This document shows, piece after piece, positions 1-64,000 of a stretch of 64,000 bases of DNA. The first letter of the stretch is position 1. The number at the start of each line of letters is the position of its first letter. Made by a program: the position numbers and the translations under genes. The notes beneath the pieces are model-generated. The model saw only the letters and a program-made list of their open reading frames with translations, had not been told where the DNA came from and did not search any database. The DNA comes from Nocardioides silvaticus (GTDB lineage: Bacteria; Actinomycetota; Actinomycetes; Propionibacteriales; Nocardioidaceae). The stretch covers positions 186,001 to 250,000 of the forward strand of contig NZ_QGDD01000001.1 in assembly GCF_003160695.1 (NCBI RefSeq). Direction: 5' to 3'.

Positions 1-534
1 CCGCACTGGAGGTCCACCGAGTGGAACCGCGGCGGAACGCGCGAGGCGCGCTCCCGAGATCGCGACGAGACCGCTTGCGAGGCACAGCCACACGGCTGGC
101 GCCGGCGAGATCTGGACCGCGTCCGTCACGTGCCTGTCGAGCTGCCAACCGAGGAGCAACGCATCGGTTGCCACGGCGGTCCACCCCGCGCCGATCACCA
201 CCGCCACCAACCTCGCAGCGGCGCTCGGCCCCCGCCGGACGTTCTCGGCCACCATCCCCAGCGTGATGGCCGACAGCACCAGCGCCGCAGCGGCGAGCGG
301 TGACGACGCGAGGCGGGCGTCGAGTACGGACACCAGGTCGTCGCCCGCTGTCCGTGCCCATCCGAAGGGCAGCGCAGCCACGAGGAGGACGCCAGCAACC
401 GCCAGCAGGACCGGGCCCGCTGCGCCGGCCAGTCTAGTGGAGCCGCGAGAGCGGCCGCCGAGGCCGAGCCGGAGTGCTGCCGCGACGAGGCCGGCATCCA
501 CCACCGCCAGGGTCACGAGATCGATCCCTGACAT
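1..534 (-). CDS. Membrane protein, C-terminus cut by window edge
   Basis: The reading frame opens with ATG at 534 and stays open for 178 codons to the left edge, so the end is outside the window. The product is hydrophobic. Likely membrane helices lie near residues 5-20, 38-57, 78-97 and 107-128, with another near 145-163. No enzymatic motif is visible. The start lies 1 nt beyond the stop of the preceding 895-residue gene, so the two are surely co-translated, and it belongs to the tubulin-like/vWA operon. A role as membrane anchor or partner of that system is inference from context only. Confidence 0.75.
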   Translation of the reverse strand, partial: MSGIDLVTLAVVDAGLVAAALRLGLGGRSRGSTRLAGAAGPVLLAVAGVLLVAALPFGWARTAGDDLVSVLDARLASSPLAAAALVLSAITLGMVAENVRRGPSAAARLVAVVIGAGWTAVATDALLLGWQLDRHVTDAVQISPAPAVWLCLASGLVAISGARLARSAAVPLGGPPVR

Positions 535-535
535 C

Positions 536-3223
536 TCAGACCCTCGGCGCGGGCCGGTCGGGGGGCGCCGCGTCGCTTGGCGACGTCGCCTGACTGCCCG
601 GAGGCACGCAGAACACCAAGTCACGGGTCGGGAACCTGCGCGAGATCTCGGTGACGACCAGCGACTCGGCGGTGCCCGGACCGCTGTGGTTAGTCAGCGC
701 CTGCGCGACGGTCCAGGGCTCCGTGGTCTCGGGTACCGCGACGAAGGCAGTCGGGGAGAAGCTCCCCCTGTGCTCACCGGCCTGGGACGCCGCCCCGGCC
801 TCGACCTCGGTGAGACCCTCGACGAACTCTTGGTAGCTCTCCACCCTCTCGACACCGTCACCAGCGACGGAGAGCACCCGGCTCAGCAAACGGTCCCGGT
901 GGCGTTCGTCACGGGCCACGAGCTCATCGATCCTCTTCTCAACCTCGCTGGCACCACCGCTCCAGCTCCGTGCCGCGATCGCACGACTCCATCGGGTCAG
1001 GATCGACGTCGACGCGACGGCACGGTCGGTGAAGATCAGCTCAGGATCCTCCTCGAGGAGGCGCCCATCCTCACCGATGTCCGGGACGTCGTCCCGGAAG
1101 ATCTGCCAGGCCCGGCTCAGCCAACCCACCGGGAAGAGGTCCGGTCGAAGGCGGTTCAGCACCTGCTGGATGGCGTCGTCGTCGGGTTTCGCCACGCCGA
1201 ATCGCTGGTTGTGTGGGTAGCCCTCGCCGAGCAACGGGTCGGTGCCGTCGTTCACGGCGACATGCCCCCAGGGCGCTCGGAGAAAAGTCCCGAGCGCGCG
1301 CACCCAGTCGATGTACTGGCGGTAGACCCGCTGGATCCTGCGGACGTCCTCGAGAGCGGCGGCCAGGTTCGCCTTGTGCAGCGCGGCTTGCCTTACCTCG
1401 TCCTCCCAGCGAAAACGCAGCTGGAAGAGCTCCTGCTGACGCCGGTGGAACAGGTAAAGACCCGACACCAACCAGACGACCGCGAGCCCCACGCTCCCTA
1501 GGAGCGCCAACCGCCAAGTCACGAGGTCTTGTTGGGCCAGCAAGAGCGTGACCAGGACCGCCCCGACGAACACTGCCAGGTGCGCCAGGAGGGTCAGCGC
1601 CAGGGACCTCTGCAGCGAGGCCAGCTCGGGCGGAGGCCGGCGTCCCTCCTTCATCCCCTGGACCGCCTGGACGAGGGTCAGCACGTCATCGCGTGCGCTG
1701 GCGAGCTCACCAAAGATCCGCTCGCCCACCCGGCCGGCGTAGGAGCGCCGGTGCTCCTCTGCTCGCGACTCCAGCTCGGCTTGAGCGTTCGAGCACGCGG
1801 CCGCCCGGTCACGCTGCTCGCGAGCCCCTTCCTTCAGGAGGACCCGCGTGCGGTCGACTGCATCGACGTCGTAGGGGGCGACCTTCGCGACCTTGGCGAG
1901 CGAACGGAGGTCGAGGGGAATTTCGAAGACGTCGGACGGCGGGACCACCACGCGCCTTGGGTCGATCACCGCCCCGTCCTCGGAGCCGACCTTGGACGGC
2001 TCCAGCCCGCGCCCGCGCTTGCCGGCGTCGAGAAGGTTGAGGGCACCATTCACGAAGTCCCGCCACAGCTCGCTGTAGTCGTGCTGCTCGGGGGGCGCCG
2101 CCGCCCCCAAGTCGCGTGCCCTCGCCAGGAGGGCCTCCAGCTCGGCGTCGTGCTCCTCTGGCGTGAACAGCGTGCCGTCCTCCTTGATGCCGCGGATGCC
2201 GCGGACGGTGACGACATGTGTCGAGTCCGGCCCCAGGAAGGCGTCCTGCGCCGCCTGAGCGATATTGCTCGAGGCCCGGATGAGCACCGAGTCGACGAAG
2301 TCCTGGGGAGCTCGCCGCAGAGCCTTGCCGAGGAAGCGGAAGAACAGAGCGAGGAGCTCGACGAGGCTGAGCCGCGTCCGAATCCTCGCCTCAAGCGTCT
2401 CGCGAGCACGGGCGCGGACCTCGGGGTGCGCAGCAACCAGGCGGTCGGCCATATCCACTGCGGCGCCCACCTCGTCGTCGAGGACCTGGACCGGGCGGCC
2501 GTTCGCGGCGGGTACGGGATAGCGCTGCTCCACGTCGATTGCCCGGGCCACCACGCGCGAGCTCACGGCTGCGTCGGACAGGTGCCTGGTGAAGGTGCGC
2601 AGGGCGACGGCATCTCCTCCACCGGCAGGCGCCTGACCGTGGAAAGGCGTGCTGCGATCCGCGGTCCAAAGCCCCACTGCCGAGCACAGGGCAGCGGCCT
2701 GGTGGGTCAGCCTCTCCGGGGATAGGGGTAGCGCCACGACCCGCTCGACGCCGGCTCCGGGCGCCCGGGAGCTCTCCGGTGCCAGCACGACGTTGTGGCA
2801 GCCGAGCCATCCCACTTCGTCCGGATCAACCCGCGGCCAAGCGTCGGGCACCGCCACCGCGATGACGTGGACCCAGGTCTTCTCGACCGAGGGGAGGGAC
2901 TCGCCGATCTCGCGGAAGAGCGAGCGGCCGCGGTCCACGCCGATGGAGGAGAAGTCCTCGGCGACCTGGCTCACGCAGACCACATGAGCGCGGCGGGCTG
3001 CCGGCCGAGTGGCCAGCTCATGCTGGAGAGGCACCGACCGGACCCGCCCGGCGCTCACCGCGAGCGCCTCGGAGCCTCGGATCGAGGCAGGAACATCGGC
3101 GTCGACCAGGAGGAAGTCCGCCACCAGGCCGAGCGACGACCAGTCCCTCAGGACATCAAGGAGTGGTGCGGCCTCCCGCCGGCGGGCGGCGAGGATGACG
3201 AGGTCAGATCCTGGGTGCGTCAC
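536..3223 (-). CDS. Large two-TM protein of the tubulin-like/vWA operon, unknown function
   Basis: About 895 residues. I place the start at GTG 3223, which follows a GGGGGGAT run, rather than the upstream in-frame GTG at 3244. Either start overlaps the end of the tubulin-like gene, implying translational coupling. The first 170 residues look like an alpha/beta fold. The middle is helical and charged. Two adjacent membrane helices lie near residues 541-563 and 571-592, followed by a basic, coiled-coil-like stretch and a soluble C-terminal part. No P-loop, protease or nuclease motif is apparent. I do not recognise the family. The position between the tubulin-like gene and a membrane protein suggests a membrane-linked structural or regulatory partner. 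Confidence 0.8.
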   Translation of the reverse strand: MTHPGSDLVILAARRREAAPLLDVLRDWSSLGLVADFLLVDADVPASIRGSEALAVSAGRVRSVPLQHELATRPAARRAHVVCVSQVAEDFSSIGVDRGRSLFREIGESLPSVEKTWVHVIAVAVPDAWPRVDPDEVGWLGCHNVVLAPESSRAPGAGVERVVALPLSPERLTHQAAALCSAVGLWTADRSTPFHGQAPAGGGDAVALRTFTRHLSDAAVSSRVVARAIDVEQRYPVPAANGRPVQVLDDEVGAAVDMADRLVAAHPEVRARARETLEARIRTRLSLVELLALFFRFLGKALRRAPQDFVDSVLIRASSNIAQAAQDAFLGPDSTHVVTVRGIRGIKEDGTLFTPEEHDAELEALLARARDLGAAAPPEQHDYSELWRDFVNGALNLLDAGKRGRGLEPSKVGSEDGAVIDPRRVVVPPSDVFEIPLDLRSLAKVAKVAPYDVDAVDRTRVLLKEGAREQRDRAAACSNAQAELESRAEEHRRSYAGRVGERIFGELASARDDVLTLVQAVQGMKEGRRPPPELASLQRSLALTLLAHLAVFVGAVLVTLLLAQQDLVTWRLALLGSVGLAVVWLVSGLYLFHRRQQELFQLRFRWEDEVRQAALHKANLAAALEDVRRIQRVYRQYIDWVRALGTFLRAPWGHVAVNDGTDPLLGEGYPHNQRFGVAKPDDDAIQQVLNRLRPDLFPVGWLSRAWQIFRDDVPDIGEDGRLLEEDPELIFTDRAVASTSILTRWSRAIAARSWSGGASEVEKRIDELVARDERHRDRLLSRVLSVAGDGVERVESYQEFVEGLTEVEAGAASQAGEHRGSFSPTAFVAVPETTEPWTVAQALTNHSGPGTAESLVVTEISRRFPTRDLVFCVPPGSQATSPSDAAPPDRPAPRV

Positions 3224-6200
3224 CGGATCCCCCCGCAAGCACACTGTCAGCGGCCGCCTGCAGCAGGTTCTCCAGGTCGGCGAGCGCGTGGTAGGTGGTC
3301 AGCGCGATCTCGGCGAAGAGGGGGAGCTCGTAGAGGTGTGCGGCACTCTCCACCCGAAGCCGGTACCCGGCGGTCGGTCCGAAACTCGCCGTCGGCTCCA
3401 ACCACTGGTGCACGACCCAGCGACGCACCGACGCCAGCCACTGCTGGACCGCCCGGACCCGCGCCTGCGGATCCAGGTCCGCCGCCTCCTCGCCGTCGAG
3501 GAGGATGGCAGCGGAGCGCACGCCCGAGGGCCACGCACCGGTGCGCAGCCACTGCTCCAGCAGCCGCTGACCGCTGACTGGCGCAGCCGCGGTGGCCGGC
3601 AGCGGCCCGGCGTCAGCCAGGCTCCGCAGCGCCTCGTAGGGGCGCAGCGACGTCAGGTCCGGGTCGTCGACAGCGTTGACCACAGCGAGGGTGTGCCCCT
3701 CGAGCACCCCTGCCAGCCAGTCGAACTGCTGGGGATCGCGGTAGCGGTGCCGGGCTGTGAGCAGGCGAGTCTCGAAGGTCAGCCACCTCTGCTCTGTCGT
3801 GGACCACACGTTGACGGCTTCCGCGGACAGGTAGTCGTCCGGATGGTGGAGGAGCCCCAGCGCCCGTCCCAGGTACCAGCCCTTGATCATCGTCCGCAGC
3901 TCGATGACGCTCATCCCGACCCCGCCGGGAATCGGGCGGCTCCGCTTCCAGTTCCACAGCTCGCGACGTCGGTCCTCGCCCGACTGGGCCCACCGGTCCC
4001 GGAGCTGGCGGAGAAACGAGGAGAACACCAGTGGCGTGTAGAACTGGTGGCCACCGAAGACGGCGATCCGACGGCTCGAGGTGGAGGGCGAGACCGCGAG
4101 GTCGAACCGGTCGACCGAGGTTCGGGAGGCGGTCGTCTCCAACCGCCGACGCGCGTCCTCGACGACGGCTGAGCCCGGGGTTAGCGGGATCGCGCTGAAC
4201 GTGAGCTCGACCTGCAGCTCGGCGTCGTGCAGGGCGCGCACCATCGTGCCGTTGACGCCGACGAGCGGCTGGGCCTGCTTGATCGTTTCCTCGAACTTGT
4301 CGGTGAAGGCGATGCGCCGGCGCTCCCGCTCGATGTCGGAGATGCCCGGCTCGTTGAGAAAGCCCTCGAAGGTCTGCGAGCTGAACTTCTCAAAGACCCC
4401 CCGTCGGGCTTGGAAGGCCGTGGCTCGCTCCAGCAGGTCGGCAGTCGACAGCGCGAGCAGGTAGGCGGGTCGACTAGGCGGAGTGGGCTGACCATGGGGG
4501 TCCGTGTCGAGCACGGCTGGGCGCCATCCGCGCGTGTTGGTGACCACCTCGAAGTCGGCGGGCGCGGCTCCGACGTTCTCCCACTGCCCCCGGACGACGG
4601 CCTCGACCATCTCCTCGAGGTTGCTCTGGTAGACCCCTCCACCAGTCGACACGTGCTCGCGGAACCGGGCAGGGAACTCTGCCGAAGTCGTGAGCAGGAC
4701 CTCATTGTGCGCCTCATCGAAGCGTGGCGGCACGAGGTCCGACTCCTCCGGCCAGTCCTGGTAGGACGTCGTGCGCAGCAACGCGATCCCGCCGCCGCGC
4801 GGACGCTGGTCACGCGCGAAGACCAGCGTCTCCAGCGATCTCGACACCGCAACCTGCAGCTCCTCCAGCACCTCTTCACCGAAGGCCGCCAGTACGTCCG
4901 CCAGCAGGCGGGCGGTCCACCGATGGACGTAGTCCTCTCCGCTGCGACGCACGTCGTCTGCCACCCGTCGCGGCAGCTGCCCCTGGTCGGAGGAGGTGTT
5001 CTTCAGACCGACGGCCACACTCTGGGTCTCCGCGCCGGTCTGGAGGACCCGCAGGTCGGGCCGGGCCCTGCGCAGCGCCTCGACCAACAGCCCGACCTCG
5101 CTCCGGAGCCGCTCCAGGACCCGGCGCACGTAGGGCAGTCCCTGGCTCGGGTGCGCGAGGATTCGGACCACCTCGGACTTGGTGCGCTCCTCGAGACGCG
5201 TGACGTAGCCGTCGGCCCAGGCACGGACCAGGTTGCGGACCGTCTCCTTCGCGGCGTCCTCGAAGCGAGGGAGAGTGGCCTGGACGTCGGTCAGCCAGTC
5301 CGCTGCGCGCTGGGCTGGCTGCTGCTCGACCCAGTGCCGGAACGGCGCGACTGCGGAGTCCACGATGGTGTTGCGCTGCGCCTCCGTCAGCGCCTCGCCC
5401 ACCAGCCACGGCACGGGCGACCCGTCGGGAGCTCGCAGCCCCAGCCGCTGGCGGATCTGGTCCCACTGGCTGTCGACGAGCTGGTCGAGCTGCTCCTCGG
5501 GAGTGAGCCGGCTGGACGGGTTCTCAAAGCCTCCGATCAGGCGGTCGACGGCCGTCCGCGCCAACCGCTGGGCGACGTACTCCGCGTACCGGTCCCGTCC
5601 CAGGCTGAGAGTGGCGTAGCCGAACGAGCCCCAGGCGAAGTCCGAGCTCTTCGCCGCGCCCCAGCCGAAGCGGGCCTGCGAGACGTCGAGGGGAGTCGGG
5701 TTCTCGATCTTGTTCTTGAGGTACTGCTCGGTCGCGCTCTCGGACATCATGGTCGCGGCGACGGCCCGGCCCAGTCCGCGGAAGATGTGGTCGGCCGTCG
5801 CGCCGAAGCGCGGCCCGTCGCCGCCGATGAACGAGCCGATCGGGAATACCCGCCCGAACGGCGGTCCGCTCGCCTCACGTCCTAGGCCGAAGGCTTCGAA
5901 GATCTCGCTGTCGGCGTCGCCGCCCGCACCCATCTGCGCCGCGATGAGGTCACCGAGCGCGCCGAGAGCGTTGCCGTCGATGCCCTTGATCGCCCCGTCG
6001 TCGAGCGAGTGGAACACGTCCGGCGTGTAGAGGAAGGTCCCGAGGTAGCGGCGGTCGATGGCGCCCACCCGGCCCAGGATCCGACAGACGTCTAGGAACA
6101 TGGATGCACCGGAGCCACCGGCCATCGAGCCCACCACGACGGGCACCACGAGGTCCCTCTGATCGAGCTTGAAGGGCCCCTCCTCCGGCATGGCCTGGGG

Positions 6201-6656
6201 CAAAACGCCCCAGGCGGTCGGCCGCTGCAGCGCCTCCCAGCTCTGCTGCAGTGCCTCATGGATCTGCTTGACCCGCGTGAGGGTGAGCATCCGACCGATG
6301 CCTCGCTGCTGTCCGGCACCAGTCACCACCGGCATGCCGTCGGCCGCGGAGTCAGGCTCCCAGGTGGCCAGGGCCCCCAGAGCGTGCGGCGCCAGGCGGC
6401 TCTCCACGGTCCGCCGCACATCGCCGTACACCGCATTCGAGGCGCTCACCGGGACGTAGCGTCCGCCCAGATCGGTGATGCTCCCCAGGCCCGGGGTCTG
6501 TTCCGGCGTCGGCGGCACGTCGATCTGCACGAACTGCCAGGCGTCGGGCAACTGGTCGACGCCATGGGTCCGCAGGTCGGCTCGTAGCTCGTCGATCATG
6601 TAGCGGAGCGTCGCTCCACCCGAACCACCTACCCCGACGACGAGGAACTTCTTCAC
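3204..6656 (-). CDS. Tubulin/FtsZ-like protein (Tubulin_2-type), 1150 aa
   Basis: The product opens with MKKFLVVGVGGSGG, a Rossmann-like nucleotide-binding start with Gly-rich loop at residues 8-14. A second Gly-rich loop, GSMAGGSGAS at residues 176-185, occupies the place of the tubulin/FtsZ signature loop (GGGTGSG) that contacts GTP phosphates. At 1150 residues it is far longer than FtsZ (about 400), so roughly 700 residues are additional C-terminal domains, mostly helical. The GTG start follows AGGAG. It lies 22 nt after the vWA gene and overlaps the next gene. Tubulin-like proteins coded beside vWA proteins have been described as possible membrane-remodelling systems (FtsZ-like family work of Makarova and Koonin). 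Tubulin-superfamily assignment is fairly firm; polymerisation, GTP use and role are inference. Confidence 0.8.
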   Translation of the reverse strand: MKKFLVVGVGGSGGATLRYMIDELRADLRTHGVDQLPDAWQFVQIDVPPTPEQTPGLGSITDLGGRYVPVSASNAVYGDVRRTVESRLAPHALGALATWEPDSAADGMPVVTGAGQQRGIGRMLTLTRVKQIHEALQQSWEALQRPTAWGVLPQAMPEEGPFKLDQRDLVVPVVVGSMAGGSGASMFLDVCRILGRVGAIDRRYLGTFLYTPDVFHSLDDGAIKGIDGNALGALGDLIAAQMGAGGDADSEIFEAFGLGREASGPPFGRVFPIGSFIGGDGPRFGATADHIFRGLGRAVAATMMSESATEQYLKNKIENPTPLDVSQARFGWGAAKSSDFAWGSFGYATLSLGRDRYAEYVAQRLARTAVDRLIGGFENPSSRLTPEEQLDQLVDSQWDQIRQRLGLRAPDGSPVPWLVGEALTEAQRNTIVDSAVAPFRHWVEQQPAQRAADWLTDVQATLPRFEDAAKETVRNLVRAWADGYVTRLEERTKSEVVRILAHPSQGLPYVRRVLERLRSEVGLLVEALRRARPDLRVLQTGAETQSVAVGLKNTSSDQGQLPRRVADDVRRSGEDYVHRWTARLLADVLAAFGEEVLEELQVAVSRSLETLVFARDQRPRGGGIALLRTTSYQDWPEESDLVPPRFDEAHNEVLLTTSAEFPARFREHVSTGGGVYQSNLEEMVEAVVRGQWENVGAAPADFEVVTNTRGWRPAVLDTDPHGQPTPPSRPAYLLALSTADLLERATAFQARRGVFEKFSSQTFEGFLNEPGISDIERERRRIAFTDKFEETIKQAQPLVGVNGTMVRALHDAELQVELTFSAIPLTPGSAVVEDARRRLETTASRTSVDRFDLAVSPSTSSRRIAVFGGHQFYTPLVFSSFLRQLRDRWAQSGEDRRRELWNWKRSRPIPGGVGMSVIELRTMIKGWYLGRALGLLHHPDDYLSAEAVNVWSTTEQRWLTFETRLLTARHRYRDPQQFDWLAGVLEGHTLAVVNAVDDPDLTSLRPYEALRSLADAGPLPATAAAPVSGQRLLEQWLRTGAWPSGVRSAAILLDGEEAADLDPQARVRAVQQWLASVRRWVVHQWLEPTASFGPTAGYRLRVESAAHLYELPLFAEIALTTYHALADLENLLQAAADSVLAGGSGDAPRI

Positions 6657-6678
6657 TGTCTGCTCTCCTGCTCTTCTC

Positions 6679-9234
6679 TCACCACGAGTCGTCGCGGGTG
6701 CGCGTCGTGGACTGGTCGCTCCCCGGCGCGACCGACCGTTCGAACCCGTCCCGGTTCTCGGGTGCGGCGGTGTCGGGGAACCCGCGTCTCAGGTCGGCGA
6801 CGGCCGTGGGCACCTTGCCACGCGCGTCCGACACCAGGACGTCGAGGCGGCGGGCACCCGACGACAGAAGGAACACGACCTCGACCGGACCACGGTGCAG
6901 GTCCTGGGGATCCAGGACCGCCACCCAGTGGTCCTGCACGGACAGCGGGAGCCGCTTCCCGGCCGAGCTCGCGAACGGCCCGCCGGTCGCGACGACGTAG
7001 CCCGCCTCGGTCAGCCGGAGGAGGTCCGTCTTGGCGACCAGGGTCGTCCGATCGGAGACGACGACTCGGCGGCGGTCTCCCGTTTCCAGGGATTGAACGC
7101 GCAGCCGCGTGGGGTCGGGGCGCCACCCGTTGAGGAACGAAGAGTTGCCGCTCACCACTCCTCGCTCGGCGAGTGTGGTGAGGCTGCTCCCGGGGATCCT
7201 CGACGTCCACCACTTGACAGCCATCAGCAGCAACAGCGGCAGCATCAAGCCCAACGCGACGAGGAGCAAGAACCACCAGGCACGCCCCTCGGGCGGACGG
7301 AGCATCTCATACCGGTAGGCGACCGTCGTGGCGACCGGCTCCGCGGACTCACGATCAGACCGCGTCATGATGTGCAGCTCACCGCTGACCAGTCCGGAAC
7401 CGGTGGCGTCCGGGGTGAGGGTGAGGGTGAGCTCGCCGGAACGGCAGTCGCTGGGCTTGCTGGCGTCCGCCGTGACCGGTGCGGCGGCGACGCCGTCGGG
7501 CAACGTGACCGCTTCCGCTCGGTCCAGCCACACGCAGCCCTCGCCGGTCAGCGGCAGCACGGCGGTGACCGCGTCCGCTGACTCTCCCTCGCCGAAGTCG
7601 ACGGTTCCCGGGAGCGTCGGGTAGTCGGGCGGCGGCAGCACCGCGACCCGGTGGTCGACGGCCTGTGGTTCCAGCGTGGTGCCGTGGATCTCGCCGGCGG
7701 GCGCTGTTGTCTGCGACAGCGTCAGGTGTACGACCGCGTCGCCGGCTGGCGCGCCGGTCAGGTCGAGCGACGCGGGAGTCCCGAGTTCGGTGGCGTCCAA
7801 GTCCGAGGCGATCGGGACCGTTGACCCGTCGGGGTAGCGCAGTTCGGCGTCGACGCTCACGGTGCCTTTGAGCACGCTCGGGTCCAGGCGGCTCCCATCG
7901 GCCCGGGCGAGACCGAGCCGGATCGGCACGACCTCACCTGCCGTCAGCTCTGCTCCCTCTGCGTCGAGCCAAGCGGGACGGACGTCGCCGTACAGGCGGA
8001 TGTTGGAGCGGGCCGACCCCGCGCCTGTGGAGCCAGGGTCGACAAAGGTGATCCGCCAGGCCCCCACCCAGCCACGGTCCCGCGTCCGGCTCAGGCGCAT
8101 CGAGAAGACCGAGTCGCTCACCCAGCGGCCCTCCGACTCGAACGCTGGTCCCGACGCGTCAAGCCGGGCGCCGGGGTCGATGCGCACACGTGCACCAGTG
8201 GGCGACTGGAGGACGGCGTAGTACTGCTCGAGATTGGTCCCGCCCAGGATGCGAACCTCGGAGATGGAGGCGTCGAGCACGAACTGGTGCGTGCCCTCGG
8301 GGCAGAGCGATCCCTGGCACAGCGGTGTCGACTGAGAGATCGGCGCCCGGTCGGGGTCGGCGAACTCGTCGAATGCGAAGAACAAGTCGCCGATGGCCCC
8401 CGCCAGGACGAACTTCCCCGCCTGCCGTCCGTCCTGGGCACCACAGGGCTCCCCCTCAACCTCGGCACCGGTGGCGATGCCGCGCATGAGGTCGAACGCG
8501 GTGGATGGCTGCCCACCCTGCAGGCCGATCGCCAGGGTCACGACGCCCTGGGCTCGCAGCGCATCGGCGACTCCCCCGTCGCGGCACAGGTCGGTCTCGC
8601 CTGCCGCCTGGACCTGGTCGACGTTGCCGTCCGTCTCGAGTGTCACCTGCGGGCCGTAAGGTTTCGTCGTGCCGTAGGCCTTCTCCTCGGAGTCGCTGTC
8701 GCGCTTGTCCAAGTCGTACATGCCGTCGCTGAGCCAGACCAACGCCGAGCAGTCGTCCGGTCCAGCGTGGTCGGCCAGTTCCTTGCGCGCGCCGGTGACC
8801 GCCGACCAGTAGTCGGTCTCAAATCCGTCATCGCGGGCGCCGATCTCGGTAACGGCATCCAGGACCTGACCTGTAGTTTCCCGCTCCAGCGGCGTCCAAT
8901 CGAACGAAGGGGCAAAGTCGTCGGAGAATCCGGCGATCGCCACGTCGAGCTTTGCGTCGGTCTGCTCCTGGAAGGCGCCCAACTCCTGCATGAGATACGT
9001 CGCCGCCTCGACTCGCTGGCCTTCAGGGTCGGTTTCCTGAAGCGAACGAGAAGTGTCCAGCACCAGCAGCACGTGTCCTTCGCCACCTCCCGCGAGGCAC
9101 GAGCCGAAGCGCTGCACGGCACCCTCGTCGGTCTCCGCGAGTGTCGCGGTTGCGTGGACACCCGGACTCGAGATGCTCAGCAGGGAACCAGCGATCAGGG
9201 TGCTGACAAGCACGGCCAGCGGCCGTCGACTCAC
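6679..9234 (-). CDS. Secreted, membrane-anchored vWA-domain protein
   Basis: 851 residues from GTG 9234, chosen because it gives a clear Sec signal peptide (basic start, hydrophobic core about residues 6-22) and overlaps the previous stop as GTGA. A much longer upstream frame exists but reads as a shadow of the neighbouring gene. The vWA domain starts near residue 53 and has a full MIDAS motif DTSRS at 60-64 for divalent-metal-dependent ligand binding. A beta-rich extracellular region follows. One membrane helix (about 650-675) precedes a cytoplasmic tail of about 175 residues. The topology suits a sensor or adhesin linking the outside to the cytosolic tubulin-like protein coded next. Confidence 0.82.
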   Translation of the reverse strand: MSRRPLAVLVSTLIAGSLLSISSPGVHATATLAETDEGAVQRFGSCLAGGGEGHVLLVLDTSRSLQETDPEGQRVEAATYLMQELGAFQEQTDAKLDVAIAGFSDDFAPSFDWTPLERETTGQVLDAVTEIGARDDGFETDYWSAVTGARKELADHAGPDDCSALVWLSDGMYDLDKRDSDSEEKAYGTTKPYGPQVTLETDGNVDQVQAAGETDLCRDGGVADALRAQGVVTLAIGLQGGQPSTAFDLMRGIATGAEVEGEPCGAQDGRQAGKFVLAGAIGDLFFAFDEFADPDRAPISQSTPLCQGSLCPEGTHQFVLDASISEVRILGGTNLEQYYAVLQSPTGARVRIDPGARLDASGPAFESEGRWVSDSVFSMRLSRTRDRGWVGAWRITFVDPGSTGAGSARSNIRLYGDVRPAWLDAEGAELTAGEVVPIRLGLARADGSRLDPSVLKGTVSVDAELRYPDGSTVPIASDLDATELGTPASLDLTGAPAGDAVVHLTLSQTTAPAGEIHGTTLEPQAVDHRVAVLPPPDYPTLPGTVDFGEGESADAVTAVLPLTGEGCVWLDRAEAVTLPDGVAAAPVTADASKPSDCRSGELTLTLTPDATGSGLVSGELHIMTRSDRESAEPVATTVAYRYEMLRPPEGRAWWFLLLVALGLMLPLLLLMAVKWWTSRIPGSSLTTLAERGVVSGNSSFLNGWRPDPTRLRVQSLETGDRRRVVVSDRTTLVAKTDLLRLTEAGYVVATGGPFASSAGKRLPLSVQDHWVAVLDPQDLHRGPVEVVFLLSSGARRLDVLVSDARGKVPTAVADLRRGFPDTAAPENRDGFERSVAPGSDQSTTRTRDDSW

Positions 9235-9656
9235 CAGCTGTCCCTGGCCAGCGCATCGGCGATGGTCCAGGCGTTCAGAACCACCGCCACGGCCGCCGCA
9301 CACAACAGCAACCGGCGCAGCCACGGCGCTAGGGCGCTGTCGCGGGCGAGCCCCTCGCCGCGGCGGGCCAAGTCGCGTCGGGTGAAGAAAGCCATGAGCA
9401 GGATTGACACGGTGCCACCGACGAGCCACCCCACCAGCGCGAGGTTGTGCGAGGCCGTCACCAGTGGGATGGCGATCCCGGCGGCGGCCGCGAAGAGGCC
9501 GCCCCAAAGCCAGACGAGCGGGGCGGCGGAAACCTCGAGGGCACTGCTGGAAACGTCGCGAACCTGGGTTTGCGGTCGGCTGCTGGCGCCGTAGAAGTCA
9601 GGCTCGTCGGCAGCGACCTCATACCGGCGCGGCGGGTCGTCCCAGGAATCCGACAT
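9231..9656 (-). CDS. Small membrane protein heading the tubulin-like/vWA operon
   Basis: 141 residues from ATG 9656, which follows GGGGA. The N-terminal 55 residues are polar. They are followed by helices near 57-75 and 80-100 and a C-terminal one near 118-134, with a basic loop between. The frame is open upstream to 10211, but that extension matches the decayed DUF1643 gene described separately, so I do not count it. The stop overlaps the vWA start as GTGA. No family recognised. Likely an accessory membrane component. Confidence 0.65.
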   Translation of the reverse strand: MSDSWDDPPRRYEVAADEPDFYGASSRPQTQVRDVSSSALEVSAAPLVWLWGGLFAAAAGIAIPLVTASHNLALVGWLVGGTVSILLMAFFTRRDLARRGEGLARDSALAPWLRRLLLCAAAVAVVLNAWTIADALARDSW

Positions 9657-9759
9657 GTCATCCCCGTTGATAGTCAATGCGACTGCCTCATCTTGGTCTA
9701 TCACAGCGGCCCCTGTCCGGTATTGCCATGAAACGATCGAGCGAACCGGGCAGGCGGTT

Positions 9760-10378
9760 ACCGCCAACAAGGAGAGCAGGGCGCCACCGGCGAAACGTCC
9801 ACGAGCTCGCCATCGACCCCGCAGCGGGTAACCGGGATTTCCATGCTTGGTGAGTCGCTGCGTGTGAAGGTCGCCGCCGGCACCGGCGAGCAGTTTCCGG
9901 ACCTCGGCACCTCGACCGTGCAGGGCACCGCGCACGCCCCATCCTGCGAATACCAGCCCACCGGAGTCTGCTGCGGCCGTTGCAGCGGCGACCAATGCGT
10001 TGTCGGTTGCGGGGCCGACCGGGTCCGGATGGGTGTAAAGCGCAAAGGGTCGGTCAAACGCAACGCGAAGATGATGGCCATTTCCAGGGCACCGGCGCCC
10101 CACTCGCGGGCGCAGCTGACGCAGCGGCGCGCCGTCTTGTCGAGCTAGACGGCGGTGGTGAACTGTCGATTCAACATCGCGAATACTACTCGGGGAACCT
10201 GCGGTTCCCACACGCGAGAGACGCGGTATCTGTAGACCCGATCGGCGTCAGAGCTGGCGGTGGCCAGACCCTCCGGGCCGTCGTAAGTCTCTATCCCAGT
10301 CTCTACCGAGCAGGCGGAGACCACGGGATCTGGAGCGGGCGCAGAAACAACGGAGGGAGCGTCGACGCCGGGCATCAT
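9760..10378 (-). pseudogene. Decayed DUF1643-family gene
   Basis: Pieces of one protein can be read in order on the minus strand: YRYRVSRVWEPQVPRVVFAM then LNRQF, then a TAG, then TARRCVSCAREWGAGALEMA and IIFALRLTDP, then in a shifted frame HPDPVGPATDNALVAAATAA and FAGWGVRGALHGRGAEVRKL, then LTKHGNPGYPL. This order and wording match the DUF1643 family. Disabling changes: an in-frame TAG at 10145-10147 where an acidic codon such as GAG is plausible, a single-base loss near 10035, and probably a third shift near the C-terminus around 9820. The start near 10378 (two adjacent ATGs) is a guess. It separates the SNF2-like operon from the tubulin-like operon and may now serve only as leader DNA for the latter. 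Confidence 0.7.
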
Positions 10379-10430
10379 GGCACCCTCGTCGACGGCCGAG
10401 ACGCAGTCTGTGGAAAGGCTGCCGGTCGGG

Positions 10431-13400
10431 TCAGGGCTCCAGATCGATGGACAGATCCCCGAGGTCAGCGGCACGGTCTCCGAGGTAGCGCAGCAGGTCG
10501 CTCTGCCGGGGCTGCCCGAGGACGAGTCGATAGGCGCCAACCGTGCGGAGCAGACGCCGTAGGGAGTGGGTTTCGCGACTGAGCGGGAGGCTGGGGACGT
10601 AGCGCTCGATGCGCGCGCTGCCGGCGAGCGGCGGCGTCCACGACGGGTACAGGTCATTGCTTCCCTCCGGACGGTCCGCGGCGGCCAGTTCGAACATCGT
10701 GGGCCACGGATCGCCGGACGCGGCGACCTCAGGCCGAGAGCTGTACCCCGCGGCGACGTTGCGGCGTACGGCGTGTCCCTGGTAGCGGTGCACCCGTCCC
10801 TCGCGCTGCTCGAGGTCGACGGGGTTGGCGGGCAGGTTCCAGTGCACGATGGCGTGGCTGTAGTAGTGGAAGTCGAGGCCCTCTTGGCCGACCGAGGTGG
10901 AAGCGAGCACGAACGGCCAGAAGGGCGAGTTGAACGCCGCCCGGACCTGTCCCTCACGCATCACGTTCTTGTCGTCTTCAGCGACCCCGCGGCCGAACCG
11001 GACCGCGAAGTGGGTGCGGGTGCGGTGACTCTCCATCGACACCGCGCCGTCGTCGGCGCGGATGTCGTGGAAGGTGTGGGTCGATGTGCGCAGCGACGCG
11101 GCCTCGTCGAACCGCTCAGAGATCTTGAACCACGTCTCTGAGCGTTCCCCGTCGGCGACCGCCTGCTCGAGCAAGTAGACGTACTCGTCGAGCACGCTCT
11201 GCAGGCAGCCATCGACGCAGTACGACAGGGCGTCCTGCCAGTACGGTCGGCGCTCCTGGCTAACGACGAGGCCCATCACCTCAGGCTTGTTGAAGTGGTT
11301 GCGCAGCGACCACGCCATGTTGGAGGCCGCGTCCTGGAGTGACTGATCTGACAGGTCCTCGGACGACCCCGACCGACCGAGCGCTCGGGCCGCGCAGACA
11401 CCGAACCCTCCGATCGCGAGGCGAGTCAGCACCTCCGACAGGTCGTCAGGGCGGCGCCCCAGGTCCTCGGCCTCTACGAGGGCGGCTTCTTCGACGTGTG
11501 CGGAGAACCTCGAGGGATCGTCGGACTCCTCGTAGTGGAAACCGTAGGAGAGGTCGTCCACCACGTGGACGTCTCGCAGCCGGTCGAGCAGAATGCCCGC
11601 GGCCCAGTACCACCGTTCGTCCGGGGCGGAACTGGGCTCCCCCTCCGGGATGCCTGCGAGCAGGGCCTCCACCCTCGTCCGTACAAGGCGTTGGAAAGCG
11701 TCCCGATCCAGCGGCAGCGCCTCTCCCATCTCGGCAGCCACCGACAACGGGTCGCCGGCCTCCGCGAGCGCCACCGACGGGTAGAGCAGTCCCACCACCG
11801 GCATGCCGCCGAGCCGTCCGTCCGCGGCGCGGTTGAAGCTGAGGAGTCCGGGGGGCCGCGTCGCGTCATACCTCGTGAACCCGGCGGCGCTGCTGGCCGC
11901 CGCCGCCTTGGCCGCGATACGCCGCTCGGCCTCGTAACTCACGATGCTGCCGATTGCCTTGGGGGCCACGGCCCAGGCCGAGAAGACCAACCGCTTGGTG
12001 AACTCTCGGAGCTCCTTGGCAGCGTAGGCGCCACCGAGCTCGTAGTAGGGCAGCGAGGGTGGGATCCAGACGAGCTGCCAGGCGCCCGAGTCGACCGTGT
12101 CGCCCACGAGCCCGCGCATCTTGGCGTTGCCGGGGTCCACCGCGAGGTAGTCACGCACATCGTCCCACCGCAGCCGGGCGCCACCGCCGGACAGCGCTGC
12201 AACCAGTGCGGGGTCGTGAGCGTCGTGGCGTTGCAGCTTCTGCTTGACCTGGTAGCTCTCCATCAGCTCCAGCACGTACGGCGCCGCCCGCCAGAACTCC
12301 AGCGGGTCTTGGGATTCGAGCACTCGCGAGACGCGGTGCAGACGCCGGTAGTCGCGGACGTCGTCGGGCTCGAGTCGGACGGACGGAAGAGTCCTCTCCA
12401 CGACCATCCCGTCACGGTGGGCGCTGGTGGCCAGCCGCTCGGTGCGCGACATGATTCGACGCAGCTCGGCTTGTGCGCGATCGCGAGCCGCCGAGGCGCC
12501 TTCCCGGTCGCCGGCGTAGAGACTGGCTCGCAGGGCCGCGAGATCGGTCTTCACTCGCGACGCGCGGTCGTCGCCGGCCAGGAAGCGGACGGTGTCCACG
12601 AAGTCGCGGTAGTGGTCGTCCCCTTCGGGCTCCTCGGGGAGGGTGTACATCTTGAACGGCGTGGCGCTGAGCAGTAGGAGCCGCGCGTCGCCGTGGTCGA
12701 AGAGCTCGCGCGCCAGGTCTGCGCCTTCGCCGTCGTCGGACATCAGGTCCTTGAACCGCTGGAACTCGTCGAGGATGACGAGGTCGGGCTCGAGCCGCTT
12801 GACCGCTGCCCGGGCCAGGGCGCGCCTGAGTCTGCCGATGATCCGGTAGCGGCGGGCGCTGACTCCTTCTGGTGCCTTGCGGCCGCCGAGTCCCTTGTAG
12901 GCCTCGACACCCTCTCGCAGTTCCTCGATCAGTGTCTGCCCTGCGGTGTTGCGCAGCGTTTGCACGGACTCGGCGAAGTCGCGCACGAGGTCGGCGGAGA
13001 GGTGGGAGCGGTTGAAGTCGTCGATTCGGCGCCGGAATCGTGCCTCGTCGACGCGCCCGCGGAAGAACCGCAGCCAGGGTCCCGGCCGAACCTCGTTGCT
13101 CCAGGTGGCCTTCAGCAGGTGGTAGAGAAGTACCCGCTCCTCGACGCGCCCGCCGCTGCCGCCGACGCTGAAGGAAGTTCCGGGGGTGAAGGAGACGAAG
13201 TTGAGCTTGCGGCCCTCGAGGTGGCGCAGCTCGGAGGCGAGCATGGTCAGCCGGTCGGCGTGGTGACGCTCGGCGATGCCTTCGCCGACCCTGAGCTTGG
13301 GGAGGTTCTGGTGGGCGATCTGGGTGTTGGAGCAGATGTAGACGACGTCGATGCGGTCGACGGTCTCCCACAGGTGGTCGATCGTCTTGGCGATGACCCC

Positions 13401-13571
13401 CCGAGCCACCAGGGTCTTGCCCAGGCCGACCTCGTCGGCCACCAGGAAACGCCGAGTGGGGTCGGTCGGGTGCCAGAACTGCTCGTGGACCCGGTCGACT
13501 GTGCGCCGCTGGAAGTCCTTGAGCATGGCCAGCTCGGCGTCGACGTCAGGGCGCGACGGGGTCGCGCTCAC
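10431..13571 (-). CDS. SNF2-like (SF2) DNA helicase/translocase
   Basis: 1046 residues from GTG 13571, which overlaps the stop of the PLD gene as GTGA. Motifs in order: Walker A DEVGLGKT (about residues 46-53), motif II LVILDEFQ, motif III LLLLSATP, and near the C-terminal third QEGLDF and EQREGRVHRYQGH, the motif V/VI arginine-finger region. This set is that of SNF2/HepA-type ATPases that move on double-stranded DNA. A long helical insertion separates the two RecA lobes. It is the last gene of a four-gene overlapping operon with a PLD-type protein, as in several phage-defence systems (DISARM also pairs SNF2 helicases with PLD proteins). The methylase and DUF1998 genes of DISARM are absent here. 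Confidence 0.85.
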   Translation of the reverse strand: MSATPSRPDVDAELAMLKDFQRRTVDRVHEQFWHPTDPTRRFLVADEVGLGKTLVARGVIAKTIDHLWETVDRIDVVYICSNTQIAHQNLPKLRVGEGIAERHHADRLTMLASELRHLEGRKLNFVSFTPGTSFSVGGSGGRVEERVLLYHLLKATWSNEVRPGPWLRFFRGRVDEARFRRRIDDFNRSHLSADLVRDFAESVQTLRNTAGQTLIEELREGVEAYKGLGGRKAPEGVSARRYRIIGRLRRALARAAVKRLEPDLVILDEFQRFKDLMSDDGEGADLARELFDHGDARLLLLSATPFKMYTLPEEPEGDDHYRDFVDTVRFLAGDDRASRVKTDLAALRASLYAGDREGASAARDRAQAELRRIMSRTERLATSAHRDGMVVERTLPSVRLEPDDVRDYRRLHRVSRVLESQDPLEFWRAAPYVLELMESYQVKQKLQRHDAHDPALVAALSGGGARLRWDDVRDYLAVDPGNAKMRGLVGDTVDSGAWQLVWIPPSLPYYELGGAYAAKELREFTKRLVFSAWAVAPKAIGSIVSYEAERRIAAKAAAASSAAGFTRYDATRPPGLLSFNRAADGRLGGMPVVGLLYPSVALAEAGDPLSVAAEMGEALPLDRDAFQRLVRTRVEALLAGIPEGEPSSAPDERWYWAAGILLDRLRDVHVVDDLSYGFHYEESDDPSRFSAHVEEAALVEAEDLGRRPDDLSEVLTRLAIGGFGVCAARALGRSGSSEDLSDQSLQDAASNMAWSLRNHFNKPEVMGLVVSQERRPYWQDALSYCVDGCLQSVLDEYVYLLEQAVADGERSETWFKISERFDEAASLRTSTHTFHDIRADDGAVSMESHRTRTHFAVRFGRGVAEDDKNVMREGQVRAAFNSPFWPFVLASTSVGQEGLDFHYYSHAIVHWNLPANPVDLEQREGRVHRYQGHAVRRNVAAGYSSRPEVAASGDPWPTMFELAAADRPEGSNDLYPSWTPPLAGSARIERYVPSLPLSRETHSLRRLLRTVGAYRLVLGQPRQSDLLRYLGDRAADLGDLSIDLEP

Positions 13572-15409
13572 GACGAGGCGCCTTCCCACACGACCCGCCA
13601 GATTGTCTGGAACTCCTCGTCTAGCTGGGGCAGCTGGCCCGTCTCGTCGCGGAGGTCCTCGAGGAGACGGTGGGCGCGACCGAGTGCCTCGTCGCCGCGG
13701 GCCGCGGCCCGGAGCAGCGGTTCGACGAGCACCAGGTCGTCGAACCCCCGGCCGAAGGCGCCGCCTGCTCCCGCGGCCTCCGGGTCGTCATCGGTCGCTG
13801 CCAGCCGGTCGAGCAAGGCTTCGGCGCCGAGGTCTCCGAGCAGGAGCATGAGGTAGCGCAACACGTCCTGCTGGCGTGCCAACAGCGCACGCAGGAGGCG
13901 GCGGTGGCGGTCGTCGGGCGCACCGGACACCTCGCACACGAGGACGCAGTCGCGGCGAACCTCAACACCGTTGGACGCGGCTTCGGTGACGACGACCAGG
14001 TAGGGCGCCAGCCCGTGGAGACTGACCGGACCCCAGGAGAGATCCCCGCCGACCGGCTGGGCCGGGGCGTTCGCGACGGCGGCGGGCTTGACGGTCGTCG
14101 TCGCGGCGAAGCCGTCCGGGTCGGGAGGTAAGGACAGGTCGAGCCGGACTGTGTAGGCGTTCTCGTCTTCGTCCTGCTCGACGAGCAGGCGGGGCCGCGC
14201 CGCTGCCAGGGCCACGTGCCACGCTTCGACGCGTCGCTCCAGGTCGTAGGTCGGGTCGGCGGTCGGCTCCTGCTCCTCGATCTCGTGAGGTTGGGTGAGG
14301 CGGAGCAGCCCGGAGCGGTCGTCTCCCAGGACACTGGCGACGCCGCAGGTGGCGGTGGGACCGCTGAGCACGACAGCCATCTCGACGTTGCCGCCGAACG
14401 CCGCTCCGGTGCAGTTGGCCGAACCCGTGAGCACGTGGGAGGTGCCCACACCGTCGTCCCAGACGAACACCTTGGCGTGCAGGCCCCGGGGCACTCCCCC
14501 GTGCTGTCCGGCCTCCGTCGGCCCACGAGGCGATTCCTCAAGCGACTCATCTGGCGAGGCCAGGTCGGCCATGGGTTGAAGGACGACGGTCTCGGCGTCC
14601 GCGCAGGCGCGGCGGCCGACCCGGTCGAAGGCATCGGGTCGCGACAGAATCACCCGACGGCCGCTCGTCCGGGGCAGCCGTCGCAATGCCGAGACCTCCA
14701 GGAACGGCGAGATGACCGCCCAGGCGGCACTTTCGTCGGGCAGCGGCCAGCCGAGGTCCGCACCGGCCCCCATCGGCACGACAGCCGCCGCCGTGAACGG
14801 CTCAGGCACCGAGAAGCGCACGCCGGGCAGCCCGGCACACAGGTCACGCAGGCCGTCCTCGCGGGCAGCTGCGAGCGGTCGAACGAGCGAGCCGAGCAGG
14901 TCGAGCGCCCAGGCGGCCACCGGTGCCGCGTCGAACGTGCGGGCTGAGGTGGGCTCTTCGTCGCAAACCAGCACGGTGTCCCACGAGCGATCACCGGTGA
15001 GGTTGCGGCTCAGGCACACGAAACGGTGCCTCCGGGTGCCCGACTCGTCGACGAACCGCAGGAGCCAGATTTTCGGGTGGAAGGTGTGCCCGCGCGGCGG
15101 CTCAACCTCGGCGACCATGCCTTCGGCGAAAGCAGCCAGCCGAGGGTAGGTCGGCGGCACGTGCACGCCACCGGCCTGGCAGAGCACGGTCGTGTGCTCG
15201 GCGTGGCGGCGCACCGACTCCAGCAGCGCGACCGGGGTTGCCGCGTCCAGGCCGCTGTCGGCATGGTCGTAGGCAGCCATGGCCAGCGGCGCGAGGAGCA
15301 CGGACTGGAGGTCCACGGTGTAGGTGGTCGCCATCGCCACGTCGACCCGGTGCCCCCCGGGCGGCCGGAGCGCGTCGGTGAGCAGGTGTCGTTCAGACGG
15401 GTCCAGCAT
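13568..15409 (-). CDS. Phospholipase-D-type protein with two HKD motifs (putative nuclease)
   Basis: 613 residues from ATG 15409, fused to the preceding stop as TGATG. A much longer upstream frame is a shadow of the DUF6361 gene. Two HxK motifs are visible: H111-P-K113 (FHPKIWLLRF, then LSRNLTGD) and H311-A-K313 (LHAKVFVWDD, then LTGSANCTGAAF). These form the paired half-sites of a PLD active site, acting through a phospho-histidine intermediate. Bacterial PLD proteins coded with SNF2 helicases are usually nucleases or nuclease-like subunits rather than lipases. The C-terminal 250 residues are acidic and unassigned. It probably acts in a complex with the helicase. Confidence 0.82.
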   Translation of the reverse strand: MLDPSERHLLTDALRPPGGHRVDVAMATTYTVDLQSVLLAPLAMAAYDHADSGLDAATPVALLESVRRHAEHTTVLCQAGGVHVPPTYPRLAAFAEGMVAEVEPPRGHTFHPKIWLLRFVDESGTRRHRFVCLSRNLTGDRSWDTVLVCDEEPTSARTFDAAPVAAWALDLLGSLVRPLAAAREDGLRDLCAGLPGVRFSVPEPFTAAAVVPMGAGADLGWPLPDESAAWAVISPFLEVSALRRLPRTSGRRVILSRPDAFDRVGRRACADAETVVLQPMADLASPDESLEESPRGPTEAGQHGGVPRGLHAKVFVWDDGVGTSHVLTGSANCTGAAFGGNVEMAVVLSGPTATCGVASVLGDDRSGLLRLTQPHEIEEQEPTADPTYDLERRVEAWHVALAAARPRLLVEQDEDENAYTVRLDLSLPPDPDGFAATTTVKPAAVANAPAQPVGGDLSWGPVSLHGLAPYLVVVTEAASNGVEVRRDCVLVCEVSGAPDDRHRRLLRALLARQQDVLRYLMLLLGDLGAEALLDRLAATDDDPEAAGAGGAFGRGFDDLVLVEPLLRAAARGDEALGRAHRLLEDLRDETGQLPQLDEEFQTIWRVVWEGASS

Positions 15410-16614
15410 CAGGCTGCTCCCTCGGTGTCCTCGGCGCTGGTCAGCCCGGTGTGGATGTCTGCGAGGAAGCTCGTCGCGATTCCCCAGCGGTAGCCGAGCC
15501 GACCGGTGCCAGCGCCCGGAGTCCAGGACTCGCGGGCCTGGGCGTCGAGGAGTCGGCTGCGGCGGCCCTTGAGGAAGATCTCTCGCTGCCTGACCAGCGC
15601 CCGTGCATGCGACGAGGTGTACCGGCCCGACTCGGCCAGTGCGAACCAGTCCTCCACGAACGACTGGGTGGAGGAGCGCAGGCGGGGGTTGAGCCCCCGA
15701 ACAAGGGACCAGAACCCGAAGCGGTCCCACCCCTCAAAGACCCGGTGCTCCTTGAGCTCGGCCTCCCACTCCTTCAACCGGGTGTCGTACTCCTCGACGA
15801 GGGCGTCGTCGGACACCAGCTGGGCCAGCATCAGGTTGTACAGCAACGGCGCGCCGTGCCACGCGTGGTGCAGGCGCCGGGAGTGGTCGACCTGCAGCTT
15901 CTGTGTGTCCGGGAGGCGCTCAAGGGCGGGCGAGGTCCAGATCCGCTCGCCCACGGCCTCGTGCGGCCGCGTGGCGAACCGGCTCAGCAGGCTGTCGCCG
16001 GGCAGTCGTGCGAAGACGCCTTGGAGGTACCTCGCCTCGTCAACATTGAGGTCGAAGGTCGTTGCGGACAGCAGTTCGTCGGGCGCGGTCGGCAGCTCGT
16101 CGTCCAGCCCTAGGTCGGGACCGAGCGCGTCAGCTGCATCTCCCGCGGTGACGTCGCTGCGGTGGGCTGCTCGCCCCGCCATCCGCCGTAGATGCCCTTC
16201 GATACCCAGGCTCCAACGTACGACGCCGTAGCGCTGCAGCGCCGGCCAATAGACCTGGCTCGGCATCGTCTTGAGCCGGTCCTGGGCCTGGCTACCGATG
16301 ACCCCTGTGGTCTCGTTGCCCGCCAGGAGGGAGCGGATCAGTCGTACCTCTGCCTGGCGCAGCTCATGCTTGGCCTGGTCCAGCGAGTGACCCCGGCGGC
16401 CAGCGTCGCGCAGCAACCAGGGCACGAAGAGCAAGTAACGAACGCGGGTGTGCAGCACCGACGTGCCCGGGAAGAAGTGGTTGGAGAAGGCGTCGCGCAC
16501 CGCGCCGATGCCCAGTTCGTCGACGCTCCCCTGGTCCTGGAACATCATGACGATCTCGTTCATGGCGGCGCGCTGGGCGTCGTCTTGGTCCATCCATCCG
16601 AACAGGGAGCTCAC
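15409..16614 (-). CDS. DUF6361-like protein
   Basis: 401 residues from GTG 16614, overlapping the previous stop as GTGA. The opening SSLFGWMDQDDAQRAAMNE, then FFPGTSVLHTRVRYLLFVPW, and the closing part with SLVRGLNPRLRSSTQSFVED resemble proteins annotated DUF6361. I make this family call from memory. No catalytic motif is evident and the protein is helical. In bacteria such genes are often found beside PLD and helicase genes, as here. A function in target recognition or as an adaptor is inference only. Confidence 0.65.
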   Translation of the reverse strand: MSSLFGWMDQDDAQRAAMNEIVMMFQDQGSVDELGIGAVRDAFSNHFFPGTSVLHTRVRYLLFVPWLLRDAGRRGHSLDQAKHELRQAEVRLIRSLLAGNETTGVIGSQAQDRLKTMPSQVYWPALQRYGVVRWSLGIEGHLRRMAGRAAHRSDVTAGDAADALGPDLGLDDELPTAPDELLSATTFDLNVDEARYLQGVFARLPGDSLLSRFATRPHEAVGERIWTSPALERLPDTQKLQVDHSRRLHHAWHGAPLLYNLMLAQLVSDDALVEEYDTRLKEWEAELKEHRVFEGWDRFGFWSLVRGLNPRLRSSTQSFVEDWFALAESGRYTSSHARALVRQREIFLKGRRSRLLDAQARESWTPGAGTGRLGYRWGIATSFLADIHTGLTSAEDTEGAA

Positions 16615-18239
16615 GACCGGCCTCGAGCCAGCTCGATCGCGTCGAAGTACGCCGAGTGCCCGGGGACCTTGCCGGTCACCTCCCGGTTCACGATGCGGTC
16701 GTACGTGGTCTGGAACCCCGCTTGCCCCGCCGCCTTCTCGACCGAAGCCACGGCGTAGAGGTACTTCAGCACGGCGTCATCGGCCGACCAGTAGTTCCAG
16801 ACCTTCCCCTCGACCGCCTCGTGGAGGATCCGCCAGTCCCCCTTGCGGCCGACAGCGGCGCCCAGCAAGTGCATCTCCTCGATATGAGGTCCCGATTGCT
16901 TCGTCCCGAGGATCTGGGCCGCGGTCACCATCACCCGCGCTCCGAGGCTATGCCCAACCAAGACGAACTTCGGTTCCTGGGTCCGCGCGATCAGGTCGGC
17001 GAGCGCCGCCCCCGTCATCCCGGCTCTCACCTTGGCCACCGACCACGGGTTCGCCGCCAGGCCTGCTGCGCCTATGAGCCAGCCGAACCAACCGGCCTTC
17101 GAGGCGGTAGCGGTGGCCGCCCTCGCGGCTCCCTGCCCTGCGAGTTGTGCAGCGACCGCTTCGCCAATGCCTGAGGCGGCCAACGCTCTCAGGGCCTTGA
17201 GCTCCTTCGCACCCCAGGTCACTCGGTAGACGGGTCGGTCGGGGTATCGCGCGTCGATGAGGCGTTGCCAGCTGCCCCAGCCCTTGTCGCCCTCGGTCAA
17301 GAATCCGCTGGCGAGTAGGACAGGTGCTCCCTCGCCATCGCGCAGCTTTTTCACACCGAACGACGGGTCGGCCTTGGCGTAGGCCGCCGTCGCAGTCCCG
17401 CCGACGACTCCGCCCACGCTTCCCCCCACGGCGGTGATCACCGCTGTGCCGCCAACCATCCCGAAGCCGCCGGCGGCGAGGGAGCCTCCCCCCAGAGTGG
17501 CTAGGCCGTGGCTTGTCGCTGCCGCACCGGTGAGCCCTGTCAGGCTGCCGACCGCGCCTCCGATCGCGGGGGCGGCCACCCATGCTGCCGGCGTGACGGC
17601 GGCCGCGGTGACCACGACGGCACTGACGACCTTGGTTGACCGGGAGAGGTTCCGCTTCTCGAAGCGCAGCCAGGTTGGCCAGTCGTCAACCGTGTGGATC
17701 GCCTCACCCAGCTTCTCGAAGCTCGGGATCTCGTGCCGGTGCTCCGCGCAGTACTTGGGGCTGACGACCCTCCCTGCGCCACGATTGGCCATGTTCTTGC
17801 AGCGCGGACCGGCGAGGCATCGGGTCGTTGGTCCTCCGCAGTTGTCACAGAGGTAGGGCTCAGCCGGTGCCCCGAAGCCGCGCACTCTCCGATGCGTCGC
17901 CAGGGTGAAGCAGGCCGAGCACCACCCGTGCCGCACCTCGTTCGTCGCCTTGATGACCATCTCGGCGATCGTCCTGGACGCGCGTTGGTGCTCCTCGGCC
18001 TGCTTCCCATGGCTCTTGCGCTTCTCGGGTGAGCGCAGGCGTCGCCGATAGGCCTCGTGCTTGGCGAAGGCCCAGGCGCTCGCCACCAACGCCGGGTTGC
18101 CTGCCAGCACCAGAGATCCGTGCGTGGCCGGCATGGTGTCGGCCAGGCTCCCGGACACGGTCAGCGACGAGCCCGGCAACGACACGGTCACCTCGAAGCG
18201 ACCCCGGCCCGTCGGTCTGTACTCCACGCTGGCATCCAT
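16611..18239 (-). CDS. Membrane-linked alpha/beta hydrolase (DUF726/TMCO4-like) with Cys-rich segment
   Basis: 542 residues from ATG 18239. In order: a small N-terminal domain; a Cys/His-rich stretch (CSAC, CDNC, CLAGPRC, YCAEHRH, about residues 100-170) that could bind zinc; a Gly/Ala-rich hydrophobic stretch of about 80 residues that looks like a membrane hairpin; then an alpha/beta-hydrolase domain with nucleophile elbow GHSLGA, a likely acidic residue in SADDAV and a likely catalytic histidine in VPGHSAYF. This layout resembles DUF726/TMCO4 hydrolases. As first gene of the operon with DUF6361, PLD and helicase genes it is a good candidate effector, for example a lipase acting on the host membrane. 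That role is inference. Confidence 0.72.
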   Translation of the reverse strand: MDASVEYRPTGRGRFEVTVSLPGSSLTVSGSLADTMPATHGSLVLAGNPALVASAWAFAKHEAYRRRLRSPEKRKSHGKQAEEHQRASRTIAEMVIKATNEVRHGWCSACFTLATHRRVRGFGAPAEPYLCDNCGGPTTRCLAGPRCKNMANRGAGRVVSPKYCAEHRHEIPSFEKLGEAIHTVDDWPTWLRFEKRNLSRSTKVVSAVVVTAAAVTPAAWVAAPAIGGAVGSLTGLTGAAATSHGLATLGGGSLAAGGFGMVGGTAVITAVGGSVGGVVGGTATAAYAKADPSFGVKKLRDGEGAPVLLASGFLTEGDKGWGSWQRLIDARYPDRPVYRVTWGAKELKALRALAASGIGEAVAAQLAGQGAARAATATASKAGWFGWLIGAAGLAANPWSVAKVRAGMTGAALADLIARTQEPKFVLVGHSLGARVMVTAAQILGTKQSGPHIEEMHLLGAAVGRKGDWRILHEAVEGKVWNYWSADDAVLKYLYAVASVEKAAGQAGFQTTYDRIVNREVTGKVPGHSAYFDAIELARGRS

Positions 18240-18297
18240 CCGCGGGCCTACCCCTGATCCTTCATCATCGGCGTGACTTGCACACGTGCGCTCCTGG

Positions 18298-20916
18298 TCA
18301 GCCTTCGTAGACGATCGCGATGTCCGACTCGTAGTACTCCACCACGGACCGCCTCAGTTTGCGGATGCCCTCGCGCGAGTACTCGGAGTGCAGCGGGATC
18401 GTGCGCTTGCGGTTCCCGATGGCGGTGACCTGCTCAATGCGGTCGAAGTGGTCGCCGTACCTCTCGGCGTAGTCGGCGAGCGCGTGAAGCTTCATCCGGG
18501 CGTCGTCGAGGTGGTGCCCGTGGGGGTCGACGATAGAGGCCTTCACCTCGCCGTCGTCCTCGTGGAAGAACACGAAGTCAGGGTGCATCGAGCGCCAGTT
18601 GCCTGAATCGTCGCGGTAGGCGATCGTGAGCGAGTCGGTCGCCGGCCGCGGCGGGTTGCGATACCAGCCGAGCGCGCCGTCGCGCGACATCTCGGTGCGG
18701 ACCACGTCGACCTCCCACGGGTTGAGGCCGCCGAGTGGGTAGAGCCCGTTCGCGTCCGCCATCAGGTGGCCCTCGAGCAGCGGCGCGTCGGACACCTCGC
18801 CGGTAGCCTTGTCGACGACCTTGTAGTCCTCCATCCGCAGCCGAGGCTCGCCAAGCCAGCCTCGTTGCGGGTCGACTGCGAGCCCGCGGATCTTCTCGTA
18901 CTCCTCCTGGCGCTCGTCGCTGAGTTTGGCGATCTCCCGGCGGAACTCGTCGAACCAGCGCTCCGCGATCGAATTCGCCACGTTGTCGACACGCGCCCGC
19001 ACGTCGCGGGTCGAGGCGAGCGCTGCCGTCCGGACGAACGCGTCGCGGAGCTCGTCGTCGTCCTCGTCCTCGGGGCACAGGTGGTCCACGTACGCCGTCG
19101 CCAACGAGTGGCCGAGCGCCTTGGTGGCGAACCGGAAGCCGGTGCGGATCGCCCGGTCGTCGGCGCGGATGACGAAGTCGTTGTAGGTCAGTTTCGAGCC
19201 GCCAGTGCGACCGAGGATCTCCTTGACGTGGACATCCCAGATCTCCGCCACAGCCGCGTCGAGCGCGGCGGCGTGATCGGCCGCGAGCTTGTCGAGCACG
19301 GGGATCAACTCATCGTTGACCGCCTCGAGGGCGCGAGGTCGGATGCCGTCGTGGGAGAGCGCCTGGGCCAGAGCCGTCAGACGGATCACCGGTCGCGCGT
19401 CACGCTGCGGCATCGTCTGGGTGGGCAGGCGGTCCCACACGTCCCAGACCGACTGCGGGATTGCGGGGTTACGGGTGAGCTCGCACGGTGCGAGCAGGAC
19501 CTTGCGCTGGGACGAGCCGGGCATCTCCTCGATCTGGCCGGTCAGGTACTTCACGACGTTGCCGGCGGTGGTCCGGTCGAAGAACGGCAGGATGCAGTCG
19601 ACCGCGTTGAGCCGCTCGTCCCCGGGTACCCGGCGCGCGAGCGGCGAGCGCACCATGCGGCCGAGCAGTTGGGTGATGTGCGTGCTGTCCTTCGCCGGGC
19701 GGAACGACACCATCACCTCCGCGCGCGGGCAGTCCCACCCGGTGGAAATAGCGTCCTTCGCGACCAGGACGCGGACCTCGCGAGTGCCCTCGACGCGCTG
19801 CGGCGGAATCCAGTCGATCTCCCAGGGCCCGAACTTTTGCGGTTTGTGCTCACCGAGGACGTGCCGCACGTGGCGGGCGTCGATGTCTCCGAGGACCGAC
19901 GCGATCACGTCGAGCGCCTGCCCGATCTCGTCGCGCCACGTTGTCTCCCCCGCTTCGTCATCGGGGGTGTTGCGCACCTGCAAGATGAGCAGGGGTACGA
20001 CGACGTCAGACTCCTCCTGCTGGGTCGCATAGCCGGCCCACCGCTCGGTGGACGCCTTCAGGCGCTCGGCGGCGTGGCGCACGAACGTGAGGTCGAACTG
20101 GCCGGCCTCATCGGGGATCGTCAGCGCGATCGTGTCCTTGACGAGACCTGACGCCTGGACCAGACCCGGGTCCACGAGCACCCGCTGCAGGGCGCGCCGG
20201 TTCTTCGACGCGTCGGCGGTCTTCATCGCCTCGTCGAACCGCTCGATCGTGGCCGAGATCCCCCACACGATGGGGATCGGCTTGTAGCCGGCGTGACCGT
20301 TGATCAGCCGTCGTACGAGCGTAGGCTTGTCCTGCACCTTCGCGGGCGTGAAGCCCCGGTGGGCCTCGTCGAGGATCAGGTAGACCGTCAGGTCCTCGTC
20401 CTCGATCGTGTTGGAGATCGTCTCCCAGATGGTCGACGACTGCAGGTCGGGCGCGACGGTGAACGCGGCGCTCTGGTCGCTGTCGGTCTCGGCGACGTGG
20501 CCGCGCGTCAGGAGCGAGTTCTTGCCGAGCTTGCCGGTGTTGAGGAAGTAGACCTTGCCCGGTTCGAGCTTCTTGCGGGAGAACGGCGGCTCGATCACCA
20601 CGAGGTCGGCGACGTTGAGCTGCTCGGACGCCTGGATCAGCCGGTCCCGCGTTTGGAGGTTCAGTGCCGGATCGTCGGAGAACCAGATGACGACCGCGCC
20701 GGGGTCGGGCTCAAAGCCGTCGAGCAGGTCGCTGCTGCCGTAGAAGAGCGCTTCGATCGCGGCGGCCGCCATCACCGTCTTGCCGGCTCCGGTGGTCGCG
20801 GTCAGCGAGAGCGACGAGTTCTCGCCGTCGCGGTGGAACGCGACCCGGGCGCGCTCGAGGTTGTCGAGGACCTTTCCGACCGCGTCGCGCTGGTAGGGGT
20901 GGAGCTCGAACCTCAT
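18298..20916 (-). CDS. res: Res-type DEAH ATPase of a type III-like restriction system
   Basis: 872 residues, ATG 20916 overlapping the methylase stop as ATGA. Walker A is TTGAGKT (residues 41-47), motif II DEAH, and motif VI QLLGRMVRSPLARR, as in type III restriction Res subunits. The C-terminal region has HPDFVFF followed by SIVDPHGHHLDDA. This is where Res proteins carry a PD-(D/E)xK nuclease, but the expected (E/D)xK is replaced by D-P-H-G, so nuclease activity is doubtful. The gene symbol is by family only. The pairing with the methylase upstream is the standard mod-res order. Confidence 0.82.
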   Translation of the reverse strand: MRFELHPYQRDAVGKVLDNLERARVAFHRDGENSSLSLTATTGAGKTVMAAAAIEALFYGSSDLLDGFEPDPGAVVIWFSDDPALNLQTRDRLIQASEQLNVADLVVIEPPFSRKKLEPGKVYFLNTGKLGKNSLLTRGHVAETDSDQSAAFTVAPDLQSSTIWETISNTIEDEDLTVYLILDEAHRGFTPAKVQDKPTLVRRLINGHAGYKPIPIVWGISATIERFDEAMKTADASKNRRALQRVLVDPGLVQASGLVKDTIALTIPDEAGQFDLTFVRHAAERLKASTERWAGYATQQEESDVVVPLLILQVRNTPDDEAGETTWRDEIGQALDVIASVLGDIDARHVRHVLGEHKPQKFGPWEIDWIPPQRVEGTREVRVLVAKDAISTGWDCPRAEVMVSFRPAKDSTHITQLLGRMVRSPLARRVPGDERLNAVDCILPFFDRTTAGNVVKYLTGQIEEMPGSSQRKVLLAPCELTRNPAIPQSVWDVWDRLPTQTMPQRDARPVIRLTALAQALSHDGIRPRALEAVNDELIPVLDKLAADHAAALDAAVAEIWDVHVKEILGRTGGSKLTYNDFVIRADDRAIRTGFRFATKALGHSLATAYVDHLCPEDEDDDELRDAFVRTAALASTRDVRARVDNVANSIAERWFDEFRREIAKLSDERQEEYEKIRGLAVDPQRGWLGEPRLRMEDYKVVDKATGEVSDAPLLEGHLMADANGLYPLGGLNPWEVDVVRTEMSRDGALGWYRNPPRPATDSLTIAYRDDSGNWRSMHPDFVFFHEDDGEVKASIVDPHGHHLDDARMKLHALADYAERYGDHFDRIEQVTAIGNRKRTIPLHSEYSREGIRKLRRSVVEYYESDIAIVYEG

Positions 20917-23060
20917 CGCGTGCTCCGTCCCGCCTCAATCTCGAAGTTCCGCAGGTACGCCTCGTAGAGCCGCACGGCCTCGACGTGCTCAGGAAGGTCC
21001 CGGCACACCGACGTGAAGAGCCGGTCGTCGTCCGTGACCACGAACGCCATCCGGATCTCGGCGCCCTCGGCTTCCCGCGCGGCGATCGCCTTGAGGAACG
21101 GCTCGGTCTGGTCGAGGTCGGCGAGCACACCGTAGGTGTCCACGACGTCGAACCCCGCCGAGACGTCGTCGATCCGGCGACCCTGCGAGCCTGCCCGCAT
21201 CCAGAGCAGCGGCGCGACCCGGGCGAACTCACGGCTGCTTGACACCCGCAGAGGCGCCTCGTAAGTCAGTGTGAAGAACTCGACGTTCTCCTGGAGCCCT
21301 TCCTTCATGGGAAACTCGCCATTGAACTTGTAGTCCAGCTTGACTGGTTCGCCATCCGGGGTCTTGCCGGTGATCGCTGCTTTGAGGCGAGGCTTCGTGA
21401 TCCATTCGCAGATCCCGAACCGATCCCACTCCTCGTCCCCAGGCCTGAGACCTCTTGCTCTCAGAGCTCTCTGCTCCTCGAATGAGACCTCGTTGTTTGT
21501 CACGACAATGGAACGGCGTCGTCCGCCGTCCAGCTTGTTCAGTCTCATCACGGCATGGCCCGTCGTGCCCGACCCGCCGAAGAAGTCGACCACGACGGCC
21601 TCCGGCTTATCCAGGACGAAGAATCGAATCGCATCCTCCACCGCGTAAAGAGACTTCGGGAAGGGAAACTTGCGTCCGCCCAGCAGACTGCTAACGAGCA
21701 TGCTTCCTTGTTTGCCAGCGTCATGGGAAAGCTTGTTCCAGACCGACTTGGGGATTCGGGATGACGAGGCACCGCCGACGCGCCGGTAGATGGCATAGCC
21801 GAACTGATCAGTTCCCTGCCTTTCAATGTCCCCGGCGAGGATGCGCGCGCGATCGCCCGTGCGGATGTACATGATCGCGAAGTTGCCGGCGGGATTCTTC
21901 TCGCCGACCTTGGCGAAGCCATCCCGTGCATACTCACGGAAGGTTGACGCAGAGAGCTGCCAGCGGCCTTCCGACCCATCACGCCGGATCGGCCAGATCG
22001 TCCTGAGACCCGGTCTATCTGGAACCGATGTCCGAGCATCTCCCAGAGGGAGCGCGTCGCCGACGTCCACAATACGTCGCGACGACTCCTCTACGAAGAT
22101 AGGATAAAAAAGGTTCTTGCTGTCCTCACGACGTGCGTCTGTGCCGCTTCTGATCATGCTGAACCAGACAGGTGCGTCGACAGCCTTCTCCGCCTCGATG
22201 AGCATGTCGTCGCCGGTGCGCTGGACCTCTGAGCCGCCGATTCGGACGACGAACAGATACTCCTCAACCCGCGAGAACGACCCTGGTCGCGCGGATCCTT
22301 GAGGGCTGATGACGCTCGTAACCATGGACGTGCTCGCCTCCGGGAAAACCTGCTCGAGGAGAAGCGCGAGCCGCGATTGCTCCCGCTCGTCGATGGTGAC
22401 GATCAGTACCGATTCCTCTGGATTGAGTAGATCCCGCGCCAACAGCAGTCGTCGCTCCATGAAAGCCAGCCACTTGGAGTGGCGGTACAGGTCGTCACTC
22501 TCGACGTAGTCATTGCTGTACTTCCAGTCTCTTGCGCCCGTGTTGTAGGGCGGGTCGATGTAGATGCAGTCGACTCGGCCACGATGGGTGAAGAGCAGCG
22601 TCTGGAGCGCGTGGTAGTTCTCGGCGTTGATCACGGCGTGGAACGGCTTGTCACCCCCGCACTCGACCTTGCCGGTGGAGACGAGGCCCGGGTAGATCGG
22701 GTCGCGGAACTCGGCGACGACGACCAGCTCGGTGAGCGGTCGCTCCTGCGTCTCCGCGGGTTGGACGGCGGTGTCTTCGACGGTCGCGATTCCGGCGCTC
22801 CGGTCGATTGCGACAACTCGCCACAGCCGCGAGTTCTCGGCGGTCGGGTTCTTGCCGCGCTCGGGAAGGACGTGGACCTTGTCGCCGCGGCGGATCGTCC
22901 GGCCAGGGAGCTCGACCGTCTCCGGTGTGTGGCGTTCGAAGTTGAGGCCGAAAGCGCGCCGGTCGACGAGCGCGTCGTACTCGGTACGGAGCTCCTTGGC
23001 GATCGCCGCGGTCTTCTCGTTCGCTTCGAGCTGGCGGAGCAGGTCGTTGAGCCGGGACAC
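20913..23060 (-). CDS. mod: Type III-like site-specific DNA methyltransferase (Mod)
   Basis: 715 residues from GTG 23060, which follows AGGAG at 7 nt. The longer frame from 23108 lacks such a site. The catalytic motif IV IYIDPPYNTG is at about residues 166-175 and the AdoMet-binding motif I DFFGGSGTTG at about 492-501. This IV-before-I order defines beta-class N6-adenine or N4-cytosine methyltransferases, which include type III Mod proteins. The roughly 300 residues between hold the target recognition domain. It is preceded by a helicase gene (4-nt gap) and followed by res (4-nt overlap). It probably marks host sites so that the associated nuclease machinery spares them. Confidence 0.87.
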   Translation of the reverse strand: MSRLNDLLRQLEANEKTAAIAKELRTEYDALVDRRAFGLNFERHTPETVELPGRTIRRGDKVHVLPERGKNPTAENSRLWRVVAIDRSAGIATVEDTAVQPAETQERPLTELVVVAEFRDPIYPGLVSTGKVECGGDKPFHAVINAENYHALQTLLFTHRGRVDCIYIDPPYNTGARDWKYSNDYVESDDLYRHSKWLAFMERRLLLARDLLNPEESVLIVTIDEREQSRLALLLEQVFPEASTSMVTSVISPQGSARPGSFSRVEEYLFVVRIGGSEVQRTGDDMLIEAEKAVDAPVWFSMIRSGTDARREDSKNLFYPIFVEESSRRIVDVGDALPLGDARTSVPDRPGLRTIWPIRRDGSEGRWQLSASTFREYARDGFAKVGEKNPAGNFAIMYIRTGDRARILAGDIERQGTDQFGYAIYRRVGGASSSRIPKSVWNKLSHDAGKQGSMLVSSLLGGRKFPFPKSLYAVEDAIRFFVLDKPEAVVVDFFGGSGTTGHAVMRLNKLDGGRRRSIVVTNNEVSFEEQRALRARGLRPGDEEWDRFGICEWITKPRLKAAITGKTPDGEPVKLDYKFNGEFPMKEGLQENVEFFTLTYEAPLRVSSSREFARVAPLLWMRAGSQGRRIDDVSAGFDVVDTYGVLADLDQTEPFLKAIAAREAEGAEIRMAFVVTDDDRLFTSVCRDLPEHVEAVRLYEAYLRNFEIEAGRSTR

Positions 23061-23064
23061 GTGG

Positions 23065-24579
23065 TTACTCCTGGACTGCGTTGTCGGGGATGTAGGTGAT
23101 GGTGGCACGGGCGAACGTGCCGAGGATGCGTTCGTGGGTCTGTCGCGGCAGCTGGCGGTTGCCGGGCTCGCCGTATGGGTTGCCCGGGCGCGCCGGGGCC
23201 TCGCCGAGCAGGGTGTCGAGGCCGGGGCGGCTGACCATCAGCAGTCCGTGGGTGGCGCGGGTGCAGGTGACGGCGAGCCGGCCGAACGCGGAGTTGAAGT
23301 CGTTGAGCTCGCCGGCTCCGGTCAAGGGGTGGATGGCGATCGTGATGCCGTTCGTCTGGCCCTGCCAGGAGTCGACGGTCGAGGCGACGATGTCCTTGTC
23401 GGTCAGCTCGTGTTTCTCCCGAAGGCGATCGACGGCGTCCGCGGCGTCGTCGACCGCCTGGTTGCGAGTGGCGAGGATCGCGACGAGCGGGTCGCCGGTG
23501 TGAGTTCTGGGCTCCCAACACTCGCGTTCGCCGGTCGGGTTCGCCTCTTGGTCGTAGTTGGCCCGCTCGAGGGCGAAGCCAGCCGCGAACAGTTCGTCCA
23601 AGAGCGATTCGACGTACTCGACGAGCGGTAGGTCGATGTCGGCGGCCTCGGCGGGCGGCAGGCCGTCGACCTCGAGGAGGGTGGGCACGCCGCTGCCGAC
23701 CGTCGTCCAGATCTCGCCAGCGACGCCGTCGGCGCCGGTGACGAGCTTCCGGTCGTCCGGGCCGGCGACGCAGTCGAGCTGACTCCACTCGGGGTAGAAC
23801 GCCCGCCATAGCGCCAGCGCCCCGACCGGGGGGCGCCATACGGCAGGGAGCTCCCGCTCCCAGGTGCGGTCCGCGTCTTTACCGTCGGTGTAGTCGGTCG
23901 GCCAGGCGCGGTATGGGTTGTGGCCGGGGTCCCCGCGCCAGGGGTTGGTGCCCACCTCCAGCGGTGGAAGCTGCCCGACGTCGCCGACGCCGACCCACAG
24001 CGGGGCGGCCTTGTTGACCCGGTCGAACAGGTAGTGCGGCAGCTGCCACGCTTCGTCGACGAACAGCACGTCGTAGGGCGTGTCGCCGTTGCGGCCTGGG
24101 CCGAGTGCGTCCTTCTGGCGGCGCAACTCGCTCGGGGCGCCGAGCTTGTGGCTGGTCGCGATGACGACCTTGGCGTCTGTCGGGATCTCGGATGTCTTCT
24201 CCGCGATGGTCACGTGCTTGACGACGTCGTCGGGCAGATCGTTGACGGTCCCCTTTTTGACGAAGATGCAGACGTTGTCCTTGCCCAGGGACTTGGCGAT
24301 GTCGACAGCGAGCGGATGGATCTGTTTATTGGTGAAAGCGATGATCGCGACACGCGCGCAGCGTGCGTGGGCGACCGCGTCGTAAACCAGCCGTTTGAGG
24401 GCGAACGACTTGCCGGCGCCCGCGGCCGCCTTCAGCAGGATGCGCTGGTGGTCGCTCGTTCCAGCGAGCGCCGCCTGGAGGGCGGCTGACGCCTCGAGGG
24501 CGACAGCGGTGTTGCCGGCCGCTGCGACGGCGTGGTGCAGCCCAGTCGCGGTCTCGGCGGGCGAGGTGAAGGTGACCAT
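23065..24579 (-). CDS. SF1 DNA helicase (UvrD/Upf1-like)
   Basis: 504 residues from ATG 24579, joined to the previous stop as TGATG. A very long upstream frame is a shadow. Motifs: Walker A AAAGAGKS (51-58), Walker B VLFVDEAWQLP, motif III VGDVGQLPP, motif V VDSWQGQTN and motif VI AVTCTRATHGLLMVSR. This is a compact superfamily 1 core with few insertions, close to the helicase half of AddA, Dna2 or Upf1. The gene upstream codes for a Cas4-like iron-sulfur nuclease, so the two together resemble Dna2 split into separate chains. Likely role: unwinding or resecting foreign DNA within the modification operon. Confidence 0.83.
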   Translation of the reverse strand: MVTFTSPAETATGLHHAVAAAGNTAVALEASAALQAALAGTSDHQRILLKAAAGAGKSFALKRLVYDAVAHARCARVAIIAFTNKQIHPLAVDIAKSLGKDNVCIFVKKGTVNDLPDDVVKHVTIAEKTSEIPTDAKVVIATSHKLGAPSELRRQKDALGPGRNGDTPYDVLFVDEAWQLPHYLFDRVNKAAPLWVGVGDVGQLPPLEVGTNPWRGDPGHNPYRAWPTDYTDGKDADRTWERELPAVWRPPVGALALWRAFYPEWSQLDCVAGPDDRKLVTGADGVAGEIWTTVGSGVPTLLEVDGLPPAEAADIDLPLVEYVESLLDELFAAGFALERANYDQEANPTGERECWEPRTHTGDPLVAILATRNQAVDDAADAVDRLREKHELTDKDIVASTVDSWQGQTNGITIAIHPLTGAGELNDFNSAFGRLAVTCTRATHGLLMVSRPGLDTLLGEAPARPGNPYGEPGNRQLPRQTHERILGTFARATITYIPDNAVQE

Positions 24580-27284
24580 CAGTCGACGTCGTCCAGGGTG
24601 GCGTCGTCGGGTGCCGCGACGGGCTCGTCGGCGTACGGGTCCCCCTGCGGGGCGTCTGCGGCGGTGCTTTCGAACGCGTCGTCGTTGCGCACCGGCGGCC
24701 AAGTCTCTGGGTTGAGAAGGCCGGCGGCGCGGCGCTCGGCGAGCGTGTCGGACCATTCGGCCTCGTTGACCTCGTGCGGCTTGCAGCAGTAGTTGTGGGC
24801 GTCCGGGTCGTCGGCGTAGCCGGCGGTGACGCAGTCGGGCTTGGGTGCGGCGTTGCCGTCGACCGCGGGCCGTTTCACGTTCAGGTTCTTGCCGTACGGC
24901 GTGCCGGCGAACCAGTCGCTGTCGGCGACGACGACTCGGTCTCCGGCGGTGAGGGCAGGCGAGATCTTGGGAGTCCAGAGAAGGTGCCCGCGCGGCGCGT
25001 CTTCGTCGACGCCGTCCTTGCTGAGCGGGCCGATCGCCATTCCCTGGAACTGGAACGACGTGCCCTGGACCTTCAGGCCGACGTCGGGGTGTTCCACGCA
25101 CGGGTCGTCGTTGACGTGGAGCAGGACCACCGACGACCCGGCGACGATGCGGCGCGAGTGGACGTCCAGGACGAGGGGGTCGACGGAGACGACGTCGGCG
25201 AAGGCGACCATCCGCTGACCTGCGTCGGTGGCGAGGTCCTGGGCGGTCTGCGGGTTGGCCAGGGCGAGAAGCTGGTCGCGGCACTTCTGGTCGTCCTGAA
25301 TGGGTTCGACGAGCGCGTTGCGCCACCAGCGGTAGGTGCGCCCGAACCGGACGAGGTCGGAGGCGTGGAGCCGTAGTCGACGCTGCCAGACCGTCTGCGC
25401 GTCGGACTCGATCGTGCGGTGCACGACCCGCAGCCGGGACGGCTGGTCGCCGTCGAGAATCTCGATCGCCTTGGTCAGGACGTCGGATTTGTAGGCCAGC
25501 TCGGCGCGAACGAGTCGGTCGTACTCGGCGACGTTGCGGCGTTCTTCGGGCCCGGAGATCGTGGCGTGGATGGCGTTGGACTGGATGTTCGTCAGCCGCG
25601 CGCCGGGGGTGTGCGCGAGGTTCTCGACGTCGTCGGCGAGGTTGCGGTGGTCGACGGCGCTGCCCTCGAGGAACCACGCGACGACGTAGTCCAGACGCAG
25701 CGCGCTCACCGCTGGACCGCCGACGACGTGGTGACGGTTCAGCACCTCCTGAGCGTTGACGATCGGGGAGCGCAGGGTCATCGCCCGGGCTCGGTCGTCC
25801 TCCAGGAGAAACGCGACCGCCGTCCGGTCGTCCTCGCTCAGCCGCAGCGGCACCTGCGCCGGTTCGCCGTCGAAGGTCAGTTGCGGGCGACCCATCAGCT
25901 TGTCCTGCGCCCAGCGGAGGCGACTCAGCTCGAGGCCGGCCAGGTTGTCGGCGATCGACACGAGGACGTCGGCGGTCATCTTGTCCGGCACCACGAGGTG
26001 GACCGGCTCCGGGCTGTCGGGGTTCGCCACCCGTCGATCCTTGATCGCCTTCGTGAGCGCGGCTCCGATCGCGCGGACGACGGCGCGGCGTGTCTGGGGC
26101 GACTGCGGCTCGGGGAAGACGTGCTGCTGCCACTTCCCCGGTCCTTCGGAGGTGACGACCTGGATCGCGATCCCGTGCACGCCGAGTGCCGCAGCGTCGG
26201 CCTTGGCGAGCACCAGGTTGACGGTGCCGGGCAGACCGATCGGGTCCACGCGGCGCTGCTTGGTCTGCTGCGGCAGACCGTCCTTTGTGGCGACGACCTG
26301 CGCGACGACCGACGGCCGGGCGGGTCCGACCGCGCCGGTGCCGTCGACGATGCCGGCAACGTGCGGGCGGACCTCCCTGGCGATGCCGATCTCGACGAGC
26401 AGGTCGGTCGGGTTGGTGGACTTCCGAAGCTCGGCGCGGCAGAAGGCGAACAGCGAACAAGACGGGCAGGAGGCGGGGTCGTAGGTCGCGATGAGGTGTT
26501 CGACGAACAGGTCGACCGCGGAGGGGTCGAACGTCGTTCCGTTCGCCTCGGCTCGGCGTTCGGCGATCCGCATCGCGACTTCGCGCCGGTGGTCGGCCAG
26601 GTCCTCGACGAGGGCCTCGGGTTGGAGGAACGCGTTGCGCGGCACGGCGAGTGCGCCGTACTGGTGGACGCGCATTCCTGCGGGCAGCTTGGACCAGACA
26701 GCGGCGGACTCCGCGCCGACGGCGACCTGGAGGAAGCCCTTCAGCAGCCGGGAGTCCTCGACGCGTGAGCGGTGGCGCTCGTAGTCCTTCGCGTCGCCGA
26801 CCACCAGCCACGAGCCGGTCCGGTCAACGTTCGGCGCCACGACAGCGAAGTCCGGCTTCACGTCGGTTGCACTGGTGTCCTCGAAGCCGACGAACGGAAC
26901 GGCCAGCTGGTGGATGAGGGTGGCGGCGCCATCAGCGGATGCCCGCTGGTGGGCTTCAGTGAGCAGATCAGCGGTCCGGTCCTTGTTGACCTTCGCATCC
27001 GCGATGACGACCTCGGTCGGCCGGTTCAGTCCGATCGCGCCGACAGTCGTCGTGACAGTCTGACTGGCGAACGCCTCGTTCCTGACGAGGCGCTCGAACG
27101 TCATAGCCCGCATCCAGCGAGCATCCGGGATGCGCCCGGACGTGTCCGGGTGGCCGAGCTTCTCGGCAAGGGTTCTGCGGGCTACCCCGGTGACCAGCGG
27201 ATCGGTGCCGCGAAACCGCGCACACGCCGCATGCGCTGACGCTGCGACCGCGCTCGAACCTCCTCCGATGACCTTCGTCGTCAC
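24579..27284 (-). CDS. Cas4/RecB-like iron-sulfur nuclease, large
   Basis: About 901 residues from GTG 27284; an in-frame GTG at 27305 is the alternative. Near the N-terminus are C21, then PD at 144-145 (VKPDFAVV) and D164-A-K166 (WLVVGDAKDY), a PD-(D/E)xK nuclease signature, followed by C273-x2-C276-x5-C282. One distant Cys plus CxxCx5C is the 4Fe-4S layout of Cas4, AddB and Dna2 nucleases. The remaining 600 residues are unassigned; one stretch may be a second, degenerate domain. A Cys pair (YCCKPH) lies near the C-terminus. It heads the operon with SF1 helicase, methylase and Res. Nuclease class is a firm motif call; the fuller role is inference. Confidence 0.75.
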   Translation of the reverse strand: MTTKVIGGGSSAVAASAHAACARFRGTDPLVTGVARRTLAEKLGHPDTSGRIPDARWMRAMTFERLVRNEAFASQTVTTTVGAIGLNRPTEVVIADAKVNKDRTADLLTEAHQRASADGAATLIHQLAVPFVGFEDTSATDVKPDFAVVAPNVDRTGSWLVVGDAKDYERHRSRVEDSRLLKGFLQVAVGAESAAVWSKLPAGMRVHQYGALAVPRNAFLQPEALVEDLADHRREVAMRIAERRAEANGTTFDPSAVDLFVEHLIATYDPASCPSCSLFAFCRAELRKSTNPTDLLVEIGIAREVRPHVAGIVDGTGAVGPARPSVVAQVVATKDGLPQQTKQRRVDPIGLPGTVNLVLAKADAAALGVHGIAIQVVTSEGPGKWQQHVFPEPQSPQTRRAVVRAIGAALTKAIKDRRVANPDSPEPVHLVVPDKMTADVLVSIADNLAGLELSRLRWAQDKLMGRPQLTFDGEPAQVPLRLSEDDRTAVAFLLEDDRARAMTLRSPIVNAQEVLNRHHVVGGPAVSALRLDYVVAWFLEGSAVDHRNLADDVENLAHTPGARLTNIQSNAIHATISGPEERRNVAEYDRLVRAELAYKSDVLTKAIEILDGDQPSRLRVVHRTIESDAQTVWQRRLRLHASDLVRFGRTYRWWRNALVEPIQDDQKCRDQLLALANPQTAQDLATDAGQRMVAFADVVSVDPLVLDVHSRRIVAGSSVVLLHVNDDPCVEHPDVGLKVQGTSFQFQGMAIGPLSKDGVDEDAPRGHLLWTPKISPALTAGDRVVVADSDWFAGTPYGKNLNVKRPAVDGNAAPKPDCVTAGYADDPDAHNYCCKPHEVNEAEWSDTLAERRAAGLLNPETWPPVRNDDAFESTAADAPQGDPYADEPVAAPDDATLDDVD

Positions 27285-27457
27285 TGTCTTCCGTTCCGTT
27301 CCCACCCAGTCTTTGCGTTCTCGGCAGACGGTAGTTGAGGGGTCCGGCCGAATGGACCGTCTTGACGAAACCGTGACGCCTTCGCGTCCGGTGAGGCTTC
27401 ATGCCGCTGCGGAGGCTCAGATGGCTGTAAGGCGAGGGCCACGCGTGAGATCGCAGA

Positions 27458-27490
27458 GTGAGGAGGAGCGCTAGATGCGCTCCTCCTCAC
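27458..27490 (-). terminator. Perfect 14-bp stem, 5-nt loop
   Basis: GTGAGGAGGAGCGC pairs exactly with GCGCTCCTCCTCAC around the loop TAGAT. It begins 5 nt after the TAG of the coiled-coil gene on the minus strand. No long T-run follows, so it may be a weak terminator or processing hairpin. It separates the coiled-coil pair from the nuclease-helicase-methylase operon. Confidence 0.7.
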
Positions 27491-27495
27491 TGGTT

Positions 27496-28800
27496 CTACG
27501 GATGCATGAGGGCGATCCCCTCGGTCAGGGTATCCCTGACCTTCTGCTGGGTGTCTCGCCCGAGCACGATGAGCTTCTCGAGCGAGGTCTTGGCCTGGTT
27601 GGCCAGCCGGCCGACCTCGTCGAGCTGGCTGATGCCGGAGAGCGCGATGCTCAGCCTGGTCTCGACCTGGGCAAGGTCGATCTCTGACCCGTCGTCCTGC
27701 CTGACCTTGAGCATCGCTACGTGCTCTCTGAGCAGCAGGTAGATGAGCTCGACGCTCTCGGCTCGTTCGGTGCTGACGACGTACGCACAGGTGTCCACTC
27801 GGGCGAACGATCCGCCCCCGGGCACTTCCGCGTCGGTCGGGACCAGCACCAGACCGCCAGCCGCGTCGCGCACGCGGCAGCCGTTGGCGATCTCGTCGCG
27901 ATGTTGCTTGGCCGTGAGTGGGCGTGTGCGCGACTTCGCTTCGACGACGATCCGTACTTGCCGACCGTGGCCCGTGATGGCCTGCGACAAGGTCGCCACG
28001 CCGTCGCCCGAGCGACGGGTGGTGCCTCCCGTTCCCGGCTGGCTGCCGGTGCGCTCGAAGATGTCGCCGGCCGCCGTAACGACCTCCTGGCACAGGGCCA
28101 TGGCGTCGTCCTCGTTGGCGGCACCGATCGCTCGACTGCTCTTGGCGCCGGCGTTCTTGGCCACCTGGGCGGCCTCTACGAGGCTCTTCAGCGCGACCAG
28201 CTGTTCGCCGAGTTCGCGTCGTGCACCGCCCAACTCGTCGAGCAGGTCCTTCCGCAGCATGCGGACCGGACCCTCCCGATCGAGCGAGAGTGCGTCGCGA
28301 ACCGACTCTGAGTGGCGCGCGAGCGCCGCGGTGATCTCCTGGACTCCGGCATCCTGGACGGCTCGCGCCGCCTCCATGACGCTGGCCCTGACGCTTCCAG
28401 CCTGGCCGGCCAGAGCGGCCTCGACCTGAGCTGGCAGCTTGTCGAGGACGGCACCGGCCGTTCGAGCCACGGCCTCTTCGCCGCCGCGGAGCAGGGTCAG
28501 CGTTTGATCGAGGCTGGCTAGGGCGGCTCCGGATTTCTCGTCCACCCGCTCGGCGAACGCGTCGAGGGTACGGGTGAGGCTGCCGGTGTCGATGCCGGCA
28601 GTGCCGAGCGAGAGCGCGACCAGTCCGACGGGGATCGCCCGCCGAACCAGGTCGGCCGCAGCCTCGGGACCGTGCTCGGTCATGTGGGACCGGACGAGGG
28701 TCGCCGCCTCACCATGGATGACCGAGAGGTCGTGGATGACGACGGTGTCGGCGTTCACGGCGACCGGAACTGTTCCCTGGGGGATGTGCGCGACGGTCAT
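27496..28800 (-). CDS. Coiled-coil protein with restriction-endonuclease-like C-terminal domain
   Basis: 434 residues, ATG 28800 overlapping the previous stop as ATGA. Residues about 70-230 are Ala/Glu/Leu-rich and probably form long coiled coils. The C-terminal third contains RIVVEAKSR followed by GGLVLVPTDAEVPGG and CAYVVS. This recalls DUF2130 and related PD-(D/E)xK-like proteins, where an E-x-K sits after a beta strand; here E-A-K would be the catalytic pair. Role not known. With the small protein upstream it forms a two-gene operon ended by a hairpin. It could be a nuclease or a structural part of the neighbouring defence operon. Confidence 0.65.
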   Translation of the reverse strand: MTVAHIPQGTVPVAVNADTVVIHDLSVIHGEAATLVRSHMTEHGPEAAADLVRRAIPVGLVALSLGTAGIDTGSLTRTLDAFAERVDEKSGAALASLDQTLTLLRGGEEAVARTAGAVLDKLPAQVEAALAGQAGSVRASVMEAARAVQDAGVQEITAALARHSESVRDALSLDREGPVRMLRKDLLDELGGARRELGEQLVALKSLVEAAQVAKNAGAKSSRAIGAANEDDAMALCQEVVTAAGDIFERTGSQPGTGGTTRRSGDGVATLSQAITGHGRQVRIVVEAKSRTRPLTAKQHRDEIANGCRVRDAAGGLVLVPTDAEVPGGGSFARVDTCAYVVSTERAESVELIYLLLREHVAMLKVRQDDGSEIDLAQVETRLSIALSGISQLDEVGRLANQAKTSLEKLIVLGRDTQQKVRDTLTEGIALMHP

Positions 28801-29150
28801 CGGGCGCCTCCCAGTCCAGCCGGGAGCGGCAGGTCGGCCGGGAGGCCGAGCCGTGCCTTGCGGCAGATCAGGCAGTCCTCCGGCGAGGTCTCCGCCGTGT
28901 GCAGAAGGGCCGCTTCCCAGCTCCAGAGCTCGTCGAGCACCAGGTACGGGTCGTCCAGCCGGTCGCTGAGCGCGTCCTCGACCTGCAGCTGCAGGTCACG
29001 CAGGGACGCCTCGTCGGGGCTGTGGTGCGCCGCAGCGGAGGCGGTGCGGTAGGTGAGCTGCACCCAGAGGTAGAGAAGACGTTGGGTCTCCCGGTCGCGG
29101 GGTGGAGCCGGGGTGGCAGCCAGCGCGAGTGCGGGCTGCGGCTGGTTCAT
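28797..29150 (-). CDS. Small conserved-looking protein with CxxC, unknown
   Basis: 117 residues from ATG 29150 (a GTG at 29159 is the alternative). The N-terminus is Ala/Pro-rich, the middle is helical, and a CLIC pair lies near residue 96. The stop overlaps the next gene as ATGA, so the two proteins are made together. No family recognised. The upstream DNA is shared with a divergent plus-strand gene at 29395, which gives a common regulatory region. Confidence 0.55.
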   Translation of the reverse strand: MNQPQPALALAATPAPPRDRETQRLLYLWVQLTYRTASAAAHHSPDEASLRDLQLQVEDALSDRLDDPYLVLDELWSWEAALLHTAETSPEDCLICRKARLGLPADLPLPAGLGGAR

Positions 29151-29203
29151 CGGTGTCACGTGGACCCTCCAGCGGGTTTCGGCCGCAGCAGTAGGGGCCG
29201 GAT

Positions 29204-29224
29204 GCCCCCGCCGTCTGCGGGGGC
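29204..29224. other. GC-rich hairpin in divergent leader
   Basis: GCCCCCGC pairs with GCGGGGGC around CGTCT (8-bp stem). It lies between divergent starts at 29150 and 29395, followed by CTCTCTT on the plus strand. It could be a short terminator or attenuator for a leader transcript. Function unproven. Confidence 0.45.
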
Positions 29225-29277
29225 TCTCTTGTGTGGCCCGCCAGCACCGGTTGGCGCGAGCCGTGGCAACGCAAGAC

Positions 29278-29291
29278 GTGACACAGGTCAC
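29278..29291. promoter_or_regulatory. Inverted repeat GTGAC-N4-GTCAC, candidate operator
   Basis: GTGAC ACAG GTCAC lies 104 bp before the ATG of the ribbon-helix-helix/DUF3987-like gene and within the divergent intergenic region. That protein has its own N-terminal DNA-binding motif, so autoregulation is possible. The short repeat could occur by chance. Confidence 0.3.
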
Positions 29292-29394
29292 ACCGAAACG
29301 GTTCTACATGCGATTGCCCTCCGATCGACACCGGGGACCTTCGGTGTTCGCCGCACCAGCGGCATCCCACCGAACCGATCACACCAGGACTCCA

Positions 29395-30876
29395 ATGACC
29401 TCCCCCACCAACGACTCCTCCATCTCGATCAACGACGTCGCCCTCGTCGTGCGGCTCCCCCACGACCTCCGCGACGCCCTGAAGGAGCGGGCCGCTGCCG
29501 AGGACCGCTCCGTGGCCTCGCTGATCCGCGTTGCGGCGCGCGCCTACCTGAACAGGCGGGGACGACCAGTGACAGTCACTCAGGACGCGGAAACCAACTC
29601 GCCCGCACTCGCGTCCGACGAAACCTCCTTCGAGCTGCTCGGGCGGCTCAGGCTTGCGCGGCGGCTGGAGAGCCGTGACCGCGCACCTGAGCTCGACAAC
29701 GACGCCCTCCACGGTCTCGCCGGACAGGTGGTCCGGGCACTGGCACCGCTCACCGAAGCATCGGCGCCCGCGATGCTGCTCACGCTCCTGGTGACGTTCG
29801 GCGCGATGGTCGGCCGAAGCGCCCACGTCAACGTCGGACATCAGAAGCACTATCCGCTGCTGTTCGGCGTCGTAGTCGGCTCCTCTGCCAGGGCGCGCAA
29901 GGGAACGTCAGCAGCCGCTGTCCGCCCGGTTCTCGATGCCGCCGACGAAGACTTCATGACCACACGTCACCTGCGAGGTGGCATCCAGTCCGGGGAGGCG
30001 CTCATCCAGGCGCTCGCGTCCCTTGCCGAAGACGGTGAGGTCGACCTCGACCAGCGCCTGCTTCTGACCGAGGAGGAGTACGGCCGCCTGCTCACCATCG
30101 CCGGTCGCCAAGGTTCGATCGTCTCGGCAGTCCTGCGGTCTGCATGGGACGGCGACGCGTTGAGCGCGCGGACCAAGGCACAGACGCTCATCGCCGAGCA
30201 GCCCCACCTGTCCGTGCTCGGCCACGTGACCATCGGGGAGCTCAAGGTGGTCCTCAAGCCGGTCGACATCGCCAACGGGTACGCGAATCGGTTCATCCAT
30301 GTGCTGAGCCATCGCGGGACCTTGCTTCCCGAGCCCGGACGTCTGACCGACGCCCAGATCGAGCTGCTCGGAGCCCGGCTGCGCGCTTCGGTCAACTTCG
30401 CTCGCAGCGTTGGTGAGGTCAAGCGCAGCGCAGACTTCCGGCGTCACTGGGACACGCTCTACCGGATCGTCGAGTCGCAGCCCTCCGGCGGAGAGGTTTA
30501 CGACTCGCTGACGGTCCGGGCGAGCCCCCAGATGCTTCGCCTCGCCACGATCTACGCCCTACTCGATCAGTCCCCGGCCCTCGAGGCGGTACACCTCCGG
30601 GCAGCGGCCGCGCTCTGGGAGTACTCCGAAGCGTCCGTCGCCCACATCTGGGGTGCCACGCTCGGCGACGAGCGCGTGGACCGCCTCTACTCCGCCGTGA
30701 AGGCGGCCGGCGCGGACGGGCTGGACCGCACCCAGGTGAGCGAACTGTTCGGCAAGAACAAGACCAAGAGCGAACTCGACGATCTCGTAGCTCGCCTCAT
30801 CGATCTCGACCTCGTCGTCCTGTCGACTCATGCCACAGGGGGCCGGCCCCGACAAGTGATCACCGCAACGGGATGA
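29395..30876 (+). CDS. Ribbon-helix-helix plus DUF3987-like replication/mobility protein
   Basis: 493 residues from ATG 29395 after CCAGGACTCCA. The N-terminal 50 residues (VVRLPHDLRDALKERAAAED, then SLIRVAARAY) look like a ribbon-helix-helix DNA-binding unit. The rest resembles DUF3987, common in plasmids, phages and integrative elements next to primase domains. It contains VVGSSARARKGTS in place of a Walker A, then LLLTEEEYGRLL as Walker-B-like strand, and a C-terminal winged-helix-like end. The altered P-loop (RKGT for GKT) is something I remember as usual in the actinobacterial branch. Likely a replication or partition-related protein of an integrative element. Confidence 0.7.
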   Translation: MTSPTNDSSISINDVALVVRLPHDLRDALKERAAAEDRSVASLIRVAARAYLNRRGRPVTVTQDAETNSPALASDETSFELLGRLRLARRLESRDRAPELDNDALHGLAGQVVRALAPLTEASAPAMLLTLLVTFGAMVGRSAHVNVGHQKHYPLLFGVVVGSSARARKGTSAAAVRPVLDAADEDFMTTRHLRGGIQSGEALIQALASLAEDGEVDLDQRLLLTEEEYGRLLTIAGRQGSIVSAVLRSAWDGDALSARTKAQTLIAEQPHLSVLGHVTIGELKVVLKPVDIANGYANRFIHVLSHRGTLLPEPGRLTDAQIELLGARLRASVNFARSVGEVKRSADFRRHWDTLYRIVESQPSGGEVYDSLTVRASPQMLRLATIYALLDQSPALEAVHLRAAAALWEYSEASVAHIWGATLGDERVDRLYSAVKAAGADGLDRTQVSELFGKNKTKSELDDLVARLIDLDLVVLSTHATGGRPRQVITATG

Positions 30877-31149
30877 CAACTACTCGGACGAGCGTGGAGG
30901 TTTCCGCTGACCCTTCTTCGTATTTTCGTTTGGTTCGTCCCCTTGGAACCATCAGCGCCGTAGCGCTACCGCCAGCGCAGCGGCATTCTTAGCCACGCGC
31001 ACCGCCGCTCCACATCGGTGGCACCGCCGTGCTGCAGCCGCAGTTTTGTTTCAATGCGGGACCGTTGCTGCAACAGGCCGTCGTTTCGCTGCGGAGCGGG
31101 GTCATCGGCCGCTAGCGTCTGGCCATTGACGCAGGCTAGGGGGCCCTCG

Positions 31150-31962
31150 ATGCGACTTCTGGTTCGACTTCTCATCGGGGCGATAGGCCTCCTGATGGCA
31201 GCGCAGTTCCCGCCGGTGGCCCAGGCAGTCACAACCTACTCGGTCTCCATCAAGGGCACAGTCGTCTGCGATTGGAGTTCCGACGCCGTTCAAGGAGTCT
31301 GGGTGGAGAACCTCGACGGCGGAGACAAGTGGGCCTCGTGGTGGGCCTTCCCGGGCCGGTCGAACGCCGCCTACTACAGCGTCACCGTCACCGCCACCCG
31401 GCCCGACCCCGTTCTTCGCCTCGACATCGGCTGCGGCCGAACCAGCTCCGGTGGTTGGCGCCGGACCCTGCTAACACCCGATTTCCGCACCCGTAACGGA
31501 TATCCGGAAAACCGTCGTTGCATCGGCACACAGACCGCTGCGAACCGCGCACGGGTCTGCAAACCGTCTCCAACGCGCACGCTGACCTACAACACCGGTA
31601 TCAGGGGCTACTGCACCTGGGGCGCGCTGGAGAAGTGGAGGAGCTTTGTCGGCTCCTACCCGAACATCACGGGCCATGCGATCAACATGGACAATAGCGC
31701 GAAAGCAAACGGGTTCTACGTCTCGAGCGTGCCGCACATTGCCTCCATGGTCGTCTGGAACACCAGCGGTTATGGGCACGTCGGGTGGGTGACCGCTGTC
31801 CGCAAGACCAACGGCAGGGTCTACTTCGACTCATTCGACATGAACGTCGGCAGTTGGGTCGACCAAGCCGCGGGGATCACCACAGGGTTCAACCAGTACA
31901 AGTCCCGGACGAACATTCCGTGGGACACCTCGGTCCACGCGTTCATCGTGGCGCCCACCTGA
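31150..31962 (+). CDS. Secreted CHAP-domain amidase/peptidase
   Basis: 270 residues from ATG 31150, chosen because it gives a Sec signal peptide (MRLLVRLLIGAIGLLMAAQF, cleavage near AQA at 24-26). A longer in-frame extension upstream is rejected. The mature protein has a beta-rich N-terminal half with several cysteines, then a CHAP domain: catalytic C155 in GYCTWGALEKW and H210 in SGYGHVGWVT. CHAP enzymes cut peptidoglycan peptide bonds or act as endopeptidases. In an element context it could open the wall for DNA transfer or be a secreted lytic factor. About 270 bp of non-coding DNA lie before it, with nothing else recognisable. Confidence 0.78.
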   Translation: MRLLVRLLIGAIGLLMAAQFPPVAQAVTTYSVSIKGTVVCDWSSDAVQGVWVENLDGGDKWASWWAFPGRSNAAYYSVTVTATRPDPVLRLDIGCGRTSSGGWRRTLLTPDFRTRNGYPENRRCIGTQTAANRARVCKPSPTRTLTYNTGIRGYCTWGALEKWRSFVGSYPNITGHAINMDNSAKANGFYVSSVPHIASMVVWNTSGYGHVGWVTAVRKTNGRVYFDSFDMNVGSWVDQAAGITTGFNQYKSRTNIPWDTSVHAFIVAPT

Positions 31963-32047
31963 CCAACCGCAACCAAGCGCGACCGGCCTCGGAGTCGGCC
32001 TCGGAGTCGCTCGGGGCGGTCAGCCGTCGAAGCGAATCCGGCGATTA

Positions 32048-32245
32048 TCAGCGCGACGCGGGCAAACCCGCGGCACAGATCGCAGCTCCGGTCAGTCCAG
32101 CTCCGATGTGCGTGGCGGCGGTGCCGTCGAGGGCGAGCAGGATCGTAAGGACACTCGCGCCGGCCGCACCCAGAAGTTGGAGGCCGAGGTCGCGGTTGAT
32201 CTTCACCGTCTCCGGCAGGTCTCGAAGGTTCACCAGCAGTCCCAT
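32048..32245 (-). CDS. Small two-helix membrane protein
   Basis: 65 residues from ATG 32245. After a short polar start (MGLLVNLRDLPETVKINRDL), two hydrophobic segments cover residues about 21-38 and 45-60. Composition and codon third positions suit a real gene. No homologue recognised. It stands alone, converging with the CHAP gene. Confidence 0.55.
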   Translation of the reverse strand: MGLLVNLRDLPETVKINRDLGLQLLGAAGASVLTILLALDGTAATHIGAGLTGAAICAAGLPASR

Positions 32246-32326
32246 GACGGCAACCTAGCCGGTACGAAACAACCCGCCCCGGCCCCGTCGCGCTTGCTGT
32301 CGGCGGGTGCGGCGCCATCCATTGAT

Positions 32327-32354
32327 AGTGAGGGGAAAGGGCCTCCTCCTCACT
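32327..32354 (-). terminator. Hairpin after the 45-residue ORF
   Basis: AGTGAGG and CCTCACT enclose a 14-nt loop region rich in purines. It overlaps the stop of the minus-strand small ORF. It repeats the TCCTCCTCAC wording of the hairpin at 27458-27490. Strength is uncertain. Confidence 0.4.
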
Positions 32355-32487
32355 TACCGCGGCTTCTCGCTTTCAGGGCGATCGCGGCGGTCTCACCGGT
32401 GGCCTCGGCGAGCTCTGCGGCCTCGATCAGGATCAGCTTGCCGGCCCCGGGGTAGTCGCTCTCGGGAGCGGAGGCATCGCTGGTCAC
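32350..32487 (-). CDS. Small acidic protein, 45 aa
   Basis: GTG 32487 overlaps the stop of the preceding (frameshifted) frame as GTGA. The product is VTSDASAPESDYPGAGKLIL followed by an Ala/Glu-rich helix ending RSRGK. Codon use fits the neighbourhood. Unknown function. The coupling argues that it is translated. Confidence 0.45.
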   Translation of the reverse strand: MTSDASAPESDYPGAGKLILIEAAELAEATGETAAIALKARSRGK

Positions 32488-32844
32488 GGCACCGGTGCCG
32501 GCATAGTGAGCACGCCACCCGCAGTGACCCAGAGGGCATGCTCGAGGGCGTCAGCGATGATCTCGGCGACCCATTCGCCGTCGGCGAGGAGCACGGCCAT
32601 CCGGGCCCCCCGGACGGCCGTGCTCGGCCCGCTCCTCCGCAGCCGCCAAAATCGGTTCTGCCATCTCGGCGCGCCGGTGGTAGGGGAACCTGTCCACGCC
32701 CCGCAGCATACGGGTCGGCTGCGACTGCTCCCCGGCCCTCTTGGCTCGCTCATGGCGCGAGTGGCTCAGTCTGTGCGCCTGGCCCCAGCGGGCCGCCTGC
32801 TCGTCGGTGATCGCCCACCAGACCTGGTCGTCGCAGCCCCGCAC
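32484..32844 (-). pseudogene. Small gene split by a frameshift in a G6 run
   Basis: From GTG 32844 one frame reads CDDQVWWAITDEQAARWGQA to LAAAEERAEHGRPG, then becomes Arg-rich nonsense. A second frame reads ARMAVLLADGEWVAEIIADA to the stop at 32484. The frames meet at a run of six C (plus strand 32606-32611). With one base fewer the protein reads continuously through RPGARMAVLL, about 119 residues. Either a slippage mutation, programmed frameshifting, or a sequencing error. The start is uncertain. Function unknown. Confidence 0.55.
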
Positions 32845-33084
32845 GCGCGCGTGCTCCGGACGCGACCAGCGGCCACCCGTGCGTTCGGGTAGTGGAACTC
32901 GAGATGGCCGGGTGACTCGCGTGCGTTCCCTCGGGACCAGCTCTCTCTATCCGCAGATGCTTATGCGAGGTCGAGCCTCATGTACCCGACTCGATGCGCT
33001 GAACAGTGGACGACGATGCCCTTCTTGTCAGGGAGGTTCGGCAACGTCTTGGCCCGAGCAGCTGCGCGCTCACCAGTAGCAAAC

Positions 33085-33365
33085 ATGGCCAACACTCGTG
33101 ACCTCATCCTTCAGGCGTACTGCGCCGAACTACGCCGCCTTCGCGCCCTGACCCCTCGCGCGCAACACAGTGAACTCGAGGCGACCTCTCCGCTCTGGGC
33201 ACCCGTGACCGTGAGCACCTCCGCGACCTGACCGGGCGCTGGAACTCGATCTCGCGTCTTCGCGCGCTACGGCCACTGCTGCGCCTCGAGCGGCGCGCAC
33301 CCTCCCTACCTGACTGGACCTGCCGACCAGAAGTCCGAACAGGAGTACTACATGCGAACCCATGA
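33085..33365 (+). pseudogene. Small gene split by a one-base loss
   Basis: ATG 33085 opens MANTRDLILQAYCAELRRLR then ALTPRAQHSELE. The frame then loses sense and stops at 33231. The frame two bases on continues GDLSALGTRDREHLRDLTGR, then SRLRALRPLL, to a TGA at 33363, inside the start of the next gene. Adding one G at about 33181 (GAGGCGAC to GAGGGCGAC) joins them as SELEGDLSAL, giving about 93 residues. Function unknown. Confidence 0.45.
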
Positions 33366-33777
33366 AGCCGCCGCGGGCGCCGTGGCGCTGATGACCGCTG
33401 CGAGCACCGCAGACGACGAGTGCGCTCGGCTGGCCACCCGACTGGCCTTCACGCCGGTCAATGACCGCGTGCTCGTCGCGTTTTGCCTCATCGAGGCCTG
33501 CTGGTCATGGGCTCCGCCAACCGCGACCAGTTCGCACCCCGTTCTCGGTCCCACCCTCGCGGGGCTGCGCGCTGGCGACGTCGAGACAGTCCGCTCTGCC
33601 CTGATCGCCGCGATGACCCGCAAGGAGGCCGGAAGCTACGCCGCGCTGCTGGTGCAGCTCGCCTGTGCGGCCGTGCACCTAATCCCCGACCTCGACGACC
33701 GGCTCCAGGCCCGGGGTCTCGCCATCGCAGCGGAGCCCGCCGCGGCAGAGCGGCGACGCGTCGGGAACGGCCAGTGA
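33352..33777 (+). CDS. Small helical protein, unknown
   Basis: 141 residues from ATG 33352, preceded by AGGAG at 6 nt. Ala-rich and helical: a region around AFTPVNDRVLVAFCLIEACW, then LRAGDVETVRSALIAAMTRK, and a hydrophobic stretch AALLVQLACAAVHLIPDL. It overlaps the end of the broken small gene upstream, so they may have formed one operon leading to the recombinase-like gene. No family recognised. Confidence 0.6.
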   Translation: MRTHEAAAGAVALMTAASTADDECARLATRLAFTPVNDRVLVAFCLIEACWSWAPPTATSSHPVLGPTLAGLRAGDVETVRSALIAAMTRKEAGSYAALLVQLACAAVHLIPDLDDRLQARGLAIAAEPAAAERRRVGNGQ

Positions 33778-33921
33778 GCGCCACCGCACGGCTGGCTTCA
33801 AGGTCTTCCCCGAGGTGGAGAGGTCGGCATCCATCTCGGTGGGTCAGAACTCCTCCATCGATCCCATTGCGTCTGGCGACCTCGCCGGCACGGTGCATCG
33901 CACCTACCCGAGGAGGATCCA

Positions 33922-36900
33922 TTGACTCAGTACACCGACCGCAAGGTCTACAACCCACTCGCCACGAAGTTCGGCAACGGTAGCCCGGTCAGCGGTCACG
34001 CCGCCCGCTTCTCCGTCGTCGGCAACGCCGGGGGCATCGCCGGCCAGCGCGCAGCCCACTTCAGCATCTACTCCGACAACCCGGACATCGCCAAGATCAG
34101 CGCCTTCCCGGACACCGCTTGGGACCCGGCACAGCCCGACGTCGGAGCGCAGTACGGCATCACTTGGATCACCATGGCCGACCTCCACCACGACGCCGCC
34201 GGCCACGAGCCGATTGCCGCTGTCGTGTGCGTCGGTGACGTGGTCTTCCTCAACATCACGCTGTCCTCGACGCTCAAGCACATCGTGCGCCCCGACGGCG
34301 AGGACCTCAACGGCGTCACCGTGCTCATCATGTCGCTGCTCAACCACTTCCCCTCCCTCCGGGAGGTCTGCTGGGCGGACGACGTCACACGCGCCGGTCG
34401 TGACCGGGCCGACTGGTCTCAGATCACCAACAAGTGCAAGATCCGCGACGTCACGATGGTCTTCGGTGGTCAGCGCTATGACCAGTCGATCCCGGGTGAC
34501 GAGCTCGCGCTCGGTGCGCTCGGCCTCGTCGGCGGAAGTGACGACCCGAACCGCCGTCGGCGCATGACCGGCAAGCGCCTCATGAAGTACAAGCTCGGCG
34601 GCGCCGCCCTCGCCGAACGTCAGATGCCCTACGGCTGGGGCCACAAGAAGGACAAGCACGGGCGCACCGTCGAGGAGGGCGACCGAGGCATCGTCCCCGA
34701 GGCGCAGCGCCAGATGGCTCCGGTGATCGAGGCCATCTACCGGGCCCACGCGAATGGCGAGTCCTATCAGGACATCACCGCGCGCCTGATCGCCTTCGAG
34801 GCCGAGGGCCTGATCGTGCGCCGAGACCACACCGATCTCGACAACACCTTCGCCCGCGCGGTCGACGACGACGGGGCCTCCTACGGAGCCGCGAAGAGCT
34901 TCTTCACGCGGAGCGACTCCAACCCGCGGGTGATTCCCAGCGACCTCGACATCGCCCGCTACCTGGAGGGCGAGGACCCCGCCGACGTCTTCGACCCCGA
35001 CGTGCGGTTCTTCATCGCCAAGGTCGAGCTCGTCAGGACGAGCCGGTACTACCGGCGCCTCAACAACGACATCCGCGGCCGGAACATCGTCCTGGACGGC
35101 ATCTCCGCCACCTACCGTGACGACCTGGACGAGTACGGGTACTTCGACGTCCTGTCCGCGTCCTGGGGGTGGCCGACCGACGACAAGGGGAACGAGATCC
35201 TCCGCTTCGGCGTCCCCGACCGCGTCTGCCGCGAGGTGGCAGCGCGTCTCCTGCGCGAGCTGCGAGCCCCCAAGGCACCAACGGGCGGGCAGGCACATCA
35301 CACTCCCACCCGGCGGGCTCTGCAGGGCTTCTCGAGCTGGTTCGTGGCACCCGGCGAGCTCGGGTCGAAGTACGACGACGAGCCCACGCAGTGGGGAGTC
35401 CAGGCCCGCATGAACCTCAGCGGGCGCGCCAACTGCATCCTGCTCTTCCGCCGCGAGTCCGCCGCGACCGGCACCCGCACCGGACGCGGGTGGACCTACT
35501 TCGGCCCCGGCGAGAGCCGCCCCGACCACATCGCCGCGACGTTCCCGCTGACCGAGCTCGCAGCCTCCGTCGCCTGCCGCCTCGACCACGCCGTGAGGAA
35601 CCTGCTCGACCCCACCACGATCGCCCCGCTGACAGCAGCACAGCGACGCGGCGACGACCCCGACCCCACCACGACCTGGCGCCACCAGATCGCACTGAAG
35701 GCCGGCGCAAAGGAGCCGCTCGAAAGGGAGATCACGGGACACCGCACGATGGCGGCCCTCAGCGCAGCAGCCGGCGACGAGGAAGAGGCCAAGGCCTACG
35801 CAGCGCAGGTCACCGAGGTGAAGACGAAGGTCGCCGCCCTCGACGCCGAGATCACACGGCTCAAGGCGAAGATCCGCAAGCACCAGGCAGGCTCCGCCAC
35901 CGCGCGACCCGACCACGCCGACATCTCCGTCGCCGCCCACCTCGTGGCCGGGCTCGAGGCCGCAGCACGAAACAACGGAGAAAGCCCCTCCAAGTTCGGC
36001 ACCCTCTGCGACGAGACCTTCATCGACTGGCGCTTCCACGTCGACGGCGAGGACGTCGTCTGGGCCTGCACCGCGCTGCTCCCCCTCGCCTCCGGCGGAC
36101 ACGCCCAGCTCCCCCTCACCGGCCGGATCCGCAACGTCCGCACCCGCACCGGCCGCAACCTCGCCAACACCGACACTGTCGTGCGCTACCTCTTCGAGGA
36201 GGGCCGCGAACTGACTGCAACGGCGGACCTCCTGCAGGTCACCCGCGCGACGCTGCTCAAGAAGCGGGTCATGCCCTGGCTCGTGACCAACGGCATCACC
36301 TCCCGCGGAGCCAAGTGCGCGCTCGTCGACCACCCGATCTCCGAGGTCCGCCAGGAACTCCACCGCTGGGTGACGCGCGGGTCCGACGACACCAGCTCCC
36401 CCACGAGCAACTACATAGGGCGGCTCAGAGCGACGTACGCTGACCCGAATCTGTCCTGGGGCGACGCTGCCGTGCCTGACGACACCGTCTGGGTGTCCGA
36501 CGCGATCAAGATGCTCACGGCAGACAGGACGACTCGCGAACACGGCCTCCCGGTGCTCGACGTCGCACTCGCCCTCGGCAAGACCGAGGCCGAGATCCGC
36601 GAACTGGTAAAGCCACAGAAGCGAGCCGCCGGCTTCACAAGACCCGTCTACCTTGCCTATGCCAACGAGTCCAAGACACACGTCAAGGCGGTCCCCTGCC
36701 CGCCCGCACGGCCGGTGCCACGGCCGGCGCTTCGCCGACCACGTCATCCTCCTGCCCGAGGTCGCAGCCAGCGGGTACGGCGTCATCTGCTCACACTGCC
36801 GGCGGGCACCAGCCGAGCACGGTACCTGGCCCACCGCGCAGTACCCGGAGAATTACCTCGGCAGGTGGACCAGCGCTGGCGTGACCGGGAGCTTGCGCGA

Positions 36901-36931
36901 GACTCCTCGCACCGTCCGAAGCCCTCGATGA
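33922..36931 (+). pseudogene. Divergent large serine-recombinase-like gene, C-terminus frameshifted
   Basis: Starts at TTG 33922 after AGGAGG at 5 nt. The central part matches large serine recombinases: DDVTRAGRDRADWSQI, then a link region ending RQMPYGWGHKKDKHGR and EGDRGIVPEAQRQMAPVIEA with a helical repeat, then long domains including a coiled coil near KTKVAALDAEITRLKAKIRK. The usual N-terminal Y-x-R-V-S nucleophile motif is not recognisable, so activity is doubtful. At 36699-36706 CCCG occurs twice in tandem; with one copy the frame continues as CPHGRCHGRRFADHV and GYGVICSHCRRAP, a zinc-ribbon-like end, to 36931. As it stands the frame instead runs to 37065 with nonsense. About 1000 residues when restored. 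Confidence 0.68.
36699..36706 (+). repeat. CCCG tandem duplication that breaks the recombinase-like gene
   Basis: CCCG at 36699-36702 is repeated at 36703-36706. Removing one copy restores a CPHGRC motif that pairs with CSHC 26 residues later. The four extra bases shift the frame and destroy the C-terminal Cys cluster. Confidence 0.7.
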
Positions 36932-37023
36932 AATCGTCCAGCCCGGCTTCTCTGCGTGGGCCGAGAAGCCGAGCTGGACTAGCGATGTGCCCGAGCGGCC
37001 GTTCAGCGCCTCCTGCCCTCCTC

Positions 37024-37336
37024 CTAAGAGAGAAAGCGGCGGCTCCTGAGGACGACTGGCCATAGCGAGTAGTCGGCCTCGTCGAAGAGGAGGCTGGTGG
37101 CGTAACCGAGCTGTTCTTCGTAGCCGCGGAGGAGCAACGCGTCCGACATGGTCTCAGTCCACATCATCGTCCCGTCGCCGAAGACAGGCGGGTGTGCATC
37201 GGGCGGGGCCGCGTCGTCGTAGGTCCAGAAGCGGTCAGGCTGATCGGATGAAGTTCGGCGCGGCGTTTGACCACAGGCGTGTCACGAGCGGCGCGGGGAT
37301 GGACAGTGTCAGGGTGAGCGTGGTTGTTTCGTTCAT
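37024..37336 (-). pseudogene. Small gene split by a one-base insertion
   Basis: ATG 37336 opens MNETTTLTLTLSIPAPLVTR then LWSNAAPNFI. Close after that the frame ends, and another frame continues DQPDRFWTYDDAAPPDAHPP then FGDGTMMWTETMSDALLLRG to a TAG at 37024. Removing one C (ATCCGATCAG to ATCGATCAG near 37247) joins them as NFIDQPDRFW, about 103 residues. Part overlaps the nonsense tail of the recombinase-like frame on the other strand. No family recognised. Confidence 0.5.
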
Positions 37337-37400
37337 GGTGGTGAGCGTCCGGCGCTCTGCCACCTGCGCAATCGGTGTGACAATGCAACGCTGCGTCGAG

Positions 37401-38165
37401 TCACAGACGGTCGATCAGTTCGGCACGCTTGGCAGCGAACTCCTCATCGGTGAGCAGACCGTCGCGATGCAGTTGGGTGACCTGCTTCAACCGGGCAGCC
37501 GCACCGCTGTCGGGGGTGTCGAGGAACTCCTCGAAGTTCACCGCGCCGCGCAGCCGGGCGCCGACGGTCGCCAGGAAGGCCTCGAGCCCACCGACCCGGG
37601 CTGGAGGTGTCCAGTCCTCGGGCGCCGCGTCGATCCGGAGGTGGAGCCACGGCTGGTTGCGTTTCGACTTCTTCAACGCGCCGCTGATGGTGAAGAACCG
37701 GTCACCGGTCAGGTACCCGACACCTGAATGCAGGCTCGCGAACTTGGTGCGCTGGTAGTACACGTCGGTCGTCTCCACGCTGCTGCCGGACGAGGTTCGC
37801 GAGCAGCACACGATGCGGTGCTCGGTCGCGAGGAGAACACCCGAACCGTACGGCCGGCCGAGGGCCTGGTCGCAGCGGTCGCCCCAGGACCCGGGGACCG
37901 CCGCGAGAACCGGCTCGGCGGCGCCGAGCAGTTTCTCCGCGTCATCCAGCAGCGCGGTCATGCGGTCGTTGCGCTGCGCCACGTACAACCAGCGCCGAAC
38001 CTGACTGCTGTCCTCGCTGAGCTTTCTCCATTCCTCGGACAGCAACAGGTATCCCTCCACGTCCATCGGATCTGCGTGGAGCCGCTCCTCCATCCGCTGC
38101 TGCACCGCGTCGAGCTGCACCTTCAGGTCTTCAGACCACCGTTGCAACTCCTCGATCGAGTCCAT
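37401..38165 (-). CDS. PH-like domain protein with C-terminal SHOCT
   Basis: 254 residues, ATG 38165. A helical N-terminal half (EELQRWSEDLKVQLDAVQQR onward) is followed by a beta-rich part: GSGVLLATEHRIVCCSRT, then YQRTKFASLHSGVGYLTGDR, resembling bacterial PH domains. The C-terminus ARLKQVTQLHRDGLLTDEEF followed by AAKRAELIDRL is a SHOCT motif, a short oligomerisation or targeting element common in actinobacteria and their phages. Monocistronic, divergent from the DUF2510 gene. Confidence 0.72.
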   Translation of the reverse strand: MDSIEELQRWSEDLKVQLDAVQQRMEERLHADPMDVEGYLLLSEEWRKLSEDSSQVRRWLYVAQRNDRMTALLDDAEKLLGAAEPVLAAVPGSWGDRCDQALGRPYGSGVLLATEHRIVCCSRTSSGSSVETTDVYYQRTKFASLHSGVGYLTGDRFFTISGALKKSKRNQPWLHLRIDAAPEDWTPPARVGGLEAFLATVGARLRGAVNFEEFLDTPDSGAAARLKQVTQLHRDGLLTDEEFAAKRAELIDRL

Positions 38166-38487
38166 CCGTGCCCCTTTGTTGCCATCGCGGCAGATGCTAG
38201 GCGGCTTTCTACCCCAACGGACGGGGTTTGCGGCTCCTCATCACCGCAGGCGAGGCAGGCTTCCTAGGGGCTGCACCCCTCCGGCGCATCCGGCTGCGAC
38301 GTTCCCTCCCAACGATGGTGGGCCGGCGCGGGCGTCATCCGGTTCCGGTCGATCGCCTGCATGCTGGTGCGCGGATGGTCTACGCCCCCGTGACATCCCC
38401 CTGACCGTGTCGGCCAAGGCCCGTGAGCGCCCACGGGAGTGGAGACGATCGATACAGTCGGCGGTCAAACACGGGGGTCGGGAGCAC
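38166..38487. promoter_or_regulatory. Divergent intergenic region
   Basis: 322 bp between the PH-SHOCT gene and the DUF2510 gene. I see an inverted repeat CCCGTG-N6-CACGGG at 38420-38437 and a weak -10-like TACAGT at 38453-38458, but no convincing -35 element. No coding sequence is supported. Confidence 0.35.
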
Positions 38488-39033
38488 ATGGGACTGTTCG
38501 ACAAGCTCGCAACGGGCATGGGCGTCGCGGTTGTCGGAGCGGTCGTCGCGAGCGCCGCCAAGAATGCGCAGGAGGAGAAGCGTCGCCGTAACTCCTACCT
38601 GCACTTCAGCGACGGGATCTCGCAAGAGGAGTTCGTCGAGCTCGCCGAGAGGATTGGCCTGCGGCTGCCGAGGGTCAGCGAAGTGTTCGTGATCGGCATG
38701 ACAGTTGTCCTCGACGTCGACTCGAACACCGGGCTGACGACCTGGTCGGCGGTGGTCGACTTCAACGACTACGGACATCTGACCGGCACCTACTGGTTGA
38801 ACTCGGAGAACGACGACTCACCGATACCGGACCGCTTCGCCGATCTGATGCAAGCAGAAGTCGTCAGGCGCCTCAGCGCGGCTCAGGAGGCCAAGAGCTC
38901 CTGGGCGCCGGCTGTCACGGCTGCGCCGGCCAGCGCAACACTCCCTCCGGCGGCTTGGTATCCCGACCCTTACCGGGTCGCGCGATTCCGCTACTGGGAC
39001 GGCCGAGCATGGACGCACCATCTGGCGCAGTGA
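38488..39033 (+). CDS. DUF2510-containing protein
   Basis: 181 residues from ATG 38488 with GGGAG at 4 nt. N-terminal short helix MGLFDKLATGMGVAVVGAVV could insert in the membrane. The middle is alpha/beta and unassigned. The C-terminal AAWYPDPYRVARFRYWDGRA then WTHHLAQ is a DUF2510 motif, a short Trp-rich module typical of actinobacterial membrane-associated proteins. Stands alone. Confidence 0.75.
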   Translation: MGLFDKLATGMGVAVVGAVVASAAKNAQEEKRRRNSYLHFSDGISQEEFVELAERIGLRLPRVSEVFVIGMTVVLDVDSNTGLTTWSAVVDFNDYGHLTGTYWLNSENDDSPIPDRFADLMQAEVVRRLSAAQEAKSSWAPAVTAAPASATLPPAAWYPDPYRVARFRYWDGRAWTHHLAQ

Positions 39034-39403
39034 AGGGTTCTGGTCGCTTCGAATGCGGATGCTCGTTCGCCGCTGGGCCGCTGCCCGTCCGGCTTCGGGG
39101 TGTTTGACGTCGCAGCTCGGTGCCTTCGGGTCGCTGACAGTCGACTTACGACCAGCGGTATCCCTGCCGAGCCCTTGCCCATCTCATCATTCCGTGTGCT
39201 TCGTATGCGACATCAGGCTTCGGGCGATTTCACGCGAGTACGTTTCCGTTCCCTAAGACGACGCCTCAACTTCTCGAATCCCCACCCCGAACGTGCGATG
39301 CGCGACCGATGGTAAGCAGGTTCATAACGTCGTCCAGGCAACTTGCGAGCGGTCACCTGGAGTTGATGAGGCCTTTCAGGGACCTGCAAGGCGGTCAGTC
39401 GGA
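39034..39403. other. Intergenic region, nothing recognised
   Basis: About 370 bp between converging genes (DUF2510 protein and the integrase). No supported coding sequence, tRNA or strong hairpin seen. Confidence 0.5.
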
Positions 39404-41767
39404 TCAGTCGCTGGCGATCTGAAGCCGGTCCGGGGCGTGCTCGAGGAGGTAGCGCAGCACGCTGACACGGGTGACGTGGCGGCGGCGCTTGTACTGCTGG
39501 CGAACCAGAGTGCCGTCTGCAACCAGTGCGCCGATCTCGCCACCCGTCAGTCCGGTCAACGTCGAGACCTCTGCCCAGGTCACCAGCTCGACAGGCGGCT
39601 CCGTTGCCTTGCGATTGTTGGACGGTCGCATCTCCTGTGCTGCGGCGAGGCTCTCGCGGGTGACCATGCGTCGACCGTCGTGGGCGCGTTCGTCCTTGTC
39701 CAGGGTCCCGTCGTCCACGAGATGCTCGACCGCAGCCACGGTCGTACCGAGCGTCGTGGCGGCCACCGAGTACGGCACGGCCCGGCCGTGCAGTTCGGAC
39801 TGGTGTCTGTAGTGCTCGCGCAGCCACGAGGCGGTGGTCGCCGGGACGATGAAGTCGCGCTCACCCCATGCCTCAAGCTCGAGCCCCTGAGCGCGAACCA
39901 ACTGGTAGACGGCGTGGTAGGTCGTGTGCACCTCGTCGGCGAGGCGCGCCAGCGTGACCCGGTCACTGAGCCGCTCGCGCAGAGCCATGGCGTCGGAGAG
40001 ACGCACGCGCCGCTCCTGGCCGCTCCCCCGACCGCCCCAGGGGATGGACGGGACCCGACCCTCGGCCATCCATAGCCTCGCGGTCTTGGGCGTGACGTCC
40101 CAGAGGGCGGCGGCCTCAGCGGTTGCGACGAGCGGCTCCCCTCCCTCGTCGGTCATGAGGACGAGCGCGCCGCGCTCGGCGAGCTCGGCGTCGATGCGGG
40201 GGCCGTCCAGCGCGAGGTACCCCTGGTTGCCCGTGGTGCAGCGGATGGTCGTGGGGATAGCGAGCCCGACCGGGAGGTTCGTGGTGAGCTCGCGCTGGAT
40301 GAGGGTGGCGATGTTCTTGGCGGGGCGGAGCTTGGGGTCGTCGAGCAGGTAGCTGCGGTGGAGGACTGCGGTTCCGGCGAGGTGCCCGGCGAAGCGCTGC
40401 GTGTGGCTGTCCTTGACCTCGAGTCGGTCGAGGTCGGACAGGATGGTCCTGCGCATGTCGTGGGGCGTGCAGGAGAACATCTCATCGATCACGTCTTCCT
40501 CAGGGGTGCAGTCCACGTTGGCGGCCCCGGCGGCGTTCGCGAGCGCCTTGCGGAAGGCGGCCTGTCCCCCGGCGTCTCGACGTCTCAGTCCGGGGACGAG
40601 TCGGGCCTCCTGGCGAATCACGCCTTCGGCATCGGTATGGAAGACCGCGATGACGATGCGGATGAGGTCCATGAGGACGGGCGGTACGACGAGCACCCGC
40701 TTGGAGTTCGTGGTCTTGAGCTCTTCCTTGTCGTCACTGGTGACCGTGGCCCCGTGCGGGGCGGTCCGGGAGAACTTCTTGCCGCCTTGCGCCTTTACCG
40801 CCACGGCGCCGTACTGGCCCGCACCCTGGTCGAGCACGTCGTGGACGCGGATGCCGTAGGCCTCACTGATGCGGAGACCGAGGATGCGCATGAGCCAGAG
40901 GACGAGCTGGTGCACGACGTGCAGGCGCGAGGCGATGTCGGCGCAGCGCGTCAGGCTGACCGGCTGTCGCGGCGCGCTGGGGAGCCTGTCGGTGAGGTGC
41001 ATCTTGAGGCTGCCGCGGTCCTGAGGGACCTTGACGCCGTGGTCGAGGGCGTACGCGCAGACCTCGTGGAAGGTCCACATGACGTCGTTGGCGACGTCCT
41101 GCGACAGGCTCCCGCCGGTGCGCGGTCCGCGCCGGAGCTCGCCCGTGGGGCCCAGGATGTTCTCGCTGTAGAGGTCGGCGACAAGGAAGCGGTGCACCGT
41201 GGCGGACGGGTCTACCGCGACGAGTTTGCCCTCGGCCTTGCGGCGCTTCAAGGTCGACTTCGACGCCATGTTGGGGAGGGCGAGCGCCTCGGCCATGGTG
41301 ACGAGGTCGGTCGGATCGATCCCCTCGGGGACGGTGACGGTGGCCTGGGTCGTCGAGCGGGTGAGGGATGCCTGCAGCGCCTTCACCTCCTGGCGCGTCA
41401 TGGTCTCCAGCGTCAGGCCCCGCTCGTCCATGAAGGTGGCGATGCGCTTGAGGTGGCCCTTCGTGGCCGTGGCGCGGTCGTGCTTGCCGCGACGCAGCTC
41501 CTCGTAGTACTCCGCGTGCCACGGGTCGGCCATCGCGCGGAAGGCAGTTCCGGTCTCGGCAGACCGGCCGGGTGGGCGATCGGTGTCCGGCACAGGAAGG
41601 CTGGTGCCGGACTCGATCGCGGTGATGCCAGCAGCGATCCAGCGGTCGGCGGCGTCCTCGGTGGCGAAGGTGTAGGCGTGGCGCTTGGTTGCGCCGCGGT
41701 GGATCGGGAGGCTGGCGGTCCAGCCGGCGCCGGTCCGCTTCTTGGACCCGGTCAGCTTGCGGCTCAT
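39404..41767 (-). CDS. Tyrosine recombinase with C-terminal excisionase-like HTH array
   Basis: 787 residues, ATG 41767 overlapping the previous stop as ATGA. The first 480 residues are a tyrosine recombinase: an N-terminal arm, a core-binding domain (KGHLKRIATFMDERGL), and catalytic residues in ILGLRISEAYGIRV (Arg), CTPHDMRRTIL (His-x-x-Arg) and FAGHLAGTAVLHRSYL (second His and Tyr). The last 270 residues contain about four MerR/excisionase-like helix-turn-helix units: VATAEAAALWDVTPKTARLW, VTLARLADEVHTTYHAVYQL, PYSVAATTLGTTVAAVEHLV and VTWAEVSTLTGLTGGEIGAL. Integrases are usually 350-450 residues, so the size comes from this tail. It may supply its own directionality factor. Confidence 0.8.
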   Translation of the reverse strand: MSRKLTGSKKRTGAGWTASLPIHRGATKRHAYTFATEDAADRWIAAGITAIESGTSLPVPDTDRPPGRSAETGTAFRAMADPWHAEYYEELRRGKHDRATATKGHLKRIATFMDERGLTLETMTRQEVKALQASLTRSTTQATVTVPEGIDPTDLVTMAEALALPNMASKSTLKRRKAEGKLVAVDPSATVHRFLVADLYSENILGPTGELRRGPRTGGSLSQDVANDVMWTFHEVCAYALDHGVKVPQDRGSLKMHLTDRLPSAPRQPVSLTRCADIASRLHVVHQLVLWLMRILGLRISEAYGIRVHDVLDQGAGQYGAVAVKAQGGKKFSRTAPHGATVTSDDKEELKTTNSKRVLVVPPVLMDLIRIVIAVFHTDAEGVIRQEARLVPGLRRRDAGGQAAFRKALANAAGAANVDCTPEEDVIDEMFSCTPHDMRRTILSDLDRLEVKDSHTQRFAGHLAGTAVLHRSYLLDDPKLRPAKNIATLIQRELTTNLPVGLAIPTTIRCTTGNQGYLALDGPRIDAELAERGALVLMTDEGGEPLVATAEAAALWDVTPKTARLWMAEGRVPSIPWGGRGSGQERRVRLSDAMALRERLSDRVTLARLADEVHTTYHAVYQLVRAQGLELEAWGERDFIVPATTASWLREHYRHQSELHGRAVPYSVAATTLGTTVAAVEHLVDDGTLDKDERAHDGRRMVTRESLAAAQEMRPSNNRKATEPPVELVTWAEVSTLTGLTGGEIGALVADGTLVRQQYKRRRHVTRVSVLRYLLEHAPDRLQIASD

Positions 41768-42159
41768 GCTGCACCGCCCTTGCCGACCAGGCTCTTGAGG
41801 AGCGCGATCGTGTTGGCGCGCTCATCGGCGAGCGTCTGAGCGGCGGTGAGCCGCTCCTCGAGGCGGATGACCTGTTCGCGCAGGTGCTTGGTCTCCTTGG
41901 ACTCCCGGCGGGCGGCGAGCTCGTTCTCGACCTGCTCGACCTGGGAGGGGCCGAGCACGCCGGTGGCGACGAGGTCGCTGACCGGCACCCGCCAGGTCTT
42001 GCGGCCGGTCTCGTCCTGGACGGCGTTGGGCCAGCGGCCCTTCCCTGAGTTGTTCCAGGTCTTGATGGTCTTGAGGTCGCGGCCGGCGAGGTCGGCGATC
42101 TCGCTGAGGGTCAGCGTGGTGTCGGGGCTGTAGGTGGCCGGCGTGTCGCCGGGCTTCAT
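41764..42159 (-). CDS. Small HTH plus coiled-coil DNA-binding protein
   Basis: 131 residues from ATG 42159 (GTG 42171 is possible). The segment LTLSEIADLAGRDLKTIKTW is a MerR-like helix-turn-helix. The second half, VEQVENELAARRESKETKHL onward, is a coiled coil, as in KfrA-like or accessory recombination proteins. Coupled by a 4-nt overlap to the large tyrosine recombinase, so probably an architectural partner or regulator of it. The 270 bp upstream, toward the tRNA fragment, hold no other supported gene. Confidence 0.65.
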   Translation of the reverse strand: MKPGDTPATYSPDTTLTLSEIADLAGRDLKTIKTWNNSGKGRWPNAVQDETGRKTWRVPVSDLVATGVLGPSQVEQVENELAARRESKETKHLREQVIRLEERLTAAQTLADERANTIALLKSLVGKGGAA

Positions 42160-42433
42160 CGGTGCGGTCACGTAGAGGGACCGTCCGCCGCGATCGAGGC
42201 CGGGCAATCGAAACGCGTGGGCGGGCTCAATTCTTTTCAGCGAACCCCATTCCGAGTCCCTGATCGCCCCAGGTCGCCCCTGGCCGGGCACGCGCGTGGG
42301 GACATGACAGCCGTGCATCGAACGTGGCGCGCACCAGGTGCGACCGGGCTCACCAGCGGTGCGCCGCGCACAATCGAGCCGACAATCGGCCTCAAGGGAT
42401 TGCCTCGGTCCACCAGATGTGGCCTGAAACGCG

Positions 42434-42462
42434 CTTGGCCCCCACAAGATGTGGGGGCCAAG
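42434..42462 (-). terminator. Perfect 12-bp hairpin next to tRNA-Met fragment
   Basis: CTTGGCCCCCAC pairs with GTGGGGGCCAAG around AAGAT. On the minus strand it lies about 24 nt downstream of the tRNA 3' end and is followed by GCGCGTTT. It is probably the original tRNA terminator. Confidence 0.65.
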
Positions 42463-42485
42463 GTGTGAATCTTTCGATTCTCGAG

Positions 42486-42527
42486 TAGCGGGGGCAGGAT
42501 TTGAACCTGCGACCTCTGGGTTATGAG
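42486..42527 (-). other. Isolated 3' half of tRNA-Met(CAT), probable attachment site
   Basis: Read on the minus strand: anticodon loop CTCATAA, stem CCCAG, variable AGGTC, T arm GCAGG-TTCAAAT-CCTGC, acceptor strand CCCCGCT and discriminator A, with no encoded CCA. Nothing upstream (to the right) forms a D arm or the 5' half. Integrative elements commonly use the tRNA segment from anticodon loop to 3' end as att site and leave such a copy at one junction. Orientation means the element lies to the right, in line with the integrase starting 160 bp away. Confidence 0.75.
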
Positions 42528-42687
42528 AGACCCTCCGGCCCCGAATCGACAGGTGCGCCGAGCGTGGATTCACGGTAAAGTCCCAGGTCAGAGGCCACTT
42601 TCGATTCCAGGCTCGTCCCCGATCGTCCAGCCTGATCCGGGCACGGTCTGCTCACAAATGGCTCACATGCGATTCGGGGAGACACAT

Positions 42688-43800
42688 ATGGCATGGGTGG
42701 TTGAACGACACGGCGCCCGCGGCACTCGCTACCGCGGCGGCTACCGCGACCCCGACGGGCGGCTCCGCTCCGCGGGCACCTTTTCCACCCGCCGCGACGC
42801 CCTCCGCGCCGCCAACCGGGAGGAACAGAAGGTCCTCGCCGGCGCATGGCACGACACCACACTCGGCGAGGTCACCTTCCACGACTACGTCCGGGGCGAG
42901 TGGCTGCCCAACAAGCACGTCGAGGCCTCCACTCGCGCCGCCTACATCTCGTATTTGAACAAGCACTTCTACCCCTACTTCGGCCAACGCAAGCTCAACC
43001 GCATCTCGCCGTCCCTGGTCCAGGACTGGGTCACCGAGGCCAAAGGAGCCGGGCTCTCGCCGCGGTCGATCCGCAAGTACCACGTGATGCTGTCCTCGAT
43101 CTTCGCCCGCGCCGTGAAGGACCGGGTCCTGGTCCACAACCCGTGTGACCACACCGAGCTGCCCAAGGTGATCACCCGCAAGGCGCGCACCCTGACCCCC
43201 GACGAATACACACGCCTGCTCGCTGCGATCCCCGAGCAGCACCGGCTCATGGTCGAGACCCTGATCGAGGCCGGGCTCCGGTGGGGCGAGCTGATCGCGT
43301 TGAAGCCCCGGCACATCGACTTCCTGCGCCGATCACTGACCGTGGAGGAGACGATCGTGGAGGTCTCCAAGAAGCACTCCCCCACCGGCCAGCGGTACCT
43401 GGTCAAGCCCTACCCCAAGGACAACGAGCCCCGCAGCTTCGGCGTGCGGCAAGCATGGCTCGATGCCATCGCCCAACACATCCAGACCAACCACATCGGG
43501 CACGACGACCTGCTCTTCGCCACTCGGGCCGGCACGCCGATCTCGAGGAACACGTTCCGCACCCGGATCTGGCTCCCCTCCGTCAAAACCTCCGGGATCG
43601 ACTTCCCCGTCCGCGTCCACGACCTCCGGCACGCCCACGCCTCCTGGCTGCTGGCCGGTGGCGCCGACCTTGCCTCCGTGATGGAACGCATGGGTCACTC
43701 CCAGATCCAGACCACCCAGAAGTACCTGCACACCCTGCCCGACACCGACCAACGCAACCTCGACGCCCTTACCCGCATCCAGAATCGAGGGGACTCGTGA
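42688..43800 (+). CDS. int: Phage-type tyrosine integrase
   Basis: 370 residues from ATG 42688, which follows GGGGAG at 7 nt; upstream in-frame ATGs exist, one inside the tRNA fragment, but lack such a site. An AP2-like or Arm-binding N-terminus (MAWVVERHGARGTRYRGGY), a SAM-like core-binding domain (STRAAYISYLNKHFYPYFG) and a catalytic domain with Arg in AGLRWGELIAL, HDLRHAH, GHSQIQTTQ and Y346 in KYLHTL. This is the complete R-H-R-H-Y set. It sits directly beside the tRNA-Met fragment and so is the likely integrase of the element stretching to the right. Confidence 0.88.
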   Translation: MAWVVERHGARGTRYRGGYRDPDGRLRSAGTFSTRRDALRAANREEQKVLAGAWHDTTLGEVTFHDYVRGEWLPNKHVEASTRAAYISYLNKHFYPYFGQRKLNRISPSLVQDWVTEAKGAGLSPRSIRKYHVMLSSIFARAVKDRVLVHNPCDHTELPKVITRKARTLTPDEYTRLLAAIPEQHRLMVETLIEAGLRWGELIALKPRHIDFLRRSLTVEETIVEVSKKHSPTGQRYLVKPYPKDNEPRSFGVRQAWLDAIAQHIQTNHIGHDDLLFATRAGTPISRNTFRTRIWLPSVKTSGIDFPVRVHDLRHAHASWLLAGGADLASVMERMGHSQIQTTQKYLHTLPDTDQRNLDALTRIQNRGDS

Positions 43801-43975
43801 CTCGCGCACTAGGCGACGGGATGCGGGCAGGCATATCCACCACCGGCGGGTTCGAGCTGTACTACGACATTTAGGTTGTAACTTGATCGAATCACTCATA
43901 TTCGGTCTTGTGTCTCGCCGTGCCATCGCTATTTTCGGACGCGAGATGGCACCAATCCGCCCTGCTCTCCTCCAG

Positions 43976-43992
43976 CCCCGGCATCACCGGGG
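43976..43992 (-). terminator. Short hairpin after plsC-like gene
   Basis: CCCCGG pairs with CCGGGG around CATCA, 2 nt beyond the stop of the acyltransferase gene on the minus strand. No T-run follows. Candidate end of the long hydroxylase operon. Confidence 0.4.
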
Positions 43993-43994
43993 TA

Positions 43995-44720
43995 TCACCA
44001 GGACGTTCTTCGTTGCCGGCTGCCTGTAGGCCGGTGACTCGCGCCGCGTCGCTCTGCCACTTGATCCAGCATCCGGGTCAGGGCGTCGGCAAGTCGGCGC
44101 GTACCGGCGATCACCGCTTCGGGATCAGGTCCAAGCTGCCTGAGATCGGTCAGGTCCAGCGGTGGACCAATGTCGATGGTCACGGTGGGCCGCTTGAACA
44201 GCTTCGGGCGGTGGCTGTAGGCCGGCAGGATCTCTTCGGCGCCTCGTTGGGCAACGGGAATGAGCGGTGCTCCTGATTCGAGCGCTAGCCGCACAGCGCC
44301 TGTCTTGAGTTCCATCAAGCGGCCGTCAGGGTCCTTGGTGATCGTTCCTTCGGGATAGACCACGAGCAGTGCACCGCTGCGAAGTGCCGCCAAGGCGGCG
44401 CCGAATCCGTCGGCACCATGAGATCGATCCACCTCCACATGTCCGGCCGCACGGAACCACCTCCCTACGATCCCTTCCTCGAACAGGCTGCTCTTCGCAA
44501 GAAACGCCGGGGTCCTCCCTTGGGCGAGCACCATTTCGGCGACGAGCAACGGGTCCAGTTCGGAGACGTGGTTCGCGGCGAGTACGACTGGGCCGCGTGC
44601 GGGTATCCGCTCGACTCCACGCCAGTCGCGCCGGCGCACCAGCATCAGAATCGGCTTGCAGATCAGGAAGGCGACCCACCATGCCACGCCCCAGTCCGCG
44701 TGCGCTCCGGGAGACGTCAC
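43995..44720 (-). CDS. 1-acylglycerol-3-phosphate acyltransferase-like (PlsC)
   Basis: 241 residues from GTG 44720, which has GGGGTGAT upstream; a GTG at 44759 is unsupported. PlsC motifs: NHVSELDP (block I, catalytic His-x4-Asp) and VVYPEGTIT (block III), with a hydrophobic N-terminal helix (WWVAFLICKPILML) for membrane association. The family moves acyl chains from acyl-CoA or acyl-ACP to lysophospholipid or similar acceptors. As the last gene after P450, BtrH-like and thioesterase genes it may place modified acyl chains into lipid. Confidence 0.82.
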   Translation of the reverse strand: MTSPGAHADWGVAWWVAFLICKPILMLVRRRDWRGVERIPARGPVVLAANHVSELDPLLVAEMVLAQGRTPAFLAKSSLFEEGIVGRWFRAAGHVEVDRSHGADGFGAALAALRSGALLVVYPEGTITKDPDGRLMELKTGAVRLALESGAPLIPVAQRGAEEILPAYSHRPKLFKRPTVTIDIGPPLDLTDLRQLGPDPEAVIAGTRRLADALTRMLDQVAERRGASHRPTGSRQRRTSW

Positions 44721-44862
44721 CGGATGATCACCCCGGGTTCTTCGAGCGAAGCGCGGCACACGGTAGGAGTGCGCGCGGCCCGGTAACCCGATCCGGTGCG
44801 CGTTCGCCAGCCATCCTCGGCGGGATCGCAGCGAGCACCCCGGCGTCGCGCATCTACGGAGC

Positions 44863-45450
44863 TCATTGGTCCTGACTCCTCCCGTTTTTTTGGGTGCCAG
44901 CTGTGAAATGGCCGGGACCGACGGTTACAAAAGTGGCTTCGGCTGATCCGACCTTCTGACCGGCGTCGTCCCACGCGTCAGCATGGAGCAGCAATCGGCG
45001 TCCTTCGCGTTTGGCGACGTGGGCACGAAATGTGTAAGGACGGTGCAACCGGAACGGCGCGTGGTACTCGATAGCGAGACTTCTCGTGACCGCGAGCGAT
45101 CCGACTGTGTAGAGCGAGAAGCCGAAGAGATCGTCAAATGCGAGGGCGACTGCTCCTCCGTGGGCGATGCCGGGCGCGCCTACCTGGGCCGCGACAAAGC
45201 TGTGCACCGCTTCGACGCCCGACGCAGTGCGGACCGCGCGAATATGCAGCCCGGCGGGATTGTCGGGCCCGCATCCGGCGCAGTCGGGGGAATGTGGGGG
45301 CAGCGCCTGTCCGACTTCCACGTTGCCCTGACCGGCGAGGTGCGCCGCCCATCGCGGGACCACGCCCTCAGCGCGAGAGGCGGGCCCGTCGTGCCCGTCC
45401 AAGCGTGCGTACTCGTCGTTGCGATCCCCCGTTGTCGGTATGTGCGTCAC
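44863..45450 (-). CDS. PaaI-type hotdog thioesterase, copy 1
   Basis: 195 residues from GTG 45450, overlapping the BtrH_N-like stop as GTGA. A conserved CAGCGPDNPAGL precedes the hotdog domain; GIAHGGAVALAFDDLFGF is the active-site helix motif of PaaI/4HBT thioesterases, followed by VTRSLAIEYHAPFRLHRPYT. The family hydrolyses acyl-CoA or acyl-ACP thioesters. A paralogue in the same relation to a BtrH_N gene is at 57227-57814. A run of seven A near the end encodes QKN and is slippage-prone. Confidence 0.8.
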   Translation of the reverse strand: MTHIPTTGDRNDEYARLDGHDGPASRAEGVVPRWAAHLAGQGNVEVGQALPPHSPDCAGCGPDNPAGLHIRAVRTASGVEAVHSFVAAQVGAPGIAHGGAVALAFDDLFGFSLYTVGSLAVTRSLAIEYHAPFRLHRPYTFRAHVAKREGRRLLLHADAWDDAGQKVGSAEATFVTVGPGHFTAGTQKNGRSQDQ

Positions 45451-46580
45451 TCCACTTCTCCCCCGGCCTCGATCACGATCTCGGTGCCGTCAGTCGACGC
45501 GACGGCAGGAGCCGGCCAGTGGTCGGCGGCCAACGACGTTGCGGCAGCCTCCAAGGACTCAACTAGACGCGATTCCAGCTCTGGCAGCCGTCCAACAATC
45601 GAGGCGACATCGTCGACCCGAGACCGTGGATCGGCCTCGCGTTTGACCGCGGCTCGTGCGGCGTCGGTCCAGGTCTGCGCACAGTGGGCGGCTTCGTTCG
45701 CAAGGTCTGCGGTCGCGGGGTCACCGGTCAGCCGTGCGACCTCTGCGCAGCCGTCGGCGACCAGACGGCGGAAGAGCCCGCCGCCGGTTCCTGCTTTCTC
45801 GATGAAGGCGCCGAGGCTGAACAGCAGGATCTCGAGCTCGTTGTCGGGAAGTTCCGCCCAGTTCGCAACGTCCTCGGCGACCAGAGAAACTGCTTCCATG
45901 CCTTCAGCGCCGACGGCCGCCGTGGTGGGTTCGGCGATGCTGTGGGCCGACGGATCGCGCATGTTGGCTGCAGACTGACTGAAGGCATCTGCCGCGATTT
46001 CCGCGATGGCGGGCAGCGAACGGGGCCAGGTGATCCGGTAGGTGCAGTGGCGCGTGGGCTGCGGGAACGCGGTGGAGGACCGTGCCCGAGCCAACGCTTC
46101 GAATGGAACTTCCTGGACCTCCGCGCGGTCGTTGTCCACGACGAAGGCGAGCTTCTTCTCCTCGTCGTAGCCGATGACCACGATGTCGTGGCGGCTCATC
46201 TGCAGCTGGACCCGCAGGTAGGGCAGTTCGGCGATGTCCCCCCACACGAGGCTGGGTCTCCCGGCGTCGAGTTCGTCTCGGACCCACGACCATCCCGCCT
46301 CCGGATCGTCGGTGGTGAGGACGTGCACAAGGCCGCCGAGTCGTGCCGGTAGGTCTACTTCGAAGTCGGCGCCTCGTCCCACCAGATACAGCGGCGGGAA
46401 GAGTTCGCTCGATCGGAGGTAGGACAGCCCCAGGGCGCCGCCGAGCACGAACACCAGGCCCTCGTCAGGCGGCCCGTCCCAACCGAGACCGTGCCAGTGC
46501 AGTAGATCGCGCATTGCGCCCGAGCCGCAGTGCCCTCCCATCCGATGCGGGTAATCCCGGATCATGATTCTTCGGGGCAT
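45447..46580 (-). CDS. BtrH_N/DUF4872-type papain-like protein, copy 1
   Basis: 377 residues, ATG 46580 with AAGGA at 6 nt. The N-terminus YPHRMGGHCGSGAMRDLLHW carries the likely nucleophile C18; SRHDIVVIGYDEE supplies a His and VVDNDRAEVQEVPFEALARA an Asp, a papain-like triad. This matches the BtrH N-terminal domain with DUF4872. BtrH moves an amino-acyl chain from a carrier protein in butirosin biosynthesis, so acyl transfer from a thioester is possible here. The C-terminal 150 residues are helical. A close relative at 56038-57150 shares most of the N-terminal wording. Confidence 0.8.
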   Translation of the reverse strand: MPRRIMIRDYPHRMGGHCGSGAMRDLLHWHGLGWDGPPDEGLVFVLGGALGLSYLRSSELFPPLYLVGRGADFEVDLPARLGGLVHVLTTDDPEAGWSWVRDELDAGRPSLVWGDIAELPYLRVQLQMSRHDIVVIGYDEEKKLAFVVDNDRAEVQEVPFEALARARSSTAFPQPTRHCTYRITWPRSLPAIAEIAADAFSQSAANMRDPSAHSIAEPTTAAVGAEGMEAVSLVAEDVANWAELPDNELEILLFSLGAFIEKAGTGGGLFRRLVADGCAEVARLTGDPATADLANEAAHCAQTWTDAARAAVKREADPRSRVDDVASIVGRLPELESRLVESLEAAATSLAADHWPAPAVASTDGTEIVIEAGGEVE

Positions 46581-46737
46581 GTGACGTCCTTCTCGTGTGG
46601 CCGGATCGTGGAGACGGGCTTCGTTGTTCCGGTATCGACCCAGGCACTCCTGGCGGTCATGTCGACGTCGACGAGCAAGGCCGAGTCTGTTCTAAGGGCC
46701 GAGCAGAGAGCGAAGGCCGACCATCCGGACTCGAACT

Positions 46738-47460
46738 TCATTCACGCGACCCGCCCGCTGGCGAGATGGGCGATGCATTGGAACGGATCTGACTCGTCGG
46801 CCTCAGCGAGAAAGTGTCGTCGACCGCATGCGCGGAGGCATCCACCATCGATCCATAGGTATTGCGAAGCTCGATCAGGATCTCAGCCAGGGGCAGGTCG
46901 TCGTAGAGACCGCGCTCGTGGACGTATTCCATGTGCTGGGTTCCGTCAGCCGTGAAGGCGTGCATGAGCGCGTCGTGCTCACCGTCGAACTCCACCGGCG
47001 GAACACCGAAACGAGCACACAGTTCGACGTTGAACGCCGGAGTGGCCTTGAGCCACTTCCCGTCGACGTGGAGACTGCTGTATCCGTGGTAGACGAACAG
47101 GTCCGTGCCGCCCATGAGCGTTCGCAATGACTGGGTTTGCAGATGGTTGCGGACATCGGCGAAACCCAAACGCGCCGGAATGCCTACCGCGCGGCACACC
47201 GCAGTCAGCAGCACGGCTTTCGGGACGCAGTAGGCGCGGCCGGTCTGAAGCACGAAACTCGCCCGGTAGTGGGCTGGATCGGCCGACACGGTGTACGGGT
47301 CGTACCAGACCTGGTCACGGACGGCAGCGAACAGTCGTCTCGCTTTCTCCGTGTCGGTCCTCGCGTCACCGACCGTGGCAGCGGTGAAGTCGCGGACCTC
47401 CTCGTGCTCGAAGTCGAGAAATTCCGTCGGCTCTAGGTAGGACGCAAGTATCTGACTCAT
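46738..47460 (-). CDS. Transglutaminase-like protein
   Basis: 240 residues from ATG 47460; it shares the ATGA overlap with the P450 gene upstream. Core: RAYCVPKAVLLTAVCRAVGI with catalytic C78, then FVYHGYSSLHVDGKWLKATP with H125. The third residue of the triad sits in the KATPAFN region, where Asp is replaced. The family includes cysteine proteases, amidases and acyltransferases as well as true transglutaminases. Its place between a P450 and a BtrH_N-like gene suggests amide chemistry on the same product. 157 bp of non-coding DNA follow before the BtrH_N-like gene. Confidence 0.8.
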   Translation of the reverse strand: MSQILASYLEPTEFLDFEHEEVRDFTAATVGDARTDTEKARRLFAAVRDQVWYDPYTVSADPAHYRASFVLQTGRAYCVPKAVLLTAVCRAVGIPARLGFADVRNHLQTQSLRTLMGGTDLFVYHGYSSLHVDGKWLKATPAFNVELCARFGVPPVEFDGEHDALMHAFTADGTQHMEYVHERGLYDDLPLAEILIELRNTYGSMVDASAHAVDDTFSLRPTSQIRSNASPISPAGGSRE

Positions 47461-48917
47461 CGGCGCTCCAGGGTGACCGGCAACCCATCGACGGGAATCG
47501 GTAGTGAGGTGTTGTCCCACCTGACTTCGTAGCCGTCGGGGACCGTCCAGCTGTAGGTACGCAGCATCTGGTGCAGGATGGCCTTGACCTCCAGGGTCCC
47601 GAAGTGGAGACCAATGCACTTGTGCACCCCGCCACCGAACGGGATCCACCCGAAGCGGTGGTGTTGGTCTTCCCGCCGCGGCTCGCTGAAGCGTCCCGGG
47701 TCGAATGTGTCGGGGTCGGTCCAGCATGACTCGTCGAAGTGATTGGCGGCCGGAGCGACGGCAACCAACGTGTCTGCTGGAATGTGGCTCCCGGCAATCT
47801 CGACGTCCTCGACGGTCTTGCGCATGACGATCGGCACGGGCGCCACCAGGCGCAGCGTTTCCTTGATCACCAGATCGAGAGTCGCCAGCGACTCCAGGTC
47901 GACGATGTTCGGGGTCCGGTCGCCGAGTCGGTCGGACTCGGCCCTGGCCTGCTCCTGCCACGCCGGGTGCTTGGCGAGGAAGTAGGCGGCCGCCGCAGTG
48001 GTGATGGTCGAGGTGTCGTGGGCGGCCATCATCAAGAAGATCATGTGGTTGATGACGTCCTCATCGGTGAAGGCGTCCCCTTCAGCGGTCTGCGCATGGC
48101 ACAGTCCCGCGAACAGGTCGCCGTCCTGACCCTCGCGGGCAGCAGGCAGATGTTGTGCGAAGTAGGCCTCCAGCACTGCTCGCCCACGCACACCAGCTCG
48201 CCAGCGTGTCCCCGGCAGCGGTATCCGCACGATCGAGCTGGCTGCCCGTACGGTCGACACGAAGGCGTCGTTGATCGCATCGGTGTCCTCGTTCCCGCCT
48301 CGCCCCGCCATGAAGACGTCCGTGGCAACGTCGAGAGTCAGGCTCTTGAGCAGGGGGTAGAGGCGGTTGGACGTGCCGGCGGTCCAGCCTTGGATGTTCG
48401 CCTCGACGGTCGGTCCGAGTTGGTCGACGTATCCGGCAAGCCGGTCACGGGTGAACGCTTCCTGCATGATGCGTCGATGCATCTTGTGTTCGTCGAAGCT
48501 CATCAGCATCAGGCCACGGTGGAAAAACGCGTCGATGAGATAGGTCCAGCCGTCCTGGGAGAAGGACCTCGCCTTGGTGGTCAGTGCTTCTTGTGTGGCC
48601 TCGGGGCCGGCCACCGCCACCACCTTGGTGCCGAACGCCCCCATCCAGGACACCGGACCGAAGCGCCTGTATCTGGCACGCGTGAAGTCCGACCCGAAGC
48701 GGATGTAGTCCACGGTGTGTCCGAGGAGAGGGAGTCCGGCGGTCCCTTGGACGGGCTTGAGTCCGGAGCCTTCCGGAGCTGGGGCGAGCTCGTAGACCGG
48801 CCACCGGTCGCTTGCCTCGCGCAGGGCAGCGTCCCATCGACTCGGTAGCGGCGCCAGGAGCAACGACGAGAGCCGGTCGCGCCTCTTCGTGATTACTCGT
48901 GGGAAGAGGTTCGTCAC
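47457..48917 (-). CDS. Cytochrome P450 (second of the alkane-hydroxylase operon)
   Basis: 486 residues from GTG 48917 with AGGA at 6 nt. I-helix MMAAHDTSTITT (oxygen activation), K-helix ETLRL (ExxR) and haem loop FGGGVHKCIG with C434 as iron ligand. The N-terminal 70 residues include GTAGLPLLGHTVDYI, a proline-rich start typical of CYP51-like and related actinobacterial P450s. The start of a third electron-transfer partner is not seen, so it likely shares the ferredoxin and reductase coded upstream. Substrate unknown. Confidence 0.86.
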   Translation of the reverse strand: MTNLFPRVITKRRDRLSSLLLAPLPSRWDAALREASDRWPVYELAPAPEGSGLKPVQGTAGLPLLGHTVDYIRFGSDFTRARYRRFGPVSWMGAFGTKVVAVAGPEATQEALTTKARSFSQDGWTYLIDAFFHRGLMLMSFDEHKMHRRIMQEAFTRDRLAGYVDQLGPTVEANIQGWTAGTSNRLYPLLKSLTLDVATDVFMAGRGGNEDTDAINDAFVSTVRAASSIVRIPLPGTRWRAGVRGRAVLEAYFAQHLPAAREGQDGDLFAGLCHAQTAEGDAFTDEDVINHMIFLMMAAHDTSTITTAAAAYFLAKHPAWQEQARAESDRLGDRTPNIVDLESLATLDLVIKETLRLVAPVPIVMRKTVEDVEIAGSHIPADTLVAVAPAANHFDESCWTDPDTFDPGRFSEPRREDQHHRFGWIPFGGGVHKCIGLHFGTLEVKAILHQMLRTYSWTVPDGYEVRWDNTSLPIPVDGLPVTLERR

Positions 48918-48979
48918 TTGATGTCCTATCTATGAGCGTTCCCGGTGGTCAGCAATGGAGGCGCACTACGCCGCTCGGC

Positions 48980-50197
48980 CTACCCCCGTACGTCGGTCAG
49001 ATCTGGGGCAGCCAACTCCGCCCGCCCCAGCAGCGGAGCACCTTGCGCCAGGAGCCGCTTGGTCATCATGAACTCACGGGGACGGTTCACGCAGTCCGCG
49101 GCGATCAGCACACCTTGGCGGAGGTAGAAGCAGGTGAAGTCGCGGTCTTGACGGGGATCACCGCTGAGAACGACTTCGTCGTAACCGGTGTTGAGTCCGG
49201 CGATCTGGAGCTTGACGTCGTACTGATCTGACCAGAACCACGGAAGCGCAGTGATTTCTTTGGCCTTCCCACAGAGGGTGGCGGCGGCCACCTTGGCCTG
49301 CTCCCCCGCGCTCGGTACGCACTCGAGACGAACTCGACGACCGTGACTGGCCATGGTGCGGCTCGTGCAATCGCCGGCCGCAACGATGCCGGGGTCGCTC
49401 GTGCGGGCTCGATCGTCAATCGCGATGCCGTTGTCGACAACCAGGCCTGATGCCGAGGCGAGTTCGGTGTTCGGCTCAACACCGATGCCCACGATGACGA
49501 AGTCAGCACGAATTGATTCGCCGCCCGACAGGAGCACTTCGCGGACCTGGGTGTCCCCGGCGATGGCCTCGACAAGTGCATTCGTCCGAATGCCGACGCC
49601 CGCATCTCGGTGGATCCGCTCGAAGAATGCTGAGACCTCGGGGGCCGTCACTCGTTCGAGGACACGCTCGGTCGCCTCGAGCACGGTGACGTCGAGCCCC
49701 AACGCGCGCAACGACGCGGCTGTCTCCAGCCCGACGTAGCCCCCGCCGACGATGACGGCTCGCTGTCCGGGCGAGGCGGCCCCACGGATCAGCTCGACGT
49801 CCTTGGCGGTGCGCAGGTAGTAGACCCCGCCAAGAAGGGCGCCAGGTACGAGGAGCCGTCGCGGACGAGCACCGGTGCACAAGGCAAGCTTGTCGTAGCC
49901 CAGCGACTCGCCGTTGCCCAGCACCAGGTGACCAGCGGTGCGGTCGATCGACTTGATCGTCGCATCCAGAAGCTGAATCTCCTGCTTGGCGTAGAACGCT
50001 GCGCTACGGATCGCCAGATCCTCAAGGGTGCTCTTGCCCGCCAGCAGGGCCTTCGACAGGGGCGGGCGTTGGTAGGGCAGCGCCGACTCATCGCCCACCA
50101 GGACGACCTCCCCGGTCCACCCCTCCTGGCGCAGACTCGCTGCGAGCTGCGCGCCGGCATGGCTTGCGCCGACGATCACCGCTCGCGGCCCGGTCAT
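48980..50197 (-). CDS. FAD-dependent ferredoxin reductase
   Basis: 405 residues, ATG 50197, overlapping the CYP153 stop by 4 nt. FAD-binding GASHAGAQLAASLR at the N-terminus, an NAD(H)-binding Gly-rich motif VIVGGGYVGLETAASLR in the middle, and a second FAD motif VAAGDCTSR. This is the layout of putidaredoxin-reductase-like proteins. It would pass electrons from NADH to the 2Fe-2S ferredoxin and then to CYP153. Confidence 0.88.
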   Translation of the reverse strand: MTGPRAVIVGASHAGAQLAASLRQEGWTGEVVLVGDESALPYQRPPLSKALLAGKSTLEDLAIRSAAFYAKQEIQLLDATIKSIDRTAGHLVLGNGESLGYDKLALCTGARPRRLLVPGALLGGVYYLRTAKDVELIRGAASPGQRAVIVGGGYVGLETAASLRALGLDVTVLEATERVLERVTAPEVSAFFERIHRDAGVGIRTNALVEAIAGDTQVREVLLSGGESIRADFVIVGIGVEPNTELASASGLVVDNGIAIDDRARTSDPGIVAAGDCTSRTMASHGRRVRLECVPSAGEQAKVAAATLCGKAKEITALPWFWSDQYDVKLQIAGLNTGYDEVVLSGDPRQDRDFTCFYLRQGVLIAADCVNRPREFMMTKRLLAQGAPLLGRAELAAPDLTDVRG

Positions 50198-51585
50198 GCG
50201 CCGGCCTTCGGGGTGAGACGGACCATCAACTCACTGATGCCGCGTACGAAGTTTGACTGCACGTACTCCGGCTCGCCCACTACCTCGATCTCCTCGAAGC
50301 GCGGGAGCAGTTCCTCCCACAGGACCCGCAACTGCAGCTCGGCCAGCCGGTTCCCCATGCAGCGGTGGACGCCGAAGCCGAAGGAGATGTGGTTGCGCGC
50401 GTTGGCCCGATCGATGATCAGCTCGTCAGGCCGATCGAAGACGGCGGCGTCGCGGTTGCCCGAGGCGTACCACATCACGACCTTGTCGCCCTCACGGATG
50501 AACTGACCGTTCAGGATGGTGTCGACCTTGGCGATCCGGCGCATGTAGGCGAGCGGAGTCTGCCAACGGATGACCTCCGAGACCATGTTGGGGATGAGGT
50601 CAGGGTTGGCCTTCAGCTTCTCGAACTGATCCGGGAACTGGTTGAGCGCAAGGACACCACCACTCATCGAGTTGCGGGTCGTGTCGTTGCCTCCGACGAT
50701 CAGCAACACCAGGTTTCCGAGGAACTCCATCGGGCGGTCGATGAGGTCCTTGGTGTTCTCGTTGCTCTGCAGCATGGTGATCAGGTCGAAGCCGGGTTCC
50801 TCCCCGGCAGCAGTCCGGGCGGCCTTATCGTGCCAGAGGGCGCTCAGACCTCGCGCCATGTCGCGCATGCCGCGGAAGACCTCGTCGTTGTCCGAGGGAC
50901 CGCCGTTGGCCTGCTCCATTGACGACGCAAGATCCGACCAGTAGGTGAGCTGGTGTCGTTGCTCGTACGGGAAGTCCAGCAAGGTGGCGAGCATGCGGCC
51001 GGTCAGCTCGATCGATACGCGCTGCACCCAGTTGAAGGGCTCGCCCACCGGAAGGTTGTCCAGCACCTCTCGAACGCGCTCTCTGATGAGACCCTCCATC
51101 TCGCGCAGGTTCTTCGGCGCTACGACGCCTTGGACCGCCTGCCGCTGCAGGTCGTGCCGCGGCGGGTCCATCGCGATGAACATCTCGATATCGAGGAAAC
51201 GAGGTGGCACGCCGATGACAATCAAGGGTTCGGCAGAGAAGACATCATGGTTCTTGTCAACGGCGATGATGTCGGCGTGCCGAGTGACAGACCAGAACGG
51301 CCCGAACGGGCTGTTGGGCTGGTAGTGGACGGGGGCTTCGTTGCGCAGACGCTCGAAGTAGGACTTCCACCGGCCCTGCCGGTACATGAACGGATTGCTC
51401 ATGTCGATGTCCGCGAGCTCGATCTCCTCGACCGGCGGGATGGGGCTCTCGACAAACATTCTCCTGCCGTTGGTCCCCGTCACCCACCTCCTGGTTTTGT
51501 CGTAAAGATGCGCGCCCTGAATCTGCCGCTCCATCGGGATGGTTGCCTGGACCTTGGCGGTGACCGCCTCAGGAATCTTCATCAC
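50194..51585 (-). CDS. CYP153-family alkane terminal hydroxylase
   Basis: 463 residues, ATG 51585. Strong family wording: DIDMSNPFMYRQGRWKSYFE, then FIAMDPPRHDLQRQAVQGVV, and LVLLIVGGNDTTRNSMSGGV (I-helix with GGNDTT); haem loop FGFGVHRCMG with C409. These are hallmark segments of CYP153 enzymes, which hydroxylate the terminal carbon of medium-chain alkanes or related chains. It lies between its ferredoxin (18 nt upstream) and its reductase (4-nt overlap), the usual CYP153 operon content. Confidence 0.92.
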   Translation of the reverse strand: MMKIPEAVTAKVQATIPMERQIQGAHLYDKTRRWVTGTNGRRMFVESPIPPVEEIELADIDMSNPFMYRQGRWKSYFERLRNEAPVHYQPNSPFGPFWSVTRHADIIAVDKNHDVFSAEPLIVIGVPPRFLDIEMFIAMDPPRHDLQRQAVQGVVAPKNLREMEGLIRERVREVLDNLPVGEPFNWVQRVSIELTGRMLATLLDFPYEQRHQLTYWSDLASSMEQANGGPSDNDEVFRGMRDMARGLSALWHDKAARTAAGEEPGFDLITMLQSNENTKDLIDRPMEFLGNLVLLIVGGNDTTRNSMSGGVLALNQFPDQFEKLKANPDLIPNMVSEVIRWQTPLAYMRRIAKVDTILNGQFIREGDKVVMWYASGNRDAAVFDRPDELIIDRANARNHISFGFGVHRCMGNRLAELQLRVLWEELLPRFEEIEVVGEPEYVQSNFVRGISELMVRLTPKAGA

Positions 51586-51604
51586 TTCTACCCGTTCTCG
51601 CTGG

Positions 51605-51925
51605 TCACATCTGGAATTCAGGGAGCCGGACTGTCAGCCCGTCCCATGCGTCGCAGACCGCCATCTGGCACGACAGTCGGGAGGTCGGTTCACGCTCGGG
51701 GTTCATCGCGAGCATCTGCTCCTCATCGGGACCGGAGAGCCCGACCCGCTCCGACCACTGAGGGTCAACAATGACGTGGCAGGTCCCGCAGGCAGCCTCT
51801 CCGCCGCAGTCACCGTCGACGCCGGGCACCGCGTTGTTGGTCGCGACCTGCATCAACGACTGCCCTTCGTCCAGGGACGCCGTGTGTGTCTCGCCGTCGT
51901 GCGACACGAACGAAACCATTGCCAT
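51605..51925 (-). CDS. 2Fe-2S ferredoxin of the CYP153 system
   Basis: 106 residues from ATG 51925 with AGGAG at 6 nt; a TTG at 51931 is less likely. The cluster ligands are in DCGGEAACGTC and a later SCQMAVC, the C-x5-C-x2-C...C layout of putidaredoxin/adrenodoxin-type proteins. First gene of the operon, likely the electron carrier to CYP153 and perhaps to the second P450. Confidence 0.9.
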   Translation of the reverse strand: MAMVSFVSHDGETHTASLDEGQSLMQVATNNAVPGVDGDCGGEAACGTCHVIVDPQWSERVGLSGPDEEQMLAMNPEREPTSRLSCQMAVCDAWDGLTVRLPEFQM

Positions 51926-52047
51926 GATCAACTCCTGATGCGATGTCGGGGCCCAAAGCCTTAGTGCCGACTCTTGTCGCGGATGCTGGTCGTGGCTATG
52001 TTCACCCGGGCCATATAGTTGTGAGTTCGGCTCAGGGAAGGGGTTCG
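51926..52047. promoter_or_regulatory. Divergent promoter region, AraC gene / CYP153 operon
   Basis: 122 bp between ferredoxin and AraC starts. A -10-like TATAGT lies at 52014-52019 ahead of the regulator, without a clear -35. AraC binding sites are expected here for activation of the hydroxylase operon, but I cannot define the repeat. Confidence 0.5.
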
Positions 52048-53058
52048 ATGACCCTCAGCGAAGCGGGTGTGCCCTACACCGCATTCGCGCAGCTGCTCGA
52101 GAGCCAGGCACTCGGCGCGGACGCTGTCGCACGGTTCCGCGCCATCATGGATCGCGAAGGCGTCACCGAGGCGACCTTGCTGCAGGACGACGCCCAGGTC
52201 CCGGTGCGGTGGTTCCGGGAGGTCTATCCCACGCTTGACACTGAACATGCCACCGACCTCGGCCACACGTTCGCAGAACAGGCTCAGTTGACCTCTTTCG
52301 GCCCGCTAAGCCTCCCGCTGATCAGCGCAGGATCAGTAGCCGAGATCATGGAGCTGCTCACGTACCTTCCCTTGATCACGACAGCCGTCACCACACGATT
52401 CCATCCGAGCGTTGACGGCCTCACCGTCGGGCTGACGGGCCATATCGGTGATCCAGATCTGGACTGCTTGCTCGTCACCTACTGCGGCTCGGCGCTGCAA
52501 CGATTGATCCACATGCTGGTCGGCGACGAGTCAACCGTCAAACTGCACACCAGCTGGCCGGCGCCCGCCTCCATAGCTCAACACGACCACCCACGCGGGC
52601 ACTTGATTGCCAACGCCTCGATGACGTTCGTCCACGTGCCGACTGAGACGCTGAACGAGGTCTGTCGGTTCTCCGATCCCGTTGCATATCGCCTCGCAAT
52701 TGCCGATCTGCGGGAGTCCCTCGAGCACAAGATCGAGCCAACATCCTACTCGGACAAGGTACGGATGTCGCTGGACGAGGCTCGTGAACTGAAGACCTGT
52801 CAGACGGTCGCAGATGAGCTGTCGATGTCCGCCAGCACTCTCAAGCGGCGCCTCCAAGAAGAGGGCACCACGTTCCGCGACTTGCTCGAGACGTCATTGT
52901 TGGAACGCGCCACGCTGCGGCTGCTCGACCGATCTGCGTCGGTCAGCGAGGTCGCCATCGACCTCGGGTACAGCGACCTCACCAACTTCTCGCATGCCTT
53001 CAAGAGGTGGACTGGCCAGTCTCCGAGGCAGTTTCGAGAATCGTGCCAGAGCTGGTGA
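52048..53058 (+). CDS. AraC-family regulator of the CYP153 operon
   Basis: 336 residues from ATG 52048 with AAGGGG upstream. N-terminal ligand-binding part (Arabinose_bd-like: YTAFAQLLESQALGADAVAR onward) and C-terminal double HTH: ADELSMSASTLKRRLQEEGT, then VSEVAIDLGYSDLTNFSHAF and KRWTGQSPRQFR. AraC proteins of this build sit beside CYP153 and alkB genes and activate them with substrate. Divergent from the operon it probably controls. Confidence 0.88.
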   Translation: MTLSEAGVPYTAFAQLLESQALGADAVARFRAIMDREGVTEATLLQDDAQVPVRWFREVYPTLDTEHATDLGHTFAEQAQLTSFGPLSLPLISAGSVAEIMELLTYLPLITTAVTTRFHPSVDGLTVGLTGHIGDPDLDCLLVTYCGSALQRLIHMLVGDESTVKLHTSWPAPASIAQHDHPRGHLIANASMTFVHVPTETLNEVCRFSDPVAYRLAIADLRESLEHKIEPTSYSDKVRMSLDEARELKTCQTVADELSMSASTLKRRLQEEGTTFRDLLETSLLERATLRLLDRSASVSEVAIDLGYSDLTNFSHAFKRWTGQSPRQFRESCQSW

Positions 53059-53761
53059 TCGATCCGTTCTGCGTCCGACTCGCTTACCCGCGGTGTCGAC
53101 AGCGACGACGGGCAGATGACTTTTCGTCCTCAACATAGTGACCGCCTCCCCGGCACGCCCGGGCTGAGTGTCTCGAGGTCGTCGGCCAACCTCCGGCGGG
53201 ATCGGCGTCGCCTTCTGAATCGCCAGACGACAAACCCGAGCCTTCATCAGCGCCGGAGGCAATTCCGAGCCCCACCTTGTTTCGTTACGCAATGTAATAT
53301 AGTTGGACGGTGTCAGCGACGGCGAGCTGTGCCCACCGATATGCATGGCATCTACATGCGTGGCGTTGCGAGGGCGTCGCACAACTTGGCGGCGACCTCT
53401 GCAGTGCCGATCTTCGGCAGAGGCCATCGCGACGATCGCCGTGTTGAGCACCGGCGAGAGCATCACCGACAGCAGCACCGTAACGACGAGCATCCATCTT
53501 CGTGATCGGCCTGCCGATGATGCCCGTCGCGTTCGTGCCCACGCTCTTCATCGGGCGGCGCGTCTGCGGCGTGCGGGGTACGAGCAGCTGGTCGAGCCGG
53601 CGAGCGCATAGTCGACGCGGTCGGCAAGGAGTTAGTTGTGCGGGTGAATCAAGCGCGGCCGCGGGAAGGCGGTTGGCCTATCAGCGAGCGACGGGCCTGG
53701 TTGCTGCAGGCTCGTTGCCGGGTGGTTCTTGGAGAGATGAACTATTGAGAGTGAGGCGCTC
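53059..53761. other. Non-coding stretch, perhaps with a membrane-protein remnant
   Basis: About 700 bp without a supported gene. On the minus strand around 53420-53540, GIIGRPITKM and, in another frame, LVVTVLLSVMLSPVLNTAIV look like pieces of one transporter. The rest is not recognisable. The last 100 bp are the leader of the MFS gene. Confidence 0.4.
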
Positions 53762-55213
53762 GTGACGGAGCAGGAACAAGCCCATCGTCAGCACTACAAC
53801 GTGACGCTCGCCGCGCTCACGTTTGCCGGCATCGCGTTTGCTCTGCAGCAGACGATGATCATCCCGGCCCTGCCGACCCTGCAGCGCGAGCTCGACACGA
53901 CGACCACCTGGGTCACCTGGCTCCTGACCGGGTTCCTTCTCAGTTCCTCCATCGCGACGCCGCTGCTGGGCAAGCTCGGCGACCAGCACGGTAAGGAGCG
54001 CCTGCTCTTGGTTAGCCTGGGCATCTTCTTCGTGGGCTGCGTGGGCGCGATCTTCGCCCAGAGCATCTGGATGCTGATCGCCTTTCGCATCCTGCAGGGC
54101 GCCGGCGGCGCCGTCTTCCCGCTCAGCTTTGCGATCATCAAGGACGAGTTCCCTGAGGAGAAGGTCGGGGTCGGGGTCGGGGTTGTCTCATCTGTGTTCG
54201 CGGTCGGCGGCGGCCTCGGGCTCGTGCTCTCTGGGGTGATCGTCGACAACCTCTCCTGGCGCTGGATTTTCGTCGTTGGGGCGATCGCGGTCGGGATCGC
54301 CGCTGTTCTCGTCGTCTTTTTCGTGCCCGAGTCGCCGGTCAAGACTCCGTCGCGGCTCGACGTTCCCGGAGCCATTCTCTTCTCGGGCGGACTGCTCTCC
54401 CTCCTGCTCGCGCTCACCGAAGGGAACAACTGGGGCTGGGGGTCCGGCCGCATCGTGGCGCTTCTCGTCGCATCGGCCGCGCTTCTTGTCGTTTGGGGCG
54501 CCTTCGAGCTTCGCGTCCCTGAGCCGATGGTCGATATGCGCATGCTCGCTCGGCGGCCGGTTCTCTTCTCGAATCTGACCGGCCTGATCGCGGGCTTTGC
54601 CATGTTCGGCTCCTTCGTGCTGATCCCGATCTTCGCCGAGACACCGCAGGGGCTTCCTGACTCGCTCGCACGCCTGGTCGGATACGGGTTCGGCGCGAGC
54701 ACGACGACCGCGGGGCTCTATCTGCTACCTGGCGCGCTCGCCGGGTTCGTCTCAGGTCCGCTCGCCGGCGTGCTCGGCCGGCGCTACGGGTCGAAATGGC
54801 CGATGGCGCTCGGGATGGCGATGGCTTCGGTCGGGCTCGCCATGTTCGCCCTCTGGCACGACCATCCCTGGCAGATCGTGCTGGGCATGATCGTGCTCGG
54901 TGGCGGTATCCCCTTCACCTTTGCGGCGATGGCGAAGGTCATCGTCGACTCGGTGCGGCCCAGCGAGACCGGAGTCGCGACGGGCATGAACACCGTGATG
55001 CGCACCGTCGGCGGCGTGATCGGCGGCCAGGTTGGGGCGGCGATCCTGACCGCCGACACGATCCGAAGGACAAACATCCCGGCCGAGTCGGCCTTTGTAA
55101 CCGCCTTCTCTATCGGAGCGGCAGCCGCCCTCGTCGCAGTGTTCGTCGCCCTCCTCGTCACTCCGCGCCTACCCCAGTCGCGGCACGTCCCCGTCGCAGA
55201 GGCAGTCGAATGA
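53762..55213 (+). CDS. MFS drug exporter (DHA2/EmrB-like)
   Basis: 483 residues from GTG 53762. Starts with a short polar tail and shows repeated membrane helices along its length, about 14. Motifs: LPTLQRELDTTTTWVTWLLT in the first loop region and LLGKLGDQHGKERLL, the MFS motif A between helices 2 and 3. This is the proton-driven multidrug exporter layout. A MarR gene follows with an ATGA overlap and presumably controls it. Confidence 0.87.
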   Translation: MTEQEQAHRQHYNVTLAALTFAGIAFALQQTMIIPALPTLQRELDTTTTWVTWLLTGFLLSSSIATPLLGKLGDQHGKERLLLVSLGIFFVGCVGAIFAQSIWMLIAFRILQGAGGAVFPLSFAIIKDEFPEEKVGVGVGVVSSVFAVGGGLGLVLSGVIVDNLSWRWIFVVGAIAVGIAAVLVVFFVPESPVKTPSRLDVPGAILFSGGLLSLLLALTEGNNWGWGSGRIVALLVASAALLVVWGAFELRVPEPMVDMRMLARRPVLFSNLTGLIAGFAMFGSFVLIPIFAETPQGLPDSLARLVGYGFGASTTTAGLYLLPGALAGFVSGPLAGVLGRRYGSKWPMALGMAMASVGLAMFALWHDHPWQIVLGMIVLGGGIPFTFAAMAKVIVDSVRPSETGVATGMNTVMRTVGGVIGGQVGAAILTADTIRRTNIPAESAFVTAFSIGAAAALVAVFVALLVTPRLPQSRHVPVAEAVE

Positions 55214-55683
55214 GCGGACCGGAACCGGCTCGGCTAGCAGAGCATCTAGAGCGGCTCGTCCTGCTCCTCGTCCACCCCCGAGGCCAGTTCCAGGAGGCTG
55301 ACGAGCGCCCGCTCTCCTGGACGCAGCGGCTCGCGCTCGCGATCGCCGTCGACGAGTCTCCGCTTCGCATCGGCGCGCTTGCCGCCCGGATGGGAACGAC
55401 GGATGCCACCGCCAGTCGCACGGTCGATTCGCTCGCCTCCATCGGACTGCTCCGCCGCGAACCGGACGACTCGGACGGTCGAGGCGTCCTCGTCCTCCCC
55501 ACACCCGAGGCAGTGAACCTCCTCGTCGAGCGGCGGCAGCGGCTCGTCGATGCGCTTGCGCGTGGCCTTTCGCGCATGCCCGAGGAGGATGAAGCCAGGC
55601 TTGTCACGCTCCTCAGCGAGCTGAACAAGGTGCTAATGGCGTTGGCGCAATCGCCGGAGGTCCCCACGCAGGGGAAGGGGTAG
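55210..55683 (+). CDS. MarR-family regulator
   Basis: 157 residues from ATG 55210, overlapping the exporter stop. Winged HTH: LRIGALAARMGTTDATASRT, then VDSLASIGLLRREPDDSDGR and GVLVLPTPEA. Probably represses the exporter gene. The order exporter-then-regulator means both are made from one transcript. Confidence 0.85.
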   Translation: MSGPEPARLAEHLERLVLLLVHPRGQFQEADERPLSWTQRLALAIAVDESPLRIGALAARMGTTDATASRTVDSLASIGLLRREPDDSDGRGVLVLPTPEAVNLLVERRQRLVDALARGLSRMPEEDEARLVTLLSELNKVLMALAQSPEVPTQGKG

Positions 55684-56037
55684 GAGGCAGAGCCGCCGGG
55701 CCCCGAGCGCCCCGTTCAGCATGTCGGTACCCACGCGAGCTCCCACGCGGGCTTCGACGCGAGACATCACCATAAGTTCACGCCTCCGTCCGGCCGCCGG
55801 CGCGGCCCGCGGTGCCGTGGACGGCAGCGGCCCCGGAGACCGGCATCGGGCGCTGTCCGCGATCGTGTTCGCTGGCCGCATCGTGGCTGAGTTCGTCCTT
55901 CTCGGGTCGCAGTTCGCCCTGTCTCACCCCCAGACCTCAATGATGGATAGAGAGCTGCGCGCCTCCGGACAACTCAGATGGACCCGACAAGAAGATTCCG
56001 ACAGCGACGAGTCGTGATGTCTGGGTGTCGTCCTGCA
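55684..56037. other. Intergenic region, nothing recognised
   Basis: About 350 bp between converging genes. One plus-strand frame contains LSAIVFAGRIVAEFVLLGSQ, but I see no start site or family. Probably non-coding. Confidence 0.4.
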
Positions 56038-57150
56038 TCAGCTTCTGAGCGATGCCGCCGCCGCCTGGAGGCGCTCTGTCAGGTTTGACTCGAGCCCCGG
56101 GAGGACGGAGGCCGCCTGCGCGGCGTGGCGGGCGCGTTCGCGTGCGGGCTGGTCCCGGGTGGTGGCCGCACGCGCCACGGAGGTCCATGCTTGGGCGGCG
56201 TGTTTGGCTGAGCGCGCGAGTGAGGCGGTCGCGTCGTCCTCGGTCGTCTGGGCGATCTCGGAGGTCCCCTGCGCCAGGAGGCGGCGGAAGAGACCGCCTC
56301 CAGTGCCTGCCTTCTCGATGAACGCGCCGAGGCTGAACAACATGATCTCCAGTTCCTCGTCGTCGTGCTGCTCCCAGTCCGCAATGTCCTCGGCGAAGGC
56401 GCTCGCTGCGGCGACTCCGGCTGTGTGCACCGCCTGATGGGTGGCACCGGAGAGTCCACCGGCGTCACCTGGTGCTGGGGGTTCGTCGTCGAAGATGCTG
56501 GCGACGGGGGCGAGTTCGGTCATCGCCCGGGCTGACTGGGCGAACGCTTCGGCTGCGGCGGATGCCAGATCGGGTAGCTCACCCGGCCACGTGATGTCGT
56601 AGACCGTGTGTCGTGTGGGCTGCGGGAAGGAGGTCGAGCGGCGGGCCCGGGCAAGGGCGTCGTACGGAACCTCTTGGACTTCTTCACGGTCGTTGTCCAC
56701 CACCAGAGCTACCTGGGCCTCGTCGTCGTATCCGAGGACCACGATGTCGTGGCGACTCATCGAGAGCTTCACGCGCAGGTAGGGCAGCTCGGCGATGTCG
56801 GCCCACACCATCACGGGCCGGCCTTCCTCGACCTCTGAACGCACCCAGGCCCAGCCCTCGGCGGGATCGTCGGTGGCCCGCTGCTGGGCGGTTCCGCCGA
56901 GCCGGCGGGGCAGGTCCAACTCGAGTTCTCCGCCGCGGCCAACCAGGTACAGGGGTGGGAACAGGTCGGGCGAGCGTACGTAGGACAGACCAAGCGCGCC
57001 GCCGAGGGTAAAGACCAGGCCCTCGCTGGGTGGGCCGTCCCATCCGAGTCCAGCCCATTCCAGGAGGTCCCGCAGGGCACCAGAACCGCAGTGCCCACCT
57101 ATTCGATGGGGATAGGGCGACACCTGAACCGAGGCGAGACCGGTGATCAT
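56038..57150 (-). CDS. BtrH_N/DUF4872-type papain-like protein, copy 2
   Basis: 370 residues, ATG 57150. N-terminus YPHRIGGHCGSGALRDLLEW with C21; later DIAELPYLRVKLSMSRHDIV and VVDNDREEVQEVPYDALARA. Residue by residue it is very close to copy 1 (45447-46580) over the first 190 residues and similar after. A 76-nt gap separates it from the upstream thioesterase gene. Confidence 0.8.
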   Translation of the reverse strand: MITGLASVQVSPYPHRIGGHCGSGALRDLLEWAGLGWDGPPSEGLVFTLGGALGLSYVRSPDLFPPLYLVGRGGELELDLPRRLGGTAQQRATDDPAEGWAWVRSEVEEGRPVMVWADIAELPYLRVKLSMSRHDIVVLGYDDEAQVALVVDNDREEVQEVPYDALARARRSTSFPQPTRHTVYDITWPGELPDLASAAAEAFAQSARAMTELAPVASIFDDEPPAPGDAGGLSGATHQAVHTAGVAAASAFAEDIADWEQHDDEELEIMLFSLGAFIEKAGTGGGLFRRLLAQGTSEIAQTTEDDATASLARSAKHAAQAWTSVARAATTRDQPARERARHAAQAASVLPGLESNLTERLQAAAASLRS

Positions 57151-57226
57151 CTGGTCCTCCTCGGACTGCGAACCCTGCGTTTCGCGAGGGTGTGACTGTC
57201 CTGGTCAGACCCGCCTAGTTGGGCGC

Positions 57227-57814
57227 TCATGGCAGCGGCCCCCTCGGCACTCTTGCGGGGTCCCCGGTTTCGACTGGGGTTTCGGCTGCGGGTTCGGTGA
57301 TGGCGCTGGTCGAAGCGTTTTCCTTGGTGAGTGGGTGCGCGGCCGCGAAGTGACTGACGTCGACGAGCACGAAGACGGCGGTCGAGGTGAGCACTGTCCG
57401 CTCGTCCGTGTCGGTGATGGTGGCTTCGACCTCAAGTCGGCGCTCCGTGCGGCCGGCGAGGTGGGCCTCCAACCGATAGGGGGTGTGGAGGAGCACTGGT
57501 CGCAGGTACTCGATCTCGAGACGTCGAGTCACCGCGGGGCCGCCCACCAGGTATTGGAGGAACCCGTAGAGGTCGTCGATGACTGTTGCTAGTGCCCCGC
57601 CATGCGCGATGCCGGGAGCGCCTTCGTGCCGCAGGTCGAAGGTGTGTTCAGCGACCACGCCGTCGCCGGCGCGTCGCACCTCCAGACGGTGCCCGTGAGG
57701 GTTGTCCTCGCCGCAGCCCAGGCAGTTGGCGTGGTGCGAGGGAAGGCGACTGCCGTCCTCATGAGGACGGAATTTGTCAGCGAACGACGCCATCAGGTCA
57801 TTAAGACTGCTCAT
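57227..57814 (-). CDS. PaaI-type hotdog thioesterase, copy 2
   Basis: 195 residues, ATG 57814, starting 14 nt inside the end of the TetR gene. CLGCGEDNPHGHRL precedes GIAHGGALATVIDDLYGF, the PaaI active-site segment, then RRLEIEYLRPVLLHTPYRLE. It differs from copy 1 by a polar N-terminus and a longer C-terminal tail. Likely acts on acyl thioesters with the downstream BtrH_N-like protein. Confidence 0.8.
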   Translation of the reverse strand: MSSLNDLMASFADKFRPHEDGSRLPSHHANCLGCGEDNPHGHRLEVRRAGDGVVAEHTFDLRHEGAPGIAHGGALATVIDDLYGFLQYLVGGPAVTRRLEIEYLRPVLLHTPYRLEAHLAGRTERRLEVEATITDTDERTVLTSTAVFVLVDVSHFAAAHPLTKENASTSAITEPAAETPVETGDPARVPRGPLP

Positions 57815-58439
57815 CGCGCGACCCCGTTGCTTTCGGGTCCACCGTGTTGATGGTGTCGATCCAGCGTTCCAAGACAGCGCGTTGCCAGTGCGGGGGATGC
57901 GGGACGAGCATCCCGCTCACGCCTCGGCCCAGGAGGAGATCCAAGGTGATCTGGACCAGAAGCGGGTCCGTGGTGATCCAGGCCCGACAGATTTCGCGAA
58001 GGTCGGCGTGTACACGCTCTTCGGCCGATACCAGCTGACGCCGAAGGTCGTCGTTGGTTCGCGCTGCGGCCCACAGCTCCAAGGTGGCTCCGTACAGTGG
58101 TCCGGACATTGCCTCTGCCAGGAGTTCGAGAGCCGCCAGTGCTGCTTCCCTGTTTGTTCGAGCCGAAGTGCCCGGGTTGTCTGCGATGCGAACCGCGAGG
58201 CTGTCGTGAACATGCGTCAGGCGCTGCTGTGCCAGATGCTCGACCGCTGCGACGACCATCTGGTCTCGGGTGCCGAAGTGGTGGAGCTGAGCGCCTCGCG
58301 ACAGGCCGGCTCGCTCGGCCACCGCCGGGCCAGTGGTCCCCGCGTACCCCAGCTCCGCCAGACAGGCCACGGTGGTGTCCAGCAACAGCCGGCGAGTTGT
58401 CACCGCCCGAACGTGGCGGGGCTGTACTCCAGTGGTCAT
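57801..58439 (-). CDS. TetR-family regulator
   Basis: 212 residues from ATG 58439; in-frame ATGs further up lie inside the palindromic operator. HTH: ACLAELGYAGTTGPAVAERA, then GLSRGAQLHHFGTRDQMVV. The ligand domain is Leu/Ala-rich. It leads the BtrH_N plus thioesterase operon and is divergent from the P450 at 58644, so it probably represses both and itself. Confidence 0.82.
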   Translation of the reverse strand: MTTGVQPRHVRAVTTRRLLLDTTVACLAELGYAGTTGPAVAERAGLSRGAQLHHFGTRDQMVVAAVEHLAQQRLTHVHDSLAVRIADNPGTSARTNREAALAALELLAEAMSGPLYGATLELWAAARTNDDLRRQLVSAEERVHADLREICRAWITTDPLLVQITLDLLLGRGVSGMLVPHPPHWQRAVLERWIDTINTVDPKATGSRDEQS

Positions 58440-58456
58440 GTGCGGCAGCATACATG

Positions 58457-58476
58457 CATACATGCATGCATGTATG
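58457..58476. promoter_or_regulatory. Perfect 20-bp palindrome, probable TetR operator
   Basis: CATACATGCATGCATGTATG reads the same on both strands. An extra ATACATGC copy lies directly left at 58450-58457. It lies 17 bp before the chosen TetR start and about 168 bp before the P450 start, between the divergent genes. This is the expected size and place for a TetR dimer-pair site. Confidence 0.8.
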
Positions 58477-58643
58477 GTGTCTGGCGGGCTCGTCCCCCGA
58501 CGCTAGGGCAGAGAAAGCGCGCGGCGTCGTCGGCACGTCGTCCCACTCTCGTTTCCCCACCTGTGCACCCCTGTTCTAGGACTGCAGTTGGTGGCCGAAC
58601 CGGAAGCTGACCGCGCTTGAACCAATACCCGAGGGAGACTCCG

Positions 58644-59819
58644 ATGAGCCAGCAGGTGGCCTACAGCCCGTTTGACCCCGAGGTCATGGCTGATCCCTAC
58701 CCGGTCTATCGCGACCTGCGCGACCACGCCCCCGCCTATTGGTCACCAGAGGCAAGCTCCTGGGTGTTCAGCCGCTACGAAGACGTCTCGGCCGCGCTGG
58801 CAGACCCGGCGAGGTACTCGTCGGCGTCCGGCATCTTCCCCACACCGCCCGGTGTGGACATGACCGAGCTGTTCCTGCCCATGCTCATCATGAGTGATCC
58901 GCCGCGGCATACCCAGCTGCGCCACCTCGTCAGCAAGGCCTTCACACCTCGGCGCATCGCCGGGCTGGAGGCACACATCCAGACCCTGGTCGACGACCTC
59001 CTCGACCAGACGCCGGAGGCGGGTCCCTGGGATTTCGTCTCCGGGTTCGCCGGACCGCTGCCGGCTATCGTCATCGCCGACATGCTCGGCGTGCCGCGCG
59101 AAGACCGCGACCGCTTTCGAACCTGGTCCACCACCCTCATCCAGTCCAACCCCACCCGGGGTGAGTTCGGCGCAGGGCTGGACGCCGCCGCCGCGCTCTA
59201 TGACTACTTCGCTGCCTTCCTCGCCGAACGTCGCGCCCACCCCCAAGACGACCTCATGACCGCACTCGTGCAGGCCGAAGTCGACGGCGAACACCTCCCG
59301 GAAGAGGAACTTCTCGGCTTCTGCCTGCTGCTGCTTGTCGCCGGCCACGAGACAACCACCAACCTGCTCTCCAACAGCGCGGTCATCATCGCCCAGCACC
59401 CCGAGAGCCAACGACAGCTGGTCGACAACCCCAATCTCGTGCCCGCAGCGGTCGAAGAGCTGCTGCGCTTCGACTCCCCGGTCCAGGGCCTCGCACGCAC
59501 CCTGACCCGACAGACCACTCTGCACGAGCAGACCATGGAAGCCGGCGACACCGTGCTGCTGCTCTTCGGGTCGGCCAACCGCGACGACCACGCGTTCCCT
59601 GACGCAGACCACTTCGACATCCACCGCGCACCCGAACGACAAGTCGCGTTCGGTCGCGGCATCCACTTCTGTCTCGGCGCATCCCTGGCCCGGCTCGAAG
59701 CACGCATCGCCCTGATGGCACTTCTCACCCGCCATCGTGACTGGGATGTCGACCTCGACTCGTCGATCCGACTCCGCTCAGGCCCGATCCGCGGGTTCGC
59801 CTCACTGTCCTTTCAGTGA
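58644..59819 (+). CDS. Cytochrome P450
   Basis: 391 residues from ATG 58644 with GGGAG upstream. I-helix LLLLVAGHETTTNL, K-helix EELLR, haem loop FGRGIHFCLG with C343. N-terminus FDPEVMADPYPVYRDLRDHA is that of soluble class I actinobacterial P450s. No ferredoxin gene is adjacent, so electrons must come from elsewhere, possibly the CYP153 partners. Regulated with the TetR/BtrH_N/hotdog genes through the shared palindrome. Confidence 0.9.
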   Translation: MSQQVAYSPFDPEVMADPYPVYRDLRDHAPAYWSPEASSWVFSRYEDVSAALADPARYSSASGIFPTPPGVDMTELFLPMLIMSDPPRHTQLRHLVSKAFTPRRIAGLEAHIQTLVDDLLDQTPEAGPWDFVSGFAGPLPAIVIADMLGVPREDRDRFRTWSTTLIQSNPTRGEFGAGLDAAAALYDYFAAFLAERRAHPQDDLMTALVQAEVDGEHLPEEELLGFCLLLLVAGHETTTNLLSNSAVIIAQHPESQRQLVDNPNLVPAAVEELLRFDSPVQGLARTLTRQTTLHEQTMEAGDTVLLLFGSANRDDHAFPDADHFDIHRAPERQVAFGRGIHFCLGASLARLEARIALMALLTRHRDWDVDLDSSIRLRSGPIRGFASLSFQ

Positions 59820-60081
59820 GAGCCAGCCGCACCCCAGCCCAATCTGCACAGGTGAACGAGGTCTTCAAGGCCGCCGACCTCCGATCGCAAGTCGCGACCG
59901 AAACCCGCTTGATCTAAGGCTGCGGATCGATCCCGAAGCGACGTCCCGCGTTTCCCGATGTCCTCGGACTGGCTCGGGCGACTTCACGCGGTCCTTCTGC
60001 AGACTTTCCGGTGAGTCGCCGTCGTAGACACACGGGATGAGACCTTCCCCGCCGCATCGCGGTCACTCCGCAAGCTCTGTG

Positions 60082-60333
60082 CTACCCGAGGTACCTCTCG
60101 AGCGCGCGACAGCCTTGGCGCGCCTCTCGGCGTAACCGCAGTTCACTCACCAACCTGACGCGAGGAGCCGGAGATTCTCGCACCCAACTCTGGTACACCT
60201 CGACACCGCCGTGCCACCAACTGCCACAGGCAATGAGTCCACCGACGACCCACCACAGCAGGTACTGAGTCACGTCGAGGAACGCCTCGGCCAGGTCGTG
60301 CCGTCCGAGTCCGTGGAGGTCTACCCAGTGCAT
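60082..60333 (-). CDS. Small possible membrane protein
   Basis: 83 residues, ATG 60333 with AGGTGA nearby. One hydrophobic segment YLLWWVVGGLIACGSWW near residues 24-40, then a charged, Arg-rich C-terminus. Base composition at third codon positions is fairly high. No family recognised; may be spurious. Confidence 0.4.
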   Translation of the reverse strand: MHWVDLHGLGRHDLAEAFLDVTQYLLWWVVGGLIACGSWWHGGVEVYQSWVRESPAPRVRLVSELRLRREARQGCRALERYLG

Positions 60334-60478
60334 AAGTCACCTACCTAGGTGGCCACCTGTTCGCTTGCGAGCTCGGCGCTTGCGAGACGAGGCGGTCCGG
60401 GCGCCGGCGGACGTGTGAACAGGGACCATGCGTGAATCTACGCCGAAATACATAGGAGGAAAAGGGTAGTGCGTGGTT

Positions 60479-60964
60479 TCAGGTGAGATGGCTGACGAGA
60501 TCCGTGATGTGGCGAAGCAGTGGAACCGCGATGGATTGCTCCTGGGGGGTGAGGGATTTCCAAGCCAGCGAAAGTCGGTCGGCGACTAGGTCGCGCTTGG
60601 CGGCCAGGAGTTGCTCGCCGCGATCGGTGAGCGTGAGCACGCGCCGGCGCCGGTCGTCCTCGGCCGGGATGCGGCGCAGGAGACCAGCGGCTTCCAGGCT
60701 GGCCGCCTGTTGGGTCACCGTGGGTTGGCTCAGCAGCGTGTATGCCGAGATGGCGCCGATGCCCTCAAGGCCGCAGGCTTGCACTGCATCCAGTAGCACC
60801 AGCTGAGGCACGGTGACGTCTTCGAAGAGCGGCTGCAGTCGGCCCCGTGTCCGCCGAGCCACCGCGAGCAGAGCCAGGACTGCATCGGCGAACTGCTCCC
60901 CGTCATCGGTCGTGCTCTGGTTCCGTCCGCCGTCAGCCCCGACCCCTTCGCCACCAACACCCAT
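60479..60964 (-). CDS. MarR-family regulator
   Basis: 161 residues from ATG 60964 with GGAG at 5 nt. HTH and wing: ISAYTLLSQPTVTQQAASLE, then AAGLLRRIPAEDDRRRRVLT and LTDRGEQLLAAKR. Divergent from the TetR-MmpL pair across 191 bp. Likely controls itself or the neighbouring transporter genes. Confidence 0.83.
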   Translation of the reverse strand: MGVGGEGVGADGGRNQSTTDDGEQFADAVLALLAVARRTRGRLQPLFEDVTVPQLVLLDAVQACGLEGIGAISAYTLLSQPTVTQQAASLEAAGLLRRIPAEDDRRRRVLTLTDRGEQLLAAKRDLVADRLSLAWKSLTPQEQSIAVPLLRHITDLVSHLT

Positions 60965-61106
60965 ACGCGCTCCGTTAGTCGATGGCCCGTCCTTGACGAG
61001 ACCGGTGCCGAAGACGGATCGGCAGCTTCGTGTTGCTGTCACGCTACCGGCCTGCGGTAGGCGGACTGCTGCTTTGGAGCAAGGGCGGAGGCCTGAAATG
61101 TCTGCC

Positions 61107-61136
61107 TGCTCATTGGGCAATGTTGCTCATCGGGCA
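61107..61136. promoter_or_regulatory. Direct repeat TGCTCATYGGGCA, candidate operator
   Basis: TGCTCATTGGGCA at 61107-61119 is repeated as TGCTCATCGGGCA at 61124-61136, a 17-bp period. ATTG-GG-CAAT within it is an inverted repeat. It ends 19 bp before the TetR start, a common place for an autoregulatory site. Confidence 0.5.
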
Positions 61137-61155
61137 GGGAAGGTCATACTGAGGC

Positions 61156-61758
61156 ATGGATCGTGGTTTGCGGGACCTCAAGCGTGAGGCGACGGGGCAG
61201 GCGCTGGCCCAAGCGGCTTTCGAGTTGACCCGTGAGCGCGGGTTGTTCGGATTTATCACCGCGGACGTCGCGGAGCGAGCGGGGTACTCGCGACGCACTT
61301 TTGCCAACCACTTCTCCTGCAAGGAGGAAGCAGTCGCTTCGGTCGCGTTCGGTGGTGTCGAGGACGCGAGCGCGATCCTGGTCGGCCTGCCCACAGAGTT
61401 GCCGCTGCTGGATGCCCTGCTGGCTGTCATGAGGGATCAGTTCACCGAGGGCACGTTGGTGAGGATGCGCGAGTTGATGGCGATGGCGCGGCAGTACCCG
61501 ACCCTGGAGCCCTACGTCTTGGGCGTTCAGCAGCGCATGCGCCATGTGGCCCAGGAACTGTTGGGGTCGGTGGCTGGGGATCGGTACCCCGCCATCTACG
61601 TGCCGTTGCTGTTCGGCGCCGTGTACGGCGCCGTGATGGCCGCCCTGGAGGGAACCCTCGACGTGCACCTGGACGGCGAGAGCGACTCCAGCCCGGCGTC
61701 GATGGACTACAGCTCGTTCCTCGACATCACTTTCGACTACCTGCGCCACGGCCTCTAA
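61156..61758 (+). CDS. TetR-family regulator
   Basis: 200 residues, ATG 61156. HTH ITADVAERAGYSRRTFANHF near residues 34-53, with acidic and hydrophobic ligand-binding helices after it. 34 bp separate it from the MmpL gene in the same direction, so it most likely represses that transporter and is in one transcript with it. Confidence 0.85.
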   Translation: MDRGLRDLKREATGQALAQAAFELTRERGLFGFITADVAERAGYSRRTFANHFSCKEEAVASVAFGGVEDASAILVGLPTELPLLDALLAVMRDQFTEGTLVRMRELMAMARQYPTLEPYVLGVQQRMRHVAQELLGSVAGDRYPAIYVPLLFGAVYGAVMAALEGTLDVHLDGESDSSPASMDYSSFLDITFDYLRHGL

Positions 61759-61792
61759 ACGCCGCCTTCGCCCTGGAGGAGAACCCGACCCC

Positions 61793-64000
61793 ATGTCTAC
61801 CTTCTTGTATCGGCTTGGACGCACCGCGTTCGGCAGGCCGTGGCTGTTCATTGCGGGCTGGGTCGCAGTCCTCGCGGTGGTCGTCGGCGGCATGGCCATC
61901 AATGGGGTGAGTGTCAGCTCCGGGATGAAGATCGACGGCACCGAGGCACAGACCGTGCTCGACCGTGTAGCCGATGAGCTCCCCGAGGCCTCGGGGGGGC
62001 AGGCCAGCGTCGTCTTCACCGCACCGGACGGCGAGCGCCTCGACACTCCGGAGCGACTCGCGGTCATCAGCGGCACCGTCAGCGACGTCTATGACCTCGA
62101 GAAGGTCGTCAACCCCCTCGACGCCGCGCTGGGTGCCGCTGAGGAGGGCGCACCGGGCACGCCCCAAGAGAACCCACCGGTCGATCGCCCAGCCGAGTCG
62201 GACCGAGGACAGGCGCCCCCCTACGAGCCGCTGCTGGTGGACGGGGCACCGGTGCCCGGCGTGCTGATGTCCTCGGACGGGCAGGTCGCGCTGTTCCAGT
62301 TCCAGTTCACCGTCGCCTCGACCTCATTGACAGATGACGACGTCACCTCGGTGGTCGAGGTGGTGGAGCGCGCCGAGCAGGGAACGGGGATCACCGTGCT
62401 CCCGAGCGACTCGCTCAAAGCCCTCGAGATCCCCGTCGGCATCGGCGAGGTGATCGGTCTCGCCGTCGCCGTTCTCGTGCTGGTGCTCACCCTGGGTTCC
62501 CTGATCGCGGCCGGCCTGCCCCTGGTCACCGCTCTGGTCGGCGTCGGCGTCGGCGTGGGCGGCGCGTACGCGCTCTCGACGGCCGTCGAGATGAACTCCG
62601 CCACCCCCGTCCTGGGTCTCATGGTCGGCCTCGCCGTCGGCATCGACTACGCGCTGTTCGTCGTCAACCGCCAGCGACGACTGATCCTCGACCGGGGACT
62701 CACTGCGAAGGAGGCTGCCGGCAGAGCAGTCGGCACCGCAGGCAGTGCCGTGTTCTTCGCCGGCCTGACCGTCCTCATCGCACTGACCGCGCTCACCGTC
62801 ATCGGCATCGCGACGCTGTCCACGATGGCACTGGTCGCAGCATCCACTGTCGCCCTTGCCGTCCTCATCGCCCTGACCCTGCTGCCCGCGCTGCTAGGGC
62901 TGGTCGGGGAACGGATCTGCTCGGACAAGGCCCGAGCCCGGCGCCGCGCCAAGGTGGAGGCGGAGTCCCACAGCGTCGCCGACCAGTGGGTCAAGGCTGT
63001 GATCAGGTTCAGGTGGCCTGTCATCGCCGGCGTGGTCACGATCCTGGGAGTGATGGCGATCCCCGCCGCCAACATGAACCTGGGCATCCCATCCGGCGCG
63101 ACGGCGAACAAGGACACTGCCGCCCGACAGGGCTACGAGGCGGTCTCCCAAGGCTTCGGTGAGGGATTCAACGGCCCGCTCCTGGTCACCGCAGAGCCCA
63201 CCGGCACCGCAGGCCGCGTCACGCCCGAGCTGACCGCGAGACTCCTCGGCGAGTTCCAGGACCGAGACGACATCGTGCTGGCCGCCCCCGTCGGCGTCAA
63301 CGAGGCCGGCGACCTGGCCGTGTTCAGCATCATCCCCATCTCCGGCCCCAGCGACGAGGCCACCAGCGACCTCGTGAAGTCACTACGCGAGCCCGACAAC
63401 GCCATCGCCCTGGACAACCAGGTGCAGTTGGGCGTGACCGGGTTCACCGCCATCCGAATCGACATGTCCGACAAGCTCGCCGACGTGCTTCCGCTCTACC
63501 TCGGCATCATCGTCATCCTTTCCGTCCTGATCCTGATGCTTGTGTTCCGCTCGATCGTCGTCCCACTCAAGGCCACAGCCGGCTTCCTGCTCAGCATCGT
63601 GGCCACGTTCGGTGCGACCACCGCCGTCTTCCAGTGGGGCTGGCTCAGCGGCCTCTTCGGGTTCGACACCGGCGGTCCGCTCATGGGCTTCATGCCGGTC
63701 ATCGTGACCGGCATCCTCTACGGCCTCGCCATGGACTACGAGGTTTTCCTGGTCTCCTCGATGCGCGAGGCGCACATCCACGGCCAGGCAGCCCGGTCGA
63801 GCGTGATCCATGGGTTCGACCAGGCCAGCCGGGTCGTCGTGGCTGCCGCCATCATCATGGTCGCGGTCTTCTCCGGCTTCATCTTCAGCCACGACATCAT
63901 GATCAAGCAGATCGGCTTCGCCCTCGCCGCAGGCATCCTCATCGACGCCTTCATCGTCCGGTTGACCCTCGTCCCGGCGCTCATGGCCGTCTTCGACGAG
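61793..64000 (+). CDS. MmpL-type RND transporter, truncated by window edge
   Basis: ATG 61793 opens MSTFLYRLGRTAFGRPWLFI and stays open for 736 codons to the right edge. GGAGGA lies about 11 nt upstream. Two repeats each have a periplasmic loop and membrane helices; GLAVGIDYALFVVNRQRR and YGLAMDYEVFLVSSMREA carry the Asp-Tyr pairs of the MMPL proton relay. The family exports lipids, siderophores or drugs in actinobacteria. Coded just after a TetR gene. Confidence 0.9.
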   Translation, partial: MSTFLYRLGRTAFGRPWLFIAGWVAVLAVVVGGMAINGVSVSSGMKIDGTEAQTVLDRVADELPEASGGQASVVFTAPDGERLDTPERLAVISGTVSDVYDLEKVVNPLDAALGAAEEGAPGTPQENPPVDRPAESDRGQAPPYEPLLVDGAPVPGVLMSSDGQVALFQFQFTVASTSLTDDDVTSVVEVVERAEQGTGITVLPSDSLKALEIPVGIGEVIGLAVAVLVLVLTLGSLIAAGLPLVTALVGVGVGVGGAYALSTAVEMNSATPVLGLMVGLAVGIDYALFVVNRQRRLILDRGLTAKEAAGRAVGTAGSAVFFAGLTVLIALTALTVIGIATLSTMALVAASTVALAVLIALTLLPALLGLVGERICSDKARARRRAKVEAESHSVADQWVKAVIRFRWPVIAGVVTILGVMAIPAANMNLGIPSGATANKDTAARQGYEAVSQGFGEGFNGPLLVTAEPTGTAGRVTPELTARLLGEFQDRDDIVLAAPVGVNEAGDLAVFSIIPISGPSDEATSDLVKSLREPDNAIALDNQVQLGVTGFTAIRIDMSDKLADVLPLYLGIIVILSVLILMLVFRSIVVPLKATAGFLLSIVATFGATTAVFQWGWLSGLFGFDTGGPLMGFMPVIVTGILYGLAMDYEVFLVSSMREAHIHGQAARSSVIHGFDQASRVVVAAAIIMVAVFSGFIFSHDIMIKQIGFALAAGILIDAFIVRLTLVPALMAVFDE

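What the first reader, a model, noticed from the sequence alone, without database searches (positions are those of the whole stretch)
18298..27284. Four-gene operon: Cas4-like nuclease, SF1 helicase, type III-like methylase and Res ATPase
Sequence shows four same-strand genes joined by 1-4 nt overlaps or a 4-nt gap. The first two carry the features of a Dna2-like enzyme split in two: an Fe-S Cys set (C21, C273, C276, C282) around a PD-(D/E)xK core, and a compact SF1 helicase. The last two are a mod-res pair. I know of type III systems with mod and res only; adding a nuclease-helicase pair upstream is unusual. Inference: a modification-guarded system whose DNA degradation is done by the Dna2-like pair.
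Basis: partly seen in the sequence, partly recalled or inferred. Interest (0 to 1): 0.82.

Follow-up and report, generated by a model that had tools for sequence, protein, structure and literature searches.

The report
Portable DNA-degrading pair beside restriction systems
Two neighbouring bacterial genes for a likely DNA-cutting enzyme and a DNA-unwinding motor form a rare, exchangeable unit that here sits in front of a restriction-modification system, and in relatives beside a different kind of restriction system or with none nearby, so it may be a plug-in that helps destroy invading DNA.

Summary
Four tightly packed minus-strand genes: NUC (901 aa), HEL (504 aa), MOD, RES. HEL is an SF1 helicase with invariant motifs. 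MOD-RES is type III-like. Of 56 NUC homologues in public genomes, 52 have a full HEL frame directly behind (the other four are cut or fragmentary), but only 14 have this mod-res pair. Fourteen have a Type ISP restriction enzyme directly adjacent, 2 another res-mod pair, 26 none of these (17 of them without any sign of one). NUC-HEL is thus a two-gene module that has changed restriction partners repeatedly (10 changes on the tree once doubtful rows are left out). Best reading: a split Dna2/AdnAB-like nuclease-helicase that destroys DNA opened by translocating restriction enzymes, and that can also act alone. UvrD-Cas4 fusions beside type III mod-res (Hudaiberdiev 2017) are the precedent. No activity has been shown.

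The parts
24579..27284 (-). NUC (901 aa): residues ~1-300 Cas4-like Fe-S-type PD-(D/E)xK nuclease; ~352-626 DEDD/DnaQ-fold exonuclease-like domain; C-terminal beta-rich part and conserved Cys/His group
   Evidence: AlphaFold2 pLDDT 89.9, pTM 0.90; VIA-align Z 10.4 to Cas4 (7mi5), 9.7 to RNase T (3ngy), 9.6 to T7 DNA polymerase (6p7e); invariant C21, D145, K166, C273, C276, C282; no Pfam, PADLOC or NCBIfam hit at E 0.01
23065..24579 (-). HEL (504 aa): SF1 helicase, weakly closest to Dna2/UPF1 type
   Evidence: Pfam AAA_19 1.4e-6, AAA_12 0.0028; profile hit to Dna2 5eax E 0.006; invariant motifs; full frame directly behind NUC in 52 of 56 loci
20913..23060 (-). MOD: type III-like beta-class DNA methyltransferase (the open frame extends upstream to 23108)
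   Evidence: PADLOC MTase_III PDLC03645 810 bits; PF01555 2.7e-18; DPPY and FxGSG present
18298..20916 (-). RES (872 aa): type III-like SF2 translocase with a C-terminal PD...DxH motif
   Evidence: ResIII 5.7e-10; PADLOC REase_III only 29.6 bits; His in place of the expected Lys in 22 of 22 rows; model pLDDT 68.7 overall
10431..16614 (-). Neighbour, not part of the module: ZacA-ZacB-ZacC defence cassette (Azaca; system name recalled)
   Evidence: PADLOC ZacA 392, ZacB 542, ZacC 1152 bits
16611..18239 (-). Neighbour: DUF726 alpha/beta hydrolase between RES and ZacA
   Evidence: PF05277 3.7e-27; relatives near NUC-HEL in L031 and L041
27496..28800 (-). Neighbour: 434-aa gene upstream of NUC, not conserved with it
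   Evidence: no Pfam, PADLOC or NCBIfam hit; no tblastn match in the homologous loci searched

Best explanation
NUC and HEL make one two-protein enzyme: a Dna2/AdnAB-like nuclease-helicase split over two genes. HEL, an SF1 motor, unwinds DNA from an end or gap, and the Cas4-like domain of NUC cuts the single strand; the second, DEDD-fold domain of NUC probably guides the strand. The pair is a portable antiviral module. In this operon the type III-like MOD-RES enzyme marks host DNA and cuts foreign DNA at unmarked sites, and NUC-HEL then degrades the cut DNA. In relatives a Type ISP enzyme plays the cutter's part, and elsewhere the pair acts alone. Shown: gene order, predicted folds, conserved motifs, repeated partner change. 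Inferred: complex formation, activity, polarity, cooperation with the restriction enzyme, antiviral role.
For: Linkage: full HEL frame directly behind NUC in 52 of 56 loci, with spacing of -17 to +10 nt in 47 of those 52, and HEL in 6 of 6 NUC-bearing class genomes, own included. Fold: Cas4 Z 10.4, AdnA 8.0, EXO5 7.9, Dna2 6.7. Active-site residues invariant with and without a partner. Restriction gene directly adjacent in 30 of 56: mod-res 14, other res-mod 2, Type ISP 14 (Pfam Type_ISP_C on the three representatives tested). Type ISP sits in three arrangements: divergent in 12, downstream in L029, upstream on the same strand in L067. Two further loci keep remnants: MOD in L042, the other RES in L058 (62% over 133 residues). 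Partner labels need 10 changes on the tree with doubtful rows left out (shuffled mean 26.5). Rare and patchy: 6 of 393 class genomes, 2 plasmid records. Type III and Type ISP are discussed together as sliding or translocating enzymes in PMC12707154 (passages). UvrD-Cas4 fusions are most commonly beside type III mod-res (PMC5704561, section 8).
Against: 26 of 56 loci have no such gene adjacent, and 19 of those 26 genomes showed neither Type ISP nor RES anywhere, so the pair does not need these partners. The partner list is not exclusive: a GmrSD (type IV) gene lies close behind HEL in L042, L059 and L061. Type ISP partners have their own Mrr nuclease domain. The neighbourhood is a defence island, where adjacency can arise without cooperation; Zac genes lie within 10 kb in 8 of 56 loci. 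HEL's closeness to Dna2 rests on weak hits. Foldseek alone gave NUC no match below E 0.001. No phage or methylation data.
Confidence: 0.5

Rival explanations
1. NUC-HEL is an autonomous two-gene defence system (in the manner of Gabija or Hachiman, recalled) that senses phage DNA by itself; its place beside restriction systems only reflects clustering in defence islands.
For: 26 of 56 loci without an adjacent type III-like or Type ISP gene, some in ordinary context such as an aspartate-type tRNA synthetase, RNase J, a TPP enzyme or a molybdenum dehydrogenase; NUC motifs fully conserved there; GmrSD beside three.
Against: 30 of 56 have a type III-like or Type ISP gene directly adjacent, and two more keep remnants, more than loose island clustering would be expected to give; close operon spacing in most mod-res loci.
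Confidence: 0.27
2. NUC-HEL repairs self-inflicted damage: one-strand-methylating enzymes leave unmodified sites on daughter duplexes, and the pair processes accidental breaks for recombination.
For: Type III modifies one strand and needs two inverted unmodified sites (PMC12707154 passages); Dna2- and AdnA-like folds are repair folds.
Against: The window genome already has two adjacent long UvrD-type frames with nuclease-part matches, AdnAB-like by my reading; NUC is in only 6 of 393 class genomes; many loci have no such restriction partner.
Confidence: 0.13
3. RES has lost its own cleavage activity (His for Lys in PD-(D/E)xK) and NUC is the cleaving subunit of this type III enzyme.
For: DPH in place of (D/E)xK in 22 of 22 RES rows, one locus counted twice.
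Against: The same motif is in the 3 RES genes that have no NUC-HEL; a Lys in the following helix (K809) is invariant in 16 of 16 and may serve; NUC is likewise beside Type ISP enzymes that have an Mrr nuclease domain.
Confidence: 0.06

Closest known systems
UvrD-Cas4-like fusion proteins of type III mod-res loci (Hudaiberdiev et al. 2017, PMC5704561; section 8 read, passages elsewhere)
   Same: A helicase plus Cas4-like nuclease most commonly beside type III Mod and Res, also found alone or in other contexts, proposed to be an ancillary defence factor.
   Different: One fused chain with a UvrD motor and PF12705 nuclease. NUC-HEL is two genes, matches neither family well, and NUC has an extra DEDD-fold domain. 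Both kinds occur together in 9 of 14 mod-res loci. Type ISP pairing is not mentioned in the section read.
Dna2 nuclease-helicase
   Same: Fe-S PD-(D/E)xK nuclease (Z 6.7) with an SF1 motor (weak profile hit).
   Different: Split in two genes, extra domains, restriction-linked.
AdnAB / AddAB end-processing enzymes
   Same: RecB-family nuclease domain with Fe-S cysteines (AdnA Z 8.0; spacing rule recalled).
   Different: Motor not clearly UvrD-like (UvrD-helicase hit only 2.8e-4); patchy distribution; AdnAB-like frames lie elsewhere in the genome.
Type III restriction-modification (EcoP1/EcoP15 kind)
   Same: mod-res gene pair, beta-class methylase, ResIII helicase.
   Different: RES is far from PADLOC REase_III models (29.6 bits) and its profile matched no solved chain at E 0.001; DxH in the nuclease motif.
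TM0106/TIGR03491 RecB-like nuclease family
   Same: Recalled to combine a Cas4-like nuclease with an RNase H-like domain and an SF1 helicase.
   Different: No profile-profile match to NUC or HEL (low power); no TIGR03491 match in the window genome.

Membership tests
Cas4/RecB-type Fe-S PD-(D/E)xK nuclease (NUC) | PD-(D/E)xK fold of the Cas4/AddB branch | tested here: met
   Residues 3-299, Z 10.4, rmsd 4.5, 203 aligned, to Cas4 7mi5; Foldseek hit to MGME1 prob 1.00 but E 7e-3
Cas4/RecB-type Fe-S PD-(D/E)xK nuclease (NUC) | Catalytic D, (D/E)xK and four Fe-S cysteines in C-n-C-2-C-5-C spacing | tested here: met
   D145, K166, C21, C273, C276, C282 invariant in 51 of 51, D164 in at least 90%; spacing rule recalled; the cluster itself not shown
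DEDD/DnaQ exonuclease (NUC 352-626) | RNase H-like DEDD fold | tested here: met
   RNase T Z 9.7, T7 polymerase 9.6, ExoX 8.4, ExoI 8.2
DEDD/DnaQ exonuclease (NUC 352-626) | DxE...D...D catalytic acids | tested here: inconclusive
   K361-x-D363 where DxE is expected; D439 invariant; judged by eye on sequence, no superposition
Dna2-like nuclease-helicase | Nuclease and SF1B motor in one polypeptide | tested here: not met
   Two separate frames in the 52 of 56 loci where both are complete
Dna2-like nuclease-helicase | SF1B helicase with 5'-3' polarity | not testable with these tools
   Only a weak Dna2 profile hit
UvrD-Cas4-like fusion (pfam12705) | UvrD helicase fused to PDDEXK_1 | tested here: not met
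   HEL and NUC are separate; PF12705 not among the hits of 51 NUC sequences at E 1
Type III restriction-modification (MOD-RES) | Adjacent mod and res; beta-class methylase motifs; SF2 helicase in Res | tested here: met
Type III restriction-modification (MOD-RES) | C-terminal PD-(D/E)xK nuclease in Res | tested here: inconclusive
   DPH for (D/E)xK in 22 of 22 rows; C-terminal part of the model better predicted than the whole
Type III restriction-modification (MOD-RES) | One-strand methylation of an asymmetric site; cleavage needs two inverted sites | not testable with these tools
   Needs methylome and cleavage assays

The most novel reading that the evidence does not exclude
NUC-HEL is an exchangeable effector module for restriction enzymes: a split Cas4/DnaQ-fold nuclease plus SF1 helicase that has been plugged repeatedly onto two kinds of translocating restriction enzyme (type III-like and Type ISP), turning one restriction event into complete destruction of the invader, often together with a UvrD-Cas4 helicase-nuclease of opposite expected polarity, so that the two would work like the two motors of RecBCD.
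Probability: 0.35. Interest if true: 0.75.

Novelty: new variant of a known kind. Interest (0 to 1): 0.58.

Why it matters
How the fragments made by type III and Type ISP enzymes are disposed of is usually left to the host's general nucleases (recalled view). A dedicated, inherited nuclease-helicase that changes restriction partners would make restriction a two-step, modular process, and gives a testable reason why some restriction systems are stronger than others. NUC matches no Pfam, PADLOC (2023) or NCBIfam model, so defence finders built on these would miss it.

Tried and rejected
Rejected: the four genes as one obligate system. Rejected: NUC as replacement for a dead RES nuclease, since the DxH motif is also in RES genes without NUC-HEL. 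TM0106/TIGR03491 as parent family: hhalign of NUC and HEL against members from class genomes found nothing, but the alignments were shallow and even HEL against UvrD-Cas4 reached only 55% probability, so the test has little power; a first run used wrong reading frames for some rows and was repeated. No NUC relative in viral contigs or phage records. A phylum-wide sample gave 2 of 396 genomes, both already known. No shared third partner was seen for the pairs without type III/ISP genes: no DPPY-type motif in called genes of 200 aa or more in the 24 of 26 such loci scanned (a crude regular expression), and Pfam on 14 chosen neighbours of these loci showed mostly unrelated genes, two GmrSD genes and an SMC-like ATPase. 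The 434-aa upstream gene has no relative in the searched loci. Literature searches: ZacA/B/C, DUF6361, Azaca, Dna2-like with anti-phage, Type ISP accessory, Cas4-like with defence islands, TM0106, type III with Cas4-like, Type ISP with Actinobacteria. No title or abstract start in these listings named this pair; most listed papers were not opened and subscription journals are missing, so this does not show that it is unpublished. Folds absent from the VIA table are not taken as evidence.

Limits of counts: the 26 loci without an adjacent type III-like or Type ISP gene include L025, L045, L072 and L076 (contig ends or fragment). L025, L050 and L072 have RES pieces on other contigs of the genome, L042 has a MOD remnant, L058 a remnant of the other RES, and L042, L059 and L061 have a GmrSD gene close behind HEL. 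That leaves 17 without any such sign in the stretch held; several flanks are under 10 kb. Other restriction types were not searched for in these genomes. In one search HEL matches appear in 54 of 56, two of them partial (L025, L076). Tree: L020 and G375 were left out as near-duplicates; with all rows labelled it needs 13 changes, and without the doubtful rows L025, L042, L045, L050 and L072 it needs 10; well-supported branches alone force fewer (Type ISP 5, mod-res 2, none 5). It is a quick tree, with long branches at L057, L064 and L067. G072 was labelled Type ISP there and confirmed later at 47% identity.

Full report
Observation. The window is C1:186001-250000 of a 4.5 Mb, 26-contig genome. 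A genome of the same genus (G176) has the contig length and NUC place of Nocardioides ganghwensis L071, so the host is probably a Nocardioides (inference).

The proteins. NUC matches nothing in Pfam, PADLOC or NCBIfam at E 0.01; 51 homologues scanned one by one give only scattered hits, none in more than two members. Its AlphaFold2 model is good (pLDDT 89.9, pTM 0.90). Structure comparison shows two nuclease-type domains: residues 3-299 match Cas4 (Z 10.4), and also AdnA, human EXO5 and Dna2 (8.0, 7.9, 6.7); residues 352-626 match DEDD exonucleases such as RNase T and the T7 polymerase exonuclease (Z 9.7 and 9.6). Foldseek alone gave no match below E 0.001, so the Z-scores carry the assignment, and the tool warns that Z under 8 may be a common arrangement. 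The catalytic residues and four cysteines of the first domain are conserved in 51 sequences. In the second domain the DxE motif is not seen (K361-x-D363), so its activity is doubtful. A second Cys/His group (C818, H830, C833, C834, H837) is nearly invariant.

HEL has SF1 motifs, invariant in 27 of 27. Profile hits in the PDB are weak: a putative deoxyribonuclease, 9kwf (2e-5), and Dna2 (0.006). MOD is a type III-like methylase (810 bits) with intact motifs. RES has a ResIII helicase but is far from known REase_III models; its nuclease motif has DPH for (D/E)xK in 22 of 22 rows, three of them from loci without NUC-HEL.

Survey. A scan of genome contigs (84,980 species) with a NUC alignment found 56 loci; all titles that name a taxon are Actinomycetota. 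The scan uses two short motifs, so distant relatives are missed. A full HEL frame follows NUC in 52; in L025, L045 and L075 the contig ends, and in L076 the match is a fragment. Directly next to the pair are: this mod-res in 14; another res-mod pair in 2 (L046, L048); a Type ISP enzyme in 14; none of these in 26. Type ISP was identified by Pfam in L029, L038 and L067 and by similarity in the others. Twelve of the 14 are divergent from NUC, one lies 136 nt after HEL (L029) and one upstream on the same strand (L067). My rough estimate for chance adjacency is well under one locus (one Type ISP gene in about a fifth of genomes, about 4000 genes each); defence islands raise it by an unknown factor, and no island-matched control was run.

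The 26 others are mixed. L042 and L058 keep remnants of a MOD and of the other RES; L042, L059 and L061 have a GmrSD-type gene close behind HEL; L025 and L072 are probably broken four-gene loci and L050 has RES pieces elsewhere; L045 and L076 are cut or fragmentary. Seventeen show nothing of the kind. Of the 26 genomes, 5 have a Type ISP gene elsewhere and 3 have RES pieces; 19 have neither.

Converse test. In a class sample of 393 genomes, own included, NUC is in 6, HEL at E 1e-15 in the same 6 plus one distant copy at 29% identity in G348, and RES in 6, of which 3 have NUC. So NUC and HEL are bound to each other, while RES is a facultative partner.

Partner change. On a tree of 59 NUC sequences the partner labels need 13 changes as first labelled and 10 when five doubtful rows are left out (minimum 3; shuffled mean 26.5; none of 200 as low). 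Labels are thus clustered yet repeatedly changed: Type ISP loci L029 and L067 fall within the mod-res half, and loci without partner in both halves. The tree is a quick one, and L057, L064 and L067 have long branches.

A second helicase-nuclease. A UvrD-PDDEXK_1 fusion lies within reach of 9 of 14 mod-res loci, 2 of 2 res-mod loci, 1 of 14 Type ISP loci and 0 of the 26 others, some of which have short flanks. A relative (30% identity, UvrD plus PDDEXK_1 by Pfam) lies near mod-res in L091, which has no NUC-HEL in the stretch held. [quoted passage not shown] Pairing a 3'-5' (UvrD) and a 5'-3' (Dna2-like) motor would resemble RecBCD; this is inference.

Mechanism. Most likely the restriction enzyme opens foreign DNA and NUC-HEL degrades it from the ends. 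The lone pairs show that NUC-HEL must be able to act without such a partner. An autonomous defence system and a repair role are the main rivals.

Surroundings. Directly downstream lie a DUF726 hydrolase and ZacA-ZacB-ZacC, which I recall as the Azaca system; farther on a VWA gene and a tubulin-like gene. The region is a defence island; Zac genes are within 10 kb of NUC in 8 of 56 other loci.

Verdict. A real, conserved and unlabelled two-gene module; a new variant of the known theme of helicase-nuclease helpers near type III restriction genes, extended to Type ISP.

Noticed in passing
window 10431-16614 (-): Complete ZacA-ZacB-ZacC cassette (Azaca, name recalled) with strong PADLOC matches, in line with and just behind RES and a DUF726 gene.
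   Followed up: partly
window 536-9507 (-): A likely membrane protein (weak Wzy_C hit), a tubulin-like (PF13809) protein and a VWA-domain protein in a row; a distant tubulin-like relative (25%) lies near NUC-HEL in L052.
   Followed up: partly
L046:14220-19983 and L048:14212-19981: Another type III-like res-mod pair in the position of mod-res, with a UvrD-Cas4-type gene behind it.
   Followed up: partly
window 18298-20916, RES residues 778-810: PD-(D/E)xK Lys replaced by His (DPH) in all 22 aligned rows; K809 in the next helix is invariant in 16 of 16 and may have taken over.
   Followed up: partly
L042:14247-16756 and L058:9366-9755: Remnants of a MOD (L042, followed by a GmrSD gene) and of a RES (L058) beside intact NUC-HEL: restriction genes apparently lost while NUC-HEL stayed.
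   Followed up: partly
L059:6991-9393 and L061:14474-17137: GmrSD (type IV) genes convergent with and close behind HEL, each followed by an SMC-like gene.
   Followed up: partly
L094:6793-13045: Distant HEL relative (29%) in what looks like an operon with an SF2-type helicase and unknown genes in another genome: possibly a different system with a related motor.
   Followed up: no
window 24579-27284, NUC residues 818-837: Second nearly invariant Cys/His group (C818, H830, C833, C834, H837) that may bind a metal.
   Followed up: no
window 39404-41767 (-): 787-aa open frame with weak phage-integrase and HTH_17 matches; the island may be mobile.
   Followed up: no
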